A stretch of 64,000 nucleotides of DNA from an uncultured Tolumonas sp. (GTDB lineage: Bacteria; Pseudomonadota; Gammaproteobacteria; Enterobacterales; Aeromonadaceae). Position 1 is the first letter of the stretch. Each line of letters begins with the position of its first letter. The DNA is taken from NCBI RefSeq assembly GCF_963678185.1, contig NZ_OY782757.1, positions 3,614,501 to 3,678,500 on the forward strand. Direction: 5' to 3'. Below are positions 1 to 64,000 of the stretch, piece by piece. Position numbers and translations under genes: made by a program. A model generated the notes under the pieces. That model worked only from the letters and a program-made list of their open reading frames with translations. It was not told the DNA's origin and ran no database searches.

Positions 1-2
1 CG

Positions 3-50
3 CTGGAAGTGAATAGCTCCTTGCAAGATACTATTCTGCAAATTCGTTAA
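3..50 (+). CDS. flgE: C-terminal end of a flagellar hook-type protein (probable FlgE), partial
   Basis: Only the last 15 codons and the stop lie in the window. The peptide ends in ...SSLQDTILQIR, which fits the C-terminal coiled-coil tail of the hook/rod protein family, where a short amphipathic segment ends near an I/L-x-I/L-R. Its place directly before flgF makes flgE the obvious candidate, since flgE-flgF-flgG is the usual order. The call rests on position more than on the short sequence. The gene is cut by the window edge, not truncated in the genome as far as can be seen. Confidence 0.55.
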   Translation: MEVNSSLQDTILQIR

Positions 51-63
51 TAGCTTTGTATTA

Positions 64-100
64 AACCGCAATCAGACATTTTTGGTTGCGGCTTTCTTAT
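64..100 (+). terminator. Possible intrinsic terminator after flgE
   Basis: CCGCAA (66-71) can pair with TTGCGG (86-91) across a 14-nt loop, followed by CTTTCTTATTT. The stem is short (6 bp) and the T-run is interrupted, so it is a weak terminator at best. A separate promoter just downstream makes a break here plausible. Confidence 0.4.
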
Positions 101-144
101 TTATCTTTTCTTAATTGTCATATCTATTTTCCTTTTCTTACATT

Positions 145-162
145 CTGGTATCTAAATTGCTT
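145..162 (+). promoter_or_regulatory. Candidate sigma-54 promoter for the flgF operon
   Basis: The sequence CTGGTATCTAAATTGCTT has GG (147-148) and GC (159-160) exactly 10 bp apart, the defining -24/-12 spacing of RpoN promoters, and the -12 part TTGCT fits the consensus. It ends about 36 bp before the flgF start. Sigma-54 control of rod and hook genes is established for polar flagella of Vibrio and Aeromonas. Here it is read from the pattern only. Confidence 0.6.
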
Positions 163-197
163 AATGATGATTAAGTCAGCGATTTGACGGAGACATC

Positions 198-944
198 ATG
201 GATAAGCTGCTTTATATCGCCATGTCAGGCGCCAAAGAGAACCTAAATAGCCTTGCTGTTCGCAGCAATAACTTGGCAAATGCCAATACGTTGGGTTTTA
301 AAGCCGATTTTGAAGAAGCTCGAGCCATGCAAGCATATGGCGATGGTTTACCGAGTCGTGTTTTTTCTTTGGCTGAACGACCAGGGCAAAGTTTTCAACA
401 CGGCAGTTTGCAAACCACCGGACGTGAACTTGATGTTGCTATTCAAGGCGACGGTTGGCTGACAGTTCAGGACAAAGACGGCAAAGAAGCCTATACCCGC
501 AATGGTAGTTTGCAGGTGTCTCCATTAGGGGTGCTGCAAACATCGAATGGATTGAATGTCCTTGATACTACTGGACAGCCGATCACATTGCCGATGCCAC
601 TGGAAAAAATACAGATCACTGAAGACGGCACTATTAACGCCCGTTTACAAGGTGCAGAGCCTGCGGCAGTAGAAAATTTACAGCAGATAAAACTGGTTAA
701 CCCAACTAATAAAAACATGACAAAAGGCGAGGATGGATTGTTTCGTCGTATTGATGGAGCTACTGAATCCGCAGCTACAAATGTACGTTTAGCCAGTGGG
801 GCGCTTGAAAATAGTAACGTCAACGTAGTTGAAGAATTAACGAACTTAATCAAATTGCAACGGCAGTTTGAAACGCAGATCAAGATGATGTCTACGGCTG
901 AAAAAAACGATGAAAGCCAGAATCAATTATTGAAGCTCGGATAA
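198..944 (+). CDS. flgF: Flagellar basal-body rod protein FlgF
   Basis: FlgF is one of the proximal rod proteins that link the MS ring to the distal rod. The 248-residue product has the N-terminal rod motif with the typical ANSNTLGFKA-like stretch (here NLANANTLGFKAD, about residues 26-38), the central TRNG(S)L motif (near residue 100) and the C-terminal heptad region ending in an L-x-K-L-x-R-Q-F-E-T-Q pattern. Length is normal for FlgF and the N-terminus MDKLLYIAMSGAKEN is characteristic. The Shine-Dalgarno ACGGAGA precedes the ATG. It is the first gene of a seven-gene run flgF-L with gaps of a few to about 17 bases. Confidence 0.95.
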   Translation: MDKLLYIAMSGAKENLNSLAVRSNNLANANTLGFKADFEEARAMQAYGDGLPSRVFSLAERPGQSFQHGSLQTTGRELDVAIQGDGWLTVQDKDGKEAYTRNGSLQVSPLGVLQTSNGLNVLDTTGQPITLPMPLEKIQITEDGTINARLQGAEPAAVENLQQIKLVNPTNKNMTKGEDGLFRRIDGATESAATNVRLASGALENSNVNVVEELTNLIKLQRQFETQIKMMSTAEKNDESQNQLLKLG

Positions 945-961
945 GCATTAAGGAGTAAACC

Positions 962-1750
962 ATGATTCCTGCACTTTGGATCAGCAAAACCGGGCTGGAT
1001 GCTCAGCAAACGAATATATCGCAAATCTCTAATAACTTAGCGAATGCTTCTACGGTTGGTTATAAAAAGGGTCGCGCGATTTTTGAAGATTTGTTGTATC
1101 AGAATGTCAATCAACCCGGTGGACAATCATCGGCTAACTCAACGCTGCCATCAGGCCTGATGATTGGCGCCGGTTCAAAAGTTGTCGCCACACAGAAAAC
1201 GTTCACTCAGGGGAGTGTGCAAACTACCGATAACTCTCTGGATGTGATGGTCAACGGGCGTGGTTTTTTTGAAGTGCAGCTTCCTGATGGTACGACCGCT
1301 TATACGCGCAATGGTCAGTTTACTTTGAACTCGGAAGGCACGCTGGTTACAACGGGTGAAGGATATACAGTACAACCAGAAATTCAGATGCCAGCGGGAA
1401 CACAAAGTATCACCATCGGTTCTGACGGCCAGGTTTCTGTTCAGATCACCGGGCAATCAGCATCACAGACTGTCGGACAATTGACGGTAACCGATTTTGC
1501 GAACCCTGTTGGGTTGCAACCGATGGGTGAAAACCTCTATCTGGCCACGCAAGGCAGTGGCGACCCGATTCAGGGGATCGCTGGCACAGATGGTATGGGG
1601 ACGATCAAACAAGGCATGCTGGAAGCATCAAACGTAAATGCGACAGAAGAATTAGTTAATTTGATCCAGGCACAACGTGTGTATGAGATGAATTCAAAAG
1701 TCATCTCAAGTGTGGATCAGATGTTGCAAAACGTAACCCAACAGTTGTAA
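962..1750 (+). CDS. flgG: Flagellar basal-body distal rod protein FlgG
   Basis: FlgG builds the distal rod. The 262-residue product begins MIPALWISKTGLDAQQTNIS, very close to the family start, carries NLANASTVGYKKGRA near residue 30, the TRNGQF motif near residue 117, and ends in the conserved VNLIQAQRVYEMNSKVI and DQMLQNVTQQL helices that polymerise in the rod core. Length matches the usual 260-262. AAGGAG lies 6 bases before the ATG, 17 bases after flgF. It differs from FlgF by lacking the extra internal segment and by its conserved C-terminus. Confidence 0.97.
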   Translation: MIPALWISKTGLDAQQTNISQISNNLANASTVGYKKGRAIFEDLLYQNVNQPGGQSSANSTLPSGLMIGAGSKVVATQKTFTQGSVQTTDNSLDVMVNGRGFFEVQLPDGTTAYTRNGQFTLNSEGTLVTTGEGYTVQPEIQMPAGTQSITIGSDGQVSVQITGQSASQTVGQLTVTDFANPVGLQPMGENLYLATQGSGDPIQGIAGTDGMGTIKQGMLEASNVNATEELVNLIQAQRVYEMNSKVISSVDQMLQNVTQQL

Positions 1751-1759
1751 GAGGTGGTT

Positions 1760-2437
1760 ATGCGTAATCGTGCATTAATATTGGTTTGTCTCTGTTCTTT
1801 AGCTGCTTGCACATCGTTGCCAAACAGCCCTAAGCCGAATGACCCTGATTTTTCACCGGTCGAGCCAGAAGATTATCAGGCCAATATGAAACCGAACGGT
1901 TCCATTTTTAATCAGGGTGCGGTGAACAGTATTTATTCTGATATCAAGGCACATCGCATTGGCGACATCATCACAGTTGAGTTGTCTGAATCAACTTCCG
2001 CCAGTAAAGGTGCGTCCAATCAGCAATCAAAAGACTCCAGTCTTGGGTTAGATGCGTTAAAACTGGGTGGTGATAAGGTCACTTTAAATGGTTATGACAC
2101 GTCTGCCAGTATGGGGGCGAATAATAGTTTTAAAGGGCAAGCTAAAGCCGGCCAAAGTAATAGTTTAAAAGGCAATATTTCCGTCAGCGTCATCCGTGTA
2201 TTACCCAATGGCAATTTAGCTGTGCGCGGAGAAAAATGGCTGATGTTAAATGAAGGCAACGAATATATCCGTATCACCGGTTTAGTTCGTTCAGAAGATG
2301 TGAATGCCGATAACACGGTTTCATCGCAGCGTGTTGCTAATGCCCGTATTCAATACAGCGGCACCGGTGATTTTGCCAATACACAAGAACGCGGTTGGTT
2401 GTCTAAATTCTTCAACGGCCCTTACAGCCCTTTCTAG
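1760..2437 (+). CDS. flgH: Flagellar L-ring lipoprotein FlgH
   Basis: FlgH forms the outer-membrane L ring, the bushing through which the rod turns. From the ATG at 1760 the 225-residue product has a lipoprotein signal with lipobox LAAC (Cys about residue 16), then a Pro-rich linker and the conserved YSDIKAHRIGDIITVELSE segment. An in-frame GTG at 1754 is possible, but GAGGTGG overlaps it and sits upstream of 1760, so I prefer the ATG. Ends LSKFFNGPYSPF, typical of the family. The next gene starts 9 bases later. Confidence 0.95.
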   Translation: MRNRALILVCLCSLAACTSLPNSPKPNDPDFSPVEPEDYQANMKPNGSIFNQGAVNSIYSDIKAHRIGDIITVELSESTSASKGASNQQSKDSSLGLDALKLGGDKVTLNGYDTSASMGANNSFKGQAKAGQSNSLKGNISVSVIRVLPNGNLAVRGEKWLMLNEGNEYIRITGLVRSEDVNADNTVSSQRVANARIQYSGTGDFANTQERGWLSKFFNGPYSPF

Positions 2438-2446
2438 GAGTTGGAT

Positions 2447-3547
2447 ATGAAAATTACCTTGAGAGTGCTGTTGGCGAGTTTAATTTGCAGCTTAATATTT
2501 CCGGTGCAGGCCGCACGTATTAAAGATATTGCCAGCGTGCAGGGTGTTCGTAAAAACCAACTGATTGGTTATGGTCTGGTTGTTGGTTTGCCTGGTACTG
2601 GTGAAAAGAGTAATGCTTTTACCGAACAAACGTTCAGAACAATGTTGAATAACTTCGGGATTAAAGTTCCTGATAGTGTAAAACCAAAAATTAAAGACGT
2701 TGCGCCAGTAGCTGTGCATGCGGATCTCCCTGCATTTTCAAAGCCTGGTCAAACTATTGACGTCACTGTGTCAGCGATTGGTGAAGCCAAGAGTTTACGC
2801 GGTGGTACATTGATCCAGACTTTCCTGAAAGGGGTTGATGGACAAGTTTATGCGTTAGCACAAGGTAGTCTGGTGGTTGGTGGTTTAGGTGCTGAAGGTG
2901 CCGATGGTTCCAAAGTCGTCATTAATACGCCAACCGTCGGGCGCATTCCTAATGGCGCGACTGTTGAACGGGAAGTGCCCAATTCATTTGCACAAGGTGA
3001 CTTGATCACGTTTGATTTGAATCGTCCCGATTTTACCTCGGCCAAACGTCTGGCTGATGTTGTGAACGGATTAGTTGGTAAAAACACCGCACAGGCAATT
3101 GATGCGACCTCTGTACAGGTTTATGCGCCTCGTGATCCCGGTCAGCGAGTTTCCTATTTGGCTACACTGGAAAACTTGGAGGTTGATCCGGCTGATGAAG
3201 CGGCCAAAATTATTGTTAATTCCCGCACCGGTACGATAGTTATTGGCAGTCAAGTTAAGCTGAAACCTGCCGCTATTACTCATGGTGGATTAACCGTCAC
3301 AATTAAAGAAAACCCGACCGTATCTCAACCTAATGCATTTTCGAACGGCCAAACCGCTGTTACACCTAATTCTTCTATTACGGTACAACAGCAAAACAGT
3401 CGGATGTTTAAACTGGATACGGGCAATTCTCTGGATGATCTGGTGAAAGCGGTCAATATGGTCGGCGTAGCACCAGGGGATCTGATGGCTATATTGGAAG
3501 CACTACAACAAGCGGGTGCAATTCAAGGCCAACTGGAAATCCTGTAG
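2447..3547 (+). CDS. flgI: Flagellar P-ring protein FlgI
   Basis: FlgI forms the periplasmic P ring around the rod. The 366-residue product has a cleavable signal (hydrophobic to PVQAA, residues 1-23) and the family hallmark [20 protein letters not shown]...LVVGLPGTG right after it. The C-terminus, [31 protein letters not shown], is diagnostic. A TTG at 2441 is also in frame, but AGGAG at 2436-2440 is well spaced for the ATG at 2447. Length is normal. Confidence 0.96.
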
Positions 3548-3559
3548 TAGAGGTGGTGT

Positions 3560-4612
3560 ATGGATAAATTAATGAGTCAGGGGTTAGCCGGTGATATCCG
3601 AAATCTGGATCAGCTTCGTCAGATGGGTATCAAAAAAGAAGGTGCCACCTCAACATCCTCTACGGAAGGTCAACAACAAGCGTTACAAGCGGCTGCTCGC
3701 CAATTTGAAGCCATATTTACTCAAATGTGGATGAAGAGTATGCGGGAAGCCAATAGCGAATTACAAGATAAAGACAGCCCGTTTAACAGCAGTGATACAC
3801 AATTTTATCAAGGGATGATGGATGATCAGCTAGCGGCAAATGTTGCCTCAGGCGGAAGAGGTTCACTTGCCGATTTAATTGTTAAACAGCTGTCTCCGGC
3901 GAAAAAACAGTCAGTGGCAAATACTGATGCGGCAAATCATACTTTAAATATGCCAACCGACCATGCCGCTGTGATGCGCCGTTTTGCTCAGGCTGACAAC
4001 TCTACCGCTAATAATTCGAATGTTCCGGCGGGAGTTTTAGCTGCAGAGAAATTTGTTTCGCAAAATCAGGCATATAAATTGCCTGTAAGTAATTCAATAG
4101 CAACATCAGGTGATAGCGATTCTGATCAACAAACTCGTTTTGTTCGTCAGTTAATGCCGGCCGCGAAGATGGTTGCCAGCAAAATGGGCTTATCACCCGT
4201 TGCACTGATTGCGCAGGCTGCGTTAGAAACTGGCTGGGGAAAACATATGATGTCGTCAGGTAACTCATCCAGTAATAACTTATTTGGTGTGAAGGCTGGT
4301 AACAGTTGGCAAGGTCAGAAAGTTTCAGCTAATAGTATGGAACATGTACAAGGGCAAGCGGTTGTACAACGTTCAACATTTCGCTCATATACATCAATTG
4401 TTCAAAGTATGCAGGATTATGCCAATTTGATTACCGGTTCAGATCGATATCAGCAAGCAAGAGCGGTTGCTCATGATCCTGAAGCTTATTTTGATGAGCT
4501 TCAGGCTGCGGGATATGCGACAGATCCTGATTATGCTAAAAAATTAAAAGGTGTATTACGTAGTGATGCGCTTCAGTCTGTTTATAACCATTCAGAACAG
4601 CAGGAGATGTAA
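3560..4612 (+). CDS. flgJ: Flagellar rod assembly protein and peptidoglycan hydrolase FlgJ
   Basis: FlgJ caps the growing rod and opens the peptidoglycan for it. The 350-residue product has the N-terminal rod-binding domain (about residues 35-115, with QFEAIFTQMWMKSMREAN and the SSDTQFYQGMMDDQLA stretch), a variable linker, and a C-terminal glucosaminidase/muramidase domain (GH73 type, about 190-345). The Glu of AALETGWGKH near residue 220 is the expected catalytic acid, and NNLFGVKAG follows as in the family. It is therefore the dual-domain gammaproteobacterial form, not the short rod-cap-only version. Shine-Dalgarno AGAGGTGG. Confidence 0.95.
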   Translation: MDKLMSQGLAGDIRNLDQLRQMGIKKEGATSTSSTEGQQQALQAAARQFEAIFTQMWMKSMREANSELQDKDSPFNSSDTQFYQGMMDDQLAANVASGGRGSLADLIVKQLSPAKKQSVANTDAANHTLNMPTDHAAVMRRFAQADNSTANNSNVPAGVLAAEKFVSQNQAYKLPVSNSIATSGDSDSDQQTRFVRQLMPAAKMVASKMGLSPVALIAQAALETGWGKHMMSSGNSSSNNLFGVKAGNSWQGQKVSANSMEHVQGQAVVQRSTFRSYTSIVQSMQDYANLITGSDRYQQARAVAHDPEAYFDELQAAGYATDPDYAKKLKGVLRSDALQSVYNHSEQQEM

Positions 4613-4615
4613 CAT

Positions 4616-6595
4616 ATGGCCTCTGATCTGCTGTCAATAGGCGCGTCAGGTGTTCTGGCTCAGCAAAAGATGCTGTCAACAACGAGTAATAATATCTCGA
4701 ATGTCAGTACTGCTGGTTATGTTCGTCAAAGTACAGTGTTAACAACAAACACAAGCGGATTAGGTGTTGGTGATAGCACTACTCGTCGTCTGTATAGTAC
4801 ATATGCGCAGTCTCAAGTCTGGACTGATACATCGGCATATAAAAAAGCGCAGACGTCATATGACGTATTATCACAGCTTGATACTTATCTGAGTAATACC
4901 TCTACAGGATTATCAGATACAATTAACAATGTCTTTTCTACGTTACAGTCAGCTAATAGTACGCCGAATAGTGCCACTTCACGCCAGTTAATGCTGACGA
5001 GTTTATCTTCTACAACGAATACCATGAGTTCAGTTTCGAGTGAACTATCATCGTTATATGGGACTGTGAATAGTAACATTTCATCGTCAGTCGATGATGT
5101 AAATTCAATGTTGACCTCTATTTCCGATTTAAACGCTCAAATATTAAAATCACCTGTCTCAGATGATGACGGTACTCGCGCTAATTTATTGGATCAACGA
5201 GATCAGTTGATCACCTCATTATCTGAGAAGCTCGATATAAAAGCGCTGCCGCAAGATAATGGGACGACACAAGTTAATCTGATTTCAGGAGAACCCCTTG
5301 TTCTCCCTGGAACTTCTGGCGCTGCAACTCTCTCAGTTGTGAATGGCGATCCAAATGCTAAAGCAACATCTTTACAGCTACAATTAGGTAAAGTCACGAT
5401 AGGGTTATCTAATGGTGCATTAGGTGGCACGATAGGTGGCTATTTTTCAGCGCGCGATACTATTGAAGATGCACAAAAACAAGTTGGACAGCTGTCTCTT
5501 GCGTTCAGTGATGCAATGAATACCCAAAACAAATTGGGGATGACGCTGAATAATAAGGTCGGTGGCGATATATACTCTATACCCACTATCAATGGACTAG
5601 CATATAGCGGAACTAGTAGCACGGCATCGGTAACAGCATCTGTTGCTGCTGGTTCGGGTAGCAATTTAACGCCAAATGATTTTGAAGTTTCATACTCTTC
5701 CTCATCCGGTTTATCGATATATCTCATAGATGGTGATAAAAAAAGCTCAGTCTATTCAGATAGTGCTTTTTCAGGAACAGGAGCTGTAGATTTATCGAGT
5801 TACGGATTGAATTTTAATCTTTCTTCATTAAGCAATGGTGATAAGTTTTTAGTGCAGCCGACGCTTAATGCTGCCACTTCCACTAAATTAAATACTATTT
5901 CGCAAGAAGATCTGGCACTGGCATCTCCCTTAAAAGTGTCTGCATCCGCAAATAATTACGGAACAGCAACTATTGCTCTTAATTCAATCTCTAACACTAA
6001 TTCGATTGACACGACTACCACACCACCAACGATAGATCCTAATGCGCCAAGTAAGGTTGTCATTAATGATAGCGGTGACTATGAAATATATAATTCGTCT
6101 TCAGCATCACCGATAGCCACGTTGACCAGCGGCTCTAATATTATGGCCGCAATCTATGGTGCAGGTGCTACATCATATCCAGGATTCGAAGTTTCTATTT
6201 CTGGTACTGTGAAACCAGGTGATACATTTACGATTGGTTTCAACGCAGATGGTTTTTCTGATAATACGAATGGGCTAGCATTTGCTAATTTGAAAAACAA
6301 AGACTTAGTCCGTAATGGCACAAGCCAATCCAGTGATAATAAACTCACATTTAATGAAGCATATAACTCAACAGTCTCATCTGTGGGTTCAACCGTGAGT
6401 TCATTAAAAACATTATCGGCAGCAGCAGATGCAAAACTAACTCAAAGCCAAAGTGTTTATGAAAGTGTGGCTGGAGTAAACTTGGATGAAGAGGCTGCTA
6501 ACTTAATTCGCTATCAACAAGCTTATGCTGCATCAGCAAAAGTCATCACAGCGGCAAAAGAAACTTTTGACACATTATTAGGTGCGGTGGGGTAA
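4616..6595 (+). CDS. flgK: Flagellar hook-filament junction protein 1 FlgK (HAP1)
   Basis: FlgK is the first of two adaptor proteins between hook and filament. The 659-residue product starts with the D0-type helix (LLSIGASGVLAQQKMLSTTSNNISNVSTAGYVRQ) and ends with the paired D0 helix SVAGVNLDEEAANLIRYQQAYAASAKVI...FDTLLGAVG, both diagnostic. The middle third is Ser/Thr-rich and low in charge, like other surface-exposed FlgK domains. It is longer than the roughly 550-residue enterobacterial protein, within the range of marine and aeromonad FlgK. Starts 4 bases after flgJ. Confidence 0.95.
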   Translation: MASDLLSIGASGVLAQQKMLSTTSNNISNVSTAGYVRQSTVLTTNTSGLGVGDSTTRRLYSTYAQSQVWTDTSAYKKAQTSYDVLSQLDTYLSNTSTGLSDTINNVFSTLQSANSTPNSATSRQLMLTSLSSTTNTMSSVSSELSSLYGTVNSNISSSVDDVNSMLTSISDLNAQILKSPVSDDDGTRANLLDQRDQLITSLSEKLDIKALPQDNGTTQVNLISGEPLVLPGTSGAATLSVVNGDPNAKATSLQLQLGKVTIGLSNGALGGTIGGYFSARDTIEDAQKQVGQLSLAFSDAMNTQNKLGMTLNNKVGGDIYSIPTINGLAYSGTSSTASVTASVAAGSGSNLTPNDFEVSYSSSSGLSIYLIDGDKKSSVYSDSAFSGTGAVDLSSYGLNFNLSSLSNGDKFLVQPTLNAATSTKLNTISQEDLALASPLKVSASANNYGTATIALNSISNTNSIDTTTTPPTIDPNAPSKVVINDSGDYEIYNSSSASPIATLTSGSNIMAAIYGAGATSYPGFEVSISGTVKPGDTFTIGFNADGFSDNTNGLAFANLKNKDLVRNGTSQSSDNKLTFNEAYNSTVSSVGSTVSSLKTLSAAADAKLTQSQSVYESVAGVNLDEEAANLIRYQQAYAASAKVITAAKETFDTLLGAVG

Positions 6596-6601
6596 TACAT
6601 T

Positions 6602-7810
6602 ATGCGTGTGACAACGAATATGAGTTATCAAACCAAAGTTAGATCAATTCAAAGCGCATCAGAGCGTTTGGATAAGGCTAATTTACAAATGACAACTGGC
6701 GATAAGTTCTCTACATCAGGAGAGAATGTTTCTGGTATGTCACAAAAAATGGCACTATCAACCAAAATTGCAAGCTATCAACAATATGCTACGAATAGTA
6801 GTGTTTTAGATAGTAATCTAACTCTGGAAGGTACAGCGTTAGACTCAATTACAACAACATTACAAAGTGCATATACATTAGTTCAACGGGCTAATAATGA
6901 TTCATTATCCGACGATGATAAAACATCAATTGGTAATCAGTTAGAAGAATTACAAACTCAACTGTATGATTTGATGAATTCAAAAAATTCTGATGGAGAA
7001 TACATATTTTCTGGTAGCCAAAGTCAGACGCAACCTTTTACTAAAGGCAGTAATGGCATATATGTCTATAATGGTGATGCAACCCAAAAGCTAATGCAAG
7101 TATCAGATAATGATCAAATAGCTAGCAATGATTCAGGGCAAAGTGTTTTTCAACAAGTCGCAACAAGAAGAACGGTATCGACTAGTGATTCTGCATTAAC
7201 GCTAGATATATCATCTCAATCACAATTTGATACCTATTATAAAAATAATTATGACCCGACATCATCAGGTAATAATGATATTACCTTGTCCACCACAGCA
7301 GGATCGCCGAATCAATATACTATAACTGATAGTCAAGGTCACACCCAATCTGGGGAGTATATTGCAAATGAAGCTATTGTTTTTAATGGGATATCATTAA
7401 AATCAAGTGTGGCAGCTGGCGCTGCTGCCCAGGTTTTCTCATTAGACAAACCTAAAAATGATAACATCCTAAATACTATGGGTTCATTAATTAATGCACT
7501 GAAAGATCCATCATCTAAAACAAAGAGTCAAATGAGTGATCTTTTGGCTGATACAGAAGAGCATATTAACAATACTCTAGACAAAGTGAATGTAACTTCA
7601 GGTGCAGTTGGTGGGCGGCAATCGAGTTTGGAACAAATACTATCCTCTAACACAACACTAAATAGTATAGCAACCTCTGCGAAAGCTAATGCATCTGAAA
7701 TTGACATATACGAAGCCGTAAGTAATGTATCTAAGGAACAAAATGCGCTCACGGTTGCACAGAAAGCATTTACTCAGATCAGTCAATCGACATTGTTTGA
7801 CTATATATAA
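6602..7810 (+). CDS. flgL: Flagellar hook-filament junction protein 3 FlgL (HAP3)
   Basis: FlgL is the second junction protein, the seat of the first flagellin ring. The 402-residue product shows a flagellin-like N-terminus (MRVTTNMSYQTKVRSIQSASERLDKANLQMTTG) and C-terminus (ANASEIDIYEAVSNVSKEQNALTVAQKAFTQIS...LFDYI). The conserved GEYIFSGSQSQTQPF lies near residue 136. Base composition is more AT-rich than flgF-I. It closes the operon and a strong terminator follows. Confidence 0.94.
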   Translation: MRVTTNMSYQTKVRSIQSASERLDKANLQMTTGDKFSTSGENVSGMSQKMALSTKIASYQQYATNSSVLDSNLTLEGTALDSITTTLQSAYTLVQRANNDSLSDDDKTSIGNQLEELQTQLYDLMNSKNSDGEYIFSGSQSQTQPFTKGSNGIYVYNGDATQKLMQVSDNDQIASNDSGQSVFQQVATRRTVSTSDSALTLDISSQSQFDTYYKNNYDPTSSGNNDITLSTTAGSPNQYTITDSQGHTQSGEYIANEAIVFNGISLKSSVAAGAAAQVFSLDKPKNDNILNTMGSLINALKDPSSKTKSQMSDLLADTEEHINNTLDKVNVTSGAVGGRQSSLEQILSSNTTLNSIATSAKANASEIDIYEAVSNVSKEQNALTVAQKAFTQISQSTLFDYI

Positions 7811-7828
7811 TGTCTCGCTCCACATGTT

Positions 7829-7856
7829 AAGCCCTGCTAATGCAGGGCTTTTTTAT
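7829..7856 (+). terminator. Intrinsic terminator of the flg operon
   Basis: AAGCCCTGC (7829-7837) and GCAGGGCTT (7842-7850) form a perfect 9-bp stem with a TAAT loop, followed by TTTTTATT. This is a textbook Rho-independent terminator directly after flgL. Confidence 0.93.
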
Positions 7857-7925
7857 TAAAGAAATCAGAATATTCTCCGATACGATTAGTATGGTCGGTA
7901 ATCAGAAAAAAATTTAAAAAAATTC

Positions 7926-7952
7926 TAAAGATTTTTCTACTATTACCGATAA
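7926..7952 (+). promoter_or_regulatory. Sigma-28 (FliA) promoter of the first flagellin gene
   Basis: TAAA (7926-7929), 15 bp, then ACCGATAA (7945-7952): all but one base of the consensus TAAA-N15-GCCGATAA. The predicted transcript starts near 7960, giving a leader of about 60 nt before the flagellin ATG at 8021. Confidence 0.9.
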
Positions 7953-7961
7953 ATAAAGTAA

Positions 7962-7991
7962 GCAGGTTGCAATGAAAAATAATAAACCTGC
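7962..7991 (+). other. Hairpin at the start of the first flagellin leader
   Basis: GCAGGTT (7962-7968) and AACCTGC (7985-7991) form a perfect 7-bp stem right at the predicted 5' end of the mRNA. The stem covers an AGG that could serve as ribosome site for a 9-codon reading frame (ATG 7972, stop 7999-8001). A 5' stem may simply stabilise the message. Confidence 0.55.
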
Positions 7992-8020
7992 AAAATTATA
8001 GTGAAGCTTAGGAGAATATT

Positions 8021-8878
8021 ATGTCTTTATATATCAATACAAATGTGTCCTCATTAAATGCTCAGCGCAATATGTCAAATGCTAGCAAATCTCTGGATAC
8101 ATCATATTCACGTTTAGCATCTGGTTTACGAATCAACAGCGCTAAAGATGATGCTGCCGGCTTACAAATTTCTAACCGTTTGACTTCTCAAATCAACGGA
8201 TTAGATCAAGGTAATCGTAATGCAAATGATGGTATTTCCATGGCACAAACCGCTGAAGGTGCAATGGATGAAATCACTACCATGCTGCAACGTATTCGTA
8301 CTTTATCCCAACAATCAGCCAATAGTTCGAATAACACTGATGACCGTACAGCTATCCAAGCTGAAGTAAACCAGTTGTCGTCAGAAATTGATCGGGTATC
8401 CGGCGATAGCACTTTTGGTGGTAAAAAGATTCTTGATGGTTCATTTAGCGGCGATTTTCAAGTCGGTGCGGATGCAAATCAAAAAATATCATTTGCAATT
8501 TCTTTTGCATTAACTATCGATGGTATTGCGGGGTCTGACTCTACAATCTCTAGCTTTGCAAGTGCGAACGGCGGCATTGATGTATCAACAGCATCCGGTG
8601 CACAAAGCATTTTAGCCAATGTTGATAAAATGATTAAAGCTGTTGACTCTAAGCGTTCAGAATTGGGTGCTGTACAAAACCGATTAGATTCAACAATCCG
8701 AAATCAATCAAATATTTCTGAGAATGTGAGTGCTGCACGTTCCCGTATTCGTGATGCGGATTTTGCGACAGAAACAGCGAATATGACTAAACAGAATATT
8801 TTACAACAAGCCTCATCAACCGTATTGGCACAAGCTAACCAACGTCCACAAGCCGCATTGTCACTGTTAGGTGGTTAA
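8021..8878 (+). CDS. Flagellin, first copy
   Basis: Structural subunit of the polar flagellar filament, exported by the flagellar type III system. The 285-residue product has the complete N-terminal D0/D1 region (starting [18 protein letters not shown], with [18 protein letters not shown] near residue 34) and C-terminal D1/D0 region ([19 protein letters not shown]...LSLLGG). The central part (about 150-200) is short and Ser/Thr-rich, the usual place for O-linked pseudaminic acid in Aeromonas-type flagellins. About 15 residues differ from the second copy. AGGAGAAT precedes the ATG. It corresponds in position to flaA of the Aeromonas polar fla locus. Confidence 0.96.
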
Positions 8879-8887
8879 TAAAGAAAA

Positions 8888-8912
8888 CGGGGCGGTTGTT
8901 CAGGCCGCCCCG
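8888..8912 (+). terminator. GC-rich hairpin after the first flagellin
   Basis: CGGGGCGG (8888-8895) and CCGCCCCG (8905-8912) form a perfect 8-bp stem with a 9-nt loop, 9 bases after the stop. No T-run follows, so it may protect the 3' end of the mRNA or end transcription with help, rather than being a canonical terminator. Confidence 0.65.
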
Positions 8913-9224
8913 TAGTTGTTGAGAGATCAGAGGGGTATTCGGATTGCGTCACTGATCTTTCGGCAGATTTTACTCTGTTTATAGTATAGCCAGTACTTAT
9001 GAAGGCGTTCAAACTTCCTAAATACTGTGGTACATCTCCTGAGCATCAGCTCATTGGCCAGTTAATCTGGCCTTTTTTGTTGTGTCGATAAAATGACACT
9101 CCATCCTAGATTGAGCAATAGTCGTGCCAAAAAAACATTCAATATTTCATTGCTATTTTGTTGATGGCTTATTAAGCAGCGGCAATTATTGCCGAGTTTT
9201 TTTATAAAAAGGCAAATATTTACC
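8913..9224. other. Flagellin intergenic region without a gene
   Basis: No convincing reading frame is seen. The stretch holds a possible hairpin (AGATCAG at 8924-8930 with CTGATCT at 8952-8958) whose loop contains GGGGTATTCGGA, one copy of a 14-bp direct repeat, and otherwise AT-rich sequence leading to the promoter of the second flagellin. It may be what remains of a lost gene copy or its leader. Confidence 0.5.
8930..8943 (+). repeat. 14-bp direct repeat, copy 1
   Basis: GAGGGGTATTCGGA occurs here and, identically, at 9269-9282. Copy 1 lies just after the first flagellin's 3' hairpin; copy 2 lies in the predicted leader of the second flagellin. Confidence 0.85.
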
Positions 9225-9251
9225 TAAAGATATTTTTCTGCAAGCCGCTAA
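9225..9251 (+). promoter_or_regulatory. Sigma-28 (FliA) promoter of the second flagellin gene
   Basis: TAAA (9225-9228), exactly 15 bp, then GCCGCTAA (9244-9251), one mismatch from GCCGATAA. Transcription would start near 9260 and give an unusually long leader of about 174 nt before the ATG at 9434. Confidence 0.88.
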
Positions 9252-9268
9252 CTTAAGTGAAGCAAATC

Positions 9269-9282
9269 GAGGGGTATTCGGA
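9269..9282 (+). repeat. 14-bp direct repeat, copy 2
   Basis: Identical to the copy at 8930-8943. Here it sits about 10 nt into the predicted flagellin leader, again in the loop of a possible (weak, 5-bp) hairpin, GCAAA 9262-9266 with TTTGC 9292-9296. Confidence 0.85.
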
Positions 9283-9299
9283 AACCAACTTTTTGCGAC

Positions 9300-9409
9300 A
9301 CTGCGGGTCCGTCAGCTGTTCACTGTCAGATCCGCCCGGGAAAGAAACGTTCATTCTTTTTCCGGATGTCGGGGCTCATCAAAATCGTTGATTTTGCGGG
9401 ACCTGCAGT
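9300..9409 (+). ncRNA. Structured 5' leader of the second flagellin
   Basis: Three local hairpins can form: GCGGGTC (9303-9309) with GATCCGC (9329-9335); CCGGG-AAAGAA (9336-9346) with TTCTTTTTCCGG (9354-9365, one bulge); and CAAAATC (9380-9386) with GATTTTG (9390-9396). The 5' arm CTGCGGGTCC (9301-9310) can instead pair with GGACCTGCAG (9399-9408) over 10 bp with one G-U, which would exclude the first hairpin and close a multibranch structure. Competing pairings of this kind are typical of regulated leaders. Several GGA motifs, including the ribosome site, could bind CsrA. Structure and function are inferred by eye. Confidence 0.5.
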
Positions 9410-9433
9410 CAAGTCTCATCGGGAGAATAAATT

Positions 9434-10288
9434 ATGTCTATGTATATCAATACCAACGTATCCTCGTTGAATGCTCAGCGCAATATGTCTAATGCCAGTA
9501 AATCACTGGATACTTCTTACACTCGTTTAGCATCTGGTTTACGAATCAACAGCGCTAAAGACGATGCGGCCGGTTTGCAGATCTCAAATCGTTTGACCTC
9601 TCAGGTCAATGGGTTGGATCAAGGTAATCGTAATGCGAATGACGGTATTTCTATGGCACAAACGGCTGAAGGTGCAATGGATGAAGTTACAACCATGCTG
9701 CAACGTATGCGTACTTTGTCCCAACAATCTGCCAATAGCTCAAATAATACTGATGACCGTACAGCAATCCAAGCTGAGGTAAATCAGCTGTCATCTGAAA
9801 TCGACCGTATTTCTTCAGATACCACTTTTGGTGGTAAGAAAATTCTTGATGGTTCATTTAACGGTGATTTCCAGGTTGGTGCGGATGCTAACCAAAAGAT
9901 TTCATTTGCAATTTCATTTGCGCTCACTGTTGATGGTATTGCAGGCTCTGATTCTACAATATCTAGTTTTGCCAGTGCGGATGGTGGTATTGATGTATCA
10001 AGTGCATCAGGTGCACAAAGTGTTCTGGCAAACGTTGATAAAATGATCAAAGCGGTAGATTCTAAACGTGCGGAGCTTGGTGCGGTACAGAATCGTCTGG
10101 ATTCGACCATTCGAAACCAATCTAATATTTCTGAAAACGTCAGTGCTGCACGTTCTCGTATTCGTGATGCTGATTTCGCAACTGAAACAGCAAACATGAC
10201 TAAACAGAATATTTTACAACAAGCTTCATCAACCGTATTGGCTCAGGCTAACCAAAGACCTCAGTCCGCATTGTCTCTGTTAGGCTAA
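9434..10288 (+). CDS. Flagellin, second copy
   Basis: Second filament subunit, 284 residues, about 95 percent identical to the first copy by eye (differences scattered and conservative, e.g. Ser30Thr, Ile58Val, Gly128Ser, Ala278Ser). D0/D1 ends are intact and the central region is equally short. It ends LSLLG, one Gly shorter than copy 1. Nucleotide identity is lower, mostly at third positions, so the duplication is not very recent or conversion is incomplete. Followed after 28 bases by flaG without a terminator, so flaG may be co-transcribed. Corresponds in position to flaB of Aeromonas. Confidence 0.96.
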
Positions 10289-10316
10289 TTAGCTAAATGA
10301 TAGGAGGGGGTTTTAT

Positions 10317-10781
10317 ATGGCTACTGACATTTCAAATGTAAGTAATGCCAGTCTCTCTTCAACAGTTTTAGATGAAAGGAGCGGTCGGAAGACCGCTCAG
10401 GTTGTTTCTGGTTCAGCACAACAAGAGAACAAATTAATCTCAGATGTGCAGAAAATAGACACGGCACAGAAAGATGCATTGGCTTCTGATAGCGATGGGT
10501 CAAAGAAATCTAATACTGATAAGCCGAAACTGGATGATATTGAAAAACAGGCGCAATCTTTGCAAGATATTAGCCAACTCAAAGGCTGGTCTGTTAACTT
10601 TTCGGTTGATAATGATTCGAAAGATGTCGTCATTAAAGTTGTTGATGCCGAAACTCAGAAGGTAATACGTCAGATTCCTAGTGAGGATATGTTAGCGATA
10701 AGCAAGCGTATCAAATCTTTGCAAACTGGCGAAGATAGTAGTTCAGAGCTTTCTGGGTTGCTGTTCGATCGTAAAGCGTAA
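10317..10781 (+). CDS. flaG: FlaG family flagellar protein
   Basis: FlaG proteins affect filament length in polar flagella. The 154-residue product has a low-complexity N-terminal half and the family core in the C-terminal half: LKGWSVNFSVDNDSKDVVIKVVDAETQKVIRQIPSEDMLAISKRI. It lies between flagellin and fliD, as in Aeromonas and Vibrio. Strong Shine-Dalgarno AGGAGGGGG, 7-8 bases from the ATG. The molecular role is not settled for the family. Confidence 0.9.
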   Translation: MATDISNVSNASLSSTVLDERSGRKTAQVVSGSAQQENKLISDVQKIDTAQKDALASDSDGSKKSNTDKPKLDDIEKQAQSLQDISQLKGWSVNFSVDNDSKDVVIKVVDAETQKVIRQIPSEDMLAISKRIKSLQTGEDSSSELSGLLFDRKA

Positions 10782-10804
10782 TATGTAACAAAAGGAGAAA
10801 TGAT

Positions 10805-12232
10805 ATGAGTACAATAACTTCAGCAGGGGCTGGTTCCGGTCTGGATTTAGAAAGTATCATTTCTTCTAGCGTTGCCGCAAAGCAATCGCAATTACTCACA
10901 CCGGTCAGTAATAGAAAAACAGAGACACAACTTACACTTAGTGGGTTGTCTCAGTTAAAATCAACCATTTCAAACTTTACTTCAGCCTTAGATAAATTAT
11001 CAGCTAAAGGCGCATTTAACCAACGTACCACTAATATTACACAGGATGCTACTGATCCTGTGTTCTCTGTTGATACCAATGATGATGCATCTAATGGACA
11101 ATATAATATTATTGTCAATAAATTGGCTGCCACCAGTAAATATGAAACTACATTTGACAGTTCTACGACGTCTCTAGCTACTGAAGATGGCACACTGAAT
11201 TTTTCTGCTGGTGATAAAACTTTTTCTGTAGATGTTAAAAAAGGCGACACACTACAGCAGATCCGTAAACGTATTAATAATAGCGGTAGTAACTTCGGAT
11301 TAACTGCAAATATAGTTAATACTTCAGATGGAAAAGCAAAACTGGTTATTGACTCCGGCGTTTCTGGTACGGGCAAAGATTTAAATATTACCGCCAGTGT
11401 TTCATCTTTAAGTGCACTGACTACCGCTAGCATGACTAAAACACAATCTGCAGCGGATGCTGTTATTACTGTCGATGGTAATGAATTAACCAGTGATACC
11501 AATGTGTTTGACGATAAAGTTCAAGGGCTAAAACTTACAGCAATCAGAACATCTGATAGCGATACTACCACTACTACAGCAGCTGATGGTACAACGACAA
11601 CATCCACTACTCTAAAATCAAATAAATTGGATGTAACAACAGACACTAGTTCTATTAAGGACTTAGTCCAAAAGTTTGTTGATGCTTACAATACGTTGAT
11701 AGAAAAAAGTACGGCTTTAGGTAAACGAAATACGGTTGTTGGGGGCGAAAGCCAAGATGATGGTGGTGCATTAGCCGGCGATTCAATGCCAAGAAGTATA
11801 CAAAATTATGTAACTAACATGATATCTACCCCCTCCACTAAAACTTCGACAAGTAATATTTCAACTATCTTTCAATTAGGTATATCAATGGATAACAATG
11901 GTGTCCTATCTATGGATAGTGATACTTTTGATACAGCATTAGATGATAATTATGAACAGGTAGTTTCTCTGTTTGGTGGCTCTGATGGCTTGGCTGGAAC
12001 GTTGTCTACTGGCTTAAAAGACTATACGAAAACGGGTGGTCTTATTTCGATTAGAACTGATGGGTTAAATACAGACTTAAGTGCATTGACGCAAAAACAG
12101 GCCGATATTTCTACGCAAATGACAAAATATGAAGCAAGTTTGCGAGCGCAATACGGGAGTCTTGATACACTATTGGCCAGTATGAAATCATCGGCGTCTT
12201 ATCTTACTTCAATGTCTTCTTCATCATCTTGA
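10805..12232 (+). CDS. fliD: Flagellar filament cap protein FliD (HAP2)
   Basis: FliD forms the cap that folds and inserts flagellin at the filament tip. The 475-residue product starts with the family pattern SAGAGSGLDLESIISSSVAAK, has the FliD N-terminal domain (about 10-110), a Ser/Thr/Asp-rich middle, and the C-terminal domain with GDSMPRSIQNYV near residue 320 and FQLGISMDNNGVLSMDSDTF near 360. The last stretch is a coiled coil ending in a Ser run. Length is normal. AAAGGAGAAAT gives a good ribosome site. Confidence 0.95.
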   Translation: MSTITSAGAGSGLDLESIISSSVAAKQSQLLTPVSNRKTETQLTLSGLSQLKSTISNFTSALDKLSAKGAFNQRTTNITQDATDPVFSVDTNDDASNGQYNIIVNKLAATSKYETTFDSSTTSLATEDGTLNFSAGDKTFSVDVKKGDTLQQIRKRINNSGSNFGLTANIVNTSDGKAKLVIDSGVSGTGKDLNITASVSSLSALTTASMTKTQSAADAVITVDGNELTSDTNVFDDKVQGLKLTAIRTSDSDTTTTTAADGTTTTSTTLKSNKLDVTTDTSSIKDLVQKFVDAYNTLIEKSTALGKRNTVVGGESQDDGGALAGDSMPRSIQNYVTNMISTPSTKTSTSNISTIFQLGISMDNNGVLSMDSDTFDTALDDNYEQVVSLFGGSDGLAGTLSTGLKDYTKTGGLISIRTDGLNTDLSALTQKQADISTQMTKYEASLRAQYGSLDTLLASMKSSASYLTSMSSSSS

Positions 12233-12251
12233 TTTATAGTAGGAGTTAGTT

Positions 12252-12668
12252 ATGTACAATAAAAATTTAAAAGCCTATAAATCAAACGGCGTGCAGGCTG
12301 ATTTATCTGTTGCTGATCCTCACCGTGTAATTCAGTTAATGATGCAGGGATTATTGGAACGCCTTGCGCAGGCTAAAGGTGCAATTGATCGTCGTGATTT
12401 TGAGGCAAAATCACAACTTATTTCAAAAGCTATGGCATTAGTTAATGGGCTACAGGATTCGTTGGATTTCTCTCAAGGTCAAATAGCCCATGATCTTGCA
12501 TCTTTATATATTTATATGAATGAACGGCTCATGGATGCAAGTCGTAATATGGATAAAGCGGCAATTGACGAAGTAGCTAATCTTGTCATTACTATAAAGT
12601 CAGCTTGGGATCAGATCTCTGATGAAGATAAGCAAACAGCTTATGAAAAAAAGCTCAACAGGGAATAA
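12252..12668 (+). CDS. fliS: Flagellin export chaperone FliS
   Basis: FliS binds the C-terminus of flagellin and keeps it unpolymerised before export. The 138-residue product has the family start MYNKNLKAYKSNGVQADLSVADPHRVIQLMMQGLLERLAQAKGAID, the central LVNGLQDSLDF, and LYIYMNERLMDASRNMD near residue 80. AGGAG precedes the ATG; the gene begins 19 bases after fliD, the usual fliD-fliS pair. Confidence 0.95.
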   Translation: MYNKNLKAYKSNGVQADLSVADPHRVIQLMMQGLLERLAQAKGAIDRRDFEAKSQLISKAMALVNGLQDSLDFSQGQIAHDLASLYIYMNERLMDASRNMDKAAIDEVANLVITIKSAWDQISDEDKQTAYEKKLNRE

Positions 12669-12672
12669 CAGC

Positions 12673-12993
12673 ATGAGTAAATTCACTATAGAAAGTGATA
12701 TAGAGCAATTGAAAAATCTTACAGCCGCCTTAGATGCGGCTGTTTCTATTTCTGATATAGAGCAAGCTGTTATTATTTCTCATCAGCGAGAAATGTTGTT
12801 GAAAAAGCTATCGCTTAAAGTTGATCTTGATATGGCTACAAAAAAAATACTCTCAGTACTTTGTCTGCAAATATTAAATGAAGAAAAACCATTAATGGAT
12901 AAGATAAATACACAGAAAGAAGAGATCGAATCAAAATTAAAAAATCAAGTCAATAGCAATAAAGCAATGTCTCAATACCAACAGCATAGATAA
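12673..12993 (+). CDS. Small protein in the FliT position (putative flagellar chaperone)
   Basis: 106 residues from the ATG at 12673, 4 bases after the fliS stop. An in-frame extension upstream would run into fliS and is unlikely. The product is almost all helix-forming and charged (IEQLKNLTAALDAAVSISD, EEKPLMDKINTQKEEIESK), consistent with a short helical-bundle chaperone. FliT, the FliD chaperone, commonly follows fliS, but I see no residue-level match strong enough to name it. A hypothetical flagellar protein is the safe call. Confidence 0.6.
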   Translation: MSKFTIESDIEQLKNLTAALDAAVSISDIEQAVIISHQREMLLKKLSLKVDLDMATKKILSVLCLQILNEEKPLMDKINTQKEEIESKLKNQVNSNKAMSQYQQHR

Positions 12994-13000
12994 GACTATT

Positions 13001-15073
13001 ATGACTAAATTAAATGATGTTATTGCTCAGACTGAAAATAGATTAGAGCAAATAAATGAACAGTTAAAACAAAATATTGCTATGCAGGATATATTGCCAT
13101 TGCGGTTTGAGAGAAATATTGCTTTTATGGAGCAATATTTGCCTAATATCGCCGCCGAATATAAAAACTATCAGCCTAAAAAATCATTTGAATTTTTTTG
13201 TACTGACAATGGTGAGCCTAATCTCAGATGGTTAAATAATGCAGAGCATTTTTATGGAGAGAGTCCATTTAATGAATGTCATGAGCAGCTTGATCAAGTT
13301 TTGAGTAGTGCAAGTCTATTGCGTTTCAATATGAATGTGGAGGATGATTACTTTAATCAACAACATATTCAATATATGAACAGATTAGTATCTGAGAATC
13401 AAAAAATAAAAGCTGAATATCCATTGGCTGAACAGGTTCCTGAATCAATACCTCTGTGTTTAATGTTCGGTGTTGGTTTAGGTTACCAACTGGGGTATTT
13501 ATATGAAAAATGCACACCTGCAAACATCTTTATTTTTGAACCAGATGCAGATTTATTTTATGCGTCACTATTTACTTTTGAATGGTCAGATCTTCTTAAT
13601 TACATTTTGAGTAAAAACTTAGGCGTGCATTTTTTCATCGGGCAAAAAGCAGATGAAGTTATTTTAGATTTACGTGCAGTAGTTACAGTAAAAGCCCCTT
13701 TTATTTGTGCAACGACATTTGGCTTTGTTCATTATTATTCAGAAGAATTGATAAAACTGCAAAAAAAAGTTGCTAGTGAGTTTTATCTGTTGAGTATGGG
13801 GTGGGGCTTCTTCGATGATAATCTCTTTTCGCTTTCTCACAGTCTGCATAACTTAGAAAATGGTGTCTCTTTTCTAAAGAAAAATAAACAATTACCAGTG
13901 CTGTTGAAAAACATTCCTGTTTTTATTGTTGCTAATGGTCCGTCGCTGGATTCTGCAATTGATTTTATTATTAGAAATCATAAAAAAATCCTGATTGTTG
14001 CTTGTGGTACTGCCGTCACTGCACTTTATCGAGCTGGTATAAAACCAGATATCTATATTGCAGTTGAACGAGTGACTGTTGTTCCTGATTCTTTACGAGA
14101 GATTAATGCTACTGATTTTCTTAAAGATATCTTGTTGATTGGCCCAGATATATTACATCCTGATTGTCAGCAGTTTTTTGATAAGTCGATTTATGCACTG
14201 AAAGCGGATGAGCCGATGTTTTCTTTGCTATTTGCCAATACTAATATTACCGATGAAGTTAAAAAGATTGCTTTCATTAACCCCCTTGTTGGTAATGCGG
14301 GGGTTAGTATTCCGCTGCATTTAGGTTTTGAACGGCTTTATTTTGCTGGTTTAGATAATGGTTTTAAATCAAAAGATCATCATCATTCAAAATACAGTTT
14401 GTATTATGATGAATCAGGTGAGACTAAGCAGCAGTTTAAGTTTATGGCTTTAGCGCAGGGAAGTCATATTCTTCCTGGTAATTTTGGCGGCGAGGTCATA
14501 TCTAACTCTCTTTTTTCTGCCTCTGTCATGATGTTGGACGTTGCTGTTAGTCATTTTCCCCAGGCCAGATGCTTTAATTGCAGTGACGGAGCGGCTATCA
14601 AGGGGGCAAACCCGTTAAATATTCAGGATATCGATTTAACGGATGAGCCTGAACTGGATAAAAAAGAGATCATCCGGGTTTTAGTGGATGAAATGTCTGC
14701 CCCTGTTGCTGTCAGTCGGGCAGAAATACAAAAATATATGGATAATGAGTTTTTCGACTACTTTATCAATAAAATTAAAGATGAGTGGTCAGCTTTACCA
14801 CCAGAGAGATTATTGGTTGTTCAAATAATGCAAACGCAAATGGATTATCTTGCACAAATAGCGCTGAGTCGTCAGCGGCATATTTCGAATGTGTTATTTG
14901 GTACCTTTAGTTCGGTATTTACATTAATTACGCATACACTATATGCAATCGAAGATGAAACCACAGCAATCACTGCGGTGAGTCGATTGCGGCCTATTGT
15001 GATTGAATTTATGGATACCATCCAAGCACTGTATCACCGCGGTTTAGATATGATCCAGGGTAAGCATTTCTGA
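13001..15073 (+). CDS. maf1: Motility accessory factor Maf-1, flagellin pseudaminic acid transferase
   Basis: Maf proteins transfer activated pseudaminic (or related nonulosonic) acid onto flagellin Ser/Thr. The 690-residue product has a long helical N-terminal part, a glycosyltransferase-like middle with LMFGVGLGYQLGYLYEK (about 150-165) and IFIFEPDADLFYASL, then the DUF115/MAF core beginning VFIVANGPSLDSAIDFI near residue 306 with PDIYIAVER near 350. Position 7 bases after the fliT-like gene and downstream of fliS matches Maf-1 of Aeromonas. Most likely co-transcribed with fliD-fliS. Confidence 0.9.
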   Translation: MTKLNDVIAQTENRLEQINEQLKQNIAMQDILPLRFERNIAFMEQYLPNIAAEYKNYQPKKSFEFFCTDNGEPNLRWLNNAEHFYGESPFNECHEQLDQVLSSASLLRFNMNVEDDYFNQQHIQYMNRLVSENQKIKAEYPLAEQVPESIPLCLMFGVGLGYQLGYLYEKCTPANIFIFEPDADLFYASLFTFEWSDLLNYILSKNLGVHFFIGQKADEVILDLRAVVTVKAPFICATTFGFVHYYSEELIKLQKKVASEFYLLSMGWGFFDDNLFSLSHSLHNLENGVSFLKKNKQLPVLLKNIPVFIVANGPSLDSAIDFIIRNHKKILIVACGTAVTALYRAGIKPDIYIAVERVTVVPDSLREINATDFLKDILLIGPDILHPDCQQFFDKSIYALKADEPMFSLLFANTNITDEVKKIAFINPLVGNAGVSIPLHLGFERLYFAGLDNGFKSKDHHHSKYSLYYDESGETKQQFKFMALAQGSHILPGNFGGEVISNSLFSASVMMLDVAVSHFPQARCFNCSDGAAIKGANPLNIQDIDLTDEPELDKKEIIRVLVDEMSAPVAVSRAEIQKYMDNEFFDYFINKIKDEWSALPPERLLVVQIMQTQMDYLAQIALSRQRHISNVLFGTFSSVFTLITHTLYAIEDETTAITAVSRLRPIVIEFMDTIQALYHRGLDMIQGKHF

Positions 15074-15081
15074 GGTTAATA

Positions 15082-15858
15082 TTGTCTGTGTTAGCTGAAC
15101 AATGGCGATCAGTCGGTATCGAGCAAGGTGATACCGTATTGATTCACGCAAATAGTATCCGGGCAATGGTGGCGCTCAGACGCGCGGGTGTTTCGGCCAC
15201 TCCTGAGAATATATTGGCTTCATTTATTGATGCTGTTGGTGATACCGGCACCCTGCTGTTTCCATTGTTTAACTTCGGTTTTTCATCGGGGCAACCGTTT
15301 GATCTCAGAACAACACCTTCGCAGATGGGAGCCTTATCGGAAGCTGCGCGTTTGCACCCAGTAGCGATCAGAACGGCTCATCCGATCTATTCTTTTGCGG
15401 TAATCGGGCCACAAAAAGAGCGGTTTGCTCAGTGCGAAAATATCAGTGGTTATGCGGCCGATTCGCCTTTTGGTTTATTGAAAGAATTAGGCGGAAAAAT
15501 TGCGTTGCTTGATGTGAATGATCAAGGTGCTATGACCTATTACCATCATATTGAAGAGATAATGCGAGTGGATTACCGCTATTTTAAATTCTTCACCGGT
15601 AATTATACCGATGCTTCTGGTCATACATCGAGTCGAGAATATTCACTTTATGTTCGTGATATTGATCGAGGGGTTGTCACTGATGTCGTTAATGCGGGGG
15701 AGTTATTGTGGCAGCAAGGCTTGTATCATGGCGATCGCCCCAATCAGAAAACTGGGTTACGCTGGATATATGCAACCGAAATGTTTAATGCAATAAGCAC
15801 ACTAATAAAACAAAATAAGGCAGAAGGCATGCTTTATAGAATCGAAAAAAATGATTGA
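15082..15858 (+). CDS. AAC(3)-family N-acetyltransferase of the glycosylation island
   Basis: 258 residues, starting at a TTG (15082) with TGAGG 6-7 bases upstream. The protein matches the AAC(3)/YokD acetyl-CoA transferase fold: GIEQGDTVLIHANSIRAM at the start, DAVGDTGTLLFPLFNF near residue 50, and RTAHPIYSFAVIG near residue 98, the conserved HP-x-x-S-F active-site segment, followed by GGKIALLDVND and YHHIEE. The family is named for aminoglycoside resistance, but many members sit in surface-sugar loci and presumably acylate amino sugars. Its position between Maf-1 and a DUF4910 gene points to glycan modification. The substrate is unknown. Confidence 0.78.
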   Translation: MSVLAEQWRSVGIEQGDTVLIHANSIRAMVALRRAGVSATPENILASFIDAVGDTGTLLFPLFNFGFSSGQPFDLRTTPSQMGALSEAARLHPVAIRTAHPIYSFAVIGPQKERFAQCENISGYAADSPFGLLKELGGKIALLDVNDQGAMTYYHHIEEIMRVDYRYFKFFTGNYTDASGHTSSREYSLYVRDIDRGVVTDVVNAGELLWQQGLYHGDRPNQKTGLRWIYATEMFNAISTLIKQNKAEGMLYRIEKND

Positions 15859-17152
15859 GCACAACGAGTTGGGTACAAAAATGTATACGCTGGCAGAACG
15901 TTTATGGCCAATTTGCCGCAGTATTACGGGGGCGGGCGTCAGAGAAACCCTTAAGATCTTACAAACGGAATTACCTGAATTACACATTTGTGATGTGCCA
16001 TCGGGAACATCAGTATTTGATTGGACCATTCCTCAAGAATGGATCATCCGAGATGCTTATATTGAAGACCCGAATGGGCGGCGTATCGTTGATTTCAAAA
16101 CTAATAATTTACATATTGTCGGTTACTCAATTCCTACTAATTGCGTTTTATCCTTAGAAGAATTACAGCCTTATCTTTATTCGTTACCAGAGCAGCCTGA
16201 TGCAATCCCTTATGTCACGTCATATTACTCTCCTCGGTGGGGGTTTTGTCTTTCACATGCGCAGCGTGAATCATTATTACCGGGGCAATATAAGGTTTTT
16301 ATCGATAGTGAATTATTCGCTGGCAGTTTGAACTATGGCGAATGTTATTTGCCGGGGGAATCAGAAGAAGAAATATTACTTTCTACCTATATTTGTCATC
16401 CCTCGATGGCTAATAATGAGTTATCCGGTCCGGTGGTTACAACTTATCTGGCGAACTGGCTGAAATCTGCACCCCGTAAATATAGTTATCGGATTGTTTT
16501 TATACCTGAAACAATCGGATCTATTACTTACCTTTCATTTCATCATCAAATCATGAAACAGCGCACTATTGCTGGTTTTGTGGTGACTTGTGTGGGCGAT
16601 GACAGAACTTATTCTTTTATGCCAACACGGCAAGGTGATCGCTTGGTTGATCGGGTGGCCCGTCATGTCCTTAAATTTATTGCACCGACATTTAAGCAAT
16701 ATTCATTTTTAGATCGGGGTAGTGATGAACGGCAATATTGTAGTCCACTGATTAACTTACCTGTTGCGTCTATCATGCGCAGTAAATATGGCTGTTATCC
16801 GGAATATCATACGTCGCTTGATAATATGTCGCTTATCTCTGTGGAAGGGTTACAAGGCGGTTTCAATGCTTTACAACAAGCATTATTAGTATTAGAGCGG
16901 GATCGCTATCCACAGGTGACATTATGTTGTGAACCGCAATTGGGGAAACGCGGGTTATATCCAACTATCAGCACGCGTGACAGTACCTGGGCTACGCGAA
17001 AAATGATGAATTTGTTAGCTTATGCAGATGGTTCTATGAGTTTGCTGGGCATGGCTGAGTTTTTTAATGTGTCATTTTTTGAACTGGATAAGTTGTGCCA
17101 GCAATTAGAAGAAGAGGGGTTAGTCGCCACCTCTCCCCATGCTGTGAGCTAA
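15851..17152 (+). CDS. DUF4910-type aminopeptidase-like zinc hydrolase
   Basis: 433 residues, overlapping the previous gene by 8 bases, so translationally coupled to it. The sequence resembles DUF4910/DUF2172 proteins, which have an M28-aminopeptidase-like core: GECYLPGESEEEILLSTYICHPSMANNELSG (about residues 160-195) holds likely metal ligands His and Asn/Asp-Glu, and EYHTSLDN near residue 318 another. A C-terminal winged-helix-like tail (LLGMAEFFNVSFFELDKLCQQLEEEGLV) is visible. Such genes occur in polysaccharide and flagellar-sugar clusters. Whether the enzyme cleaves an amide on a sugar or a peptide is unknown. It ends 4 bases inside the convergent pseI. Confidence 0.72.
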   Translation: MIEHNELGTKMYTLAERLWPICRSITGAGVRETLKILQTELPELHICDVPSGTSVFDWTIPQEWIIRDAYIEDPNGRRIVDFKTNNLHIVGYSIPTNCVLSLEELQPYLYSLPEQPDAIPYVTSYYSPRWGFCLSHAQRESLLPGQYKVFIDSELFAGSLNYGECYLPGESEEEILLSTYICHPSMANNELSGPVVTTYLANWLKSAPRKYSYRIVFIPETIGSITYLSFHHQIMKQRTIAGFVVTCVGDDRTYSFMPTRQGDRLVDRVARHVLKFIAPTFKQYSFLDRGSDERQYCSPLINLPVASIMRSKYGCYPEYHTSLDNMSLISVEGLQGGFNALQQALLVLERDRYPQVTLCCEPQLGKRGLYPTISTRDSTWATRKMMNLLAYADGSMSLLGMAEFFNVSFFELDKLCQQLEEEGLVATSPHAVS

Positions 17153-18186
17153 CGCAGCCATGCCCAATTTAATGGCACATTCGCGTCTTGATTCTGAGTT
17201 GCTATTTTGCCAATGACGTTATCTAAATCGGCTGGCGGCAAACCAAGTCCCGGCCGGACTGACTTGACATGTTCTGCGGTAACGACATCGCCCGCTTTGA
17301 CTGATTTCACTAGATAAAGTGAACGTCTAAATTGCACATTCTGTTTTTCTGCTGGAGTTGGCGTGTAATTTACTGCTCCCAAACTGGCCCATGATGTTTT
17401 GCTGTCGTTGACTAACTGTGTCAATTCCGCTGGTTCTAAAGAGAATGCTGAATCTGGCCCGCCATCGGCACGACTGAGCGTAAAATGTTTTTCAATCAGT
17501 GATGCACCGAGTGCGGTTGCCGTGATCGCGGTGGTGTTGCCAATCGTGTGATCAGATAACCCCACTTCACAGCCAAAAAGCTGACGCATGTGCGGAACGG
17601 TGCGCAGATTGTACTCTTCCGCCGGTGCTGGGTAACCGCTTATGCAATGCAGCAAAGCTACATCGCCGCAGCCATATTTATGCGCAGTATTGAGGGCGGC
17701 ATCAATCTCGGCTTCATTCGCCATACCGGTTGAAATAATCAGTGGTTTTTGAGTTTCAGCCGCATAGCGGATCAGCGGTAAATCAATTGCTTCGAAAGAG
17801 GCAATTTTATAGGCCGGGGCATCGAGTTCCGCCAGTAAATCAATGGCTGTGAAATCAAAGGGCGAGCTGAAAATAGTAAGTCCGATCTCTTTGGCTAATG
17901 TGAACAGCGGTTTATGCCAATCCCATGGCATATGCGCCCATTGGTATAAATCAAACAGGCGTTTGCCATCCCATAACCCACCATGGATCATAAATTCAGG
18001 GCGGTCACTATCAAGGGTAATGGTATCTGGGCGATAGGTTTGTAACTTGACGGCTGATGCACCGGCTTGCTTCGCGGCGCGGACAATATCCATTGCCCGC
18101 TCAAGGCTGCCATTATGATTAGCCGACAGCTCAGCAATGACGTAGGGTGGTTGCATCAGGCTGATTTCGCGATCAGCAATTTTCAT
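17149..18186 (-). CDS. pseI: Pseudaminic acid synthase PseI
   Basis: PseI condenses 2,4-diacetamido-2,4,6-trideoxy-L-altrose with phosphoenolpyruvate to give pseudaminic acid. The 345-residue product belongs to the NeuB family: YVIAELSANHNGSLERAMDIVRAAKQAGASAVKLQTY (about 15-50), then a TIM barrel with FSSPFD, GLSDHTIG near 220 and ALGASLIEKHFTLSR near 238, and a C-terminal SAF (antifreeze-like) domain. It overlaps the end of pseG by 14 bases and forms the operon pseF-pseG-pseI on the minus strand. AGGAG lies upstream. A NeuB-type sialic or legionaminic synthase is the alternative; the surrounding pse genes favour PseI. Confidence 0.92.
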   Translation of the reverse strand: MKIADREISLMQPPYVIAELSANHNGSLERAMDIVRAAKQAGASAVKLQTYRPDTITLDSDRPEFMIHGGLWDGKRLFDLYQWAHMPWDWHKPLFTLAKEIGLTIFSSPFDFTAIDLLAELDAPAYKIASFEAIDLPLIRYAAETQKPLIISTGMANEAEIDAALNTAHKYGCGDVALLHCISGYPAPAEEYNLRTVPHMRQLFGCEVGLSDHTIGNTTAITATALGASLIEKHFTLSRADGGPDSAFSLEPAELTQLVNDSKTSWASLGAVNYTPTPAEKQNVQFRRSLYLVKSVKAGDVVTAEHVKSVRPGLGLPPADLDNVIGKIATQNQDANVPLNWAWLR

Positions 18187-19216
18187 TTGTTAGCTCCTGC
18201 TGCTCAGGCTTATTGCCTTTCAAAATATACTCAATTAACCGGGGTACACCGTCGCCATCAATAAATGTTTGTCCCCGTGAAAAATAGCTATCGGCATTTA
18301 TTTTCAGATCCTGAAGGGCGGTAGCAAGTTTTTCTGGAATTGATAAATCTGACAATGTCAGACGCTCACAAAGCTGGAAATGAGCTAGCACGTCGTCGTT
18401 AAATTTCTGATTTTCGGCGATAGGAATAACGATCGCTGGTAGTCCGATACAACAACGCTCCCATGTCATGCCGCCAGCTGCACCAATGGAAAAATCGTGT
18501 TCGTTCATCAGTGTCGCCATGTCGCCATAGTGAGGTAACAAGGTTACGTTGAGCGCAGTTTCCGTTTGCCACTGCTGTAATAACGGCCAGTCGGAGTTTG
18601 CTGCGCCTGCGACTACTGTCCAGGAAAGTTGATGCGCATCTTGAATTTTATCTAGTGATTTCACCGTTGATAACGTGGCGTGTGCCGGATCGGCACCACC
18701 AAAACAGATCAGGCCTTTTTGCCATGTTTGGCAAGATGTGCGTTGCAGCTGCTTATACTCTTTGCGTAGTAATGCGTAGCGGCAACCCAGTAATAAGCGG
18801 CATTCTGGATTGATGATGTTGACGTAATCCGCAGGCGTTCTCAGTGGGCCTTGGTCTAACAGCAAATCGGCAACATGAGGTCGGTCAGCTAAGTCATCTA
18901 ATACTAAAAGGTGGGAAGCGAGTGGTCTGGCTTTTCTCTCCCATTCTGCGTCGAGTGCATAGTGATCAACGACAATCCAGTCGGGTTGGAGTTGCGCTAT
19001 CAGAGCAAATTCATGGTCGATATCTGTTGGGCAGAGCAAGCTATGTTTTTTATCTAAAATGAGCTGGTGTAACCGTTCCGGCAGCGGATAGCAGAGAAAC
19101 CAAGAGGTAACGTCAAATTCTTGCAACGCATCAGCAATGACTAAGCAACGCATCAGATGGCCAGTACCAATCTGGTCGTTGGCATCGAGCCGGAATAAAA
19201 CGTTACTGGTTGTCAT
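18173..19216 (-). CDS. pseG: UDP-sugar hydrolase PseG
   Basis: PseG removes UDP from UDP-2,4-diacetamido-2,4,6-trideoxy-beta-L-altropyranose, the step before PseI. From the ATG at 19216 the product has 347 residues: VLFRLDANDQIGTGHLMRCLVIADAL at the N-terminus (G-x-GH-x-x-R motif), DHYALDAEWE near residue 100, and the MurG-like C-terminal half with GGMTWERC near 250. The frame is open upstream for 35 more codons, but those lie inside pseF and read as nonsense, so the later ATG is preferred. It overlaps pseF by 14 bases. Confidence 0.9.
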   Translation of the reverse strand: MTTSNVLFRLDANDQIGTGHLMRCLVIADALQEFDVTSWFLCYPLPERLHQLILDKKHSLLCPTDIDHEFALIAQLQPDWIVVDHYALDAEWERKARPLASHLLVLDDLADRPHVADLLLDQGPLRTPADYVNIINPECRLLLGCRYALLRKEYKQLQRTSCQTWQKGLICFGGADPAHATLSTVKSLDKIQDAHQLSWTVVAGAANSDWPLLQQWQTETALNVTLLPHYGDMATLMNEHDFSIGAAGGMTWERCCIGLPAIVIPIAENQKFNDDVLAHFQLCERLTLSDLSIPEKLATALQDLKINADSYFSRGQTFIDGDGVPRLIEYILKGNKPEQQELTNENC

Positions 19217-19901
19217 GCTGTTGTAATGCCTGATATAGCAGTTCGGCCATTTGCCAGTCTTCTTCAGTATCAATATCAACGACACGATAGCGCGGCAAAA
19301 TATGTGCGATACCGTTGCCACTGAACACTCCTTTGCCTGTCAGCCACGCATCGCGGGTGCCCCAATAAAACTGTCCGGCATCCTGATAGGCTGGTTCCAA
19401 ATCCTGACTGCGCTTGATGATATTTTCAGGTTGGAATGGCACTGCAAATCCACCATCAATGAGTCTTAGCGCCCGTTGGATCGGGAAGCCATACGATGCG
19501 GCTGAAAATACATAATCAGCCTGTTTGTTTTGTAGTTTCTGGAACGCAGCCGCTAAGTCAGCCGCCTGTAGCAAAGGGGTCGTGGCATAAATACAACAGT
19601 AAGCGTCAGAGTTGAACCCTAACGAGTCGAGCTGTTTAATGGCATCAACCGTCACCGCAGTGGTGCCAGTATAATCATCTGCCAGCGACGGATTACGCAT
19701 AAAGGGCGCTTCGGCGCCTAATTGCCGTGCGGTCTCTGCAATTTCTACATCATCGGTTGAGACAACTATATGTTCAAAACAGCCACTGGCTTGTGCTGCC
19801 TTAATAGCATACGCGAGCATAGGTTGCCCACAAAATGAGCGCAGATTTTTCTTTGGAATTCGTTTACTGCCACCACGGGCGGGAATAATGGCGATGGGCA
19901 T
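19203..19901 (-). CDS. pseF: CMP-pseudaminic acid synthetase PseF
   Basis: PseF activates pseudaminic acid with CTP, the last step before the Maf transferases. The 232-residue product begins MPIAIIPARGGSKRIPKKN, the nucleotide-binding motif of CMP-sialate synthetases, and contains STDDVEIAE (about 50) and the acidic VDIDTEEDW near the C-terminus. A second in-frame ATG lies at 19907, but GAGGAG directly abuts it and is better spaced for 19901. First gene of the minus-strand pseFGI operon, divergent from the pseH-like gene. Confidence 0.92.
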   Translation of the reverse strand: MPIAIIPARGGSKRIPKKNLRSFCGQPMLAYAIKAAQASGCFEHIVVSTDDVEIAETARQLGAEAPFMRNPSLADDYTGTTAVTVDAIKQLDSLGFNSDAYCCIYATTPLLQAADLAAAFQKLQNKQADYVFSAASYGFPIQRALRLIDGGFAVPFQPENIIKRSQDLEPAYQDAGQFYWGTRDAWLTGKGVFSGNGIAHILPRYRVVDIDTEEDWQMAELLYQALQQHDNQ

Positions 19902-19935
19902 CTGCATCTCCTCATGACATATAGTCTGATATGAC

Positions 19936-19962
19936 TAAAGTGTTTGTGGTAACAGCCGATAA
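19936..19962 (+). promoter_or_regulatory. Consensus sigma-28 promoter of the pseH/acyl operon
   Basis: TAAA (19936-19939), 15 bp, then GCCGATAA (19955-19962): an exact match to the FliA consensus, as good as or better than the two flagellin promoters in this window. It reads toward the gene at 20071 with a leader of about 100 nt. It puts the six-gene run 20071-25215 under flagellar late-gene control. Confidence 0.87.
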
Positions 19963-19977
19963 ATGAATGTCGATCAG

Positions 19978-20029
19978 CATACCACTCTGACCTGATTTTT
20001 TCAGGTTATCAATAATATAGTGTGGTATG
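19978..20029. promoter_or_regulatory. Nested inverted repeats in the pseF/pseH intergenic region
   Basis: Outer arms CATACCAC (19978-19985) and GTGGTATG (20022-20029) are perfect complements; inside them ACCTGA (19990-19995) and TCAGGT (20001-20006) form a second perfect stem with a T5 loop. In the plus-strand RNA this is a two-part hairpin in the leader; in DNA it could be an operator between the divergent operons. It is followed by TGATATAAT (20032-20040), an extended -10-like element that could act as a vegetative promoter. Confidence 0.55.
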
Positions 20030-20070
20030 AATGATATAATACCGCCAGATTTTCAGGTTGAGATGTTGTC

Positions 20071-20610
20071 ATGCAGTCACCGCTCTGCTTTTCCCGATAT
20101 GGTATTACGTTGAAAGAATTACAACGTGATGAGATTGAAATGGTTCGGCAATGGCGTAACGATCCTAAAATTGCAGGGTTGATGTTAGATCAAACTCACA
20201 TTACGGAAGAGATGCAAAAACAATGGTTTGAGCGCATGTCACAATCTGATTGCCAATATTATTTTTTGGCTTGGTTTAAGGATCAACCAATTGGTGTCGC
20301 TTCTTTGATTCAGATCGATCGCGAACAGCAGACGTGTGAACCAGGCATGTATATCTATATTGATGAATACCGTAATAATGTGGTGCCGTTCTGCGTGGCA
20401 TTTGCCTTAAATGATCTGGCATTTGAGGTGTTCAGCTTACAGACGCTGTATGGAAAAATTTTTGCAGATAACGCGGCTTCAGTTCGTTTCCATGAAGCCT
20501 GTGGTTATACCAAATATAGTGAGCGTGCAGATAATCTGGGGTTGTTTAGTTTGACACAACCTGACTATCTGATTGCCAGAAATAAAATTTCCCGATTTAT
20601 CAGGTATTAA
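20071..20610 (+). CDS. pseH: GNAT acyltransferase, PseH-like
   Basis: PseH N-acetylates UDP-4-amino-4,6-dideoxy-N-acetyl-beta-L-altrosamine. The 179-residue product is a GNAT protein: ITLKELQRDEIEMVRQWRNDP at the start (the RimJ/PseH-type opening), YYFLAWFKDQPIGVASL (about 70-86), and the acetyl-CoA loop region LYGKIFADNAASVRFHEACGYTKY (about 127-150). It is the only PseH candidate in the window and completes the pathway. Because it heads an operon with an acyl carrier protein, it might use an acyl group other than acetyl. That is inference. Ribosome site is weak. Confidence 0.8.
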   Translation: MQSPLCFSRYGITLKELQRDEIEMVRQWRNDPKIAGLMLDQTHITEEMQKQWFERMSQSDCQYYFLAWFKDQPIGVASLIQIDREQQTCEPGMYIYIDEYRNNVVPFCVAFALNDLAFEVFSLQTLYGKIFADNAASVRFHEACGYTKYSERADNLGLFSLTQPDYLIARNKISRFIRY

Positions 20611-20611
20611 T

Positions 20612-20845
20612 ATGAAATCTTTAGAACAAATTTTTGCCGACAGCCTTGCCATCAATCTGAGTGATATCAGCGATGCGTTGACCTATCAGAGCATTCCTCA
20701 GTGGGATTCGGTTGCACATATGACGCTGATTGCGGCGGTGGAAGATGAATACGGCATTATGTTGGATACCGACGATATTATTGATATGAGCTCTGTTGGA
20801 AAAGCCAAAGCGATCCTGCAGAAATACGGTGTTGAAATCGCATGA
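20612..20845 (+). CDS. Acyl carrier protein-like
   Basis: 77 residues from the ATG at 20612, one base after the previous stop. The sequence SIPQWDSVAHMTLIAAVEDEYGIMLDTDDI has the phosphopantetheine-type DS motif (Ser33) preceding helix II and the acidic helix that docks partner enzymes. It is a specialised ACP, unlike the DSLD motif of housekeeping AcpP. Overlaps the next gene by 4 bases (ATGA). It presumably carries the acyl chain handled by the neighbouring FabG, ligase and Lux-type proteins. A frame open upstream inside the previous gene is not considered part of it. Confidence 0.85.
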   Translation: MKSLEQIFADSLAINLSDISDALTYQSIPQWDSVAHMTLIAAVEDEYGIMLDTDDIIDMSSVGKAKAILQKYGVEIA

Positions 20846-21591
20846 ATTTATTGTTGTCCGGCAAGAAAGTGCTCATCACCGGCGCAGGCAGAGGGATCGG
20901 CAAAGCGATAGCGCATCTTTTTGCGAAACATGGCGCAGAGATTTTTCTTAATGGACGCAACGAAACAGCGATTGCGCAGTTAAAAGATGAGCTGGTGGCA
21001 ACTTATTCGGCTACCGTTCATCTTGCCGTTTTTGATGTGGCTGATACCGAATCGGTCAAACAAGGTTTTCGCACACTGTTTGCGGTAACTAAATCGTTGG
21101 ATGTGCTGGTTAACAATGCGGGCATTCTGGATGACGCGTTGATTGGCATGGTGTCGCAGGCGCAAATCCAGCAAACGTTTTCAGCAAATACCTTTAGTGT
21201 GCTTTATTGCTCACAATATGCCGCCCGCATGATGCAACGCAATAAACAGGGCAGCATTATCAATATGGCTTCGATTATTGGGCGGGTCGGTAATGCAGGG
21301 CAGGCTGTTTATGGTGGCAGCAAATCCGCTGTGATTGGCATTACCCAGTCGCTAGCGAAGGAGTTGGCTGCACAGAATATTAGAGTTAATGCCATTGCTC
21401 CTGGGTTCATTGATACTGACATGGCGCACTCGCTGACTGATGATAAATTTCAGCAACGGCTCGATAGCATTGCGATGGGGCGCATCGGTTTGCCGGAAGA
21501 AGTGGCTAAAGTCGCATTATTCTTGGCCAGCGATCTGTCGTCATATGTGACTGGGCAGGTTATTGGTGTGGATGGAGGAATGCTGATTTGA
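20842..21591 (+). CDS. FabG-like short-chain dehydrogenase/reductase
   Basis: 249 residues of the classical SDR type: nucleotide motif ITGAGRGIGKA (about 11-21), NNAG (about 90), catalytic Ser near 142 (NMASIIGR) and Y-x-x-x-K in VYGGSKSAVIG (about 155), then the proline-rich VNAIAPGFIDTDMA. The closest family is 3-oxoacyl-ACP reductase FabG. Next to an ACP it would reduce a 3-oxoacyl-ACP to the 3-hydroxyacyl form. The start codon overlaps the acp stop and the end overlaps the ligase start (TTGA). It is not the housekeeping fabG, which normally sits in a fab cluster. Confidence 0.85.
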   Translation: MNLLLSGKKVLITGAGRGIGKAIAHLFAKHGAEIFLNGRNETAIAQLKDELVATYSATVHLAVFDVADTESVKQGFRTLFAVTKSLDVLVNNAGILDDALIGMVSQAQIQQTFSANTFSVLYCSQYAARMMQRNKQGSIINMASIIGRVGNAGQAVYGGSKSAVIGITQSLAKELAAQNIRVNAIAPGFIDTDMAHSLTDDKFQQRLDSIAMGRIGLPEEVAKVALFLASDLSSYVTGQVIGVDGGMLI

Positions 21592-22940
21592 GCTTATGGC
21601 AGCAAATTTCCCAAAATCAGGGCGCGGCTATTTTTGAGCAAGAACAGACATTCAGTTATGCCCAGCTCTGCCTGGCTGCAATAGCACGTGCAGAAGGCTT
21701 GGGGGCCACTCGCCAGCTGGTGTTATTACTGGCGGATAACTCTTCCGACACGCTGATAACCTATTTGGCCTGTCTGGTCGCGAAGCATCCGGTCATATTG
21801 TTATCGTCTTCGTTATCGGATGATGTGGTGCACCAGTTGATCGAGACTTATCAACCGAACTGGCTTTTGCGCCCTCATCATGCTGCTGTTCAGCTCACTA
21901 CGAAACAGCATCACTTTGCGGATGAACTGGCGGTGATGCTAACGACATCAGGCTCCACGGGAAATGCCAAGCTAGTTCGGCTAAGTGAAGCCAACCTTGC
22001 GGCTAATGCCAATTCTATCTGCCAATATTTAGGCATGAGACCCGATGATCGGGCGCTGACGGCGCTGCCTTTTGCTTACTCCTATGGTCTATCTGTCATT
22101 AACAGTCATTTGCTTTGCGGCGCATCCATTACCATGACGAATGATGGGCCGTTAGAGCGTGGGTTTTGGCAGTTACTGAAAACCCAGCCCATCACACAGC
22201 TGACGGGTGTGCCTTATAGTTACCAAATTTATGAGCAGCTACGTCTGCGGCGGCAAAAATGGCCACATCTGCGGATCATGACACAAGCTGGTGGGCGCAT
22301 GCCGCCTGAACGCGTGCTTGATTATGCCCGTTGGTGTGCGGATGAACAGATTGCCTTTTATGTGATGTATGGGCAGACCGAAGCAACGGCGCGGATGACT
22401 TATTTGCCACCAGAATTGGCGTTGCAGCATCCTGACAGCATCGGTGTTCCTATTCCACAAGGTGAGATGCTGATTCTCGATGAACAGGGTAATTCGCTAT
22501 CAGAGGGTGTTGGGGAGCTCTGTTATCAGGGGCCGAATGTGATGCTGGGTTATGCCAGCCAACTGAGTGATTTAGCTTTACCTGCGAGTGAACCTTGCTT
22601 ACGTACCGGCGATTTAGGTTATCGTAACGCGCAAGGTTTGTTATTTGTAACGGGGCGTTTGAAACGGCAAATTAAACTGGCTGGAATTCGCTGGCAACTT
22701 GATGCGTTTGAGCAGCAGTGCAAGCAGCATGGCTGGGATGTCGTTTGTTGTGGTGAAGATCAGAAATTACGTGTGGCCTGTTTGTGCGCTGATCATACTG
22801 AGCCACTGACTGCTCATTTACGCGAAGTACACCAACTACATCCGAGCTTATTTCAAGTCATAGTGGCTGATACTATTCCACGAACTCATGCTGGTAAAAT
22901 TGATTACCCAGCGCTTAATGCACAGTTTGGTGCTGCATGA
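21588..22940 (+). CDS. AMP-dependent acyl (carboxylate) ligase
   Basis: 450 residues with the adenylate-forming core: P-loop-like LTTSGSTGNAKLVRLSE (about 120-136), ALPFAYSYGLSV (about 160), MYGQTEATARM (about 258, motif A5) and the hinge LRTGDLGYRNAQGLLFVTGRLKRQIKLAG (about 335-365). Shorter than typical acyl-CoA synthetases (500-570), with a reduced C-terminal domain. It probably activates a fatty or short carboxylic acid and loads it on the ACP two genes upstream. Starts at TTG 21588 with GGAGGA upstream, overlapping the previous stop. Confidence 0.83.
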   Translation: MSLWQQISQNQGAAIFEQEQTFSYAQLCLAAIARAEGLGATRQLVLLLADNSSDTLITYLACLVAKHPVILLSSSLSDDVVHQLIETYQPNWLLRPHHAAVQLTTKQHHFADELAVMLTTSGSTGNAKLVRLSEANLAANANSICQYLGMRPDDRALTALPFAYSYGLSVINSHLLCGASITMTNDGPLERGFWQLLKTQPITQLTGVPYSYQIYEQLRLRRQKWPHLRIMTQAGGRMPPERVLDYARWCADEQIAFYVMYGQTEATARMTYLPPELALQHPDSIGVPIPQGEMLILDEQGNSLSEGVGELCYQGPNVMLGYASQLSDLALPASEPCLRTGDLGYRNAQGLLFVTGRLKRQIKLAGIRWQLDAFEQQCKQHGWDVVCCGEDQKLRVACLCADHTEPLTAHLREVHQLHPSLFQVIVADTIPRTHAGKIDYPALNAQFGAA

Positions 22941-24010
22941 TGTCTGCACTGCTCGAACAACTCATGCAAGCACCTGTTTATCTGTTACCGCAGGCAGAAA
23001 AAGAGGCATTATTACTGCCTCGGCTCAATGAGCTGACGCACTGGCATGATCAACATTGTGAGCCGTTTCATCATTTAATGCAGGCAACCCAAGCACAGTT
23101 GCAAGCGACTGATTATGGCGCTTTGCCCTATGTTGCTGTGCGGTTATTTAAACATCGCCTATTAAGCAGCGTGCCTCATGATGCCATCTTTAAAACTCTC
23201 ACTTCATCAGGCACCACCGGCGCGGTGTCTCGCATTGTGCTCGATCGCGACAGTGCCGCGCTGCAAAGTAAAGTGTTAGTCAAAATCATGCAGGAATATA
23301 TCGGTAAACAACGCCTACCGATGCTGCTAGTAGAACAACCAGCTCTCATTCAAAACCGTAGCGGTTTTTCTGCTCGTGGCGCTGGTGCATTGGGGCTGTC
23401 GTTTTTAGGGCGTGATCATCACTATGCACTAGACGAACAGATGCAACCGAATTGGCCTGTGATTGAGGCGTTTTGCGAGAAATATGCTGATCAGCCGGTG
23501 TTCCTGTTTGGTTTTACCTTTATGGTTTGGCAATGCTTATTGGAGCCATTGAAAAAACGCAGCATCAAATTACCACTCTCAAGCGGTGTGTTATTCCACA
23601 GCGGTGGCTGGAAAAAATTGGAGCATTTAGCCGTGAGCGCCAGCGACTTTAATCAACGCTGTGCCGATGTGCTGGGTATTCAGCAGGTACACAATTTTTA
23701 TGGCATGGTGGAACAAACCGGCGCTATTTTTGTCACTTGCGAGCATGGGCATCTGCATACGCCAGTGATGGCTGATGTGCTGATCCGAGATCCAAAAACT
23801 CTTACGGTTTTACCGCATAAACAGCAAGGGCTGATTCAGGTGCTTTCCGCTTTACCGCAAAGCTACCCCGGTCATAGTTTGTTGACGGAAGATCTCGGCA
23901 CTTGTCTGGGGGAAGATGATTGCCCCTGCGGTCGAAAAGGTCGTTATTTTGTCGTGCATGGTCGTTTGCCGAAAGCGGAGGTGCGAGGATGCAGCGACAC
24001 ATTTCGTTAG
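22937..24010 (+). CDS. LuxE-like acyl-protein synthetase
   Basis: 357 residues of the LuxE/acyl-protein thioester synthetase family, which adenylates a fatty acid, takes it on a cysteine and passes it to LuxC. Visible: TLTSSGTTGAVSRIVLDRD (about 95-113, adenylate motif), LFHSGGWKKLE (about 215), NFYGMVEQTGAIF (about 255), and the C-terminal Cys-rich CPCGRKGRYF-VVHGRLPKAEVRGCSD. No luxA or luxB is present in the window, so this is not a light-producing system. Overlaps the ligase by 4 bases and luxC-like by 22. Confidence 0.86.
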   Translation: MMSALLEQLMQAPVYLLPQAEKEALLLPRLNELTHWHDQHCEPFHHLMQATQAQLQATDYGALPYVAVRLFKHRLLSSVPHDAIFKTLTSSGTTGAVSRIVLDRDSAALQSKVLVKIMQEYIGKQRLPMLLVEQPALIQNRSGFSARGAGALGLSFLGRDHHYALDEQMQPNWPVIEAFCEKYADQPVFLFGFTFMVWQCLLEPLKKRSIKLPLSSGVLFHSGGWKKLEHLAVSASDFNQRCADVLGIQQVHNFYGMVEQTGAIFVTCEHGHLHTPVMADVLIRDPKTLTVLPHKQQGLIQVLSALPQSYPGHSLLTEDLGTCLGEDDCPCGRKGRYFVVHGRLPKAEVRGCSDTFR

Positions 24011-25215
24011 CCACAACTGAGATAACACCAGTCAAGATGCCACATTGGGATGACGCACTATTTGCTTCTATTGAAGTGGTTTGTCCGCGCAATACCACTT
24101 GGTCTGCATTTGAATTAGCGCCTTTAGCGGTGTTCAGCGAATCCGTGATCCATTTTGTGACTGAGTTGTCACGTCGCTTGTTACAGTTGGCGAATAGTCA
24201 GCCGGATTTAGCTGCGTTAGGTTTTTTTCTCCGACCTGCAGCATTGCACCAAGCTCTGCAACAATATAAGCACACTGATCTCATGCCTCTGGGGCTGACG
24301 TTTCATTTAGTGCCATCAAACGTACCAACCGTCGCTTTTTACTCTTGGCTGGCCGCACTACTGCAGGGAAATAGTGCCATAGTGCGTTTATCTTCACGCA
24401 GTAATCAGGTTCAGGAAGCCATGCTCAATTTGCTAAACCAAATGTTTAGTGAGGTGGAATGGCACGCTATTGCTGCTCGTGTTCGTTTTGTGCGGTATCC
24501 GCACAACGATGCCATCACCGAATATTTCTCGGCAGTGTGTTACTCCCGGGTAATTTGGGGCGGTGACAGCACTATTCATGAAATCAGAAAAATTCCGCTG
24601 TCAGCGAAAGCAAAAGAGCTCTGTTTTCCTGAACGTAAATCTGTTGCTGTGCTCGATAGCCATTATCTGAACGAATTAAGCGAAAGTGAATTTACGCAAC
24701 TGATCCAACGTTTAGGTTTGGATATCAGTCAATTCAATCAGCAAGCCTGCGCTTCCCCTGTTTTATTGGTTTGGAGAGGCGAGCCGTCAATAGCATTATG
24801 GCAACGCTTTTGGTTGGCACTTTCATGTCAATTTCCTGATGAGTTTGCCGATAAGTTAGAACAGACGGTAAACCTACAGTTAGCGGCTTGTGATGGTTTG
24901 ATTTCTCGGGTGGTACAGTTTGGTAATCTAACTATCGCTGAGATCAGTCATGCTGCAGATGTAACCTGCTGTGGATTTGGTGACGGTTTACTGGTTTATC
25001 AAATCGTTGACGAATTAGATGATTGGTTAACACAGCCTGCATCGTTCCAGACCTGTGTTTATGTTGGCGCCAATAAAACGCATTTTGTGGAGTTGGTAAA
25101 AAAAAGCTTAACCATGCGTATTGATAGAATCTGTTCTGCCGGGCAGGCATTAGCATTCGATTGGGTTTGGGATGGTCATGACATGTTGAGAGAGTTTAGC
25201 CGAGTATTGGGTTGA
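23989..25215 (+). CDS. LuxC-like acyl-CoA/acyl-protein reductase
   Basis: 408 residues from the ATG at 23989, which has a strong GGAGG about 8-12 bases upstream; the frame is open further up inside luxE-like but without reason to start there. LuxC reduces an acyl thioester to the aldehyde with NADPH. The aldehyde-dehydrogenase-like signature LGLTFHLVPSNVPTVAFYSWLAALLQGNSAIVRLS (about 90-125) and QQACASPVLLVWRG (about 246-262), which contains the likely catalytic Cys, are visible. Last gene of the six-gene coupled operon. The product would be a reactive fatty aldehyde or, with a dehydrogenase, an alcohol; its use here is unknown. Confidence 0.86.
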   Translation: MQRHISLATTEITPVKMPHWDDALFASIEVVCPRNTTWSAFELAPLAVFSESVIHFVTELSRRLLQLANSQPDLAALGFFLRPAALHQALQQYKHTDLMPLGLTFHLVPSNVPTVAFYSWLAALLQGNSAIVRLSSRSNQVQEAMLNLLNQMFSEVEWHAIAARVRFVRYPHNDAITEYFSAVCYSRVIWGGDSTIHEIRKIPLSAKAKELCFPERKSVAVLDSHYLNELSESEFTQLIQRLGLDISQFNQQACASPVLLVWRGEPSIALWQRFWLALSCQFPDEFADKLEQTVNLQLAACDGLISRVVQFGNLTIAEISHAADVTCCGFGDGLLVYQIVDELDDWLTQPASFQTCVYVGANKTHFVELVKKSLTMRIDRICSAGQALAFDWVWDGHDMLREFSRVLG

Positions 25216-25329
25216 TATGGCCTAGAATTTGCCTAATTACTTGAAGATATTATTATTTTGGCGCTGGGCATTCTGTACATGTTCTGCGGTAGCTATTGTC
25301 TTTAAAAATTCATAGTTGGTATCAGACCG

Positions 25330-26283
25330 ATGAAATTAAGTGTTTTAGTCCCGGTTTTTAATTTATCTGCTTATGTTGCGGAATGTCTGATTAGCATATT
25401 GGAACAACAAGCTGACTTTGAATTTGAAGTGATCGCAATTGATGATTGTTCTACAGATGACTCATTTGCCATATTGAAAAATATAGCGCAGCGATATCCG
25501 GCATTAGTATTGTTACGCAATGAGACTAATCTGGGGTTAGCCAAAACACAAAAACGTCTGCTTCAGGCAGCGAAAGGTGATTATATTGCCTATCTCGATG
25601 GTGATGATGTTGCGTTACCTGGAAAATTGCAGGTACTAGCTGATTATTTAGATTTGTACCCAGATTGTGCGCTGGTCTATCACGAAGCAGAGGTCTTTGA
25701 TAGTGACACTGGTAATGTGACGTCACATTACAGCCGTGACTACTATAACGCTGCGTATATCCCTCAAAAAGCAACCGCTGAACATCTGATCCGCTACGGG
25801 TGTTTCCCTAACGCCAGTTCGATTGCGTTCCGGCGACACGAGCATCTGACTGAAGCAGTCGACGAACAATGTAAAATCATACTCGATCACCCATGGCATA
25901 TTCTCAATGCTTTATACGGTAAAGGCAGTGTTGATTTTATTCCTGAGGTTTATGGCCGCTACCGGATTCATAGCCAGAGTTTTGGCGGACAAACTAAACG
26001 CAGACCTGAACGCCGCGAACAAGTGTTAGCCGATCAATTGCGGGCTTGTGACAATGCCCGCGCCTTTTGTATTGATGAAGAGATTATTGCTCAAGGTAAG
26101 GCGCATTATCGGTTTGCGACAGCACTTTATTTTTTGAAGCAAGGTGATGAAGCTCGTTTTCAGCGTTTTATCGAAGCATCTGGCACAGATCACTGCTTTT
26201 TTGATGCCCGGCATCGTTTCGCGTGGGAACAACGAGATACCCCTGCCGTCGTAGCACAGCAACTTTTTGGAATAACAGCATGA
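25330..26283 (+). CDS. Family 2 glycosyltransferase
   Basis: 317 residues. The GT-A start MKLSVLVPVFNLSAYVAECLISIL, the EVIAIDDCSTDDSFAIL motif (about 37-52) and GDYIAYLDGDDVALPGKLQVL with the DxD metal site (about 86-105) place it in GT2. The C-terminal third is variable. It would add one sugar to a lipid-linked or flagellin glycan; donor unknown. It lies 114 bases after the acyl operon, with no clear terminator between, and overlaps glf by 4 bases. AT-richer than the acyl genes. Confidence 0.88.
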   Translation: MKLSVLVPVFNLSAYVAECLISILEQQADFEFEVIAIDDCSTDDSFAILKNIAQRYPALVLLRNETNLGLAKTQKRLLQAAKGDYIAYLDGDDVALPGKLQVLADYLDLYPDCALVYHEAEVFDSDTGNVTSHYSRDYYNAAYIPQKATAEHLIRYGCFPNASSIAFRRHEHLTEAVDEQCKIILDHPWHILNALYGKGSVDFIPEVYGRYRIHSQSFGGQTKRRPERREQVLADQLRACDNARAFCIDEEIIAQGKAHYRFATALYFLKQGDEARFQRFIEASGTDHCFFDARHRFAWEQRDTPAVVAQQLFGITA

Positions 26284-27467
26284 ATTTCCAAGCAATAGTA
26301 GTAGGTGCTGGCTTATCCGGTGCAGTTATGGCCGAACGCATGGCCAGTCAATTAGGCTGGAAAGTGCTGGTGTTGGAGCAACGTCCGCATATTGGTGGTA
26401 ATTGCTATGATGAATACGATGCTGCGGGTGTATTGATCCACCGTTATGGCCCACATCTGTTTCATACAGATAAGCAACATGTTTGGGATTATTTATCTCA
26501 ATTTACCGAATGGCGCCCCTACGAGCATCGCGTTTTATCTCAGATCGACGGGCAATTATTACCAATTCCGTTTAATTTAACTTCAATCGAGCGTTGTTTT
26601 CCTGCTGAAAAAGCACAAGCCATGATTACAGCACTGGTTGCTCGTTTTGGTGAAGGGGCTCGTATTCCTATTCTGAACTTAAAACAGGAATACGAGCCTT
26701 TACTGGCTGAGTTAGCAGAATTTATTTACCAGCGAGCCTTTGTTAATTACACCTGTAAACAATGGGGCGTAACACCAGAGTCTATATCGCCAGAAGTTAC
26801 GGCGAGGGTGCCGGTCGTAGTCAGTCGCGATGATCGCTATTTTACTGATCCTTGGCAGGCCGTGCCAGCGGATGGTTATAGTGCGCTTTTTAAGAAAATA
26901 TTGACTAACCCATTGATCGAGGTTTGTCTTTCTACTCCGATGGTTAACCGTATCAACCTAAACTGGGAAAACCAACAAATTTTACTGGATGATGAATTAT
27001 TTTCAGGTCCAGTAATTTACTCTGGCATGATTGACCAATTATTACCTGATACAAGAGATATTCTGCCATATCGTTCATTACGTTTTGAACATCAACATTT
27101 ATTTCAAACACAATTTCAACCAGTGACCACTGTTAATTATCCTAATGATGAAATTTATACACGTATTACAGAATTCAAACATTTAACAGGTCAAACACAT
27201 GAAGGGACAAGTATCGTTTATGAATACCCGTGTGAATATCAACCTGAATTAGATCTTGAGCCATATTATCCATTTTTTACAGATAAAGCACAGGCAAGCT
27301 ATAAACGCTGCCGTGAAAAATTACTCCAATTTTCACAAATTGTTGCTCTTGGTCGCTTGGCCGAATACCGCTATTTTGATATGGATGATGCGGTAGACAA
27401 TGCATTGCTTGTATTTCAAAATTTATGCCACCAACTTTCTCGTGGCATTACACCCGATGAGGCGTGA
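26280..27467 (+). CDS. glf: UDP-galactopyranose mutase
   Basis: Glf converts UDP-galactopyranose to UDP-galactofuranose with a reduced flavin. The 395-residue product starts with the FAD motif AIVVGAGLSGAVMAERMA (residues 4-21), followed by RPHIGGNCYDEYDA and GPHLFHTDKQHVWDYLSQF, all diagnostic, and YTRITEFKHLTGQ near residue 300 and LGRLAEYRYFDMDDAVDNAL at the end. From ATG 26280 (overlapping the previous stop); a longer frame inside the GT2 gene is not credible. It implies galactofuranose in the glycan built here. Confidence 0.95.
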   Translation: MNFQAIVVGAGLSGAVMAERMASQLGWKVLVLEQRPHIGGNCYDEYDAAGVLIHRYGPHLFHTDKQHVWDYLSQFTEWRPYEHRVLSQIDGQLLPIPFNLTSIERCFPAEKAQAMITALVARFGEGARIPILNLKQEYEPLLAELAEFIYQRAFVNYTCKQWGVTPESISPEVTARVPVVVSRDDRYFTDPWQAVPADGYSALFKKILTNPLIEVCLSTPMVNRINLNWENQQILLDDELFSGPVIYSGMIDQLLPDTRDILPYRSLRFEHQHLFQTQFQPVTTVNYPNDEIYTRITEFKHLTGQTHEGTSIVYEYPCEYQPELDLEPYYPFFTDKAQASYKRCREKLLQFSQIVALGRLAEYRYFDMDDAVDNALLVFQNLCHQLSRGITPDEA

Positions 27468-27470
27468 TGA

Positions 27471-28670
27471 ATGAATAGTAAAACAAAAGAAGAACTACGT
27501 TTTGAGTTTGGAGCCAACTGGCAGAGTTATTTAAAGAGTCATTTATCAAACGAACGTATTGATCAAGCACGTAAAGATTTACTGACTTTTGTTGGAAGAA
27601 ATGATTTAACAGGGCTTCGTGTTTTAGATATTGGTTCCGGTAGCGGAATTCATAGTCTTGCTGCTTTTGATTCTGGGGCTACAGAGATCGTTAGCTTTGA
27701 TTATGATCCAGACTCTGTTGCTGCAACCCAAGGTTTGCATGCAATGCGAGGAGCACCTAAAAATTGGACTGTTATGCAAGGATCCGTCTTAGATCCTGCT
27801 TTCATGGCTTCATTGGGTAAATTTGATTTAGTTTATTCGTGGGGTGTATTGCATCATACCGGCGCAGTCTGGACTGCTCTTGATCATGCGGCGGAGCGTG
27901 TTGCTACTGGTGGGTTATTCTATATCGCTCTTTATGATTCTGATTGGTCTGCAGAATCACCAGAGTTTTGGTGTCGCATCAAGCAAAAATATACGGCTTC
28001 AAATCAAATTATTCGTTGGGCTTATGAACTTTGGTATGTGGCTCGTTTCGTTTTGCACTATAACCCTCTCAAATTGGGCTATTTACTGAAATATATTCGT
28101 GAATATAAAAAAAATCGTGGCATGGCTTTTTATCACGATGTTAAAGATTGGTTAGGTGGTTGGCCGATGGAATATACTCGTATTTATGATGTAATTCCCC
28201 GTTTACAAAAAAAAGGTTTGATATTACTGCGTTCTAAATTAGGTGAAGCAAATACAGAATATCTATTCTCTGATAAACAATTACGCAAAGATATGACTTG
28301 TTTTTCGCCAATTGATCTTCCTGATCCGCTAACTTGGAATGTAAAAACACTTCGATGCCGTAATGAGTTTTCACAAATTGATACCAGTCAGCCTATTTAT
28401 ATTTATGGTGCAGGTAAAGGAGGGCAAATGGTCAAAACTCTTTTACAGGCGGAAGGTTACAAAATAGCTGGATATATATCGACGAAAGACAATGGTCAGC
28501 TTGATGGATTATCTATCTTTTCATTAGATGATTTCATGAAAAAAGATATTGCAAACCCGCAAATCGTGATAGCTAGCGCCTATTTTGATTCAATTTCATA
28601 TGCATTAGTTCAACGAGGTATCACTAGTTTTTTTAATGCCTATCCATATATCATGGCTCAGGTGTGCTAG
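27471..28670 (+). CDS. SAM-dependent methyltransferase with C-terminal Rossmann module
   Basis: 399 residues. The class I methyltransferase half has LRVLDIGSGSGIHSLAA (about 47-63, motif I), IVSFDYDPDSV (about 73) and FDLVYSWGVLHHT (about 116). From about residue 305 a second small domain begins, YIYGAGKGGQMVKTLL, continuing to KIAGYISTKDNGQ and IVIASAYFDSI. It is a nucleotide-sugar/CoA-binding-like fold that also appears in two glycosyltransferases of this island. Probable sugar O- or N-methyltransferase. A 13-bp-stem terminator follows directly. Confidence 0.82.
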   Translation: MNSKTKEELRFEFGANWQSYLKSHLSNERIDQARKDLLTFVGRNDLTGLRVLDIGSGSGIHSLAAFDSGATEIVSFDYDPDSVAATQGLHAMRGAPKNWTVMQGSVLDPAFMASLGKFDLVYSWGVLHHTGAVWTALDHAAERVATGGLFYIALYDSDWSAESPEFWCRIKQKYTASNQIIRWAYELWYVARFVLHYNPLKLGYLLKYIREYKKNRGMAFYHDVKDWLGGWPMEYTRIYDVIPRLQKKGLILLRSKLGEANTEYLFSDKQLRKDMTCFSPIDLPDPLTWNVKTLRCRNEFSQIDTSQPIYIYGAGKGGQMVKTLLQAEGYKIAGYISTKDNGQLDGLSIFSLDDFMKKDIANPQIVIASAYFDSISYALVQRGITSFFNAYPYIMAQVC

Positions 28671-28673
28671 CTA

Positions 28674-28710
28674 AATGTCGACTCTTAATAAAAGAGTCGA
28701 CATTCATTTT
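28674..28710 (+). terminator. Strong hairpin inside the glycan-assembly block
   Basis: AATGTCGACTCTT (28674-28686) and AAGAGTCGACATT (28692-28704) form a perfect 13-bp stem with an AATAA loop, followed by CATTTT. It separates the methyltransferase from the next glycosyltransferase. A TTGACA (28709-28714) begins just after it and may belong to a new promoter, although no good -10 lies at the right distance. Confidence 0.75.
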
Positions 28711-28762
28711 GACAGTGGCATATATTAAATTTTCTAATCGCTTTTATAATGCTGGTTATTCC

Positions 28763-30187
28763 ATGAAGATTGTTTTTTATAATTGGGCTGATTATTTTTA
28801 TAATTCCTCTCGAGGTGGTGGTGTTACTGTCTATCAAAAAAATCTAATCAATGCATTATTATCCGAAAATGAAATATATTTCATTTCCAGTGGCGAGGCT
28901 TATAATCCTTTTCGTAAGGAAGTCTATTGGATAGAAAAAAAACCAGATCGTAATGTAAGGATCTTTGAAATTGTCAATTCAGAGACTATTGCACCTGGGC
29001 ACCTTGCATTTTCTGATGCATCAGTTATTTCGGCTTCTTCAACACAAGCTGTTTGGAAGGCGCTACTACAAAAAATTCAACCGGATGTTGTTCATTTTAA
29101 CAATATTGAAGGGCTTCCTGTTTCTTCTTTAAATATAAAAAATTATTTACCTTCATGCCGGGTAATTTTTTCGTTACATAATTATTATCCATTTTGCCCA
29201 ACAGTGAAGTTATGGCGAGGAAGTCAGCAAAATTGCGTTAATTATAATAATGGTCATGCATGTGTTACATGTCCGGTTTTCCAGATTGATATGGCGCGTG
29301 AACTACAAGTTAAATCAGTTAAATGGTTATTTCGTCAGTGGTGGCAACGTGAAGTTCCCTCTGCATTTTATCCTCGGCTATTCTCTGAACAACTTTGGGC
29401 CTGCTGGTTACGTAAGGCTTTGGTTCACAATCGCCGGCTTGAAGTAAACAAAACTATTACTGCTTCGTTTTTTTCTGAACGTAGACAACAAATGGTTACT
29501 GCTATCAATCAATATTGCGATCGCGTTTTAGCTGTTTCCGATAGAGTGCGGCAATTAGCCGTAGGTTTTGGTATTCATTCTGAAAAGATACAAGTTAGTT
29601 ATATTGGTACGCAAGCAGCGGAAAAGCAGTGCTCACCACATATTAAAGCATCTGATGGGACATTAACTTTATTTTATCCTGGATATATGGTTGCCGAAAA
29701 AGGCTTTCCATTTTTGTTAGACGCACTCAATGCTTTAGATATAGCGTCCGCAAAACAGATTAAGTTAATTGTCGCTGCTCGTAATATTGACCCCATAGCT
29801 TTAGCACAATTACGCTCTCTTGAGGCTAAGTTTAGTGAGTTGATCTATTTTGATGGGTATAGCCATGATCAATTACCAACTTTGTTCGCTTCTGCGGATC
29901 TGACTCTGGTTCCAGTACTTTGGGAGGACAATCTACCTCAGGTTGCTATTGAATCGGTATGTCATGGAGTGCCAGTATTAAGTAGTGACTTAGGTGGTGC
30001 TCAGGAACTTGGTTGTAATAACCAGCATTTTGTATTCAAAGCTGGAAGCATTCCTTCTTTTCTGGATCGATTGCAAAAAATATTATCGGATTATTCATTA
30101 CTAGAAACATATTGGTCACAGTATCGTGCTCCTGTCCGTATGTTTGAACATATAGCTGAGTTGTTGGCTGTTTATAAGGACTGCTGA
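28763..30187 (+). CDS. Family 4 glycosyltransferase
   Basis: 474 residues from the ATG at 28763. The frame is open for 33 codons upstream, but that stretch crosses the hairpin at 28674-28704, so it is discounted. GT-B organisation: N-terminal MKIVFYNWADYFYNSSRGGGVTVYQKNLINALL with the Gly-rich acceptor loop, VVHFNNIEGLPVSSL (about 120), and a C-terminal donor domain with FYPGYMVAEKGFPFLLDAL (about 305) and LTLVPVLWEDNLPQVAIESVCHGVPVLSSDLGG, the E-x7-E nucleotide-sugar motif (about 378-410). A Cys-rich insert near 145-175 (C-x-C pairs) is unusual. Ribosome site weak. Confidence 0.86.
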   Translation: MKIVFYNWADYFYNSSRGGGVTVYQKNLINALLSENEIYFISSGEAYNPFRKEVYWIEKKPDRNVRIFEIVNSETIAPGHLAFSDASVISASSTQAVWKALLQKIQPDVVHFNNIEGLPVSSLNIKNYLPSCRVIFSLHNYYPFCPTVKLWRGSQQNCVNYNNGHACVTCPVFQIDMARELQVKSVKWLFRQWWQREVPSAFYPRLFSEQLWACWLRKALVHNRRLEVNKTITASFFSERRQQMVTAINQYCDRVLAVSDRVRQLAVGFGIHSEKIQVSYIGTQAAEKQCSPHIKASDGTLTLFYPGYMVAEKGFPFLLDALNALDIASAKQIKLIVAARNIDPIALAQLRSLEAKFSELIYFDGYSHDQLPTLFASADLTLVPVLWEDNLPQVAIESVCHGVPVLSSDLGGAQELGCNNQHFVFKAGSIPSFLDRLQKILSDYSLLETYWSQYRAPVRMFEHIAELLAVYKDC

Positions 30188-30188
30188 T

Positions 30189-31679
30189 GTGAAGCCTGAA
30201 ATTATTATTTTTGGTACTGGCGGTTGGTTTATAAATAACTATTCATGGCTACAAAGTAAATATAAAATCGTAGCTTTTCTTGATAACAATTCGAGTCGTC
30301 ATTATCAATCATTTTGTGGGGTTGATATTCTTCCACCAGTTGATGTAAAACAGTTAAAGTATGATTTTATTCTGATAGCAAGTATGTATGTTGAAGAAAT
30401 TCGTAATCAGTTGCTTGAATTGAATGTGCTAGAAAACAAAATTATTAGTAAGGATGATTTGCCTGCACGTAATGAGCAACTTGAGTATATTTTTTCAACT
30501 AATGGACCATGCGAGAGACTGCGGGAAGCCCTTTCCGAACGTAAATTGGGTAAAAACAAAAAAATACTATTCTGCGCTAGTGGTCTGAATAATAGTGGTG
30601 TTGAAAAAGCATTGGCAATAACACTTGCTAACATAAATCGAATTAATTATACAATTGACTTGTTGTTATTAGGTAAGGAACGTTGTAATTTCTTCGATAA
30701 AATCCCTGATGATATAAATGTTTTTTATTTATTTCAATCTGAACAGGAAATCATTGATGGATTGGATGCTATAAAGCTTAACTCTGCTTCTCGGTTATTT
30801 TCAGCCATTGTTCCTGATGATTATGATTTATTAATTGCCTATAACGAAGGGTTCCCTACCAAAATTATTTCAGGTTGTACATCTTCAATATCTCGTTGTA
30901 TTAGTTGGGTGCATCTTGATCTTTATCATTGGCATTCATCAAGTTTTGCATATTTATCGCAAGAAGAAGAACAGAAAGCATATCAGAACTATGACGAGAT
31001 TATTTTTGTTTCTTCCGGTGTTCAGTCTGGTTTTCATCAACGATTTGGTTGTGTAGCAGAAAGACAAGAACATATTATTCACAATCCGTTTCCACCTCCT
31101 CAGTTTTTATACACAGCTAGTCAATCATCTTGTGTTTTGCCATTTTTTTCGTATGTGAGTGTTGGTCGTTTGCATAAACAAAAGGGATTAGATTCTCTCA
31201 TTCGAGCTCATGCAGAATTACGTGCGGAAGGGCTGCCATTACACTTAATATTATTAGGTGGAGGCGAAGAACGTTCGAATTTAGAGCAGTTATGTACTGA
31301 ATTACGAGTTGAAGATAGCGTATCTATACTTGGATTTGTTGCTAATCCATATCCGTGGATCCGAGCCGCTAATCTTTATGTTTCCTCTGCAGTTGCAGAA
31401 GGTTACCCAATGGTTATCGGAGAAGCCTTGTTATTGGGCACACCCGTATTGGCTTCAAATTGTTCAGGTAATAACGATATTTTGTCTGCTGGATTGTTTG
31501 GTGAGCTTTATTCAAATCAACCAGGGGCATTAGTTGTTGCATTACGTCGATTAGTTCAAGAGCCAGAAAGACTCCAACAACTTAAAGATAAAGCTGCACT
31601 GGCGGTGATCAGTCCGCAATTTGACGCGCAAGCTATAGCGCATTCTATTGATAACATCGTCCGGCATTGGCTGGATTAA
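30189..31679 (+). CDS. Family 4 glycosyltransferase with N-terminal Rossmann module
   Basis: 496 residues from a GTG start, 1 base after the previous stop. Residues 3-100 (IIIFGTGGWFINN, YKIVAFLDNNSS, YDFILIASMYVEEI) form a small nucleotide-binding-like domain. Residues from about 125 are GT-B: KKILFCASGLNNSGVEKALAI, then FFSYVSVGRLHKQKGLDSLIRAHAEL (about 318-343) and the donor motif YVSSAVAEGYPMVIGEALLLGTPVLAS (about 397-423). The terminal-sugar specificity cannot be read. AT-rich like its neighbours. Confidence 0.86.
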   Translation: MKPEIIIFGTGGWFINNYSWLQSKYKIVAFLDNNSSRHYQSFCGVDILPPVDVKQLKYDFILIASMYVEEIRNQLLELNVLENKIISKDDLPARNEQLEYIFSTNGPCERLREALSERKLGKNKKILFCASGLNNSGVEKALAITLANINRINYTIDLLLLGKERCNFFDKIPDDINVFYLFQSEQEIIDGLDAIKLNSASRLFSAIVPDDYDLLIAYNEGFPTKIISGCTSSISRCISWVHLDLYHWHSSSFAYLSQEEEQKAYQNYDEIIFVSSGVQSGFHQRFGCVAERQEHIIHNPFPPPQFLYTASQSSCVLPFFSYVSVGRLHKQKGLDSLIRAHAELRAEGLPLHLILLGGGEERSNLEQLCTELRVEDSVSILGFVANPYPWIRAANLYVSSAVAEGYPMVIGEALLLGTPVLASNCSGNNDILSAGLFGELYSNQPGALVVALRRLVQEPERLQQLKDKAALAVISPQFDAQAIAHSIDNIVRHWLD

Positions 31680-31688
31680 GAGGTTTTT

Positions 31689-33503
31689 ATGTGTGGAATT
31701 GCTGGGATCATGAGTTTAAGTGGCGAACATGCCCCCCAATTATTGCAGGATATTACCACACGCATGTTGGCTCATTTCCCATATCGTGGACCTGATGATA
31801 ATGGTATTTGGGTTTCTGATGATGCACGCTGTGTACTAGCTCACTGTCGCTTGAGTATTCTTGATATTTCTGCTGCTGGACATCAACCGATGTTTGATCA
31901 GCAGCAACGGGGTTGTATTGTTTTTAATGGTGAAATATATAACCACCGTGAATTGAGCGAACGTTTGATGTCAGCTGGCGTACAGTTTACAGGTCATTCA
32001 GATACCGAGGTACTAGTGAATGGCTTGGTTCGGGAGGGTGCTGATTTTCTGACGCGGCTCGATGGGATGTTTGCTCTGGCTCACTATGATCGACAAAAGC
32101 GGGAGTTATTGTTAGCTCGTGATCCGTTTGGTGAAAAACCCCTTTATTTCATTGAACATGATGGTTTATTTGCTTTTGCTTCCGAACTATCAGCATTGAC
32201 TGAATTACCTGATTTTCCTGCCACTATTGGTGTCGATAATCTAGCTCACTACTTGTTATTCCAGCACCCAGTTGGTCACCGCACGATATATCGCAGTTGT
32301 CAAAAACTCGAGCCAGGTCATTTTATGCGTGTGGTAGGTGGCCGATTAGAAATTCCAAATCGCTATTTTCATTTTATAAGCTCCGCAGGGCCGGAACATC
32401 AATTGCCTTTGGAGCAGCAAATTGATCAGCTAGAGGAGATCCTGCTGCGCTCATTACAGCGTCGTATGATTGCCGATGTTCCTGTTGGCGCGTTTCTGTC
32501 TGGAGGCGTTGATTCTTCAACGGCTGTTGCTTTACTTTGTAAACGATTAAAAATTCCAATTAACACCTTTTCTATTGGGTTTCAAGGCGCGCCGGAAAGT
32601 GAGCACGAAGACGCTCGTGCATTTGCTGATTATTTAGGAACTTGTCATACCGAACGGATAATGGCACCTGAATTATTTGTGGAAATGGCAGATTTAGCCG
32701 CTGGTATGGATGAACCAAACGCAGATACTTCATGTGTACCAACTTATCTGGTATCACAACTTGCGCGTGAAAAAGTGACTGTAGCCATCACAGGTGATGG
32801 TGGTGACGAAATGTTTGGTGGTTATGGTCGCTATCTGCAAACGATAGCTGCCGCCGAGGGGAAAGAACAGCAGATGCTAGATCGAAGCTGGCATTTAGGT
32901 CGGGAATATTATTCTGGCAGAATATTATTGTATGCAGATCGTCAACTCGAAACACTATTTGGTCATATTCCTTCCGCCGTGTCTGATCATTTACTTTCAA
33001 TTAGACGGCGAATAGATCTCGATAGCCGGCCATATTTAAATCGTTTTCGCGAAGCTGATTTAGCTAATTATCTTCCAATTGTGTTGGCGAAAGTTGATCG
33101 GATGAGCATGAAACATAGTCTTGAATGCCGAACTCCTTATCTATCGGTAGAAGTTGCTCGTTTTGCTGCAGGGCTAAGTTCTGAGCGTATGATCCAGAAT
33201 GGACAAGGTAAGTTTTTGCTACGGCAGCTTGCAGAACGTTATTTACCAGCAGAATGGATTGCTCGTCCCAAGAAAGGATTTAGCATTGATCCAATGAACA
33301 ATGTAGCAAAACAATGCGCTATTTCACGGTTACGTTCTTTAGCATCATCTGGTGACTATTGTCTGACCAATTGGATCTCTGCCCCTCGATTGCAAACTCT
33401 CCTGAACAATAATTTTGACGGTTTTAGTTTCTACCATGTATGGGCATTGCTGATTTTTGAAATTTGGTTGCAGAGCCACCCATTTAAAATTGCTCAGGAG
33501 TAG
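31689..33503 (+). CDS. asnB: Asparagine synthase (glutamine-hydrolysing)-like amidotransferase
   Basis: 604 residues. The N-terminal glutaminase domain starts MCGIAGIM, with Cys2 as nucleophile after Met removal, and has FPYRGPDDNGIW (about 31-42) and FNGEIYNHREL (about 79). The synthetase half has the PP-loop VGAFLSGGVDSSTAVALL (about 265-282) and ITGDGGDEMFGGY (about 364). AsnB paralogues are frequent in surface-polysaccharide loci, where they are thought to amidate sugar acids; a role on pseudaminic or another acidic sugar is inference. A true housekeeping asparagine synthetase cannot be excluded. Confidence 0.88.
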   Translation: MCGIAGIMSLSGEHAPQLLQDITTRMLAHFPYRGPDDNGIWVSDDARCVLAHCRLSILDISAAGHQPMFDQQQRGCIVFNGEIYNHRELSERLMSAGVQFTGHSDTEVLVNGLVREGADFLTRLDGMFALAHYDRQKRELLLARDPFGEKPLYFIEHDGLFAFASELSALTELPDFPATIGVDNLAHYLLFQHPVGHRTIYRSCQKLEPGHFMRVVGGRLEIPNRYFHFISSAGPEHQLPLEQQIDQLEEILLRSLQRRMIADVPVGAFLSGGVDSSTAVALLCKRLKIPINTFSIGFQGAPESEHEDARAFADYLGTCHTERIMAPELFVEMADLAAGMDEPNADTSCVPTYLVSQLAREKVTVAITGDGGDEMFGGYGRYLQTIAAAEGKEQQMLDRSWHLGREYYSGRILLYADRQLETLFGHIPSAVSDHLLSIRRRIDLDSRPYLNRFREADLANYLPIVLAKVDRMSMKHSLECRTPYLSVEVARFAAGLSSERMIQNGQGKFLLRQLAERYLPAEWIARPKKGFSIDPMNNVAKQCAISRLRSLASSGDYCLTNWISAPRLQTLLNNNFDGFSFYHVWALLIFEIWLQSHPFKIAQE

Positions 33504-33508
33504 GATCG

Positions 33509-35137
33509 ATGAAAAGCAGTGATTTGCCATTTGATCCCCTGATACATGAAGAGCTTGTTAGCGGGAAGCGAAAAGCTATTGGATGGGGAATTTCCGGCGA
33601 TATTTATTACCGTTTATTACAAGCACCTTATGTGTTTGAATCTTTAATCGATGGCTCACGAGGTGATTCACTTGGTCAGTATTTGGCTGATATTCAAGTT
33701 GTCGCACCAGAGCATCTGTTAACGTATAAGCCGGAGCAAGTCGTAATTATTATATTTGCCGATATTCAGCGTTTTGGTGATGAAATTTGCCACCAAATAG
33801 CACAACTTGGCAATTATTCTATTCAGCTACCTTTCCTTGCTGTTCGGGATGAACAATATTTGCCTACAGTTATAACTCCCTCACTTTCTGAACAATTACG
33901 CGTATTAATGCATTCTTTACGTCAAAACCGCACTTGTTTGGATAATACTCCTCGTATCTCGTTGTGGATCCATGCATTAGTAAAAGGCGGCGCTGAGCGT
34001 CAAATGGTTCTCTTGGCGCTAGGGCTTCGTCAGCTAGGATGGCAAGTCCAGTTCATCTGTAGTCGCCAGCATCATATAGAGGGAAACCATTGGGTTCGCA
34101 TGCTTGAAGCTGCAGGAGTGATATTTTTTTGCTTGCCAACCTTTCGTGAGATGTGGCCTCTGCTGGCGCATCAGTCACCTCAGCGTGATTTGGCTAGGCA
34201 GCTAGCCCCATATTTCGAAAGTGTCATGGTGCACGATATAGTTACCACTGTAGATGCTTTAAATGATTTTTCTCCTAGTACAATAGTTTCCTATTTAGAT
34301 GATGGAAATGTTTCGGCTTCAATGGCTGGTTTAATCGTCGGAACGAAGTACATTTTAGCAGCTGGTCGCAATGTTACACCTACGGCTTTTCCTGATTTGA
34401 CGCTGTACGATATGAATTCTCTTTCCAGGTATTATCAAACTTTAATGGCGTTACCTGGTTGTCACTTATTCAATAACAGTACAAGTGGTGCTGCTTCGTA
34501 TGCTGATTGGCTTGGTGTTTTACCCGCGACTATTCCAGTAGTTACTAATGCAGTGTTACCTGATGCTCCACTTTCTCAGCGTAATGTGCGCGAGGAACTA
34601 GGACTATCTGCAGATACTCCTATACTACTTGGGTGTATGCGTTTGTCACCAGAGAAAAACCCTCAGGCTTTTGTTCATGTTGCTTGTTCAGTAATCCAGA
34701 GATATCCCGAGGTCCATGCCGTATTTCTTGGGACTGGAAAGCTAGAGGCAGAATTACGTCAGCTGATCTCTGATGCTGGTATGAAGCAAAATATTCACAT
34801 GATTGGCGTGCAAGAAGATGTTTTTAGTTGGTTGAGTCAGGCTAATTTATTAGTGTCTACTTCCCGTTGGGAAGGTATGTCAAATGTTATTCTTGAAGCT
34901 CAAGCTGTTGGTTGCCCGGTGATTGCAACTGACGTTGGCGGTGCTCGTGAAACGTTATGCCATGTACTACATCCTTATCTGGTTTCATTTGGTGATTGGG
35001 GTTTAATGGTCGAAAATATTTTGTCATTATTAAAAGAAACTCCAGTAGCATTAAGTGATGAATTACGAGATGAAATGAGAAAAAACTATTCTCCGGAAAT
35101 ATTGGCTCGTAAAACACTATTATTGATGCAGGAGTAA
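33509..35137 (+). CDS. Family 4 glycosyltransferase with divergent N-terminal Rossmann module
   Basis: 542 residues. Residues 20-130 (KAIGWGISGDIYYRLL, FESLIDGSRGDS, PEQVVIIIFADIQRFGDEI) resemble the same accessory nucleotide-binding-like module as in the two preceding fusions. The GT-B part starts at about residue 150 with RISLWIHALVKGGAERQMVLLALGLRQLG. The donor domain has LLGCMRLSPEKNPQAFVHVA (about 371) and LVSTSRWEGMSNVILEAQAVGCPVIATDVGGARET (about 448-482), the E-x7-E motif. Starts 5 bases after asnB. Last complete gene of the plus-strand block. Confidence 0.85.
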   Translation: MKSSDLPFDPLIHEELVSGKRKAIGWGISGDIYYRLLQAPYVFESLIDGSRGDSLGQYLADIQVVAPEHLLTYKPEQVVIIIFADIQRFGDEICHQIAQLGNYSIQLPFLAVRDEQYLPTVITPSLSEQLRVLMHSLRQNRTCLDNTPRISLWIHALVKGGAERQMVLLALGLRQLGWQVQFICSRQHHIEGNHWVRMLEAAGVIFFCLPTFREMWPLLAHQSPQRDLARQLAPYFESVMVHDIVTTVDALNDFSPSTIVSYLDDGNVSASMAGLIVGTKYILAAGRNVTPTAFPDLTLYDMNSLSRYYQTLMALPGCHLFNNSTSGAASYADWLGVLPATIPVVTNAVLPDAPLSQRNVREELGLSADTPILLGCMRLSPEKNPQAFVHVACSVIQRYPEVHAVFLGTGKLEAELRQLISDAGMKQNIHMIGVQEDVFSWLSQANLLVSTSRWEGMSNVILEAQAVGCPVIATDVGGARETLCHVLHPYLVSFGDWGLMVENILSLLKETPVALSDELRDEMRKNYSPEILARKTLLLMQE

Positions 35138-35147
35138 TAACTGAGTG

Positions 35148-35303
35148 ATGAACAATGAACTTAGTCATAACTTAAAAACCGAAAATAATAGCTATTTAAT
35201 TGTTGAAGGTAATAAAACCGTTGGTGGTGTTGAAACATTTTTTCGATATATAAAGTATTTGCTTAGTATTAAAGCCAATGTTGCATTGGTCCCTTATTTA
35301 TAG
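35148..35303 (+). pseudogene. Truncated glycosyltransferase remnant
   Basis: An open frame of 51 codons starting 10 bases after the previous stop. It reads SYLIVEGNKTVGGVETFF then RYIKYLLSIKANVALVPYL and a TAG. The G-G-V-E-x-F-F motif is the typical acceptor-loop start of GT4 glycosyltransferases, so this looks like the first 50 residues of a lost gene. The rest is absent: the following 180 bases hold a tandem repeat and no continuation in any frame. Likely a deletion or recombination scar. Confidence 0.65.
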
Positions 35304-35356
35304 ATGAGTAATTATTTATTCAGTATGATATACTCAATTTGCATTATTTTTTTCGA

Positions 35357-35377
35357 TAAATGTAAATGTAAATGTAA
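35357..35377 (+). repeat. Short hexamer repeat (TAAATG)3
   Basis: Three perfect TAAATG units followed by TAA, immediately upstream of the TTGGTG array. The side-by-side occurrence of two unrelated hexamer arrays marks a slippage-prone spot. Confidence 0.85.
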
Positions 35378-35382
35378 GGCTG

Positions 35383-35484
35383 TTGGTGTTGGTGTTGGTG
35401 TTGGTGTTGGTGTTGGTGTTGGTGTTGGTGTTGGTGTTGGTGTTGGTGTTGGTGTTGGTGTTGGTGTTGGTGTTGGTGTTGGTG
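35383..35484 (+). repeat. Tandem hexanucleotide repeat (TTGGTG)17
   Basis: Seventeen perfect TTGGTG units (102 bp) with no interruption. Read on the plus strand in one frame it encodes alternating Val-Gly; on the minus strand, alternating Thr-Asn. The reading frames carrying it (35304-35504 plus, 35334-35585 minus) have no ribosome site or family resemblance, so I treat the array as non-coding. Copy-number change would not shift a frame, being a multiple of 3. It lies between a gene remnant and pseC. Confidence 0.97.
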
Positions 35485-35503
35485 TAATGTATCCAGACGA
35501 TTA

Positions 35504-35713
35504 GATCTTCATCGCTCCTGTTAACTGGGTTTGAGTCATAGTCTATGGTCGAATTGCTTTGTAGGTAATAGTAAATTGATATCAAGGTAAAATTTAGATT
35601 TACTTGATTAATATAGCTGAAATTTTTTATAAAAACATATTAGCCAGAATGATTATCTCTGTCTGGCCTATACTATTTACCTAAAAAATTATATTTTCTA
35701 TTGTATTGAAGTA
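35504..35713. other. AT-rich spacer between the repeat array and pseC
   Basis: Together with the repeat array this makes about 410 bases without a credible gene. The part after the array is AT-rich and holds only the weak hairpin at 35643-35667. Confidence 0.6.
35643..35667 (-). terminator. Possible terminator of the pseBC operon
   Basis: GCCAGA (35643-35648) and TCTGGC (35662-35667) form a 6-bp stem with a 13-nt loop. On the minus strand it is followed by TAATATGTTTTT, a fair T-run. It lies about 47 bases beyond the pseC stop. Weak but the only candidate. Confidence 0.4.
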
Positions 35714-37932
<2,219 letters not shown>

Positions 37933-38016
37933 TTAAACACAGTTTCTTTTTGCGATAAAACATGAAGAATCCAGCCATTAGTCGATTATCTGTAAATAAT
38001 GCAATGTTAACTCGTT

Positions 38017-39366
38017 ATGATTGTGCAACTTCCTGTCGTTTTCGGAGCCAAATTTAAGGCCATGAGTGATTTTTTTTCTGAAAATATAGCGGTTATAGCA
38101 AACAGATGGCCAGACCTTCACCAACGTCTGAGTTCTGTTGAGATTGTCAATTTCCAGCCAGAGATCAAAGAAGGTCTTGGTTCTACGTTGATCGTCAATG
38201 GAATACAGCTAACAAGCAGACATGATCGAATTCATGAAGCTAAAGTGCAGGCTGATTCGCTGCCTCAGAATGATACACTTCATTTGTATGGCATTGGATT
38301 AGGTGATCTTCCTCGTGTTTTATTACAACGGAAAAGCCTTCGTCTGTTACATGTTTATATCCTTAATGAAGCATTGTTCATGTTGGTAAACCATCTTCTT
38401 GATCATTCAGATTGGCTTTCTGATCAACGAGTCAGACTTCATATTGCCCATGATTTTAATGAAATTAAATTACCTTTTTTTGTTTCTCCACCAGAGTTAT
38501 ATCTAACAAGTAACACTAATTCTAAAATAAGAGATCGTTTGGCTGCAGAGGTTGAAATTGTCTATCTGAATCAACGGTTCACCGCGGATAATCCGGTGTT
38601 TAAAGCTCGATTGGAAGAGAATCTTTCATATATTCAGCACGATAAAGATGTTGCGGAACTATTCAATCAATATTCAGGTCGTGATGCATTTGTTTTAGCA
38701 TCCGGGCCGACACTGTCTGATCATTATGAAAGGTTATCTACTATCCGGCAGAATGAAAATAGACCTTTATTCATTGCTTTAGATACCGCATTGAAGGGAC
38801 TCATTGCTCATGATATTGATCCGGATATTGTGATCTCAATCGATAAAGAAATTAATCCAGGTCATTTGCCTGATAATATGATGTGTAAACCAAAATTGGT
38901 GTATTTTCCTTTAGTGACCCCGTCATTATTGGCTGCATGGCCGGGTGAGCGTTACTGCGCATACTCACACAGTGTGGTTTACGAAGCTATGTGTAAAAAA
39001 CATCCTAAAGGGAAATTATTTGCTAGCGGTAGTGTTATACATCCTGCGGTTGATTTTGCAGTCAAATCAGGCGTGAAAAGTATCACTTTCTTTGGCGCAG
39101 ACTTTAGTTTTCCCTATGATAAAACGCATTCCGGTTGGGATAGTGGGGTGCTTTGTGTGCCCGTTGATGCGGCGAAACATTGGGTGTTAAACGGAAGAAA
39201 TGAAAAAGTAAAAACGTTACTCAATTTTCGTGGTTACCTTTGTTCTCTGGAACGTTATATTGCCCATCATCCGAAAGTCATATTTTATAATAGCAGTAGA
39301 GATGGTGCTTATATTGAAGGGACTGTTTACCATCCGGAGTTTGTTAATGATCTCAACAGAACTTAA
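38017..39366 (+). CDS. maf2: Second Maf/DUF115-type transferase (Maf-2)
   Basis: 449 residues, much shorter than Maf-1. It keeps the MAF core: AFVLASGPTLSDHYERL (about 225-241), PLFIALDTALKGLIAHDIDPDIVISIDKE (about 250-278), and SGVKSITFFGADFSFP near 355, with a tail ending in YNSSRDGAYIEGTV. The N-terminal helical half of Maf-1 is largely absent. The ATG at 38017 has no clear ribosome site and 38062 (MSDFF...) is an alternative, also poorly placed. It is divergent from pseB. Two Maf genes on either side of the pse genes parallel Aeromonas. Confidence 0.82.
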   Translation: MIVQLPVVFGAKFKAMSDFFSENIAVIANRWPDLHQRLSSVEIVNFQPEIKEGLGSTLIVNGIQLTSRHDRIHEAKVQADSLPQNDTLHLYGIGLGDLPRVLLQRKSLRLLHVYILNEALFMLVNHLLDHSDWLSDQRVRLHIAHDFNEIKLPFFVSPPELYLTSNTNSKIRDRLAAEVEIVYLNQRFTADNPVFKARLEENLSYIQHDKDVAELFNQYSGRDAFVLASGPTLSDHYERLSTIRQNENRPLFIALDTALKGLIAHDIDPDIVISIDKEINPGHLPDNMMCKPKLVYFPLVTPSLLAAWPGERYCAYSHSVVYEAMCKKHPKGKLFASGSVIHPAVDFAVKSGVKSITFFGADFSFPYDKTHSGWDSGVLCVPVDAAKHWVLNGRNEKVKTLLNFRGYLCSLERYIAHHPKVIFYNSSRDGAYIEGTVYHPEFVNDLNRT

Positions 39367-39613
39367 ATCATCCTTGGTCTGCTTAGCTACAAAATTACGT
39401 TTAGGAAAACATGTTGAAGCATGTCTTGCAATTGTTGATACCCTTGAGGATCTTGTATCGCTTGTGTCGCATTGCAACAGTAAACAACAGCAGCAATTTC
39501 AACTTTATCTGAAAGAAATATTAATAGCGCAGGAACGTCAGGATTGGCTCTGCATGGCTGATTATCTTGAATATGAAATAGTAGCTTTTTTTGATAATAA
39601 GCCCTCAGAATAA
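39347..39613 (+). CDS. Hypothetical small protein coupled to Maf-2
   Basis: 88 residues, ATG at 39347 with CCGGAG about 8 bases upstream, overlapping the maf2 stop by 20 bases. The protein is helical (LSSLVCLATKLRLGKHVEACLA-like start, then LVSLVSHCNSKQQQQF and LYLKEILIAQERQDWLCMADYLEYEIVAFF), with no membrane segment. I do not recognise the family. Overlap with maf2 suggests a partner or chaperone of the transferase; that is inference. No gene follows until rlmN. Confidence 0.62.
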   Translation: MISTELKSSLVCLATKLRLGKHVEACLAIVDTLEDLVSLVSHCNSKQQQQFQLYLKEILIAQERQDWLCMADYLEYEIVAFFDNKPSE

Positions 39614-39712
39614 AGTGGTTAATATTTGTTCTGTTTTGGATTTCTTTTGCTAGTCACTTCACTATAAACTTTGTACAATCCGCGCCCTTCTATACAGGTC
39701 TCTGAGGCATCC

Positions 39713-40834
39713 ATGAGCGAAAATAAAGTTAATCTGCTGGATTTTGATCGTAACGCATTACGTGCATTTTTTGCCGATGAATTGGGCGAAAAAGCATTTC
39801 GTGCCGATCAAATCATGAAGTGGATCTACCATTTCGGTTGTGATGATTTTTCACAGATGACCAATGTGAATAAAGCCTTACGTGAAAAATTATCGCGTAT
39901 TGCTGAAATTCGTGCGCCTGAAATTAGCACCGAGCAACGTTCTGCCGATGGCACCATTAAATGGGCGATGCGAGTTGGTGATCAAGAAGTTGAAACCGTG
40001 TTTATTCCTGAAGAGGATCGCGCAACATTGTGTGTATCTTCGCAGGTGGGTTGTGCTTTGGAATGCAAATTCTGCTCAACCGGGCAGCAAGGGTTTAACC
40101 GTAACCTGACGGTGTCAGAAATTATTGGTCAGGTATGGCGTGCTGCTCAGGTGGTTGGTTTTCCTAAAGATACCGGTAAACGTGTCATTACTAACGTCGT
40201 GATGATGGGCATGGGCGAGCCTTTACTGAATCTGTCTAATTTGGTTCCTGCTCTGAGTTTGATGATGGAAGATTATGGCTTCGGCTTATCGAAACGTCGC
40301 GTGACTGTTTCAACATCCGGCGTCGTGCCTGCGCTAGATAAATTGGGTGACATGATAGACGTTGCATTGGCGATTTCTTTACATGCGCCAAACGATAAAC
40401 TGCGTTCAGAAATCATGCCGATCAACGATAAATACAACATTCAGGAATTCCTGGGTTCTGTGCAGCGTTATCTAAGCAAATCGAATGCAAACCATGGCCG
40501 CGTTACTGTTGAGTATGTGTTGCTTGATCATGTTAACGATGATATGGAACATGCGCGCGAATTGGCTGAGCTGCTAAAAGATACGCCAAGTAAAATAAAT
40601 CTGATCCCGTTTAACCCGTTTCCAAGCAATCCATACGGGAAGCCAAGCAACAGCCGTGTTGATCGTTTCTCTAAAGTCTTGATGGAATATGGTTATACCG
40701 TCATCGTACGCAAAACCCGTGGTGATGATATTGATGCTGCTTGCGGTCAGCTGGTTGGTGATGTAATCGACAGAACGAAACGAACCATGAAAAAACGGAT
40801 GCAAGAGCAGGAGATTTCCGTCAAAATGCTTTGA
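39713..40834 (+). CDS. rlmN: Dual-specificity 23S rRNA/tRNA methyltransferase RlmN
   Basis: Radical-SAM enzyme that makes C2-methyladenosine at A2503 of 23S rRNA and A37 of some tRNAs. 373 residues from the ATG at 39713 (TGAGG upstream). The [11 protein letters not shown] cluster motif (C-x3-C-x2-C) is near residues 113-120, with GMGEPLLN (about 172) and the conserved C-terminal DIDAACGQL, whose Cys (near 345) is the methyl-carrying residue. First gene of the conserved block rlmN-pilW-rodZ-ispG-hisS. A frame starting at 39671 is open but lies in the promoter region. Confidence 0.95.
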
Positions 40835-40860
40835 AATCCAGTTCGTTAATGTACTGAGAC

Positions 40861-41637
40861 ATGAAAAGACATCTTCTATTACTCTGGGCAGCGATAATCT
40901 CGCTGTCTGGATGTGTCACCGAAACTACAATTATCGGTAAAAATTCAGAGCGACAAGAAAATTCGATTGATGGCGCTTCTGCTGCCAAAACGCGTATTGA
41001 GCTTGGCATGGGCTATCTGAACAAAGGTCAGATGGCACCGGCAAAATATAATTTTGAAAAAGCAATTGAGATGGCTCCGAATAATGCGGATGCCTATCTT
41101 GCGATGGCTTATTACTACCAGTCGGTAGGTGATAACGCTTCTGCACAAAAAACGTATGAACAATTAGTCTCTAGCCACAGTAATAATCCCGATGTACTCA
41201 ATAATTATGGTACTTTCCTCTGTCGCAATCATAACTATGCCGAAGCTGATGAGATGTTTCGACGTGCAGTAGTGCAGCCGCATTATTTAAAAATGGACGA
41301 TAGTTATGAAAATGCCGGCATTTGCGCGCGTCAAGCAGGGCAAAAAGACAAAGCACTGGAATATTACCGCCTCGCGCTTGGTTATAATCCCAATAAAGTC
41401 AGATTAATGCTGGAACTGGCGGAAATGGCATTGGATGCACATAAGCCCGATGAAGCTCAGCAGATATTGAGCTCTTATCGTAGTAAAGCTAATCCAACAC
41501 CACAAAGTTTATGGTTGAGCCTTCGCACCGCACAAGAACAGGGACATATCGCGGATATGCATGTTTTCGGTCAGTCCTTGGTTCAGCAATTCCCATCCTC
41601 GATTCAAGCGAAAAGATATCAGAACAATGACTACTGA
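40861..41637 (+). CDS. pilW: Type IV pilus biogenesis/stability lipoprotein PilW (PilF)
   Basis: 258-residue lipoprotein that pilots the PilQ secretin. It has a signal with lipobox LSGC (Cys about residue 18), followed by tandem TPR units (about 43-205: IELGMGYLNKGQMAPAKYNFEKAIEMAPNNADAYLAMAYYY and repeats). In Aeromonas and Vibrio this gene stands between rlmN and rodZ, as here. Its end overlaps the rodZ start by 11 bases. Confidence 0.9.
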   Translation: MKRHLLLLWAAIISLSGCVTETTIIGKNSERQENSIDGASAAKTRIELGMGYLNKGQMAPAKYNFEKAIEMAPNNADAYLAMAYYYQSVGDNASAQKTYEQLVSSHSNNPDVLNNYGTFLCRNHNYAEADEMFRRAVVQPHYLKMDDSYENAGICARQAGQKDKALEYYRLALGYNPNKVRLMLELAEMALDAHKPDEAQQILSSYRSKANPTPQSLWLSLRTAQEQGHIADMHVFGQSLVQQFPSSIQAKRYQNNDY

Positions 41638-42628
41638 ACAGCGTCATGAAACTGCCCAACTAACGCCGGGCACTATATTGAAAACAGCTCGTGAACAACG
41701 GGGGATGAGTCAGCAAGATGTGGCACATCGTCTTAATTTACGTATCTCGTTGATTCGCGATATTGAAGAAGATCGCTTTGATCAAAAAACGGCTAGCACC
41801 TTTACCAGAGGTTATCTGAAAACGTATGCCCGTTTTGTTGGTACAGATGAGCAAGCGGTATTAGCAGCTTATGATCGTCTGGGATTAAAAGATCAACAAT
41901 ACAGTGAAATGTATAGTTTTTCTGGGCGCACGCAACGCGAAGCGAGTGAGCATCGTGTACGTTTCATCTCTTGGGTTTTGTTTATTGGTTTAGCCGGTTT
42001 AGGTGGAACATGGTGGTGGTTACAGCCAGCAGAAGAACCAGTTCCAACTGCAATCAATGAAGCTGGGCAACTCGTAGTAAAAGCAACCGATGCTGTTTTG
42101 GCGGCAAAACCGAGCGCAGCTCAAGCCACAACGGCTAATCCAGTTGCGACAACCAGTGCTGCACCTGTGACTGCAACCAGCAGTGCTGAAGATACAGCTG
42201 AAACATCGACAGATTTACCAGTAGCCGCTGATAATGAAGGTCAAGAACCAACTGTGTTGTCGAATGCTGCGGCTGAAGAAAATAATCAAGAACAAACTAA
42301 AATAGTACCAGCATCATCGGCGGCTGTTGCCTCTACGGCAACTACAAAACCTGAAACTGCTGATTCGCCAGTTGATGCGTCAATCGCGTTGCAATTGCAA
42401 TTCAAAGCTTCATGTTGGCTACGAGTTGCAGATGCGTCAGGAAAGTCCTTATTTGAAGGCACTAAAAATGCCGGCGATAAAGTTAATGTATCGGGTAAAG
42501 AACCGTTTAGTTTAACGATTGGTGCACCAAGAGCAGTTGCTGTCTACTTCCATGGGCAGGCTGTTGATATGTCGTCCTACATTCGTCAGGGTGTGGTTGC
42601 TCGTTATAAGTTACCGTTGAAGAATTAA
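41627..42628 (+). CDS. rodZ: Cell-shape protein RodZ
   Basis: RodZ couples MreB to the membrane elongation machinery. 333 residues from the ATG at 41627: N-terminal Xre-type helix-turn-helix (TILKTAREQRGMSQQDVAHRLNLRISLIRDIE, about 15-46), a basic juxtamembrane stretch, one membrane span (VLFIGLAGLGGTWWW, about 114-128), a Thr/Ala/Glu-rich periplasmic linker (about 140-245), and a C-terminal DUF4115 domain (LQFKASCWLRVADASGKSLFEG). The frame open to 41561 lies inside pilW. Confidence 0.93.
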   Translation: MTTEQRHETAQLTPGTILKTAREQRGMSQQDVAHRLNLRISLIRDIEEDRFDQKTASTFTRGYLKTYARFVGTDEQAVLAAYDRLGLKDQQYSEMYSFSGRTQREASEHRVRFISWVLFIGLAGLGGTWWWLQPAEEPVPTAINEAGQLVVKATDAVLAAKPSAAQATTANPVATTSAAPVTATSSAEDTAETSTDLPVAADNEGQEPTVLSNAAAEENNQEQTKIVPASSAAVASTATTKPETADSPVDASIALQLQFKASCWLRVADASGKSLFEGTKNAGDKVNVSGKEPFSLTIGAPRAVAVYFHGQAVDMSSYIRQGVVARYKLPLKN

Positions 42629-42631
42629 GTT

Positions 42632-43753
42632 ATGAGTCAGCACATTTCACCTGTTAAGCGCCGGATCAGTAAACAGATCATGGTTGGAAATGTACCGGTA
42701 GGTGGTAATGCGCCGATATCGGTACAATCAATGACGAACACGTTGACCACTGATGTGGCTGCTACTGTAGCGCAAATCCAGGCACTGCAGCGCGTCGGTG
42801 CCGATATTGTGCGGGTTTCTGTACCAACTATGGATGCAGCAGAAGCATTTAAGCTGATCAAACAGCAAGTTTCCGTTCCGTTGGTGGCCGATATTCATTT
42901 TGACTATCGTATTGCACTGAAAGTGGCGGAATATGGTGTTGATTGTTTACGTATCAATCCCGGCAATATTGGTAAGGAAGATCGTATTCGCTCCGTCGTC
43001 GATTGTGCGCGCGATCTGAATATTCCCATTCGAATCGGTGTGAATGGCGGTTCACTTGAAAAAGAGCTGATGGATAAATACGGTGAACCAACTGCGGAAG
43101 CTCTGGTTGAATCGGCCATGCGTCATGTCGATATCCTTGACCGACTCAACTTCGATCAATTCAAAGTCAGTGTCAAAGCATCCGATGTGTTTCTGGCCGT
43201 CGAAGCTTACCGACTCTTAGCTAAACAGATTGAACAACCATTACATCTGGGTATTACTGAGGCCGGCGGTTTCCGTTCCGGTGCCGTGAAATCAGCAATT
43301 GGCTTGGGTATGCTGCTGGCAGATGGTATTGGTGACACATTGCGCGTGTCATTAGCCGCCGATCCGGTAGAAGAGATCAAAGTCGGCTTTGATATTCTTA
43401 AGTCATTACGTATTCGTGCGCGTGGTATTAACTTTATCGCTTGCCCTACCTGCTCTCGCCAAGAGTTTGATGTAATCAGCACAGTCAATGCGTTAGAGGA
43501 GCGTCTGGAAGATATTATCACACCAATGGATGTCTCTATTATTGGTTGTGTTGTGAATGGTCCGGGTGAAGCATTGGTATCGGATTTAGGTCTGGCGGGG
43601 GCGAATCGCAAGAGTGCCTTGTATGAAGACGGTGAACGCGTTGATCGTCTGGATAATGAAAATATTCTTGATCAGCTTGAAGCTCGAATTAGAGCCAAAG
43701 CATCACAGCTGGATCAAGGAAAACGTATTCCGATCCAACAACATCACGAGTAA
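42632..43753 (+). CDS. ispG: 4-hydroxy-3-methylbut-2-en-1-yl diphosphate synthase IspG
   Basis: [4Fe-4S] enzyme of the MEP isoprenoid pathway converting MEcPP to HMBPP. 373 residues: [28 protein letters not shown] at the start, [10 protein letters not shown] (about 52), the TIM barrel, and the cluster-binding C-terminal part with [10 protein letters not shown] (about 269-278) and [12 protein letters not shown] (about 305-316). Starts 3 bases after rodZ. Followed by a short dyad (CAGGT-TGT-ACCTG) and the hisS promoter. Confidence 0.97.
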
Positions 43754-43788
43754 CAAAGAGACCGTTTTTTCGTTACTCAGTTGGCAGG

Positions 43789-43818
43789 TTGTACCTGTCT
43801 TTTTAAACTCCCTATAAT
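43789..43818 (+). promoter_or_regulatory. Sigma-70 promoter of hisS
   Basis: TTGTAC (43789-43794), 18 bp, TATAAT (43813-43818), followed by GCGGGC. The perfect -10 and GC-rich discriminator are typical of growth-rate and stringently controlled translation genes. It lies 36 bases before the GTG start of hisS. Confidence 0.75.
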
Positions 43819-43853
43819 GCGGGCAGTTTTGTATTAGAAGTTTGAGAATTATT

Positions 43854-45131
43854 GTGGCTAAACAAATTCAGGCAATTCGTGGAATGAATGATTGCCTACC
43901 GGAACAAACACCGGTCTGGCAAATGCTCGAAGCAACTTTACGACGTGTCGTTTCTTCTTATGGTTATTCTGAAGTTCGGATGCCGATTGTCGAAATGACT
44001 AATCTGTTTCAACGTGCCATCGGTGAAGTTACCGATGTGGTTGAAAAAGAAATGTACACATTTAATGACCGCAATGGTGACAGTCTGACTCTGCGTCCGG
44101 AAGGAACCGCGGGTTGCGTTCGTGCCTGTATCGAACATGGTCTGGTTTACAATCAGGAACGTCGGTTATGGTATGTAGGGCCAATGTTCCGCCATGAGCG
44201 CCCGCAAAAAGGCCGTTATCGTCAATTCCATCAGTTTGGTGTGGAAGTATTTGGTCTGAATGGGCCAGATATCGATGCGGAATTGATCATGCTGACCGCC
44301 CGTTTGTGGCGTGAGTTAGGTATTGAGCAATTTACAACTTTACAGCTGAATACCTTAGGTTCATCTGCAGAGCGAGCGGCTTATCGTGATGCTTTGGTTG
44401 TGTTCCTTGAGCAACACAAAGAATCACTCGATGAAGAAAGCAAGCGCCGGATGTACTCTAATCCACTGCGTGTACTGGATACGAAAAGTCCGCAAGTGCA
44501 GGAAATTTTACAGCACGCGCCAACATTGACGGATTATTTCGGTGAAGAAACCAAAGCGCACTTTAGTGGATTGAAAGCGTTACTGGATGCCGCCGGAATT
44601 ACTTATCAAGTTAATGAACGTTTAGTTCGTGGCTTAGATTATTACAATTACACCGTCTTTGAATGGGTGACTGATAGCCTTGGTGCACAGGGGACTATCT
44701 GTGGTGGTGGTCGTTATGATGGTCTGGTGGAGCAACTAGGCGGTCAAGCAACTCCAGCCGTAGGTTTTGCAATGGGTCTGGAACGTTTGACTCTGATGCT
44801 TGAAACCTTGGAGAAAATCCATAATCTGCCTGCTACGGTTGATGTTTATATCTGTATGGCTGGTGAGGGCACGCTAGCTGCTGGTTTATTGCTGGCTGAG
44901 CGTATACGAAATGAACGTCCGCAGTTACGTGTAATGACGCATTGCGGCGGTGGTAATTTTAAAAAGCAGATGAAACGAGCTGACAAAGTTGCAGCCAGAA
45001 TCGCATTGATTTTGGGTGAAACGGAAGTTGCGGAACAAAAAGTCACCGTTAAATTTTTACGTGATCAAATAGAACAGCAAACGATTGCTGCTGCAGCATT
45101 GTTACCGATACTGGATCAGCTGGGAGAATAA
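43854..45131 (+). CDS. hisS: Histidyl-tRNA synthetase
   Basis: 425 residues from the GTG at 43854; the usual start (M/V)[15 protein letters not shown] makes the TTG at 43842 unnecessary. Class II core: motif 2 [21 protein letters not shown] (about 108-128), the His-specific motifs [15 protein letters not shown] (about 257) and [14 protein letters not shown] (about 284), and the anticodon-binding C-terminal domain from about 330. Length normal. Next gene starts 2 bases later. Confidence 0.96.
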
Positions 45132-45133
45132 TA

Positions 45134-45787
45134 GTGGACATATACAATTCCGAAGAACAACAAGTTGAAGCTATCAAATCCTGGTGGCAAGAAAATGGTA
45201 AGTCCATTATTGCTGGTGTGGTAATTGGGTTTGTCGGGTTATTTGGCTGGCGTTATTACAACAGTTATGTACAACAGCGTAGTGAAGCATCGGCAGCTGC
45301 ATATCAACAAGTGATGCAAGTGTTAGCTGAGCAGCATGAGAAGGGATTTAGTGCTGTTAGTAAGTTTATCGCTGATCATGGCAGCGATACCTACGGTGAT
45401 CTGGCTGCATTACAATTATCGGCTGACGCAGTGAAAGCTAATAAATTGGAATTAGCGGCAGTACAGTTACGTCGCGTGGCTGAACATGGTGTCGATGATG
45501 AGTTTAAACCTGTTGCGGGTATCCGTTTAGCTCGGGTATTACTGGCAATGAATAAACCAGCAGATGCATTAAAAGCATTGGATGCAGTAACAGCTGAACA
45601 ATATAAAGCCACTGTTGCTGAAGTCAGGGGCGATGCATTATTGGCATCGGCACAACCTGAAAAAGCTCGTGCGGCATATGTTGTTGCATTGCAAGCTAGT
45701 AAAAATGGTGCAAATCCTGTTTTACAGATGAAACTTGATGATCTTTCTGTAGCCGGCGAAAAAGCTGATACACCCAAAGCGAAATAA
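45134..45787 (+). CDS. yfgM: YfgM family ancillary SecYEG translocon subunit
   Basis: 217 residues from a GTG start. N-terminal cytoplasmic part (EQQVEAIKSWWQENGKSII), one membrane span (IIAGVVIGFVGLFGWRYY, about 24-41), then a periplasmic TPR domain. YfgM associates with SecYEG and PpiD in E. coli. Position between hisS and bamB is conserved across gammaproteobacteria. Confidence 0.92.
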   Translation: MDIYNSEEQQVEAIKSWWQENGKSIIAGVVIGFVGLFGWRYYNSYVQQRSEASAAAYQQVMQVLAEQHEKGFSAVSKFIADHGSDTYGDLAALQLSADAVKANKLELAAVQLRRVAEHGVDDEFKPVAGIRLARVLLAMNKPADALKALDAVTAEQYKATVAEVRGDALLASAQPEKARAAYVVALQASKNGANPVLQMKLDDLSVAGEKADTPKAK

Positions 45788-45795
45788 AGCGAAGG

Positions 45796-46986
45796 ATGGT
45801 GAACCTAATGCATAAAGGTTGGCAAAAATTTAGCTGTCTATTGCTGGGGAGTGTATTGCTCTATGGCTGTAGTTCAGAAGAAGATGTCATTAAGATGGCT
45901 GACGTACCTGTAGTTGAGTCAGCTTTTCATCCAGAAACAGCTTGGAGTAGTGGTATTGGCTCAGGCGTCGGCAAATTTTATTCGCATCTGCAACCGGTTA
46001 TTGTTGGCGACAATATTTTTGCTGCATCGCGAGATGGTCGCGTTTATGCCTTTGAAAAGCTGAGTGGTAAGAAACTGTGGAGTGTTGATCTGAGCGATCA
46101 ACCTTTCTATGAAGGAAAACGCAGTGTCCGTTTATCAGGCGGTCTTGCGGCAGCAGATGGCCGTATTTATGTTGGTTCAGAAAACGGACAAATGTTGGCG
46201 CTGAAACAAGAAACTGGCGAACTGATTTGGCACACCGATGTTGGCGGTGAAGTTCTAGCTACACCAGCAACTGACTCTGGAAAAGTTGTGATCTCAACTG
46301 GCGCTGGTCAACTACTGGCGTTGGATGGTGAAACCGGCAAGATCGATTGGACGGTTACCAGCGAACAACCTAATTTGACATTGCGTGGCACTGCGGCGCC
46401 TGTCATTGCTGCTGGTGGTGTACTGTATGGTCGGGCTGATGGTAAAATTGGCATCGTACTGCTGCAAAATGGCCAGTTAGTCAACGAAACCCGTGTTGCG
46501 ACACCGCATGGACAAACTGACCTTGATCGAATGGTCGATGTTGATGCTGAGCCGGTGATTGTTGATGATGAGCTTTACGCTGTTGCTTACAATGGCCAGT
46601 TGATTTCCCGTAAGCTGATCTCCGGGGATGAATTATGGAAGCGTAAATATGCTTCTTATCAAAATATGGGGATTGGTGTAAACGACATTGCCATCACCGA
46701 TTCAAAATCTCATATTTATTTGATTGACCGTTCGACGGGCACAGAAAAATGGTCCAATACTCAATTGGAATATCGAAATCTGACTGCTCCGTTGGTATTA
46801 GGCGACTATATTGTAGTAGGTGATAATGAAGGTTATCTCTACTGGATTTCGCAAACAACGGGTAAAATTGCTGCTATGCAGGAAGTCGATAGCGCTGGCT
46901 TGTACGCAACACCTATTATCGATGGGGATTTGATCTATATTCAAACCCGCGGCGGCGAACTGGTTGCTATTAAACGTCCGTCATAA
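45796..46986 (+). CDS. bamB: Outer-membrane assembly lipoprotein BamB
   Basis: BamB is the beta-propeller lipoprotein of the BAM complex. 396 residues from the ATG at 45796, or 392 from ATG 45808 (MHKGWQ...), which gives the neater signal peptide; GAAGGA lies upstream of both. Lipobox LYGC (Cys about residue 25). PQQ-like repeats run through the protein: GRVYAFEKLSGKKLWS, GQMLALKQETGELIWH, GQLLALDGETGKIDWT, and the end GGELVAIKRP. Confidence 0.94.
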   Translation: MVNLMHKGWQKFSCLLLGSVLLYGCSSEEDVIKMADVPVVESAFHPETAWSSGIGSGVGKFYSHLQPVIVGDNIFAASRDGRVYAFEKLSGKKLWSVDLSDQPFYEGKRSVRLSGGLAAADGRIYVGSENGQMLALKQETGELIWHTDVGGEVLATPATDSGKVVISTGAGQLLALDGETGKIDWTVTSEQPNLTLRGTAAPVIAAGGVLYGRADGKIGIVLLQNGQLVNETRVATPHGQTDLDRMVDVDAEPVIVDDELYAVAYNGQLISRKLISGDELWKRKYASYQNMGIGVNDIAITDSKSHIYLIDRSTGTEKWSNTQLEYRNLTAPLVLGDYIVVGDNEGYLYWISQTTGKIAAMQEVDSAGLYATPIIDGDLIYIQTRGGELVAIKRPS

Positions 46987-47008
46987 TTCGGACTGTATGT
47001 TTGTTTAT

Positions 47009-47041
47009 AGCCCCTGATCTGGTATCAGGGGCTTCTGTTTA
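47009..47041 (+). terminator. Intrinsic terminator between bamB and der
   Basis: GCCCCTGAT (47010-47018) and ATCAGGGGC (47024-47032) form a perfect 9-bp stem with a CTGGT loop, followed by TTCTGTTTATTT. It separates der from the hisS-yfgM-bamB unit. Confidence 0.85.
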
Positions 47042-47061
47042 TTTAATAATTGAGGTTTTAT

Positions 47062-48558
47062 ATGACCCCTGTGGTAGCCCTGGTGGGACGCCCGAACGTT
47101 GGCAAGTCCACATTATTTAATCGTCTGACGCGTAGCCGGGACGCACTGGTGGCTGATTTTCCAGGATTAACGCGTGACCGTAAATACGGTCAGGCAGTTG
47201 TCGATGACATGAATTTTATTGTCGTTGATACCGGCGGGATTGATGGTTCCGAGGAAGGTATCGAAGTCAAAATGGCCGAACAATCGCTGCAGGCGATTGA
47301 TGAGTCTGATGTTGTATTGTTTATGGTTGATGCCCGTGCGGGTGTGACCAGTGCGGATATTGGTATTGCTAACCATCTGCGTCGCCAAAAGAAAAAAGTA
47401 TTTTTGGTCGCGAATAAAACAGACGGTTTGGATGGCGATGCTCACTGCGCTGACTTTTACAGCTTGGCTCTGGGCGAAGTTTATCAAATCGCAGCCTCGC
47501 ATGGCCGTGGTGTAACATCATTGCTGGAAAAAGCACTGGCGCCGTTCTTTGAAGAGTTAACTGGCAAGTCACCAGAAGAAGAGGCAGAAGACGAAGATGC
47601 GGCTTACTGGGCGGCATTGGAAGGTACTGATGTTGATGAAGTCGAATCAGAAGAAGACGAATTTACTGGTGAAGATCGCTATGCGGATTTACCGATTAAA
47701 TTCGCCATCATCGGCCGACCAAACGTTGGTAAATCGACGTTAACCAATCGTATGTTAGGTGAAGATCGCGTTATTGTATTCGATTTGCCAGGTACTACCC
47801 GCGATTCTATTTACATTCCGCTGGAACGTGATGAACAGCAATACATCGTTATTGATACTGCGGGTGTGCGTAAGAAGAAAAAAATCTACGAAACAGTCGA
47901 AAAATTCTCTGTTGTTAAAACGTTGCAAGCGATTGAAGACGCTAATGTAGTATTGTTATTGATTGATGCTCGTGAAGGCGTATCTGATCAAGATTTAAGC
48001 TTATTAGGTTTTACTCTGCATTCTGGTCGTTCAATCGTCATTGCTGTGAATAAATGGGATGGTTTGGATCAGGATACGAAAGAGAAAATCAAAGAAGACT
48101 TAGAACGTCGTCTTGGTTTTGTTGATTTTGCTCGTGTGCATTTCATTTCTGCATTGCATGGCTCTGGTGTGGGTAACCTGTTTGATTCAATTCAGGAAGC
48201 ATACCGCTCGGCAACTAAACGTATCAGTACTTCGATGCTGACCCGTATCATGAACATGGCTGCTGAAGATCATCAGCCACCATTGGTACGTGGACGCCGT
48301 GTGAAACTGAAATATGCGCATGCTGGTGGTTATAATCCACCACGGATCATTATTCATGGTAATCAGGTTAAAGACTTACCTGAATCGTATAAGCGCTATC
48401 TGATCAACTATTACCGGAAGTCACTCAAAATTATGGGTACACCTATCCATATTGAATTCCAGGAAGGTGATAACCCATTTGAAGGGCGACGCAATAAGTT
48501 GACACAAACTCAGATCCGCAAACGTCGCCGTATGATGAGTTTTGTTAAGAAAGGGTAA
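47062..48558 (+). CDS. der: Ribosome biogenesis GTPase Der (EngA)
   Basis: Essential 50S-assembly GTPase with two G domains in tandem. 498 residues from the ATG at 47062 (TGAGG upstream): first P-loop GRPNVGKST (about 8-16), second GRPNVGKST (about 217-225), NKTD and NKWD G4 motifs, an acidic Glu/Asp linker (about 170-205) and the C-terminal KH-like domain with the basic tail [17 protein letters not shown]. Length fits the gammaproteobacterial form. Confidence 0.97.
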
Positions 48559-48579
48559 TTACTCTTAAGGAGAGGTGAA

Positions 48580-48810
48580 ATGGCTTATCAAATCACCTGT
48601 CCTTCTTGCCAACAAGAAGGACTTGATCCGCGATTTGCAACAACGACCTGTGTCCACTGTGCAAAACAGTTTAGCCTCGTTGCTTATTGCCCCACTTGTC
48701 ATGCTGAACTCGAACGTTTGCAAGCATGTGGCGCAGTCGATTATTTTTGTAACAGCTGTAATTCCATGGTTTCCAAACGGCAAGCTGAATATAAACTCAC
48801 TCCCGTCTGA
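48580..48810 (+). CDS. yfgJ: Zinc-ribbon protein YfgJ
   Basis: 76 residues with four Cys pairs: CPSC, CVHC, CPTC and a last CNSC, forming two zinc ribbons, plus the family-like ACGAVDYFC. YfgJ stands downstream of der in E. coli also. No function is known. Strong ribosome site AAGGAGAGG, 21 bases after der. Confidence 0.8.
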   Translation: MAYQITCPSCQQEGLDPRFATTTCVHCAKQFSLVAYCPTCHAELERLQACGAVDYFCNSCNSMVSKRQAEYKLTPV

Positions 48811-48823
48811 AAATTGAAAATAA

Positions 48824-48853
48824 AAAAAGCCGGATATCTAATCCGGCTTTTTT
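48824..48853. terminator. Bidirectional terminator between yfgJ and grcA
   Basis: AAAAAGCCGGAT (48824-48835) and ATCCGGCTTTTT (48841-48852) form a 12-bp stem with a 5-nt loop, with A-run before and T-run after, so it works for the two convergent genes. Confidence 0.93.
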
Positions 48854-48881
48854 GTCTGTTCGTCTGGCAACAACGAGCAAA

Positions 48882-49262
48882 TTACAGTGATTGAGTAAAT
48901 GTACGGGTGATCACATCGCGTTGCTGTTCTGGAGTCAGTGCGTTGAAGCGAACTGCATAACCAGAAACACGAATTGTCAGCTGTGGATATTTTTCTGGAT
49001 TCGCAACAGCATCTTCCAGTGTTTCACGACGCAGAACGTTTACGTTCAGGTGCTGACCACCTTCAACTTGTGGTGCAAAGCTCATTGGCACTTCACGAAA
49101 TTCGATGTTACCCAGAGACTCAACAGCTACAACCTGATCTTCGGTATAGCGTGGATCTTTAGAGCACAGGCAACGAGCTTCCTGTTTTGTTTCATCCAGT
49201 AACCAGAAAGAATTGATCAGATCTGCATTAGCTGCCTGAGTGATTTGAATACCCTTAACCAT
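48882..49262 (-). CDS. grcA: Autonomous glycyl radical cofactor GrcA (YfiD)
   Basis: 126-residue stand-in for the glycyl-radical domain of pyruvate formate-lyase, rescuing oxygen-damaged PFL. The C-terminal glycyl loop is [13 protein letters not shown] with the radical Gly at residue 101, and [13 protein letters not shown] precedes it, both near-identical to E. coli GrcA and the PflB end. GAGGT lies 7 bases before the ATG. Divergent from ung, as in E. coli. An FNR box lies 180 bp upstream. Confidence 0.96.
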
Positions 49263-49374
49263 GATATATACCTCGATAGTTTGGGGCGATTCTTGTCACA
49301 TATACAAGAAAAAATGCCCCGTTATGTCAGGGGATTAAACCGGCTTGGTTTAATCATGTATCTTTGATACTACA

Positions 49375-49390
49375 TTAGTAAATTTACTAA
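49375..49390. promoter_or_regulatory. Perfect 16-bp palindrome upstream of grcA
   Basis: TTAGTAAATTTACTAA is a perfect dyad of a size and symmetry typical of a dimeric repressor site. It lies between the FNR box and the gene, in the predicted grcA leader or promoter. The binding protein is unknown. Confidence 0.5.
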
Positions 49391-49441
49391 CTATGTGCAA
49401 GGGCATACCCATGTAAAGCTGAGGTCTATTCCCCTTAAAGC

Positions 49442-49455
49442 TTGATCTGAATCAA
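49442..49455 (-). promoter_or_regulatory. FNR box upstream of grcA
   Basis: TTGAT-CTGA-ATCAA is an exact FNR consensus (TTGAT-N4-ATCAA). E. coli grcA is FNR-activated, so anaerobic induction here follows from established knowledge plus this site. If FNR acts at -41.5 the transcript would start near 49407, leaving a leader of roughly 145 nt. Confidence 0.82.
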
Positions 49456-49597
49456 TAAACATACATTTTGTATCTAACATTAAAAATGTCAGGAAACTTT
49501 CATATCATTTTCTTGTAATTTTACTACATATTTGTCTGATCCCGTTTAATGGTGAAGTAAGCTAAAATAGCGTTTTGATGCGGAGCGGGAGAGCAAA

Positions 49598-50269
49598 ATG
49601 CAAACGTGGAGTGATGTGCTGGGGCAAGAAAAACAGCAGGCGTATTTTCAAGAAACAATGAATTTTGTTTGGCATGAACGCGAATCAGGCAAGACTATTT
49701 ACCCGCCATCCGCTGATGTATTTAATGCTTTCAAATATACCGAGTTTGCTGATGTTAAAGTGGTGATATTAGGCCAAGACCCTTACCACGGGCCTAACCA
49801 AGCACACGGACTTTGTTTTTCCGTATTACCAGGAGTTGCGGTTCCCCCTTCATTGGTCAATATCTATAAAGAATTGCAACGTGATATTCCAGGGTTTGAA
49901 ACGCCTAAACATGGTTATCTTCTGTCATGGGCAGAGCAGGGAGTGCTGTTATTAAACACCGTTTTAACGGTCGAAGCAGGAAAAGCGCACTCGCATGCTT
50001 CGCTAGGCTGGGAAACATTTACGGATCGCGTTATTGCGAACCTGAATGAATCGCGGGATGGTGTGGTCTTTTTGCTGTGGGGAAATCATGCGCAGAAAAA
50101 AGGACAATATATCGATCGTCAACGACATCATGTCTTGATGGCTCCCCATCCAAGCCCGTTATCGGCACATCGTGGTTTTCTGGGGTGTGGGCATTTTTCT
50201 AAAACAAATCAATATTTAGCAGATGCTGGAAAAACACAAATAAACTGGCAGATCCCATTGATTGCGTGA
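49598..50269 (+). CDS. ung: Uracil-DNA glycosylase
   Basis: Removes uracil from DNA at the start of base excision repair. 223 residues of family 1: [22 protein letters not shown] with the catalytic Asp61, [17 protein letters not shown] (about 117-133), [11 protein letters not shown] (about 159) and [21 protein letters not shown] with His184. Length normal. Divergent from grcA. Confidence 0.97.
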
Positions 50270-50367
50270 TATCGCTGGCACATTTAAGGTTAGACCAACG
50301 ATTGATTATAAAATTTACTATAATTCTTTAATTGTCATCTTTGGTATTTTGTTCAGGAGCGTGCACC

Positions 50368-50910
50368 ATGTTGGATATTTTGCACCAAGATCACCTCAAC
50401 ATTTCCCGATTGTTGGATGTGTTACGTGACAAATTGACTGCGTTGCGCAGTGAAAAAACGATACGCTTCGATTTGCTTAAAGATGCACTGAGTTATTTAA
50501 GTGAAGTATCAGATACACGCCATCATCCGCGAGAAGATCTGATTTATGATTATTATGTTGCGTACCGGTGCAGTGATCCGACTAGTGTAACTTCTGAACT
50601 TAAAGATCAGCATAAACTGATTGTGAGTAGTGGCGAAGGGCTTCGTGAAATGGTTGATATGATCCTGATGGATGCTGTCATTCCGCTGGATCATGTTGCG
50701 TTAGCATTAGAGCAATTTATTGCGTTGCAACAACAGCATTTGGATTATGAAGAGGGCACCGTTTTTCCGCTATTACGGAAAGCCATGACTGAAGATGATT
50801 GGCGTCATCTGGAGCATAATTGGGCAAATATGACCAGTGATGATCCACTGTTTGGGCGACAAGTCGCCGAACGCTATCAAGATCTGGCTATGCAGTTATT
50901 ATCCGCATAA
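50368..50910 (+). CDS. Hemerythrin HHE-domain protein
   Basis: 180 residues from the ATG at 50368 (AGGAGC upstream); a frame open to 50332 is discounted. Likely di-iron ligands: His in LHQDHLNISRLL (about 5-16), DTRHHPREDLIYDYY (about 51-65), LKDQHKLIVSSGEGL (about 79) and LDYEEGTVFPLLRKAM (about 126-141), the usual H-HxxxE-H-HxxxE type set. Such proteins sense or detoxify O2 or NO, or repair iron clusters; the exact role cannot be told. Confidence 0.8.
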   Translation: MLDILHQDHLNISRLLDVLRDKLTALRSEKTIRFDLLKDALSYLSEVSDTRHHPREDLIYDYYVAYRCSDPTSVTSELKDQHKLIVSSGEGLREMVDMILMDAVIPLDHVALALEQFIALQQQHLDYEEGTVFPLLRKAMTEDDWRHLEHNWANMTSDDPLFGRQVAERYQDLAMQLLSA

Positions 50911-50926
50911 ATGTCGATTTTAAAAT

Positions 50927-50957
50927 AAAAAAGGGCGCTAATTAGCGCCCTTTTTTT
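50927..50957. terminator. Bidirectional terminator
   Basis: AAAAAAGGGCGCTAA (50927-50941) is directly followed by its complement TTAGCGCCCTTTTTT (50942-50956). Practically a GC-core stem of about 10 bp with A/T flanks, serving the hemerythrin gene and the convergent DUF3545 gene. Confidence 0.92.
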
Positions 50958-51145
50958 CAATTCAGTGAAACATCGTTGATGCTTAACTCATAGTTAAAAT
51001 CGATAGACTGTAATTCTCGTTGCAAGCGATATCTGTCTTTTAAGGCTTCGATTTCTCTCCATTTGCGTTTTTTGTTTGCCTGGCGTTGACGTACATCAGT
51101 GTCGCTGACGGTCAGCTCTTCTGTTTCCAGTGAGAACCTATCCAT
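50957..51145 (-). CDS. DUF3545 family small protein
   Basis: 62 residues from the ATG at 51145, preceded by GAGGGGG at 7 bases; the frame open to 51208 lacks a ribosome site. The sequence is hydrophilic and helical, with RQANKKRKWREIEALKDRYRLQREL (basic, about 25-49) and SIDFNYELSINDV at the end. This matches my memory of DUF3545 proteins in Vibrio, Shewanella and Aeromonas. Function unknown; the basic helix suggests nucleic-acid or ribosome contact. Confidence 0.7.
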   Translation of the reverse strand: MDRFSLETEELTVSDTDVRQRQANKKRKWREIEALKDRYRLQRELQSIDFNYELSINDVSLN

Positions 51146-51583
51146 GGAACTACCCCCTCGTCTCAAACTAAAGAACGTACAAACTATAATAAGCATTTTG
51201 TAGGCCAAAATTCATTTATGCATAACCAAATGAGTTTTGACGTATTGCAGGAATTAACCCGCTGACTTGTATCCCGGCAAGTACTTTCCGTATATCACAG
51301 CTCATATAAAACTAAAATACGGAGATGACAAAACTATTACAGACCTCAAAAGGTGAAAATAGAGCGGCTGATTATCGAGCGAAGAGTCGGAATAGTTCTT
51401 ATAGTTTCATTAGAAGACTTGCAGGTATAAAATGCATAATAAATTCACAATTTGAATATTTATGCTGCTTAGTTAAAAAAATATCAATAATAATTTTGTA
51501 TTTAAAGCCGATGCTGGTATTTTTCCGGGTATCATTTTTGCAATGAATTTTTGTGTTCAGCGATTATTGGGAAAGGCTCATAT
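51146..51583. other. Regulatory region before the amino-acid ABC transporter
   Basis: Nearly 440 bp without a convincing gene (an AT-rich frame at 51325-51546 has no ribosome site or family likeness). It holds the DUF3545 ribosome site and the ArgR-box-like dyads at 51430-51468. No clean sigma-70 promoter stands out. Confidence 0.5.
51430..51468 (+). promoter_or_regulatory. Tandem ArgR-box-like sites
   Basis: Half-sites read TGCAT-N5-ATTCA (51433-51447) and TGAAT-N4-ATGCT (51453-51466), close to the ARG-box pattern TGAAT-N4-ATTCA, though the first has one extra base and the second two mismatches. ARG boxes normally occur as pairs separated by about 3 bp. About 116 bp upstream of an arginine/ornithine-type transporter, arginine repression is plausible. 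Confidence 0.4.
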
Positions 51584-52354
51584 ATGGAGCAAGTTGCCAC
51601 CTTAGAGGTGCAGAATTTATGTAAACGCTTTGGTTCCAATGAGGTACTGAAGGGGATTAATCTGACAGCGCATAAAGGCGATGTTGTTTCAATTATTGGT
51701 TCGTCTGGTTCAGGCAAATCAACTTTTTTGCGTTGTATAAATTTGCTGGAAACGCCTACCAGTGGAGATGTTTATGTCCATGGTGAGCTAATTCGTATGA
51801 AAGCCGACAAATCTGGTGAACGGATACCTGAAGATGCTAAACAGGTAGCTAGGATCCGTTCCCGATTGGCGATGGTATTCCAAAGTTTTAATCTTTGGTC
51901 CCATATGACGGTATTACAAAACATCATTGAAGTCCCCGTGCATGTGTTGAAAGTGCCGCGCCAAGAAGCGATCGAGAAAGCAGAAGCATTATTGCATCGT
52001 GTTGGCCTGTATGAGCGTCGTGATTATTATCCTGGCCATTTGTCTGGCGGGCAGCAACAACGTGCGGCTATTGCTCGCGCATTGGCGGTTGACCCGGAAG
52101 TGATGTTGTTTGATGAACCCACCTCAGCGCTGGATCCGGAATTGGTGGGGGAAGTGTTGTCTGTCATGCGTGGTTTGGCAGAAGAAGGCCGGACTATGTT
52201 GGTAGTAACACATGAAATGGCTTTTGCACGTGATGTTTCGAATCGGGTGATGTTTTTGCATCAGGGACGAGTTGAAGAGGATGGTGATCCGAAAGAGCTT
52301 TTCGCCAATCCTAAATCAGAGCGTTTCCGTCAGTTTATATCGTCCACTTATTGA
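51584..52354 (+). CDS. Polar amino-acid ABC transporter ATPase (HisP/ArtP type)
   Basis: 256 residues from the ATG at 51584. Walker A GSSGSGKSTFLRC (about 40-52), Q-loop FQSFNLWSHMTV, signature LSGGQQQRAAIARAL (about 150-164) and Walker B VMLFDEPTSALDPE (about 170-183). The insert VHGELIRMKADKSGERIPED is typical of HisP-like ATPases for basic amino acids. First gene of a four-gene operon: ATPase, binding protein, two permeases. Confidence 0.93.
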   Translation: MEQVATLEVQNLCKRFGSNEVLKGINLTAHKGDVVSIIGSSGSGKSTFLRCINLLETPTSGDVYVHGELIRMKADKSGERIPEDAKQVARIRSRLAMVFQSFNLWSHMTVLQNIIEVPVHVLKVPRQEAIEKAEALLHRVGLYERRDYYPGHLSGGQQQRAAIARALAVDPEVMLFDEPTSALDPELVGEVLSVMRGLAEEGRTMLVVTHEMAFARDVSNRVMFLHQGRVEEDGDPKELFANPKSERFRQFISSTY

Positions 52355-52384
52355 TACGCTTATAAAATCAGCAAGGAGCAAACA

Positions 52385-53152
52385 ATGAAAAAACTGTTGT
52401 TAACAGTCGTTATGGCTAGTTTGATGGTTACTGGTGTTCAGGCGAAACCATGGAAAGAAGTTCGTGTTGCGATTGAAGGTGCTTACCCCCCATTTTCCAG
52501 CGTTGATGAAAAAGGCCAATTATTGGGATTCGATGTTGATATCACCAATGCGCTGTGTGAACAAATGAAAGTAAAATGTACCATCGTAAAACAGGATTGG
52601 GACGGTATGATCCCTGGTCTGATGGCGCGTAAATTCGATGCGATTATTTCCACCATGGACATTACGGAAGAACGTAAGAAAAGCATCGATTTTTCTGAAA
52701 AATATCAACATGTTCCAGCTCGTTTTGCCGCTAAAAAAGGCGCTACACTTGAGCTGACTGATGCTTTCATGAAAGATAAGAAGATTGGTGTGCAGCGCGC
52801 TACATCCATGGATACTTATGTTTCTGATAACTTCCCGCACGCCACTATCAAACGCTATGGCACGGCTGATGAAGCATATTTGGATCTGAAATCTGGCCGT
52901 GTTGATTATGTTCTGGCTGACGCTGCTTCGTTGATTGATGGTTTAGTGAAAAAATCAAATGGCGAATATAGCTTGATCGGACCAGGCTTAACCGAGAAAA
53001 AATGGTTCGGTGAAGGTGCCGGTGTTGCGTTACGTAAGGGTGATGGTGATCTGAAAGCAATGTTCAGCAAAGCCATCAAAGATATCCGCGCTAACGGTAA
53101 CTACAAAAAGATTAATGATAAATACTTTGATTTTGACGTTTACGGCGAATAA
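52385..53152 (+). CDS. Periplasmic basic amino-acid-binding protein (HisJ/ArgT family)
   Basis: 255 residues with a clear signal peptide (to GVQA, residue 20). The solute-binding signature GFDVDITNALCEQMKVKCTIVKQDWDGMIPGLMARKFDAIISTMDITEERKKSIDFS spans residues 48-105, with the Asp-Arg type contacts expected for a cationic amino acid. Closest in style to lysine/arginine/ornithine or histidine binding proteins; specificity cannot be fixed. AAGGAG upstream. Confidence 0.9.
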   Translation: MKKLLLTVVMASLMVTGVQAKPWKEVRVAIEGAYPPFSSVDEKGQLLGFDVDITNALCEQMKVKCTIVKQDWDGMIPGLMARKFDAIISTMDITEERKKSIDFSEKYQHVPARFAAKKGATLELTDAFMKDKKIGVQRATSMDTYVSDNFPHATIKRYGTADEAYLDLKSGRVDYVLADAASLIDGLVKKSNGEYSLIGPGLTEKKWFGEGAGVALRKGDGDLKAMFSKAIKDIRANGNYKKINDKYFDFDVYGE

Positions 53153-53177
53153 AACCGCTCGTTCATAATTTCTGTAT

Positions 53178-53205
53178 TTAACGGGCCCATAAAGGGCCCG
53201 TTTTA
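53178..53205 (+). terminator. Intercistronic hairpin after the binding-protein gene
   Basis: AACGGGCCC (53180-53188) and GGGCCCGTT (53194-53202) form a perfect 9-bp GC-rich stem with a 5-nt loop followed by TTTT. It lies between the binding protein and the permeases and probably lowers permease expression by partial termination or protects the upstream mRNA. Confidence 0.85.
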
Positions 53206-53217
53206 ATGGATAACGGT

Positions 53218-53958
53218 ATGTTCGATTTGAAAGGCTATAGTGCCACGATCCTAGATGGTGCCTGGATCACGCTGGAAGTTGCGTTGCTGTCAGTATTGGT
53301 TGCGGCAGTATTGGGCATGATGGGTGCATTGGCGAAGCTATCTAAAAACCGTGTGGCTAAAGGTATTGCTACTTTTTATACGACGCTGGTGCGTGGCATC
53401 CCTGATTTGATACTGATGATGTTGATCTTCTTTGGTGGGCAGATCTTCCTGAATTTCTTATGTACCCAAATTAATGAAGGCGTAAACGGTTGGTTAACAG
53501 GACGCAACCCTGATCACGAATGGGTTTCTTACGTTCCAGATTACATTGATATCAGTCCATTTATTGCTGGTGTTCTGGCGATAGGCTTTATTTTTGGCGC
53601 TTATATGGCGGAAACATTTCGGGGCGCGATCCTAGCCGTTGAGCGAGGGCAATTGGAAGCGGCATATGCTTATGGCATGTCACCGTGGCAGGTTTTTCGC
53701 CGGATTTTATTTCCACAAATGGTACGGCATGCGTTGCCGGGATTTGGTAATAACTGGCTGGTTTTACTGAAAACTACTGCATTGGTATCGGTGATCGGCC
53801 TGGATGATATGGTGCGTAAAGCGGGGTTAGCCGCTGGCAGTACACAATTACCGTTTACTTTTTATATGTTTGTCGCACTGATTTTCTTAGGTTTTACCGC
53901 AGTCTCCACGGCGTTGTTGCGTTGGGCTGAAGTACGTTATGCAATTAAAACGAGGTAG
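53218..53958 (+). CDS. Polar amino-acid ABC transporter permease (HisQ type)
   Basis: 246 residues from ATG 53218; an ATG at 53206 is in frame but directly follows the hairpin, and GGAT sits 7 bases before 53218. Five to six membrane spans; the HisMQ-family start YSATILDGAWITLEVALLSVLVA and the EAA loop LEAAYAYGMSPWQVFRRILFPQMVRHALPGFGN (about 149-181) that docks with the ATPase. Next gene 5 bases later. Confidence 0.9.
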   Translation: MFDLKGYSATILDGAWITLEVALLSVLVAAVLGMMGALAKLSKNRVAKGIATFYTTLVRGIPDLILMMLIFFGGQIFLNFLCTQINEGVNGWLTGRNPDHEWVSYVPDYIDISPFIAGVLAIGFIFGAYMAETFRGAILAVERGQLEAAYAYGMSPWQVFRRILFPQMVRHALPGFGNNWLVLLKTTALVSVIGLDDMVRKAGLAAGSTQLPFTFYMFVALIFLGFTAVSTALLRWAEVRYAIKTR

Positions 53959-53963
53959 GTCGG

Positions 53964-54659
53964 ATGTTTGATTTTTCCATTATTTATAATGAATGGCCGA
54001 CCTATCTGGAAGGGTTAATCAATACAGTCTGGTTGGTTGCGGTTTCATTGCTCGCGGGTTTAAGCATTGCGATCCCGGTCGGTATTTTACGTAACAGCCA
54101 GAGTGCTTTTTTACGTTACCCGGCTTGGGCTTATATCTATTTTTTCCGTGGAACGCCATTGCTGGTGCAGTTGTTTATTATTTACTACGGTGCCGGGCAA
54201 TGGCAGTGGTTACAACATTCATGGGCCTGGAAATGGTTCCAAGAAGCGTGGTTTTGTTCGCTGTTAGCTTTCGCTTTAAATACCGGTGCTTATACGGCAG
54301 AAATTGTTCGTGGTGCTATGCAGATGATCCCGAAAGGGGAGCTGGAGGCGGCCGCCGCTTTTGGTATGTCTCGCTGGCAAATGTTACGACATATCATTTT
54401 GCCAAGTGCGTTACGACGTGCATTGCCAGCCTATAGCAATGAAGTGATTCTTATGCTTCATGGTTCATCGGTAGCAGGTGTTATCACGGTGGTCGATCTG
54501 ACGGGCGCAGCACGGATCATTAATGCTCGTTACTACACGCCGTTTGAAGCATTTATTACCGCTGGTTTGTTGTATTTAATGCTGAGTTTAATGCTGGTTT
54601 GGGGTTTTCGTCGTTTGGAACGCCATTGGTATGCACATTTGCGTCCGAGAATCGGTTAA
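53964..54659 (+). CDS. Polar amino-acid ABC transporter permease (HisM type)
   Basis: 231 residues. Multi-span membrane protein with TYLEGLINTVWLVAVSLLAGLSIAIPVG at the start, FFRGTPLLVQLFIIYYG (about 53-69), the HisM-type signature, and the EAA loop LEAAAAFGMSRWQMLRHIILPSALRRALPAYSNE (about 126-160). It pairs with the preceding permease to form the channel. Last gene of the operon; no obvious terminator follows. Confidence 0.9.
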   Translation: MFDFSIIYNEWPTYLEGLINTVWLVAVSLLAGLSIAIPVGILRNSQSAFLRYPAWAYIYFFRGTPLLVQLFIIYYGAGQWQWLQHSWAWKWFQEAWFCSLLAFALNTGAYTAEIVRGAMQMIPKGELEAAAAFGMSRWQMLRHIILPSALRRALPAYSNEVILMLHGSSVAGVITVVDLTGAARIINARYYTPFEAFITAGLLYLMLSLMLVWGFRRLERHWYAHLRPRIG

Positions 54660-54730
54660 GCGGGTATTATCTGGGATCTATAGCGTGATACCATATTGGT
54701 GCTTATGCGTATCTAGTTAAGGGTTCCATT

Positions 54731-56689
54731 TTGTTCGCTCGGTTGCTTGTCAGTTTTTTTATTTTATTCTTTAGTCTGACTGCTTCAGCTGATGAGCAAG
54801 TCAAATTTGAGCCTGCACCTCAATGGGTGCAGAGCCTGCAACCTCCCACAGTTTCACACCAATCATCACCGGTTAATGGCCTGCGTTATCAGTTAATCGA
54901 TCGTCAGCTTAATCTGGAAGCTCGGCAAGTTTCGCAATATTCCCATTATGTCATGCAAATCACGAGCACCGAGGGGTTGGAGCAAGCCTCTCAGCTGTCA
55001 TTTGATTTTGATCCCGGGTATCAAACACTGCAGATACACCAGGTACGTGTTTTAAGGCAGGGGGTTTATCTTGATCGGTTGGAACCTAATGAGCTGCGGC
55101 TATTTCAACGTGAACCGGATCTTGAGCATTTTCTTTATTCTGGAACTAAAACAGCCTACCTGATTTTACCGGATATTCGAGTTGGCGATATATTGGAATA
55201 TAGCTACAGCACGATTGGCAATAATCCCGTATTAGGCAATAAATTCAGCGTACAAATGCAACTTGACTGGGAAATGCCAGTGGCATTTAACTCAGTTCGG
55301 GTTTTAGTCAATAGCGGGCGTACGCTCTATTATTCAGTGCCGGAAGGCCCGAATGGCAAGTTGACCATGACGGAATCTTCTACCCACCGTGAATTATTAT
55401 GGCAACAATCCCCGGTGGCTGCTGTTAATGTGGATGACGATGTTCCTGCTTGGTTTACGCCACATCATTATTGGTCGCTGAGTGAATTTTCCTCATGGCA
55501 GGATGTTGTGCAATGGGCTTTGCCGCTCTATGAACAAACTGCGGTTGTTGAACCCGTCGTTCAACAAGTTGCAGATCAACTCATGCAAACCTCTTCCGAA
55601 CCTAAAGCGCGTGTAATGGCTGCTTTGCAGTTTGTGCAGCAACAGGTGCGTTATCTGGGTATTGAGGATGGTATTGGCTCACATGTACCACGTAAAGCCG
55701 CTGATACCTTGTATCGTCGTTATGGCGACTGTAAAGATAAAACGGTATTGCTAATGGCATTACTCAAAGCGATGGGGTTCAATCCACAGGCGGCTTTAGT
55801 TAATCTGGAACAGGGCACTATTTTGCCCAGACAGCTACCATCGCCCTATGCCTTTGATCATGTCATTGTGACGTTGTCATTGGGAGAGCAACAATATTGG
55901 ATGGATGGTACAGATCTGAATCAAGGCTCGGATCTGGATACCATCGGTGTTCCTTATTTGCATTATGCGTTGCCTGTTGCATCAGATAGCAAAGAATTGG
56001 TCGCGATGGATGACAAATATCGTGCGGCGGAAACAGTATTACGACGCGAGCTTTGGCTGGATGAACCGCGGAGTCGTTTATTAGTCGAAGCCCGTTATTC
56101 AGGGCATGAAGCCGAGACGCAGCGTTCTTCTTGGAAAAATACCTCTCCGGAACAAATTGGTCATCAGCAAGTTGGCTATTATTCAAAATTTTATTCTGAT
56201 TTAGAAGGCCATGCCTTACCTGATGTTCAAGATGATCTACAGAGAAATGAACTAGTATTACGTCAGCAATTTACGTTATCCGGTGGTTCAGAAGAGTTAG
56301 CTCGAAATGGTCTGCCGTTATATGCAGACTTGATTGATAATTATCTGAAAACAATTGATAACTCAAGAAAGCAACCTCTAGCACTCGGGCCACCACTTAA
56401 AATCCGCCAAGAGTTTATCTTTCATTTACCGCATGATGTAAATATTGCCGATTACAATCAGCATTATGAAAATGAAGTATTTAGTTTCAGTATTTGGGTT
56501 CAGCAGGTAAAACCACGGTTATTGCGAGTCACTTATCGTTATCAGAACCGACTGGATCATGTGCCTGTACGTGAACTGGCGCGTTATCGGGAATCGGTAC
56601 TACGAGCGAGAGAGGAGCTTGCGCTTAACTTTACTCTCCCGCCTGCAGTCGCGATGACAGCGAGTACAAGTGCTGAGCCAGCTAAATAA
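54731..56689 (+). CDS. DUF3857/transglutaminase-like periplasmic protein
   Basis: 652 residues from a TTG start (AAGGG upstream). Signal peptide ([20 protein letters not shown], residues 1-20), a DUF3857 domain (about 55-215), then a transglutaminase-like domain with the likely triad Cys in [21 protein letters not shown] (about 333-353), His in [11 protein letters not shown] (about 377) and Asp in YWMDGTD (about 393). The C-terminal part is beta-rich. Such proteins are widespread; the substrate is unknown. Confidence 0.85.
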
Positions 56690-57488
56690 ACTCAGCCCAG
56701 ATCGGTGCATGATCAGACGGTTTTTCCATACCGCGGATCTGGTAATCAATACCGGTATGCTGTAAACGTTGTTGCAATATTGGGGTGGCAAGCAACAGAT
56801 CGATCCGCAACCCGCGATTATCATCAAAACCACGGCTACGATAATCGAACCATGAGAAATGCTCATTAGACTCAGGGTTTTGGCTGCGCCAGGTATCTAC
56901 AAAGCCCCAAGCCAATAACTCATTGAGCCACTCTCTTTCTTCAGGCAAGAAAGAGCATTTCCCTGTTTGTAACCAGCGTTTACGGTTAGCTTCACCAATA
57001 CCGATATCAAGGTCAGTTGAAGAAATATTCATATCACCCATGATTACGATATCTTCGTCAGGATGATGGTTTTGTTGTAAATAACTCAGCAGATCACGGT
57101 AAAATTTCTGTTTTGCAGGGAATTTAGTCGGATGATCGCGAGATTCGCCTTGTGGAAAATAACCATTAAACACCGTTAATAAACGGCCATTTTCTTGCTG
57201 AAATTGTCCGATTATTAATCGCCGTTGTGCTTCATCATCATCGGTAGGAAAACCTTTGATGATCGTATCTGGCGTTTTACGGGATAATAATGCGACGCCA
57301 TAATGTGCTTTTTGGCCGTGAAAATGAACCTGATAACCGAGTTCTTCAACCAAACTACTCGGAAACATCTCATCATGAACTTTGGTTTCTTGTAAGCCAA
57401 TAATGTCAGGGTTATGTTGCTCAATAATGGCTTGTAATTGATGAGGTCTGGCTCTTAGCCCGTTGATGTTAAAAGAAATAATTTTCAT
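56682..57488 (-). CDS. xthA: Exodeoxyribonuclease III
   Basis: AP endonuclease and 3'-exonuclease of base excision repair. 268 residues of the EEP fold: [22 protein letters not shown] start, [15 protein letters not shown] with the metal-binding Glu34, [13 protein letters not shown] (about 151-163), [25 protein letters not shown] (about 209-233) and [11 protein letters not shown] at the end with catalytic Asp-His. Ends 8 bases inside the convergent DUF3857 gene. Confidence 0.95.
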
Positions 57489-57503
57489 ATAATTTAAGTC
57501 AAC

Positions 57504-59177
57504 TCAGCGTTTTTGTGGTTTTAGCAGAGCCATAGACTCCACCTTCAATTGTTCATAACGTGCTTTCTGTGCCGGATTTAGCGGTACACCGTCCATAATC
57601 GTTAATGTTTCACTTAATTCCGTCAACAGCTCTTTTCGTGTCTGTTGTTGCTGGCATAAAGCCAATAATGCCTGTGTTTTATTCAGTGCCGCACTGGTAT
57701 TTGCCGGTGCTTTACGTTGCGCATCGCGGAAATGTTTTAATGCCATTTCCAGATCACCTTGGGTAAACGCTTTGATACCTTGTTCATTACTCAGTTGATA
57801 TTGGTTTCTGCGTTCGGTTATGACGGTATCAGTACGAATAGATTGGATACATTGGGTCAGTAACGGGTCTTTGGCTTGTTCCGGTGGCAACGATTTTTGT
57901 AATTGATCGGCAAATTCAAATTCCCCGAGCTGTAGCATCGCCAAAATGGTTTCACTTAATATCTCTGATGACATCGTTTGTGGCGCATCGAGATAATCCT
58001 GCGTTGATTTATACAGCAGTTGTTTTCCTTTCGGCAGATTGCCACGAGCCATTTGCACTCGTGCCTGGCATATATGTTCAAACGTATGAAAATCAAAATC
58101 ATGGTTTATCAAGCTGTCTCTGCAACGAGATAACGCGGTGTTGACTTGTTTTTGCAAATTGCCGATGTGGTAGGGGTCTTGGCTATTGATCGCATGCAAA
58201 ATCACACAATGAACATAGCTGCCTAATATCTGCGGATTATCATCGACGGCATAACGATGTAAATCTAGTAGTGTTGCTAATGATTGTTTTGCCCGGAAAT
58301 AGTCATGCTGACTCAAGCAATGCTCGGCGATTTGCTGATGCAGTCGGCCAGACTGTGGCGAGATACTTACTGCTCGTTCTAGGGTCGCAATAGCCTCTTC
58401 ACCTGCTCCGATAGCTAATTGTGAATGAGCAAGCCAGCGATAAGCATCAACCATGAACGGCCGTAGTTGTAGTGCGGAATGCAAATGCACAATCGCGGCA
58501 TCATGATCCCCTAATTGCTGTGTCGCGCGGCCAAGGAAAAGGCGTAACCAAGCTGATTCTCGTACCGCTAACCCCTCATTCAGGATTTTCTTAGCTTCTT
58601 GTGCTCTATTTTGCTCTAGATATATCTCAGCCATGATGCAACGGCAATAATTGGCATAACGGCTGTTTTGCGAGATGATTTTTTTGCATTCAACCAGCAC
58701 CTGTTCGGTATCAGTGGATTGAAATGCAGTGAGCATTGGTAGCAGTTGCTGTTTTCGGTTTAGTGCCCTTAGCAAACGAAGTCGAAGCTGTTCTTGCGAA
58801 AAGGGTTTCATCATGTAGTCATCAGGTTCTGATTCCAGTGCACTCAAAACCATAGAACGTGAATTATCGCCACTGATGATAAAAATAACAGAATCGACGG
58901 GGGCTAGTTTTTGTTGTTTCAGATAGTCCATAAGCTGGCGGCCATTTTCTCCATGGCCGAGGTTATAATCGATTAGGTAAATATCGAATTGTTCTTTCTG
59001 GAAACGCTTACGGCTTTCTTCAGCTGAACTAAGCAATGTAATTTTGCTGAAGCCGAGGTTTTGTAGCATGGCTTTGATCAGTATTTGAAAAGAACGCTGA
59101 TCATCTATAACGACGATACGCTTTTCAAGCATGCTGAGTTGGAGGTAAGTATTGTTTTCAGATTCCGCAGATGGCAT
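57504..59177 (-). CDS. Response regulator with C-terminal TPR domain
   Basis: 557 residues from the ATG at 59177 (GGGAAG 8 bases upstream); a TTG five codons earlier is less likely. Receiver domain about 18-140: RIVVIDDQRSFQILIKAML, phospho-acceptor Asp70 in IYLIDYNLG, and Lys in YMMKPFSQEQL. From about 165 to 500 there are TPR-like helical repeats (YCRCIMAEIYLEQNRAQEAKKIL, AYRWLAHSQLAIGAGEEAIATLERAV). No DNA-binding or enzyme output domain, so it should act through protein contacts. Histidine kinase not in the window. Confidence 0.87.
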   Translation of the reverse strand: MPSAESENNTYLQLSMLEKRIVVIDDQRSFQILIKAMLQNLGFSKITLLSSAEESRKRFQKEQFDIYLIDYNLGHGENGRQLMDYLKQQKLAPVDSVIFIISGDNSRSMVLSALESEPDDYMMKPFSQEQLRLRLLRALNRKQQLLPMLTAFQSTDTEQVLVECKKIISQNSRYANYCRCIMAEIYLEQNRAQEAKKILNEGLAVRESAWLRLFLGRATQQLGDHDAAIVHLHSALQLRPFMVDAYRWLAHSQLAIGAGEEAIATLERAVSISPQSGRLHQQIAEHCLSQHDYFRAKQSLATLLDLHRYAVDDNPQILGSYVHCVILHAINSQDPYHIGNLQKQVNTALSRCRDSLINHDFDFHTFEHICQARVQMARGNLPKGKQLLYKSTQDYLDAPQTMSSEILSETILAMLQLGEFEFADQLQKSLPPEQAKDPLLTQCIQSIRTDTVITERRNQYQLSNEQGIKAFTQGDLEMALKHFRDAQRKAPANTSAALNKTQALLALCQQQQTRKELLTELSETLTIMDGVPLNPAQKARYEQLKVESMALLKPQKR

Positions 59178-59267
59178 TGAAATTCTTCCCAAATATCACT
59201 GAAGGAATAATAAGACAGTTTTTTATTCAGTGCTTGGAAAGTTATTGTGATCAGAAGAGAGTGGAGA

Positions 59268-59352
<85 letters not shown>

Positions 59353-59385
59353 ACGAGCTTTTTTTGCTATTTATTATGCACTTAA

Positions 59386-59470
59386 TGGTGGAGGGAGAAG
59401 GATTCGAACCTTCGAAGGCAGAGCCGTCAGATTTACAGTCTGATCCCTTTGGCCGCTCGGGAATCCCTCC
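59386..59470 (-). tRNA. tRNA-Tyr (GTA), upstream copy
   Basis: 85 nt with encoded CCA. Acceptor stem GGAGGGA pairs with a matching 3' arm (59390-59396), a compensated change relative to copy 1. Same anticodon GTA, variable arm and T-arm. Thirty-three bases separate the two genes, which are read in the same direction from the promoter at 59486-59513. Confidence 0.96.
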
Positions 59471-59485
59471 TCAAGTGCGGAGCGA

Positions 59486-59513
59486 ATACTACCAGAAACT
59501 TCCTGTTTGTGAA
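59486..59513 (-). promoter_or_regulatory. Promoter of the tandem tRNA-Tyr genes
   Basis: On the minus strand TTCACA (59513-59508), 16 bp, TAGTAT (59491-59486), followed by a GC-rich discriminator (TCGCTCCGC). The -10 ends 16 bp before the tRNA 5' end, the usual distance for a stable-RNA promoter. Confidence 0.7.
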
Positions 59514-59525
59514 CCCCGAAAGTGC

Positions 59526-59552
59526 TAAAGATCAGAGAAATTTCGCCGATAT
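59526..59552 (+). promoter_or_regulatory. Sigma-28 (FliA) promoter of the 172-residue gene
   Basis: TAAA (59526-59529), 15 bp, GCCGATAT (59545-59552): one mismatch from TAAA-N15-GCCGATAA, equal to the second flagellin promoter. It ends 31 bp before the start codon at 59583, a typical distance. No alternative promoter is evident. Confidence 0.75.
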
Positions 59553-59582
59553 AAGTTCAAATGCTCATTTTTCAGACTTTTT

Positions 59583-60101
59583 ATGCTTACACAAACGATC
59601 CGTGAGCACTTTTTGGTCGATGAATTACAACTCGGCCAACAACTTAATGATGCGGTGCATCAGGAACAGCGGAGTTATTTTTCGCTGTTATTGTCGATGC
59701 TATCGGCTGATGTATTAGATCGACCTGAATTTTCATCGAAAACTGAAGAACATATTCCGGCCATTGATTGGCGAAAGCGGTGGGACTTACCGCCAGCTGC
59801 TGTTTTAGATAGCAGCAACAGCTCTGCTGATGAAAGTTATTTCCGAAGTATGTTGTTACATGAAGGCGGTATTGAAGCGGTTCATTTATTTAATGCTGCA
59901 CAACCGGATCCGTTGAGCTGGCGTCAATTTGCGATCCCGGCTGATGTATGGAATGAATTACCGCCATTGCAACAAGAAAAGTTCCGTCAGCAACATCAAA
60001 TAGACTATCCGCCATTTGATGAAACGCCGGATGCGATGATGCAAGTATTGGAAGGGTTTGACTATACGCAGGAACTAACGGTGAATTATTTCTATCGCTA
60101 A
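59583..60101 (+). CDS. Uncharacterised protein, VC2046/SO_2500 family-like
   Basis: 172 residues beginning MLTQTIREHFLVDELQLGQQLNDAVHQEQRSYFSLLLSML. The helical N-terminal third, a Ser/Asp-rich middle (about 74-85) and a C-terminal part rich in Tyr/Phe (DYPPFDETPDAMMQVLEGFDYTQELTVNYFYR) are visible; no signal or membrane segment. I believe it belongs to the VC2046/SO_2500 family of marine gammaproteobacteria, from memory. Function unknown. Its own sigma-28-like promoter suggests membership of the flagellar late regulon. Ribosome site is poor. Confidence 0.6.
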   Translation: MLTQTIREHFLVDELQLGQQLNDAVHQEQRSYFSLLLSMLSADVLDRPEFSSKTEEHIPAIDWRKRWDLPPAAVLDSSNSSADESYFRSMLLHEGGIEAVHLFNAAQPDPLSWRQFAIPADVWNELPPLQQEKFRQQHQIDYPPFDETPDAMMQVLEGFDYTQELTVNYFYR

Positions 60102-60129
60102 GCTATGCGCTTATGCTGGTCGAGATAAT

Positions 60130-60165
60130 CATTGGCCACAATGCTTGAGGGCAATGTGGCCAATG
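60130..60165. terminator. Long hairpin between convergent genes
   Basis: CATTGGCCACA (60130-60140) and TGTGGCCAATG (60155-60165) form a perfect 11-bp stem. No T-run on either side, so it is an imperfect terminator candidate or a transcript-end stabiliser for the 172-residue gene and the M32 carboxypeptidase. Confidence 0.6.
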
Positions 60166-60171
60166 GAGAAA

Positions 60172-61659
60172 TTACAACGCTTTGGTATAACGTTGTTCCA
60201 GATAACGGCGGAACCACTGCGTGTTCAATGATTCGCCGGTGGCTTGTTGAATTAATTCTTCAGTACTGAACAGGCTGGCTTTTTCCCAGATATTGGTTTT
60301 CAGCCAATTGAATATTTGTGGTAAACCATCATCAGCAGCAATCAGTTCACCAATATTACCCACATCACGCTCAATAGCTCCGGCAAATTGAGCCGCATAA
60401 ATGGCGCCTAATGTGTAACTCGGGAAATAACCAAAAGAGCCATCAGTCCAGTGAATATCCTGCATACAACCGATAGCATCATTGCCTTTGGTACTTAACC
60501 CTAGGTATTGCTGCATTTTTGTGTTCCAGACTTCAGGCAGGTCACGAACCTGAATTTTCTCTTCAATCAGCGCTTGTTCGATTTCAAAACGCATAATGAT
60601 ATGAGCTGGGTAAGTCAGTTCATCTGCATCAACACGGATAAATCCAGGCTCAATCCGGCTATAAAGCTGGATTAGGTTTTCAGCTTCCAATGCTGGTTGT
60701 TCACCAAAATGTTGTTTAATTAATGGGGCCATTTTCCGCAAAAATGCAGGATGACGAGCCAATTGCATTTCAAAAAACAGGCTCTGGCTTTCATGAATCC
60801 CCATCGAGCGGGCTTCGCCTGCCGGCTGACCACGCCACTTTCCTGGTAAACCTTGTTCGTATCGTGCGTGTCCAGTTTCATGAATGACGCCCATCAGGCT
60901 TGGCATGAAATCTTTTTCATTGTAGCGCGTGGTAATGCGCACATCTTCTGGTACACCGCCGCAAAAAGGGTGTGCACTGATATCCAGACGGCCATGATTA
61001 AAATCAAAGCCCAGCAATTTCATCGCGTGTAAGCCTAATGATTTTTGGCGAACAACTGGGAAACTGCCTTCTGGTTTGATGGGATTGTAGAGTGATTGGC
61101 GTTCACCGGCTTGACGAATGATTTGTGGCAACCAAGATTTTAGGTCAGTAAAGATACGCAGTAATTGGCTGCTACTCATTCCTGGCTCATAGAGGTCGAT
61201 CAGGCTGTCGTAGGGGGTTAGATCTAATGCGATGGAACGAATTTGTGCTGCTTCCCGAGTCAGATTTACGACCTCTTTCAGATTCGGTTCAAACCCGCTC
61301 CAGTCATTATTTTTACGTTGTTCACGCCATGCATGTTCACAACGTGAACCTGCCAGAGCTCGGGCCTGAACCAGATCGTCTGGTAATAATGCGGCATTTT
61401 GCCAGCGGCGACGCATTTCATTCAGGTTCGCCTGTTGTTCATCGGATAAGGTTTCATTTTCGGCCGCATTAAGCCAGTCCGCGAGTTCTGGAGCTGTTAA
61501 TTTTTGATGTTGTAACAAGGCGAGTTCGGCTAAAGCCGCACCACGTGCCTGATTTCCTCCATCTGGCATCATCGTGGCCTGATCCCAGCCACAAATCGCC
61601 TGCAGATGTTGCAGATGATGCAGTTGTTGAAAACGTTGTTCTAATAATTGATAAGACAT
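60172..61659 (-). CDS. M32 family carboxypeptidase (Taq type)
   Basis: Zinc metallocarboxypeptidase of the thermostable carboxypeptidase 1 family. 495 residues from the ATG at 61659 (AGGAAA upstream): zinc site GVIHETGHARYEQG with His260, Glu261 and His264, a downstream Glu in the GIHESQSLFFEMQ stretch (about 290), and ELTYPAHIIMRFEIEQALI (about 345-363). No signal peptide, so cytoplasmic. Length normal for M32. Confidence 0.93.
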   Translation of the reverse strand: MSYQLLEQRFQQLHHLQHLQAICGWDQATMMPDGGNQARGAALAELALLQHQKLTAPELADWLNAAENETLSDEQQANLNEMRRRWQNAALLPDDLVQARALAGSRCEHAWREQRKNNDWSGFEPNLKEVVNLTREAAQIRSIALDLTPYDSLIDLYEPGMSSSQLLRIFTDLKSWLPQIIRQAGERQSLYNPIKPEGSFPVVRQKSLGLHAMKLLGFDFNHGRLDISAHPFCGGVPEDVRITTRYNEKDFMPSLMGVIHETGHARYEQGLPGKWRGQPAGEARSMGIHESQSLFFEMQLARHPAFLRKMAPLIKQHFGEQPALEAENLIQLYSRIEPGFIRVDADELTYPAHIIMRFEIEQALIEEKIQVRDLPEVWNTKMQQYLGLSTKGNDAIGCMQDIHWTDGSFGYFPSYTLGAIYAAQFAGAIERDVGNIGELIAADDGLPQIFNWLKTNIWEKASLFSTEELIQQATGESLNTQWFRRYLEQRYTKAL

Positions 61660-61790
61660 GCTGTGTTTCCTGTTCACTTTCTGCAACAACAAATAATACG
61701 TGCGGTCCGCGTCATAATAACGCTCGGATCTGAGACAAACCAGAGTTTAAGTTTATTGTTTGATGAAGCAATCTCTGAGATATACGTATT

Positions 61791-62714
61791 TCATCGAGTC
61801 TGGATGTTAGATAATTTGTATCCGTTTTGCTTCAACATTTGAATTAATCCATTTGGGCCATACAGGTGCATAGCACCTACTACCATGAAATTATGCGAAT
61901 AAGTTTGCGACATAATCTTTGGCAGCCAATTTTGATTTCTTTCTTTGATTAAATGCTGTTCTAAATATTGGCGTAATTCAAGGCTGGTATCATCATCTTC
62001 CAGTAAGGCCTGAATTTTATTTCGGTCGCCTTTTTCCCATGCTTTGATGAGATCAGGTAATTCATCGTTAACTTTATTGATTTGTTTTAACGTTGCTTCG
62101 AGAAAATCGTTTTCTACGCCACCCAGTCCAGCAAGATAAGCAAGTTGTTGGTCGGGCGTTTCCAGATAATGGATGGAAACCAGTTTATCTTTGGCTAAGC
62201 CGATGAAGTATTGATCGACACCCAACGCTGCTTGATACCCCGCTTGTTGAATGGCTTGTTGTTGCAAAGTAATAGCAACAAACCAAGGTCGGAATTTAGA
62301 TAATAGGGGTTCACTTAATTGATACAGTGCAGCGGTTTGAATGGTTTTTTGGTAAAGCGGCAGGCTGAGTTGTTGAGACAATGTTGTGTCAGTTGGCAAC
62401 ATGGCATAAGAAAGCAAGCTTTGCTGACTAGTAGGGTCAGATTGATTGAGATCGGTCTCGACAATCAAATTATCTGCCTGTTGCCAGCGTTGCATAATGG
62501 CTGGCGACAAGGGATACATATCGTCATGCCCAACATGAATTGAACCTAACAGCCAGATTTTTTGCTCGCCTCGTTCTGCTAACCAAAAATCAGGCGATGA
62601 TGCTGCCAGAACTCTATCAGGTGATAAGGTGAGTAGTAATAACCCTAGCCAGCCAAAACCTTTCATTCCGGAGATCAGGGCATTACCATAGTGTAGGAAT
62701 CTATTTTTTATCAT
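61791..62714 (-). CDS. TraB/GumN family protein
   Basis: 307 residues. A hydrophobic signal-like stretch (about 17-37, GFGWLGLLLLTLSPDRVLA) is followed by the family start FWLAERGEQKIWLLGSIHVGHDDMYPLSPAIMQ with the conserved GSxHxG motif (about 55-61) and the C-terminal NFMVVGAMHLYGPNGLIQMLKQNGY, holding the second GxxHxxG-type motif. TraB/GumN (Tiki-like) proteins are probable membrane-associated metalloproteases. The start codon is uncertain: no clear ribosome site at 62714 or at the internal ATG 62666. Confidence 0.82.
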   Translation of the reverse strand: MIKNRFLHYGNALISGMKGFGWLGLLLLTLSPDRVLAASSPDFWLAERGEQKIWLLGSIHVGHDDMYPLSPAIMQRWQQADNLIVETDLNQSDPTSQQSLLSYAMLPTDTTLSQQLSLPLYQKTIQTAALYQLSEPLLSKFRPWFVAITLQQQAIQQAGYQAALGVDQYFIGLAKDKLVSIHYLETPDQQLAYLAGLGGVENDFLEATLKQINKVNDELPDLIKAWEKGDRNKIQALLEDDDTSLELRQYLEQHLIKERNQNWLPKIMSQTYSHNFMVVGAMHLYGPNGLIQMLKQNGYKLSNIQTR

Positions 62715-62725
62715 GGAGATATTTA

Positions 62726-63052
62726 ATGCCTCATATTCGATGTCGAGGAATGCAACGTGACACAGTGGTAGCCATCAGTGAAACCTTAGTTGAACAGTTA
62801 GCTGAACTAACTAAGGCGCCGGCTGCGCATTTTACTATTGAGTATATTCCGGCTGAGTTTATTGCGACACGTTTTGGTGGTCAGGCATATCCATTTATTG
62901 AGCTTTTCTGGTTTGATCGTGGACAAGAGATGCAGGATGCTGCAGCACAGCTAATCACGTCGATTGTAAAATCGAAATTGGAAATGGATGTTGCTGTTGT
63001 AGTGCAGCCTCTACAACGAACAAACTATTACGATAACGGTCAACACTATTAA
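62726..63052 (+). CDS. DUF1904 family tautomerase-like protein
   Basis: 108 residues starting MPHIRCRGM, with Pro2 exposed as in tautomerase-fold enzymes, then VVAISETLVEQLAELTKAPAAHFTIEYIPAEFI (about 15-47) and YPFIELFWFDRGQEMQDAAAQLIT (about 55-78). Matches DUF1904 as I recall it. Divergent from the TraB/GumN gene, 11 bases apart. GGAG precedes the ATG. Catalytic role unproven. Confidence 0.7.
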   Translation: MPHIRCRGMQRDTVVAISETLVEQLAELTKAPAAHFTIEYIPAEFIATRFGGQAYPFIELFWFDRGQEMQDAAAQLITSIVKSKLEMDVAVVVQPLQRTNYYDNGQHY

Positions 63053-63058
63053 TTTCCA

Positions 63059-63092
63059 AAAAATGCCGCAAATAATATTGCGGCATTTTTTA
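63059..63092. terminator. Bidirectional terminator
   Basis: AAATGCCGCAA (63061-63071) and TTGCGGCATTT (63078-63088) form an 11-bp stem with an ATAATA loop, A-run before and T-run after. Serves the DUF1904 gene and the convergent SDR. Confidence 0.93.
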
Positions 63093-63917
63093 TGCGGACC
63101 GGCAAAGAATACTGTCTAACCAACGTGTCGGTAATATTCGTCGTAACAAGGCAAATAAATGGGTAGGAAAAGTCACACCATATCGTGTTCTGGCGCGTTT
63201 GCTGCGTAGGGCATGTAATACCGGAACTAAACAGGATTCTGGTTCCAGCGTAAAAGGATTTTTAGGTGTTGGATTTTGTAAACGCTGTAATGTTTGCTGA
63301 TAAACTTTATGATGGCGACTGGTTGCTACATCAATATGTTGCTGGAATTTAATCAGTGCATTACTGCGAAATTGGCTGCGGATTGGTCCTGGCTCAATGA
63401 GACTGATCTGGATTGCTGTATCTCGTAATTCGAGTCGCAGTGTATCGGTATAACCTTCTAATGCAAATTTGCTAGCGTTATAAGCTCCACGATATTTCAT
63501 GGCTACCAAACCAAGAACTGAGCTGATTTGTATAATCCGACCGCGTTTTTGTTGCAGCATGCTAGGCAGAATTAGCCGGATTAAATGATGCCAACCAAAC
63601 AAGTTCGTATTGAACTGTTCACGTAAGGCTTGAGTTGGCAGATCTTCAAGTGCGCCTGTCTGACCATACGCGCCATTATTAATCAGTGCATATACTTGAC
63701 CGTTTGCTTCTGTTAATGCCCATTCAGCCGCGGCTTCAATACTTTGTTCATCATTCAGATCAAGTTTATATGCGCGAAGACCTGATCGTTGTAAGTGAGT
63801 TACATCATTCTCTTTTCTTGCTGTTGCTAATACCTGGTAACCCTCTTGTTGCAGACGCTGGGCTAAATGTAAACCGATGCCTGTAGAGCAACCAGTGATG
63901 AGAATGAAATCAGCCAT
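63090..63917 (-). CDS. Short-chain dehydrogenase/reductase
   Basis: 275 residues from the ATG at 63917 (AGGAAAT upstream; the ATG at 63920 is only 3 bases from it). Classical SDR: ILITGCSTGIGLHLAQ (about 5-20), NNGAYGQTGALED (about 79), Ser in QISSVLGLVAMKYRG and YNASKFALEGYTDTLR with the catalytic Y-x-x-x-K (about 150-154). The long C-terminal extension after about 210 fits the YbbO-like group. Substrate unknown. Confidence 0.87.
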   Translation of the reverse strand: MADFILITGCSTGIGLHLAQRLQQEGYQVLATARKENDVTHLQRSGLRAYKLDLNDEQSIEAAAEWALTEANGQVYALINNGAYGQTGALEDLPTQALREQFNTNLFGWHHLIRLILPSMLQQKRGRIIQISSVLGLVAMKYRGAYNASKFALEGYTDTLRLELRDTAIQISLIEPGPIRSQFRSNALIKFQQHIDVATSRHHKVYQQTLQRLQNPTPKNPFTLEPESCLVPVLHALRSKRARTRYGVTFPTHLFALLRRILPTRWLDSILCRSA

Positions 63918-63970
63918 CATATTTCCTGTTTATGATGAAAGTATTTGAACATCTTAATGTGGATCGCACA

Positions 63971-64000
63971 TAAAACAAAACCGGGAGTTTTGCTCCCGGT
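63971..64000 (-). terminator. Hairpin at the window edge
   Basis: ACCGGGAG (63980-63987) and CTCCCGGT (63993-64000) form a perfect 8-bp stem. On the minus strand it is followed by TTTTGTTTTA, so it would end a minus-strand gene beyond the window; plus-strand context is cut off. Confidence 0.75.

What the first reader, a model, noticed from the sequence alone, without database searches (positions are those of the whole stretch)
20071..25215. Flagellar-regulated LuxC/LuxE/ACP acyl module in a pseudaminic acid island
Seen: six genes with gaps of +1, -4, -4, -4 and -22 bases encode a PseH-like acyltransferase, an ACP, a FabG-like reductase, an adenylate ligase, a LuxE-like acyl-protein synthetase and a LuxC-like acyl reductase. 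No luxA/luxB is present. Known: LuxE and LuxC activate a fatty acid and reduce it to an aldehyde, and ACP/FabG make or hold hydroxyacyl groups. Inference: the operon makes an unusual acyl or aldehyde-derived group for the flagellin sugar, perhaps replacing the N-acetyl of pseudaminic acid. ACP and Lux-type genes may have been noted in aeromonad flagellar islands, but I do not know of a defined product.
Basis: partly seen in the sequence, partly recalled or inferred. Interest (0 to 1): 0.75.

Follow-up and report, generated by a model that had tools for sequence, protein, structure and literature searches.

The report
Acyl-making genes for a flagellar sugar
Six overlapping genes beside the flagellin genes most likely make a small hydroxy-acid on a carrier protein and attach it to the sugar that coats the flagellum; the gene set is known from Aeromonas, but its product has not been defined.

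Summary
In detail: six intact genes at 20071-25215 with gaps +1, -4, -4, -4, -22, behind a sigma-28-like site. The arrangement is not new: Aeromonas 'Group II' flagellar islands have the same order, with only a 'liposugar' suggested as product (PMC7874193, passages and sections).

I propose the product is a small hydroxyacyl group. (1) The enzyme kinds match Vibrio cholerae O1 tetronate synthesis: carrier, 2,4-dihydroxybutanoate ligase, Fe-alcohol dehydrogenase, acyl-protein synthase/acyl-CoA reductase, acetyltransferase (PMC12208996, PMC9201469). Across 118 LuxE loci, Fe-dehydrogenase (22) and close FabG homologues (66) did not co-occur; 7 of the 22 have a weaker SDR nearby. (2) The module's PseH-like enzyme has lost CoA-pyrophosphate contacts and the general-acid Tyr of PseH but keeps the pantetheine-contacting Asn, as expected for an ACP donor. 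(3) The unexplained 376.14 Da Pse of A. piscicola AH-3, which carries this module, fits Pse with one acetyl and one dihydroxybutyryl, 376.148; its glycan's 'unknown 102 Da' is nominally the same acyl.

No enzyme activity has been shown; isomers are not excluded.

The parts
13001..15073 (+). maf-2-like flagellin nonulosonic acid transferase
   Evidence: Pfam Maf_flag10_N and MptE-like
15082..15858 (+). AAC(3)-like acyltransferase, possible second acyl-exchange enzyme
   Evidence: Pfam Antibiotic_NAT
15851..17152 (+). DUF4910/DUF2172 protein, Cj1295-like aminopeptidase fold
   Evidence: Pfam DUF4910 342 bits, DUF2172 130 bits; Cj1295 is described as an aminopeptidase-like protein of the C. jejuni flagellin locus; the DUF2172-Cj1295 link is recalled
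17149..18186 (-). pseI, pseudaminic acid synthase
   Evidence: NCBIfam TIGR03586 496 bits, over cut-off
18173..19321 (-). pseG, UDP-sugar hydrolase (true start may lie inside)
   Evidence: NCBIfam TIGR03590 278.6 bits, over cut-off
19203..19907 (-). pseF, CMP-Pse synthetase
   Evidence: NCBIfam TIGR03584 322.9 bits, over cut-off
19936..19962 (+). sigma-28-like promoter TAAAGTGT-N11-GCCGATAA
   Evidence: one mismatch to TAAAGTTT-N11-GCCGATAA (consensus recalled); 6 matches in window vs 0.85 expected; same site in L183
20071..20610 (+). PseH-like GNAT acyltransferase, proposed acyl-ACP donor variant
   Evidence: TIGR03585 85.2 bits, below cut-off 93.1; CoA contacts lost; model matches PseH 4ri1 TM 0.78
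20612..20845 (+). acyl carrier protein
   Evidence: Pfam PP-binding; DS serine
20842..21591 (+). FabG-like SDR, proposed aldehyde/semialdehyde reductase
   Evidence: Pfam adh_short_C2 222 bits
21588..22940 (+). AMP-forming ligase, proposed hydroxyacyl-ACP ligase
   Evidence: Pfam AMP-binding 157.9 bits
22937..24010 (+). LuxE-like acyl-protein synthetase
   Evidence: Pfam LuxE 167.7 bits; best solved match 7xc6_E; Cys conserved
23989..25215 (+). LuxC-like acyl reductase; start codon overlaps LuxE catalytic Cys codon
   Evidence: Pfam LuxC 100.8 bits; model matches 7xc6 LuxC; Cys254 invariant
25330..26283 (+). GT2 glycosyltransferase, 317 aa, in the place of Aeromonas fgi-1
   Evidence: Pfam Glycos_transf_2; homologue after LuxC in L052, L057
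35714..36868 (-). pseC-like aminotransferase
   Evidence: Pfam DegT 371 bits
36865..37890 (-). pseB-like dehydratase
   Evidence: Pfam Polysacc_synt_2 359 bits

Best explanation
The six genes make a short hydroxyacyl group and place it on the 4-amino group of the UDP-sugar precursor of pseudaminic acid (N-7 of the finished sugar) instead of acetyl. Proposed steps: LuxE adenylates one carboxyl of a small dicarboxylic acid (most likely malate) and passes it through its C-terminal Cys to LuxC. LuxC reduces it to the semialdehyde and the FabG-like SDR reduces that to the hydroxy-acid (2,4- or 3,4-dihydroxybutyrate). The AMP-forming ligase loads this acid on the ACP, and the PseH-like GNAT moves it from ACP to the amino sugar. 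PseG, PseI and PseF then give CMP-Pse with one acetyl and one dihydroxybutyryl, which Maf attaches to flagellin. Shown here: intact genes, conserved catalytic residues, conserved order, near-exclusive use of a FabG homologue or an Fe-ADH, changed donor site in the GNAT. Inferred: every reaction, the malate start and the acyl identity.
For: Same enzyme kinds as V. cholerae O1 tetronate genes VC0248-0252: carrier RfbK; ligase RfbL for 2,4-dihydroxybutanoic acid; Fe-ADH VC0250; 'acyl protein synthase/acyl-CoA reductase' RfbN VC0251; acetyltransferase VC0252. Similar layouts (ACP-ligase-FeADH-LuxE::LuxC fusion, several beside nonulosonic acid genes) occur in Vibrio and others. In 118 loci, Fe-ADH near LuxE in 22, FabG homologue over 100 bits in 66, both in 0, neither in 30 (Fisher p 6e-10; see the threshold caveat below). 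Module PseH, 29 examined including the window: Gly103 kept in 1, basic residue at 133 in 0, Tyr138 in 0, Asn131 in 29. Ten PseH of same-family islands without the module (of 13 fetched; 3 had no separately called PseH): Gly103 in 10, Tyr138 in 7 (residue roles from PMC4363471, passages). The 11 PseH-like proteins seen beside LuxE in the family are all below the TIGR03585 cut-off, while 13 of 61 genomes have one above it. A. piscicola AH-3 has this module and an unexplained 376.14 Da Pse; calculated 376.148. All 35 genomes with LuxE also have a LuxC match.
Against: No V. cholerae sequence was examined; the tetronate pathway itself is largely a proposal from sequence in the papers I saw. The module LuxE forms its own clade, separate from the fused RfbN-like clade. 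The Fe-ADH/FabG exclusion depends on the 100-bit threshold: counting any SDR hit within five genes, 7 of the 22 Fe-ADH loci also have one (p 0.0014). FabG is missing between ACP and ligase in 4 of 25 pse-type loci (L059, L068, L070, L074), and neither reductase was seen in 30 of 118 loci. L170 has a GNAT near its ACP that keeps the CoA loop and Tyr138, one of the 29 module PseH keeps Gly103, and 4 of the 10 comparison PseH lack a basic residue at 133. 376.14 fits 14 of 1617 tried substituent sets, 12 of one formula, so isomers are open. A review calls the AH-3 lateral Pse derivative 'probably phosphorylated'. The window's own glycan is unmeasured.
Confidence: 0.52

Rival explanations
1. The genes feed a long-chain fatty acid or fatty aldehyde into the glycan (a 'liposugar'), as suggested for Aeromonas and enterobacteria.
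For: LuxE/LuxC of luminous bacteria act on long fatty acids; authors' suggestion; nearest solved structure is the LuxC-LuxE fatty acid reductase 7xc6.
Against: The published AH-3 glycan masses (376, 162, 203, 80, 102) leave no room for a long chain: Pse376 + 2 Hex + 3 HexNAc + phosphate + 102 sums to 1491.49 against 1491.5 reported. Scores are far below the luminescence equivalogs: LuxE 63 vs 550, LuxC 36.5 vs 750 bits.
Confidence: 0.1
2. Another small acyl is made: 4-hydroxybutyryl from succinate, or a lactoyl/3-hydroxypropionyl, glyceroyl or hydroxybutyryl/glycolyl set, by the same chemistry.
For: The route would work for any small dicarboxylic acid (inference); two lactoyl, propionyl+glyceroyl or glycolyl+hydroxybutyryl share the 376.148 formula.
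Against: 4-hydroxybutyryl with one acetyl would be 360.15, which is not the mass reported for AH-3; the others need both N-acetyls replaced.
Confidence: 0.2
3. The 376 Da sugar carries an O-methylglyceroyl group as in Campylobacter jejuni (di-O-methylglyceroyl at N-5, Cj1295-dependent), and the DUF4910/AAC(3) pair at 15082-17152, not PseH, does the swap.
For: Same formula as dihydroxybutyryl; a Cj1295-like gene and an N-acetyltransferase lie in the window island and the C. jejuni link is experimental.
Against: No FkbH-type glyceryl enzyme among the proteins scanned in the island; LuxE/LuxC have no evident role in that route; a DUF2172 gene was labelled in 5 of 118 module loci and AAC3 in 4 of 118.
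Confidence: 0.1
4. The acyl group goes on a later sugar of the glycan, and PseH uses acetyl-CoA as usual.
For: AH-3 has a distal unknown 102 Da moiety.
Against: The fgi-1 mutant, lacking the rest of the chain, still has the 376 Da Pse; PseH is the gene next to ACP in most pse-type loci and its CoA contacts are changed.
Confidence: 0.15

Closest known systems
Aeromonas Group II flagellar glycosylation island (A. piscicola AH-3, A. hydrophila ATCC 7966)
   Same: pseH, ACP, oxoacyl-ACP reductase, AMP synthetase, luxE, luxC, glycosyltransferase in the same order, pse genes at both ends, maf-2 near pseI.
   Different: The window has a DUF4910 and an AAC(3)-like gene between maf and pseI; its genome belongs to another genus than the g3 genomes, which I take to be Aeromonas.
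Vibrio cholerae O1 tetronate genes rfbKLMNO (VC0248-VC0252)
   Same: Carrier protein, ligase, acyl-protein synthase plus acyl reductase, dehydrogenase, acyltransferase, for acylating an amino sugar.
   Different: There the synthase and reductase are annotated as one protein and the dehydrogenase is iron-dependent; here they are separate and the reductase is FabG-like. The sugar is Pse, not perosamine.
Enterobacterial flagellar islands with Acp, LuxE, LuxC, CaiC, FabG (PMC4875605; Dickeya fkbM-luxC-luxE-fadD-tkt-fabG-acp, PMC7575072)
   Same: Same acyl core genes beside flagellin.
   Different: Dickeya type has vioA and split transketolase genes in the cluster; the similar locus L064 has no pse genes labelled other than a PseC-like aminotransferase.
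Luminous-bacteria fatty acid reductase LuxC-LuxE (PDB 7xc6)
   Same: Nearest solved relatives of both proteins; catalytic Cys kept.
   Different: No luxA match in the genome, and none of the luxA/luxB/luxD kind seen in the operon; separate clade.
PseH (PDB 4ri1, 4xpl)
   Same: GNAT fold, TM 0.78; pantetheine contact Asn131.
   Different: Lost Gly103, Lys133 and Tyr138 equivalents; below TIGR03585 cut-off.

Membership tests
Aeromonas Group II flagellar glycosylation island | pseBC and pseFGHI at two ends of a region of glycosyltransferases | tested here: met
   pseF/G/I at 17149-19907, pseB/C at 35714-37890, GTs between
Aeromonas Group II flagellar glycosylation island | ACP, oxoacyl-ACP reductase, AMP synthetase, luxE, luxC in order after pseH | tested here: met
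Aeromonas Group II flagellar glycosylation island | fgi-1 GT2 after luxC, 313-327 aa | tested here: inconclusive
   GT2 of 317 aa in place; Fgi-1 itself was not compared
Aeromonas Group II flagellar glycosylation island | maf-2 downstream of pseI | tested here: met
   maf-like gene 13001-15073, with two genes between it and pseI
Aeromonas Group II flagellar glycosylation island | heterogeneous glycan on polar flagellin | not testable with these tools
   no mass data for this organism
V. cholerae O1 tetronate pathway | carrier protein and hydroxyacid ligase | tested here: inconclusive
   both families present, specificity unknown
V. cholerae O1 tetronate pathway | acyl-protein synthase and acyl reductase in one protein (RfbN, as annotated; fused in the RfbN-like loci seen) | tested here: not met
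   separate genes, separate clade
V. cholerae O1 tetronate pathway | iron-containing alcohol dehydrogenase (VC0250) | tested here: not met
   FabG-like SDR instead
V. cholerae O1 tetronate pathway | tetronate product | not testable with these tools
   mass arithmetic on AH-3 only
Bacterial luminescence lux operon | luxA/luxB luciferase | tested here: not met
   no luxA match in the genome, without positive control
Bacterial luminescence lux operon | LuxE and LuxC at equivalog level | tested here: not met
   63.3 vs 550 and 36.5 vs 750 bits
PseH acetyltransferase (TIGR03585) | score over curated cut-off | tested here: not met
   85.2 vs 93.1 bits
PseH acetyltransferase (TIGR03585) | CoA pyrophosphate contacts and general acid | tested here: not met
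   Gly103, Lys133, Tyr138 all replaced in the window protein

The most novel reading that the evidence does not exclude
A LuxE/LuxC carboxylic-acid reductase, known from bioluminescence, works here on malate to build 2,4-dihydroxybutyryl(3-deoxytetronyl)-ACP, and a retooled PseH that no longer uses acetyl-CoA takes the acyl from ACP to make Pse5Ac7(deoxytetronyl), 376.148 Da. [quoted passage not shown]
Probability: 0.36. Interest if true: 0.75.

Novelty: new member of a known kind. Interest (0 to 1): 0.55.

Why it matters
The gene set was noted in flagellar islands in 2016 and 2021 papers with only a 'fatty acid' or 'liposugar' label. A defined product would explain two unexplained masses (376 and 102 Da) in the Aeromonas flagellar glycan and would give a job to LuxE/LuxC pairs outside bioluminescence. 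It would also identify a PseH subfamily that should not be annotated as an acetyltransferase. The prediction is exact to the mass and needs one deletion and one mass spectrum to test.

Tried and rejected
Luminescence: rejected, no luxA match and separate clade. Long-chain lipid: disfavoured by published masses. Direct orthology with RfbN-like fusions: rejected as a membership claim by the tree. FkbH/methylglycerate route: no such gene among the proteins scanned. Looking for V. cholerae O1 itself: the named scan and a search of 196 genomes of the genus of G045, taken to be Vibrio, gave RfbN-like fusions but none I could call V. cholerae, so no sequence of it was compared. Substrate prediction from the ligase: PDB matches were mixed (NRPS domains, oxalate, malonyl, D-alanyl ligases) and gave no specificity. 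Papers PMC3431630 and PMC3676071, cited by a review for the AH-3 and Shewanella masses, are not held. The tetronate/dihydroxybutyryl reading was not found in print: (dihydroxybutyr + pseudaminic) found 0 papers; (263 papers, 40 listed) none of the 40 listed shows 'tetron' or 'dihydroxybutan'. Of the papers listed (7; 3; 12 of 98), I opened the two island papers and the Dickeya paper; the rest were seen as listings only. This covers the open PMC library alone. On re-checking, the Fe-ADH/FabG exclusion proved to depend on the score threshold, and I lowered two odds slightly for it (0.55 to 0.52, 0.38 to 0.36).
Full report
What is there. Families: GNAT acyltransferase, ACP, FabG-like SDR, AMP-forming ligase, LuxE, LuxC. 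The LuxC start codon overlaps the codon of the LuxE catalytic cysteine. LuxE keeps its C-terminal Cys and LuxC keeps Cys254, invariant in 27 aligned LuxC-like proteins. Pfam covers only residues 91-260 of LuxC. A predicted model (mean pLDDT 81.7, 52 of 408 residues under 50) has the LuxC of the luminous LuxC-LuxE complex, 7xc6, as its best solved match. The window lies in a single-contig genome of 3.95 Mb. Ten other genomes of its genus were in the family sample. I take the family to be Aeromonadaceae because of the published island; no name was given.

Surroundings. Upstream lie flagellins, flaG, fliD and fliS (named by eye) and a maf gene. Then come an AAC(3)-like and a DUF4910/DUF2172 gene, and pseI-pseG-pseF on the other strand. 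Downstream are a GT2, a GLF-type mutase, a methyltransferase, further glycosyltransferases, asparagine synthase, pseC, pseB and a second Maf-like protein. In a same-genus genome without LuxE (L187, G846) the same place, between maf and rlmN, holds a different small pse island.

Promoter. TAAAGTGT-N11-GCCGATAA at 19936-19962 is one mismatch from the sigma-28 consensus (recalled) and lies 108 nt before pseH. The pattern has 6 matches in the window against 0.85 expected; two lie before flagellin genes. I scanned the window and 55 PseH-labelled ORFs; ten rows had a site with up to 4 mismatches. Among the seven other module loci of the family that I fetched, L183 (1 mismatch), L053 and L193 (2) and L057 (3) have one, and L052, L054 and L055 do not. 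Sites with 2-4 mismatches also turned up before L060, L072, L073 and L078, and one with 3 before the ordinary PseH of L187 (3 of 200 shuffles as good). This supports, and does not prove, flagellar control.

Already in print. Aeromonas Group II islands have pseH followed by ACP, oxoacyl-ACP reductase, AMP synthetase, luxE, luxC and fgi-1, with maf-2 near pseI; the group holds 98 strains, 97 of them with fgi-1 (PMC7874193; passages, sections 15 and 19 and part 1 of section 21 read). The authors suggest a liposugar. Enterobacterial islands have related genes (PMC4875605, passages; PMC7575072, passages). So the arrangement is known, and the product is not.

Distribution. LuxE was found in 35 of 295 genomes of the order, and every one also has a LuxC match; one further LuxC genome, G045, has a luxCDABEG-like operon (named by eye). 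I examined 33 of the 34 other LuxE genomes at up to 20 kb, one locus each; G127 was dropped because its contig is 4.4 kb, and the second LuxE region of G242 was not counted. PseH is in the core in 25 of 33. PseI and PseG are both labelled in 21 of 33, and a flagellin, fliD, fliS, flaG or maf gene in 18 of 33. In L065, without pse genes other than a PseC-like aminotransferase, a hexapeptide (PglD-like) acyltransferase precedes the ACP and the aminotransferase follows LuxC; L064 has a PglD-like gene (by similarity only), FkbM, ACP and an aminotransferase. In L066 the ligase is fused to LuxE. In the class, LuxE was found in 7 of 369 genomes, the window's included. Four of these (Kurthia, Ornithinibacillus, Ureibacillus, Metasolibacillus) have it beside pseG- and pseI-like genes, two of them with flagellin-like genes nearby.

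What the enzymes resemble as a set. In V. cholerae O1, VC0248-VC0252 are the tetronate genes (PMC3441752, introduction and passages). RfbL is given as the ligase for 2,4-dihydroxybutanoic acid and RfbK as the carrier (PMC12208996, passages). VC0250 is an iron-containing alcohol dehydrogenase, VC0251 an acyl protein synthase/acyl-CoA reductase and VC0252 an acetyltransferase (PMC9201469, one table passage). I did not examine any V. cholerae sequence. Loci with a like layout, ACP-ligase-FeADH-LuxE::LuxC, were found in Vibrio fortis, another Vibrio, Marinomonas and others, several of them next to nonulosonic acid genes. In 118 loci with a LuxE score over 200 (window not counted, L086 dropped), an Fe-ADH over 100 bits lies within three genes of LuxE in 22, a FabG homologue over 100 bits within five genes in 66, both in 0 and neither in 30 (Fisher p 6e-10, and 1e-6 within the fused clade). 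This depends on the threshold. If any SDR hit counts, 7 of the 22 Fe-ADH loci also have one (p 0.0014); with both enzymes sought within three genes at any score, 1 of 22 does (p 8e-5). My reading is that the two reductases fill one role, the reduction of the aldehyde that LuxC makes. A LuxE tree of 49 sequences puts separate LuxE, fused LuxE and luminous-like LuxE in three groups; the window works like the tetronate set but is not in the fused clade.

A changed PseH. The window PseH-like protein scores 85.2 bits against a cut-off of 93.1. In the family, 13 of 61 genomes have a PseH over the cut-off and 12 of 61 have LuxE. Only G844 has both, on different contigs. All 11 PseH-like proteins seen beside a LuxE there are below the cut-off; the twelfth, G845, sits on a contig without a PseH match. 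H. pylori PseH holds the CoA pyrophosphate by Gly103 and Lys133, uses Tyr138 as likely general acid, and touches pantetheine through Asn131 (PMC4363471, passages). Aligned to it, 29 module proteins have at 103: Ala 20, Pro 7, Ser 1, Gly 1; at 133: Ala 22, Ser 6, Gln 1; at 138: Asn 23, His 6; at 131: Asn 29. Of the 13 islands with an over-cut-off PseH that I fetched, ten gave a separate PseH ORF; L181, L182 and L189 did not and were left out. These ten have Gly103 in 10, Arg at 133 in 6 (Pro in 4) and Tyr138 in 7 (His in 3). Nine further GNATs near the kit in named genomes (one, L154, repeats L061) have Gly103 in 1 (L170, which also keeps Tyr138) and a basic residue at 133 in 1. Four more GNATs further from LuxE (L100, L119, L120, L139) have Ser, Asn, Ser, Ala at 103 and Arg, His, Arg, Gly at 133. 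Asn131 is present in all 54 rows. Pantetheine contact kept and pyrophosphate contact lost is what an ACP-bound donor would give. This is inference from sequence; the predicted fold is PseH-like (best match 4ri1, TM 0.78).

Mass. A. piscicola AH-3 carries the module. Its lateral flagellin has a single Pse derivative of 376 Da, and its fgi-1 mutant shows 376.1 Da on the polar flagellins. Pse with one acetyl and one C4H6O3 acyl (dihydroxybutyryl or O-methylglyceroyl) is 376.148. Of 1617 substituent sets tried, 14 lie within 0.05 of 376.14, and 12 of these share one formula. The glycan sums to 1491.49 with the 102 Da moiety taken as C4H6O3, against 1491.5 reported; the published 102 is nominal. 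Strains with single sugars of other masses (A. hydrophila AH-1, 403 Da; A. caviae, 373 Da in one review, and Pse5Ac7Ac in another) are named by the island paper as lacking glycosyltransferases between the pse genes; it does not say there that they lack the acyl genes. The primary AH-3 mass paper was not available, and a review calls the lateral sugar 'probably phosphorylated', which no set within 0.05 Da supports.

Conclusion. Best reading: malate or a similar diacid is reduced by LuxE/LuxC and FabG to a dihydroxy-acid, loaded by the ligase on ACP, and moved by the altered PseH to the Pse precursor. Which of the two N-positions is modified is inferred from PseH. The AAC(3)/DUF4910 pair could act at the other position, as the authors of PMC3068675 (passages) proposed for Cj1295 at C-5.

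Noticed in passing
window 15082-17152; L117, L121: An AAC(3)-like acyltransferase and a DUF4910/DUF2172 gene sit as a pair near pseI; the same pair stands beside ACP-ligase-FeADH-LuxE::LuxC in Treponema parvum (L117) and, without a called ACP, in a Lachnospiraceae record (L121).
   Followed up: partly
L064, L081, L082, L098-L102, L139, L141, L147, L157, L163, L168, L171: Split transketolase genes (N and C halves) lie inside or near many LuxE modules, suggesting that the aldehyde is sometimes extended by a C2 unit instead of only being reduced.
   Followed up: partly
L066 9438-12071: Ligase and LuxE are fused in one ORF of 877 aa.
   Followed up: no
L082, L137, L151, L162, L175-L177: A protein of about 595-620 aa lies next to a PseI-like synthase and the LuxE module; possible unusual nonulosonic acid route.
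   Followed up: no
L070, L074, L144-L146: A long Maf-like gene (about 1166-1210 aa) lies inside or right after the module.
   Followed up: no
window 8021-8878 and 9434-10288: Two very similar flagellin genes in tandem, with sigma-28-like sites upstream at 7926 and 9225.
   Followed up: no
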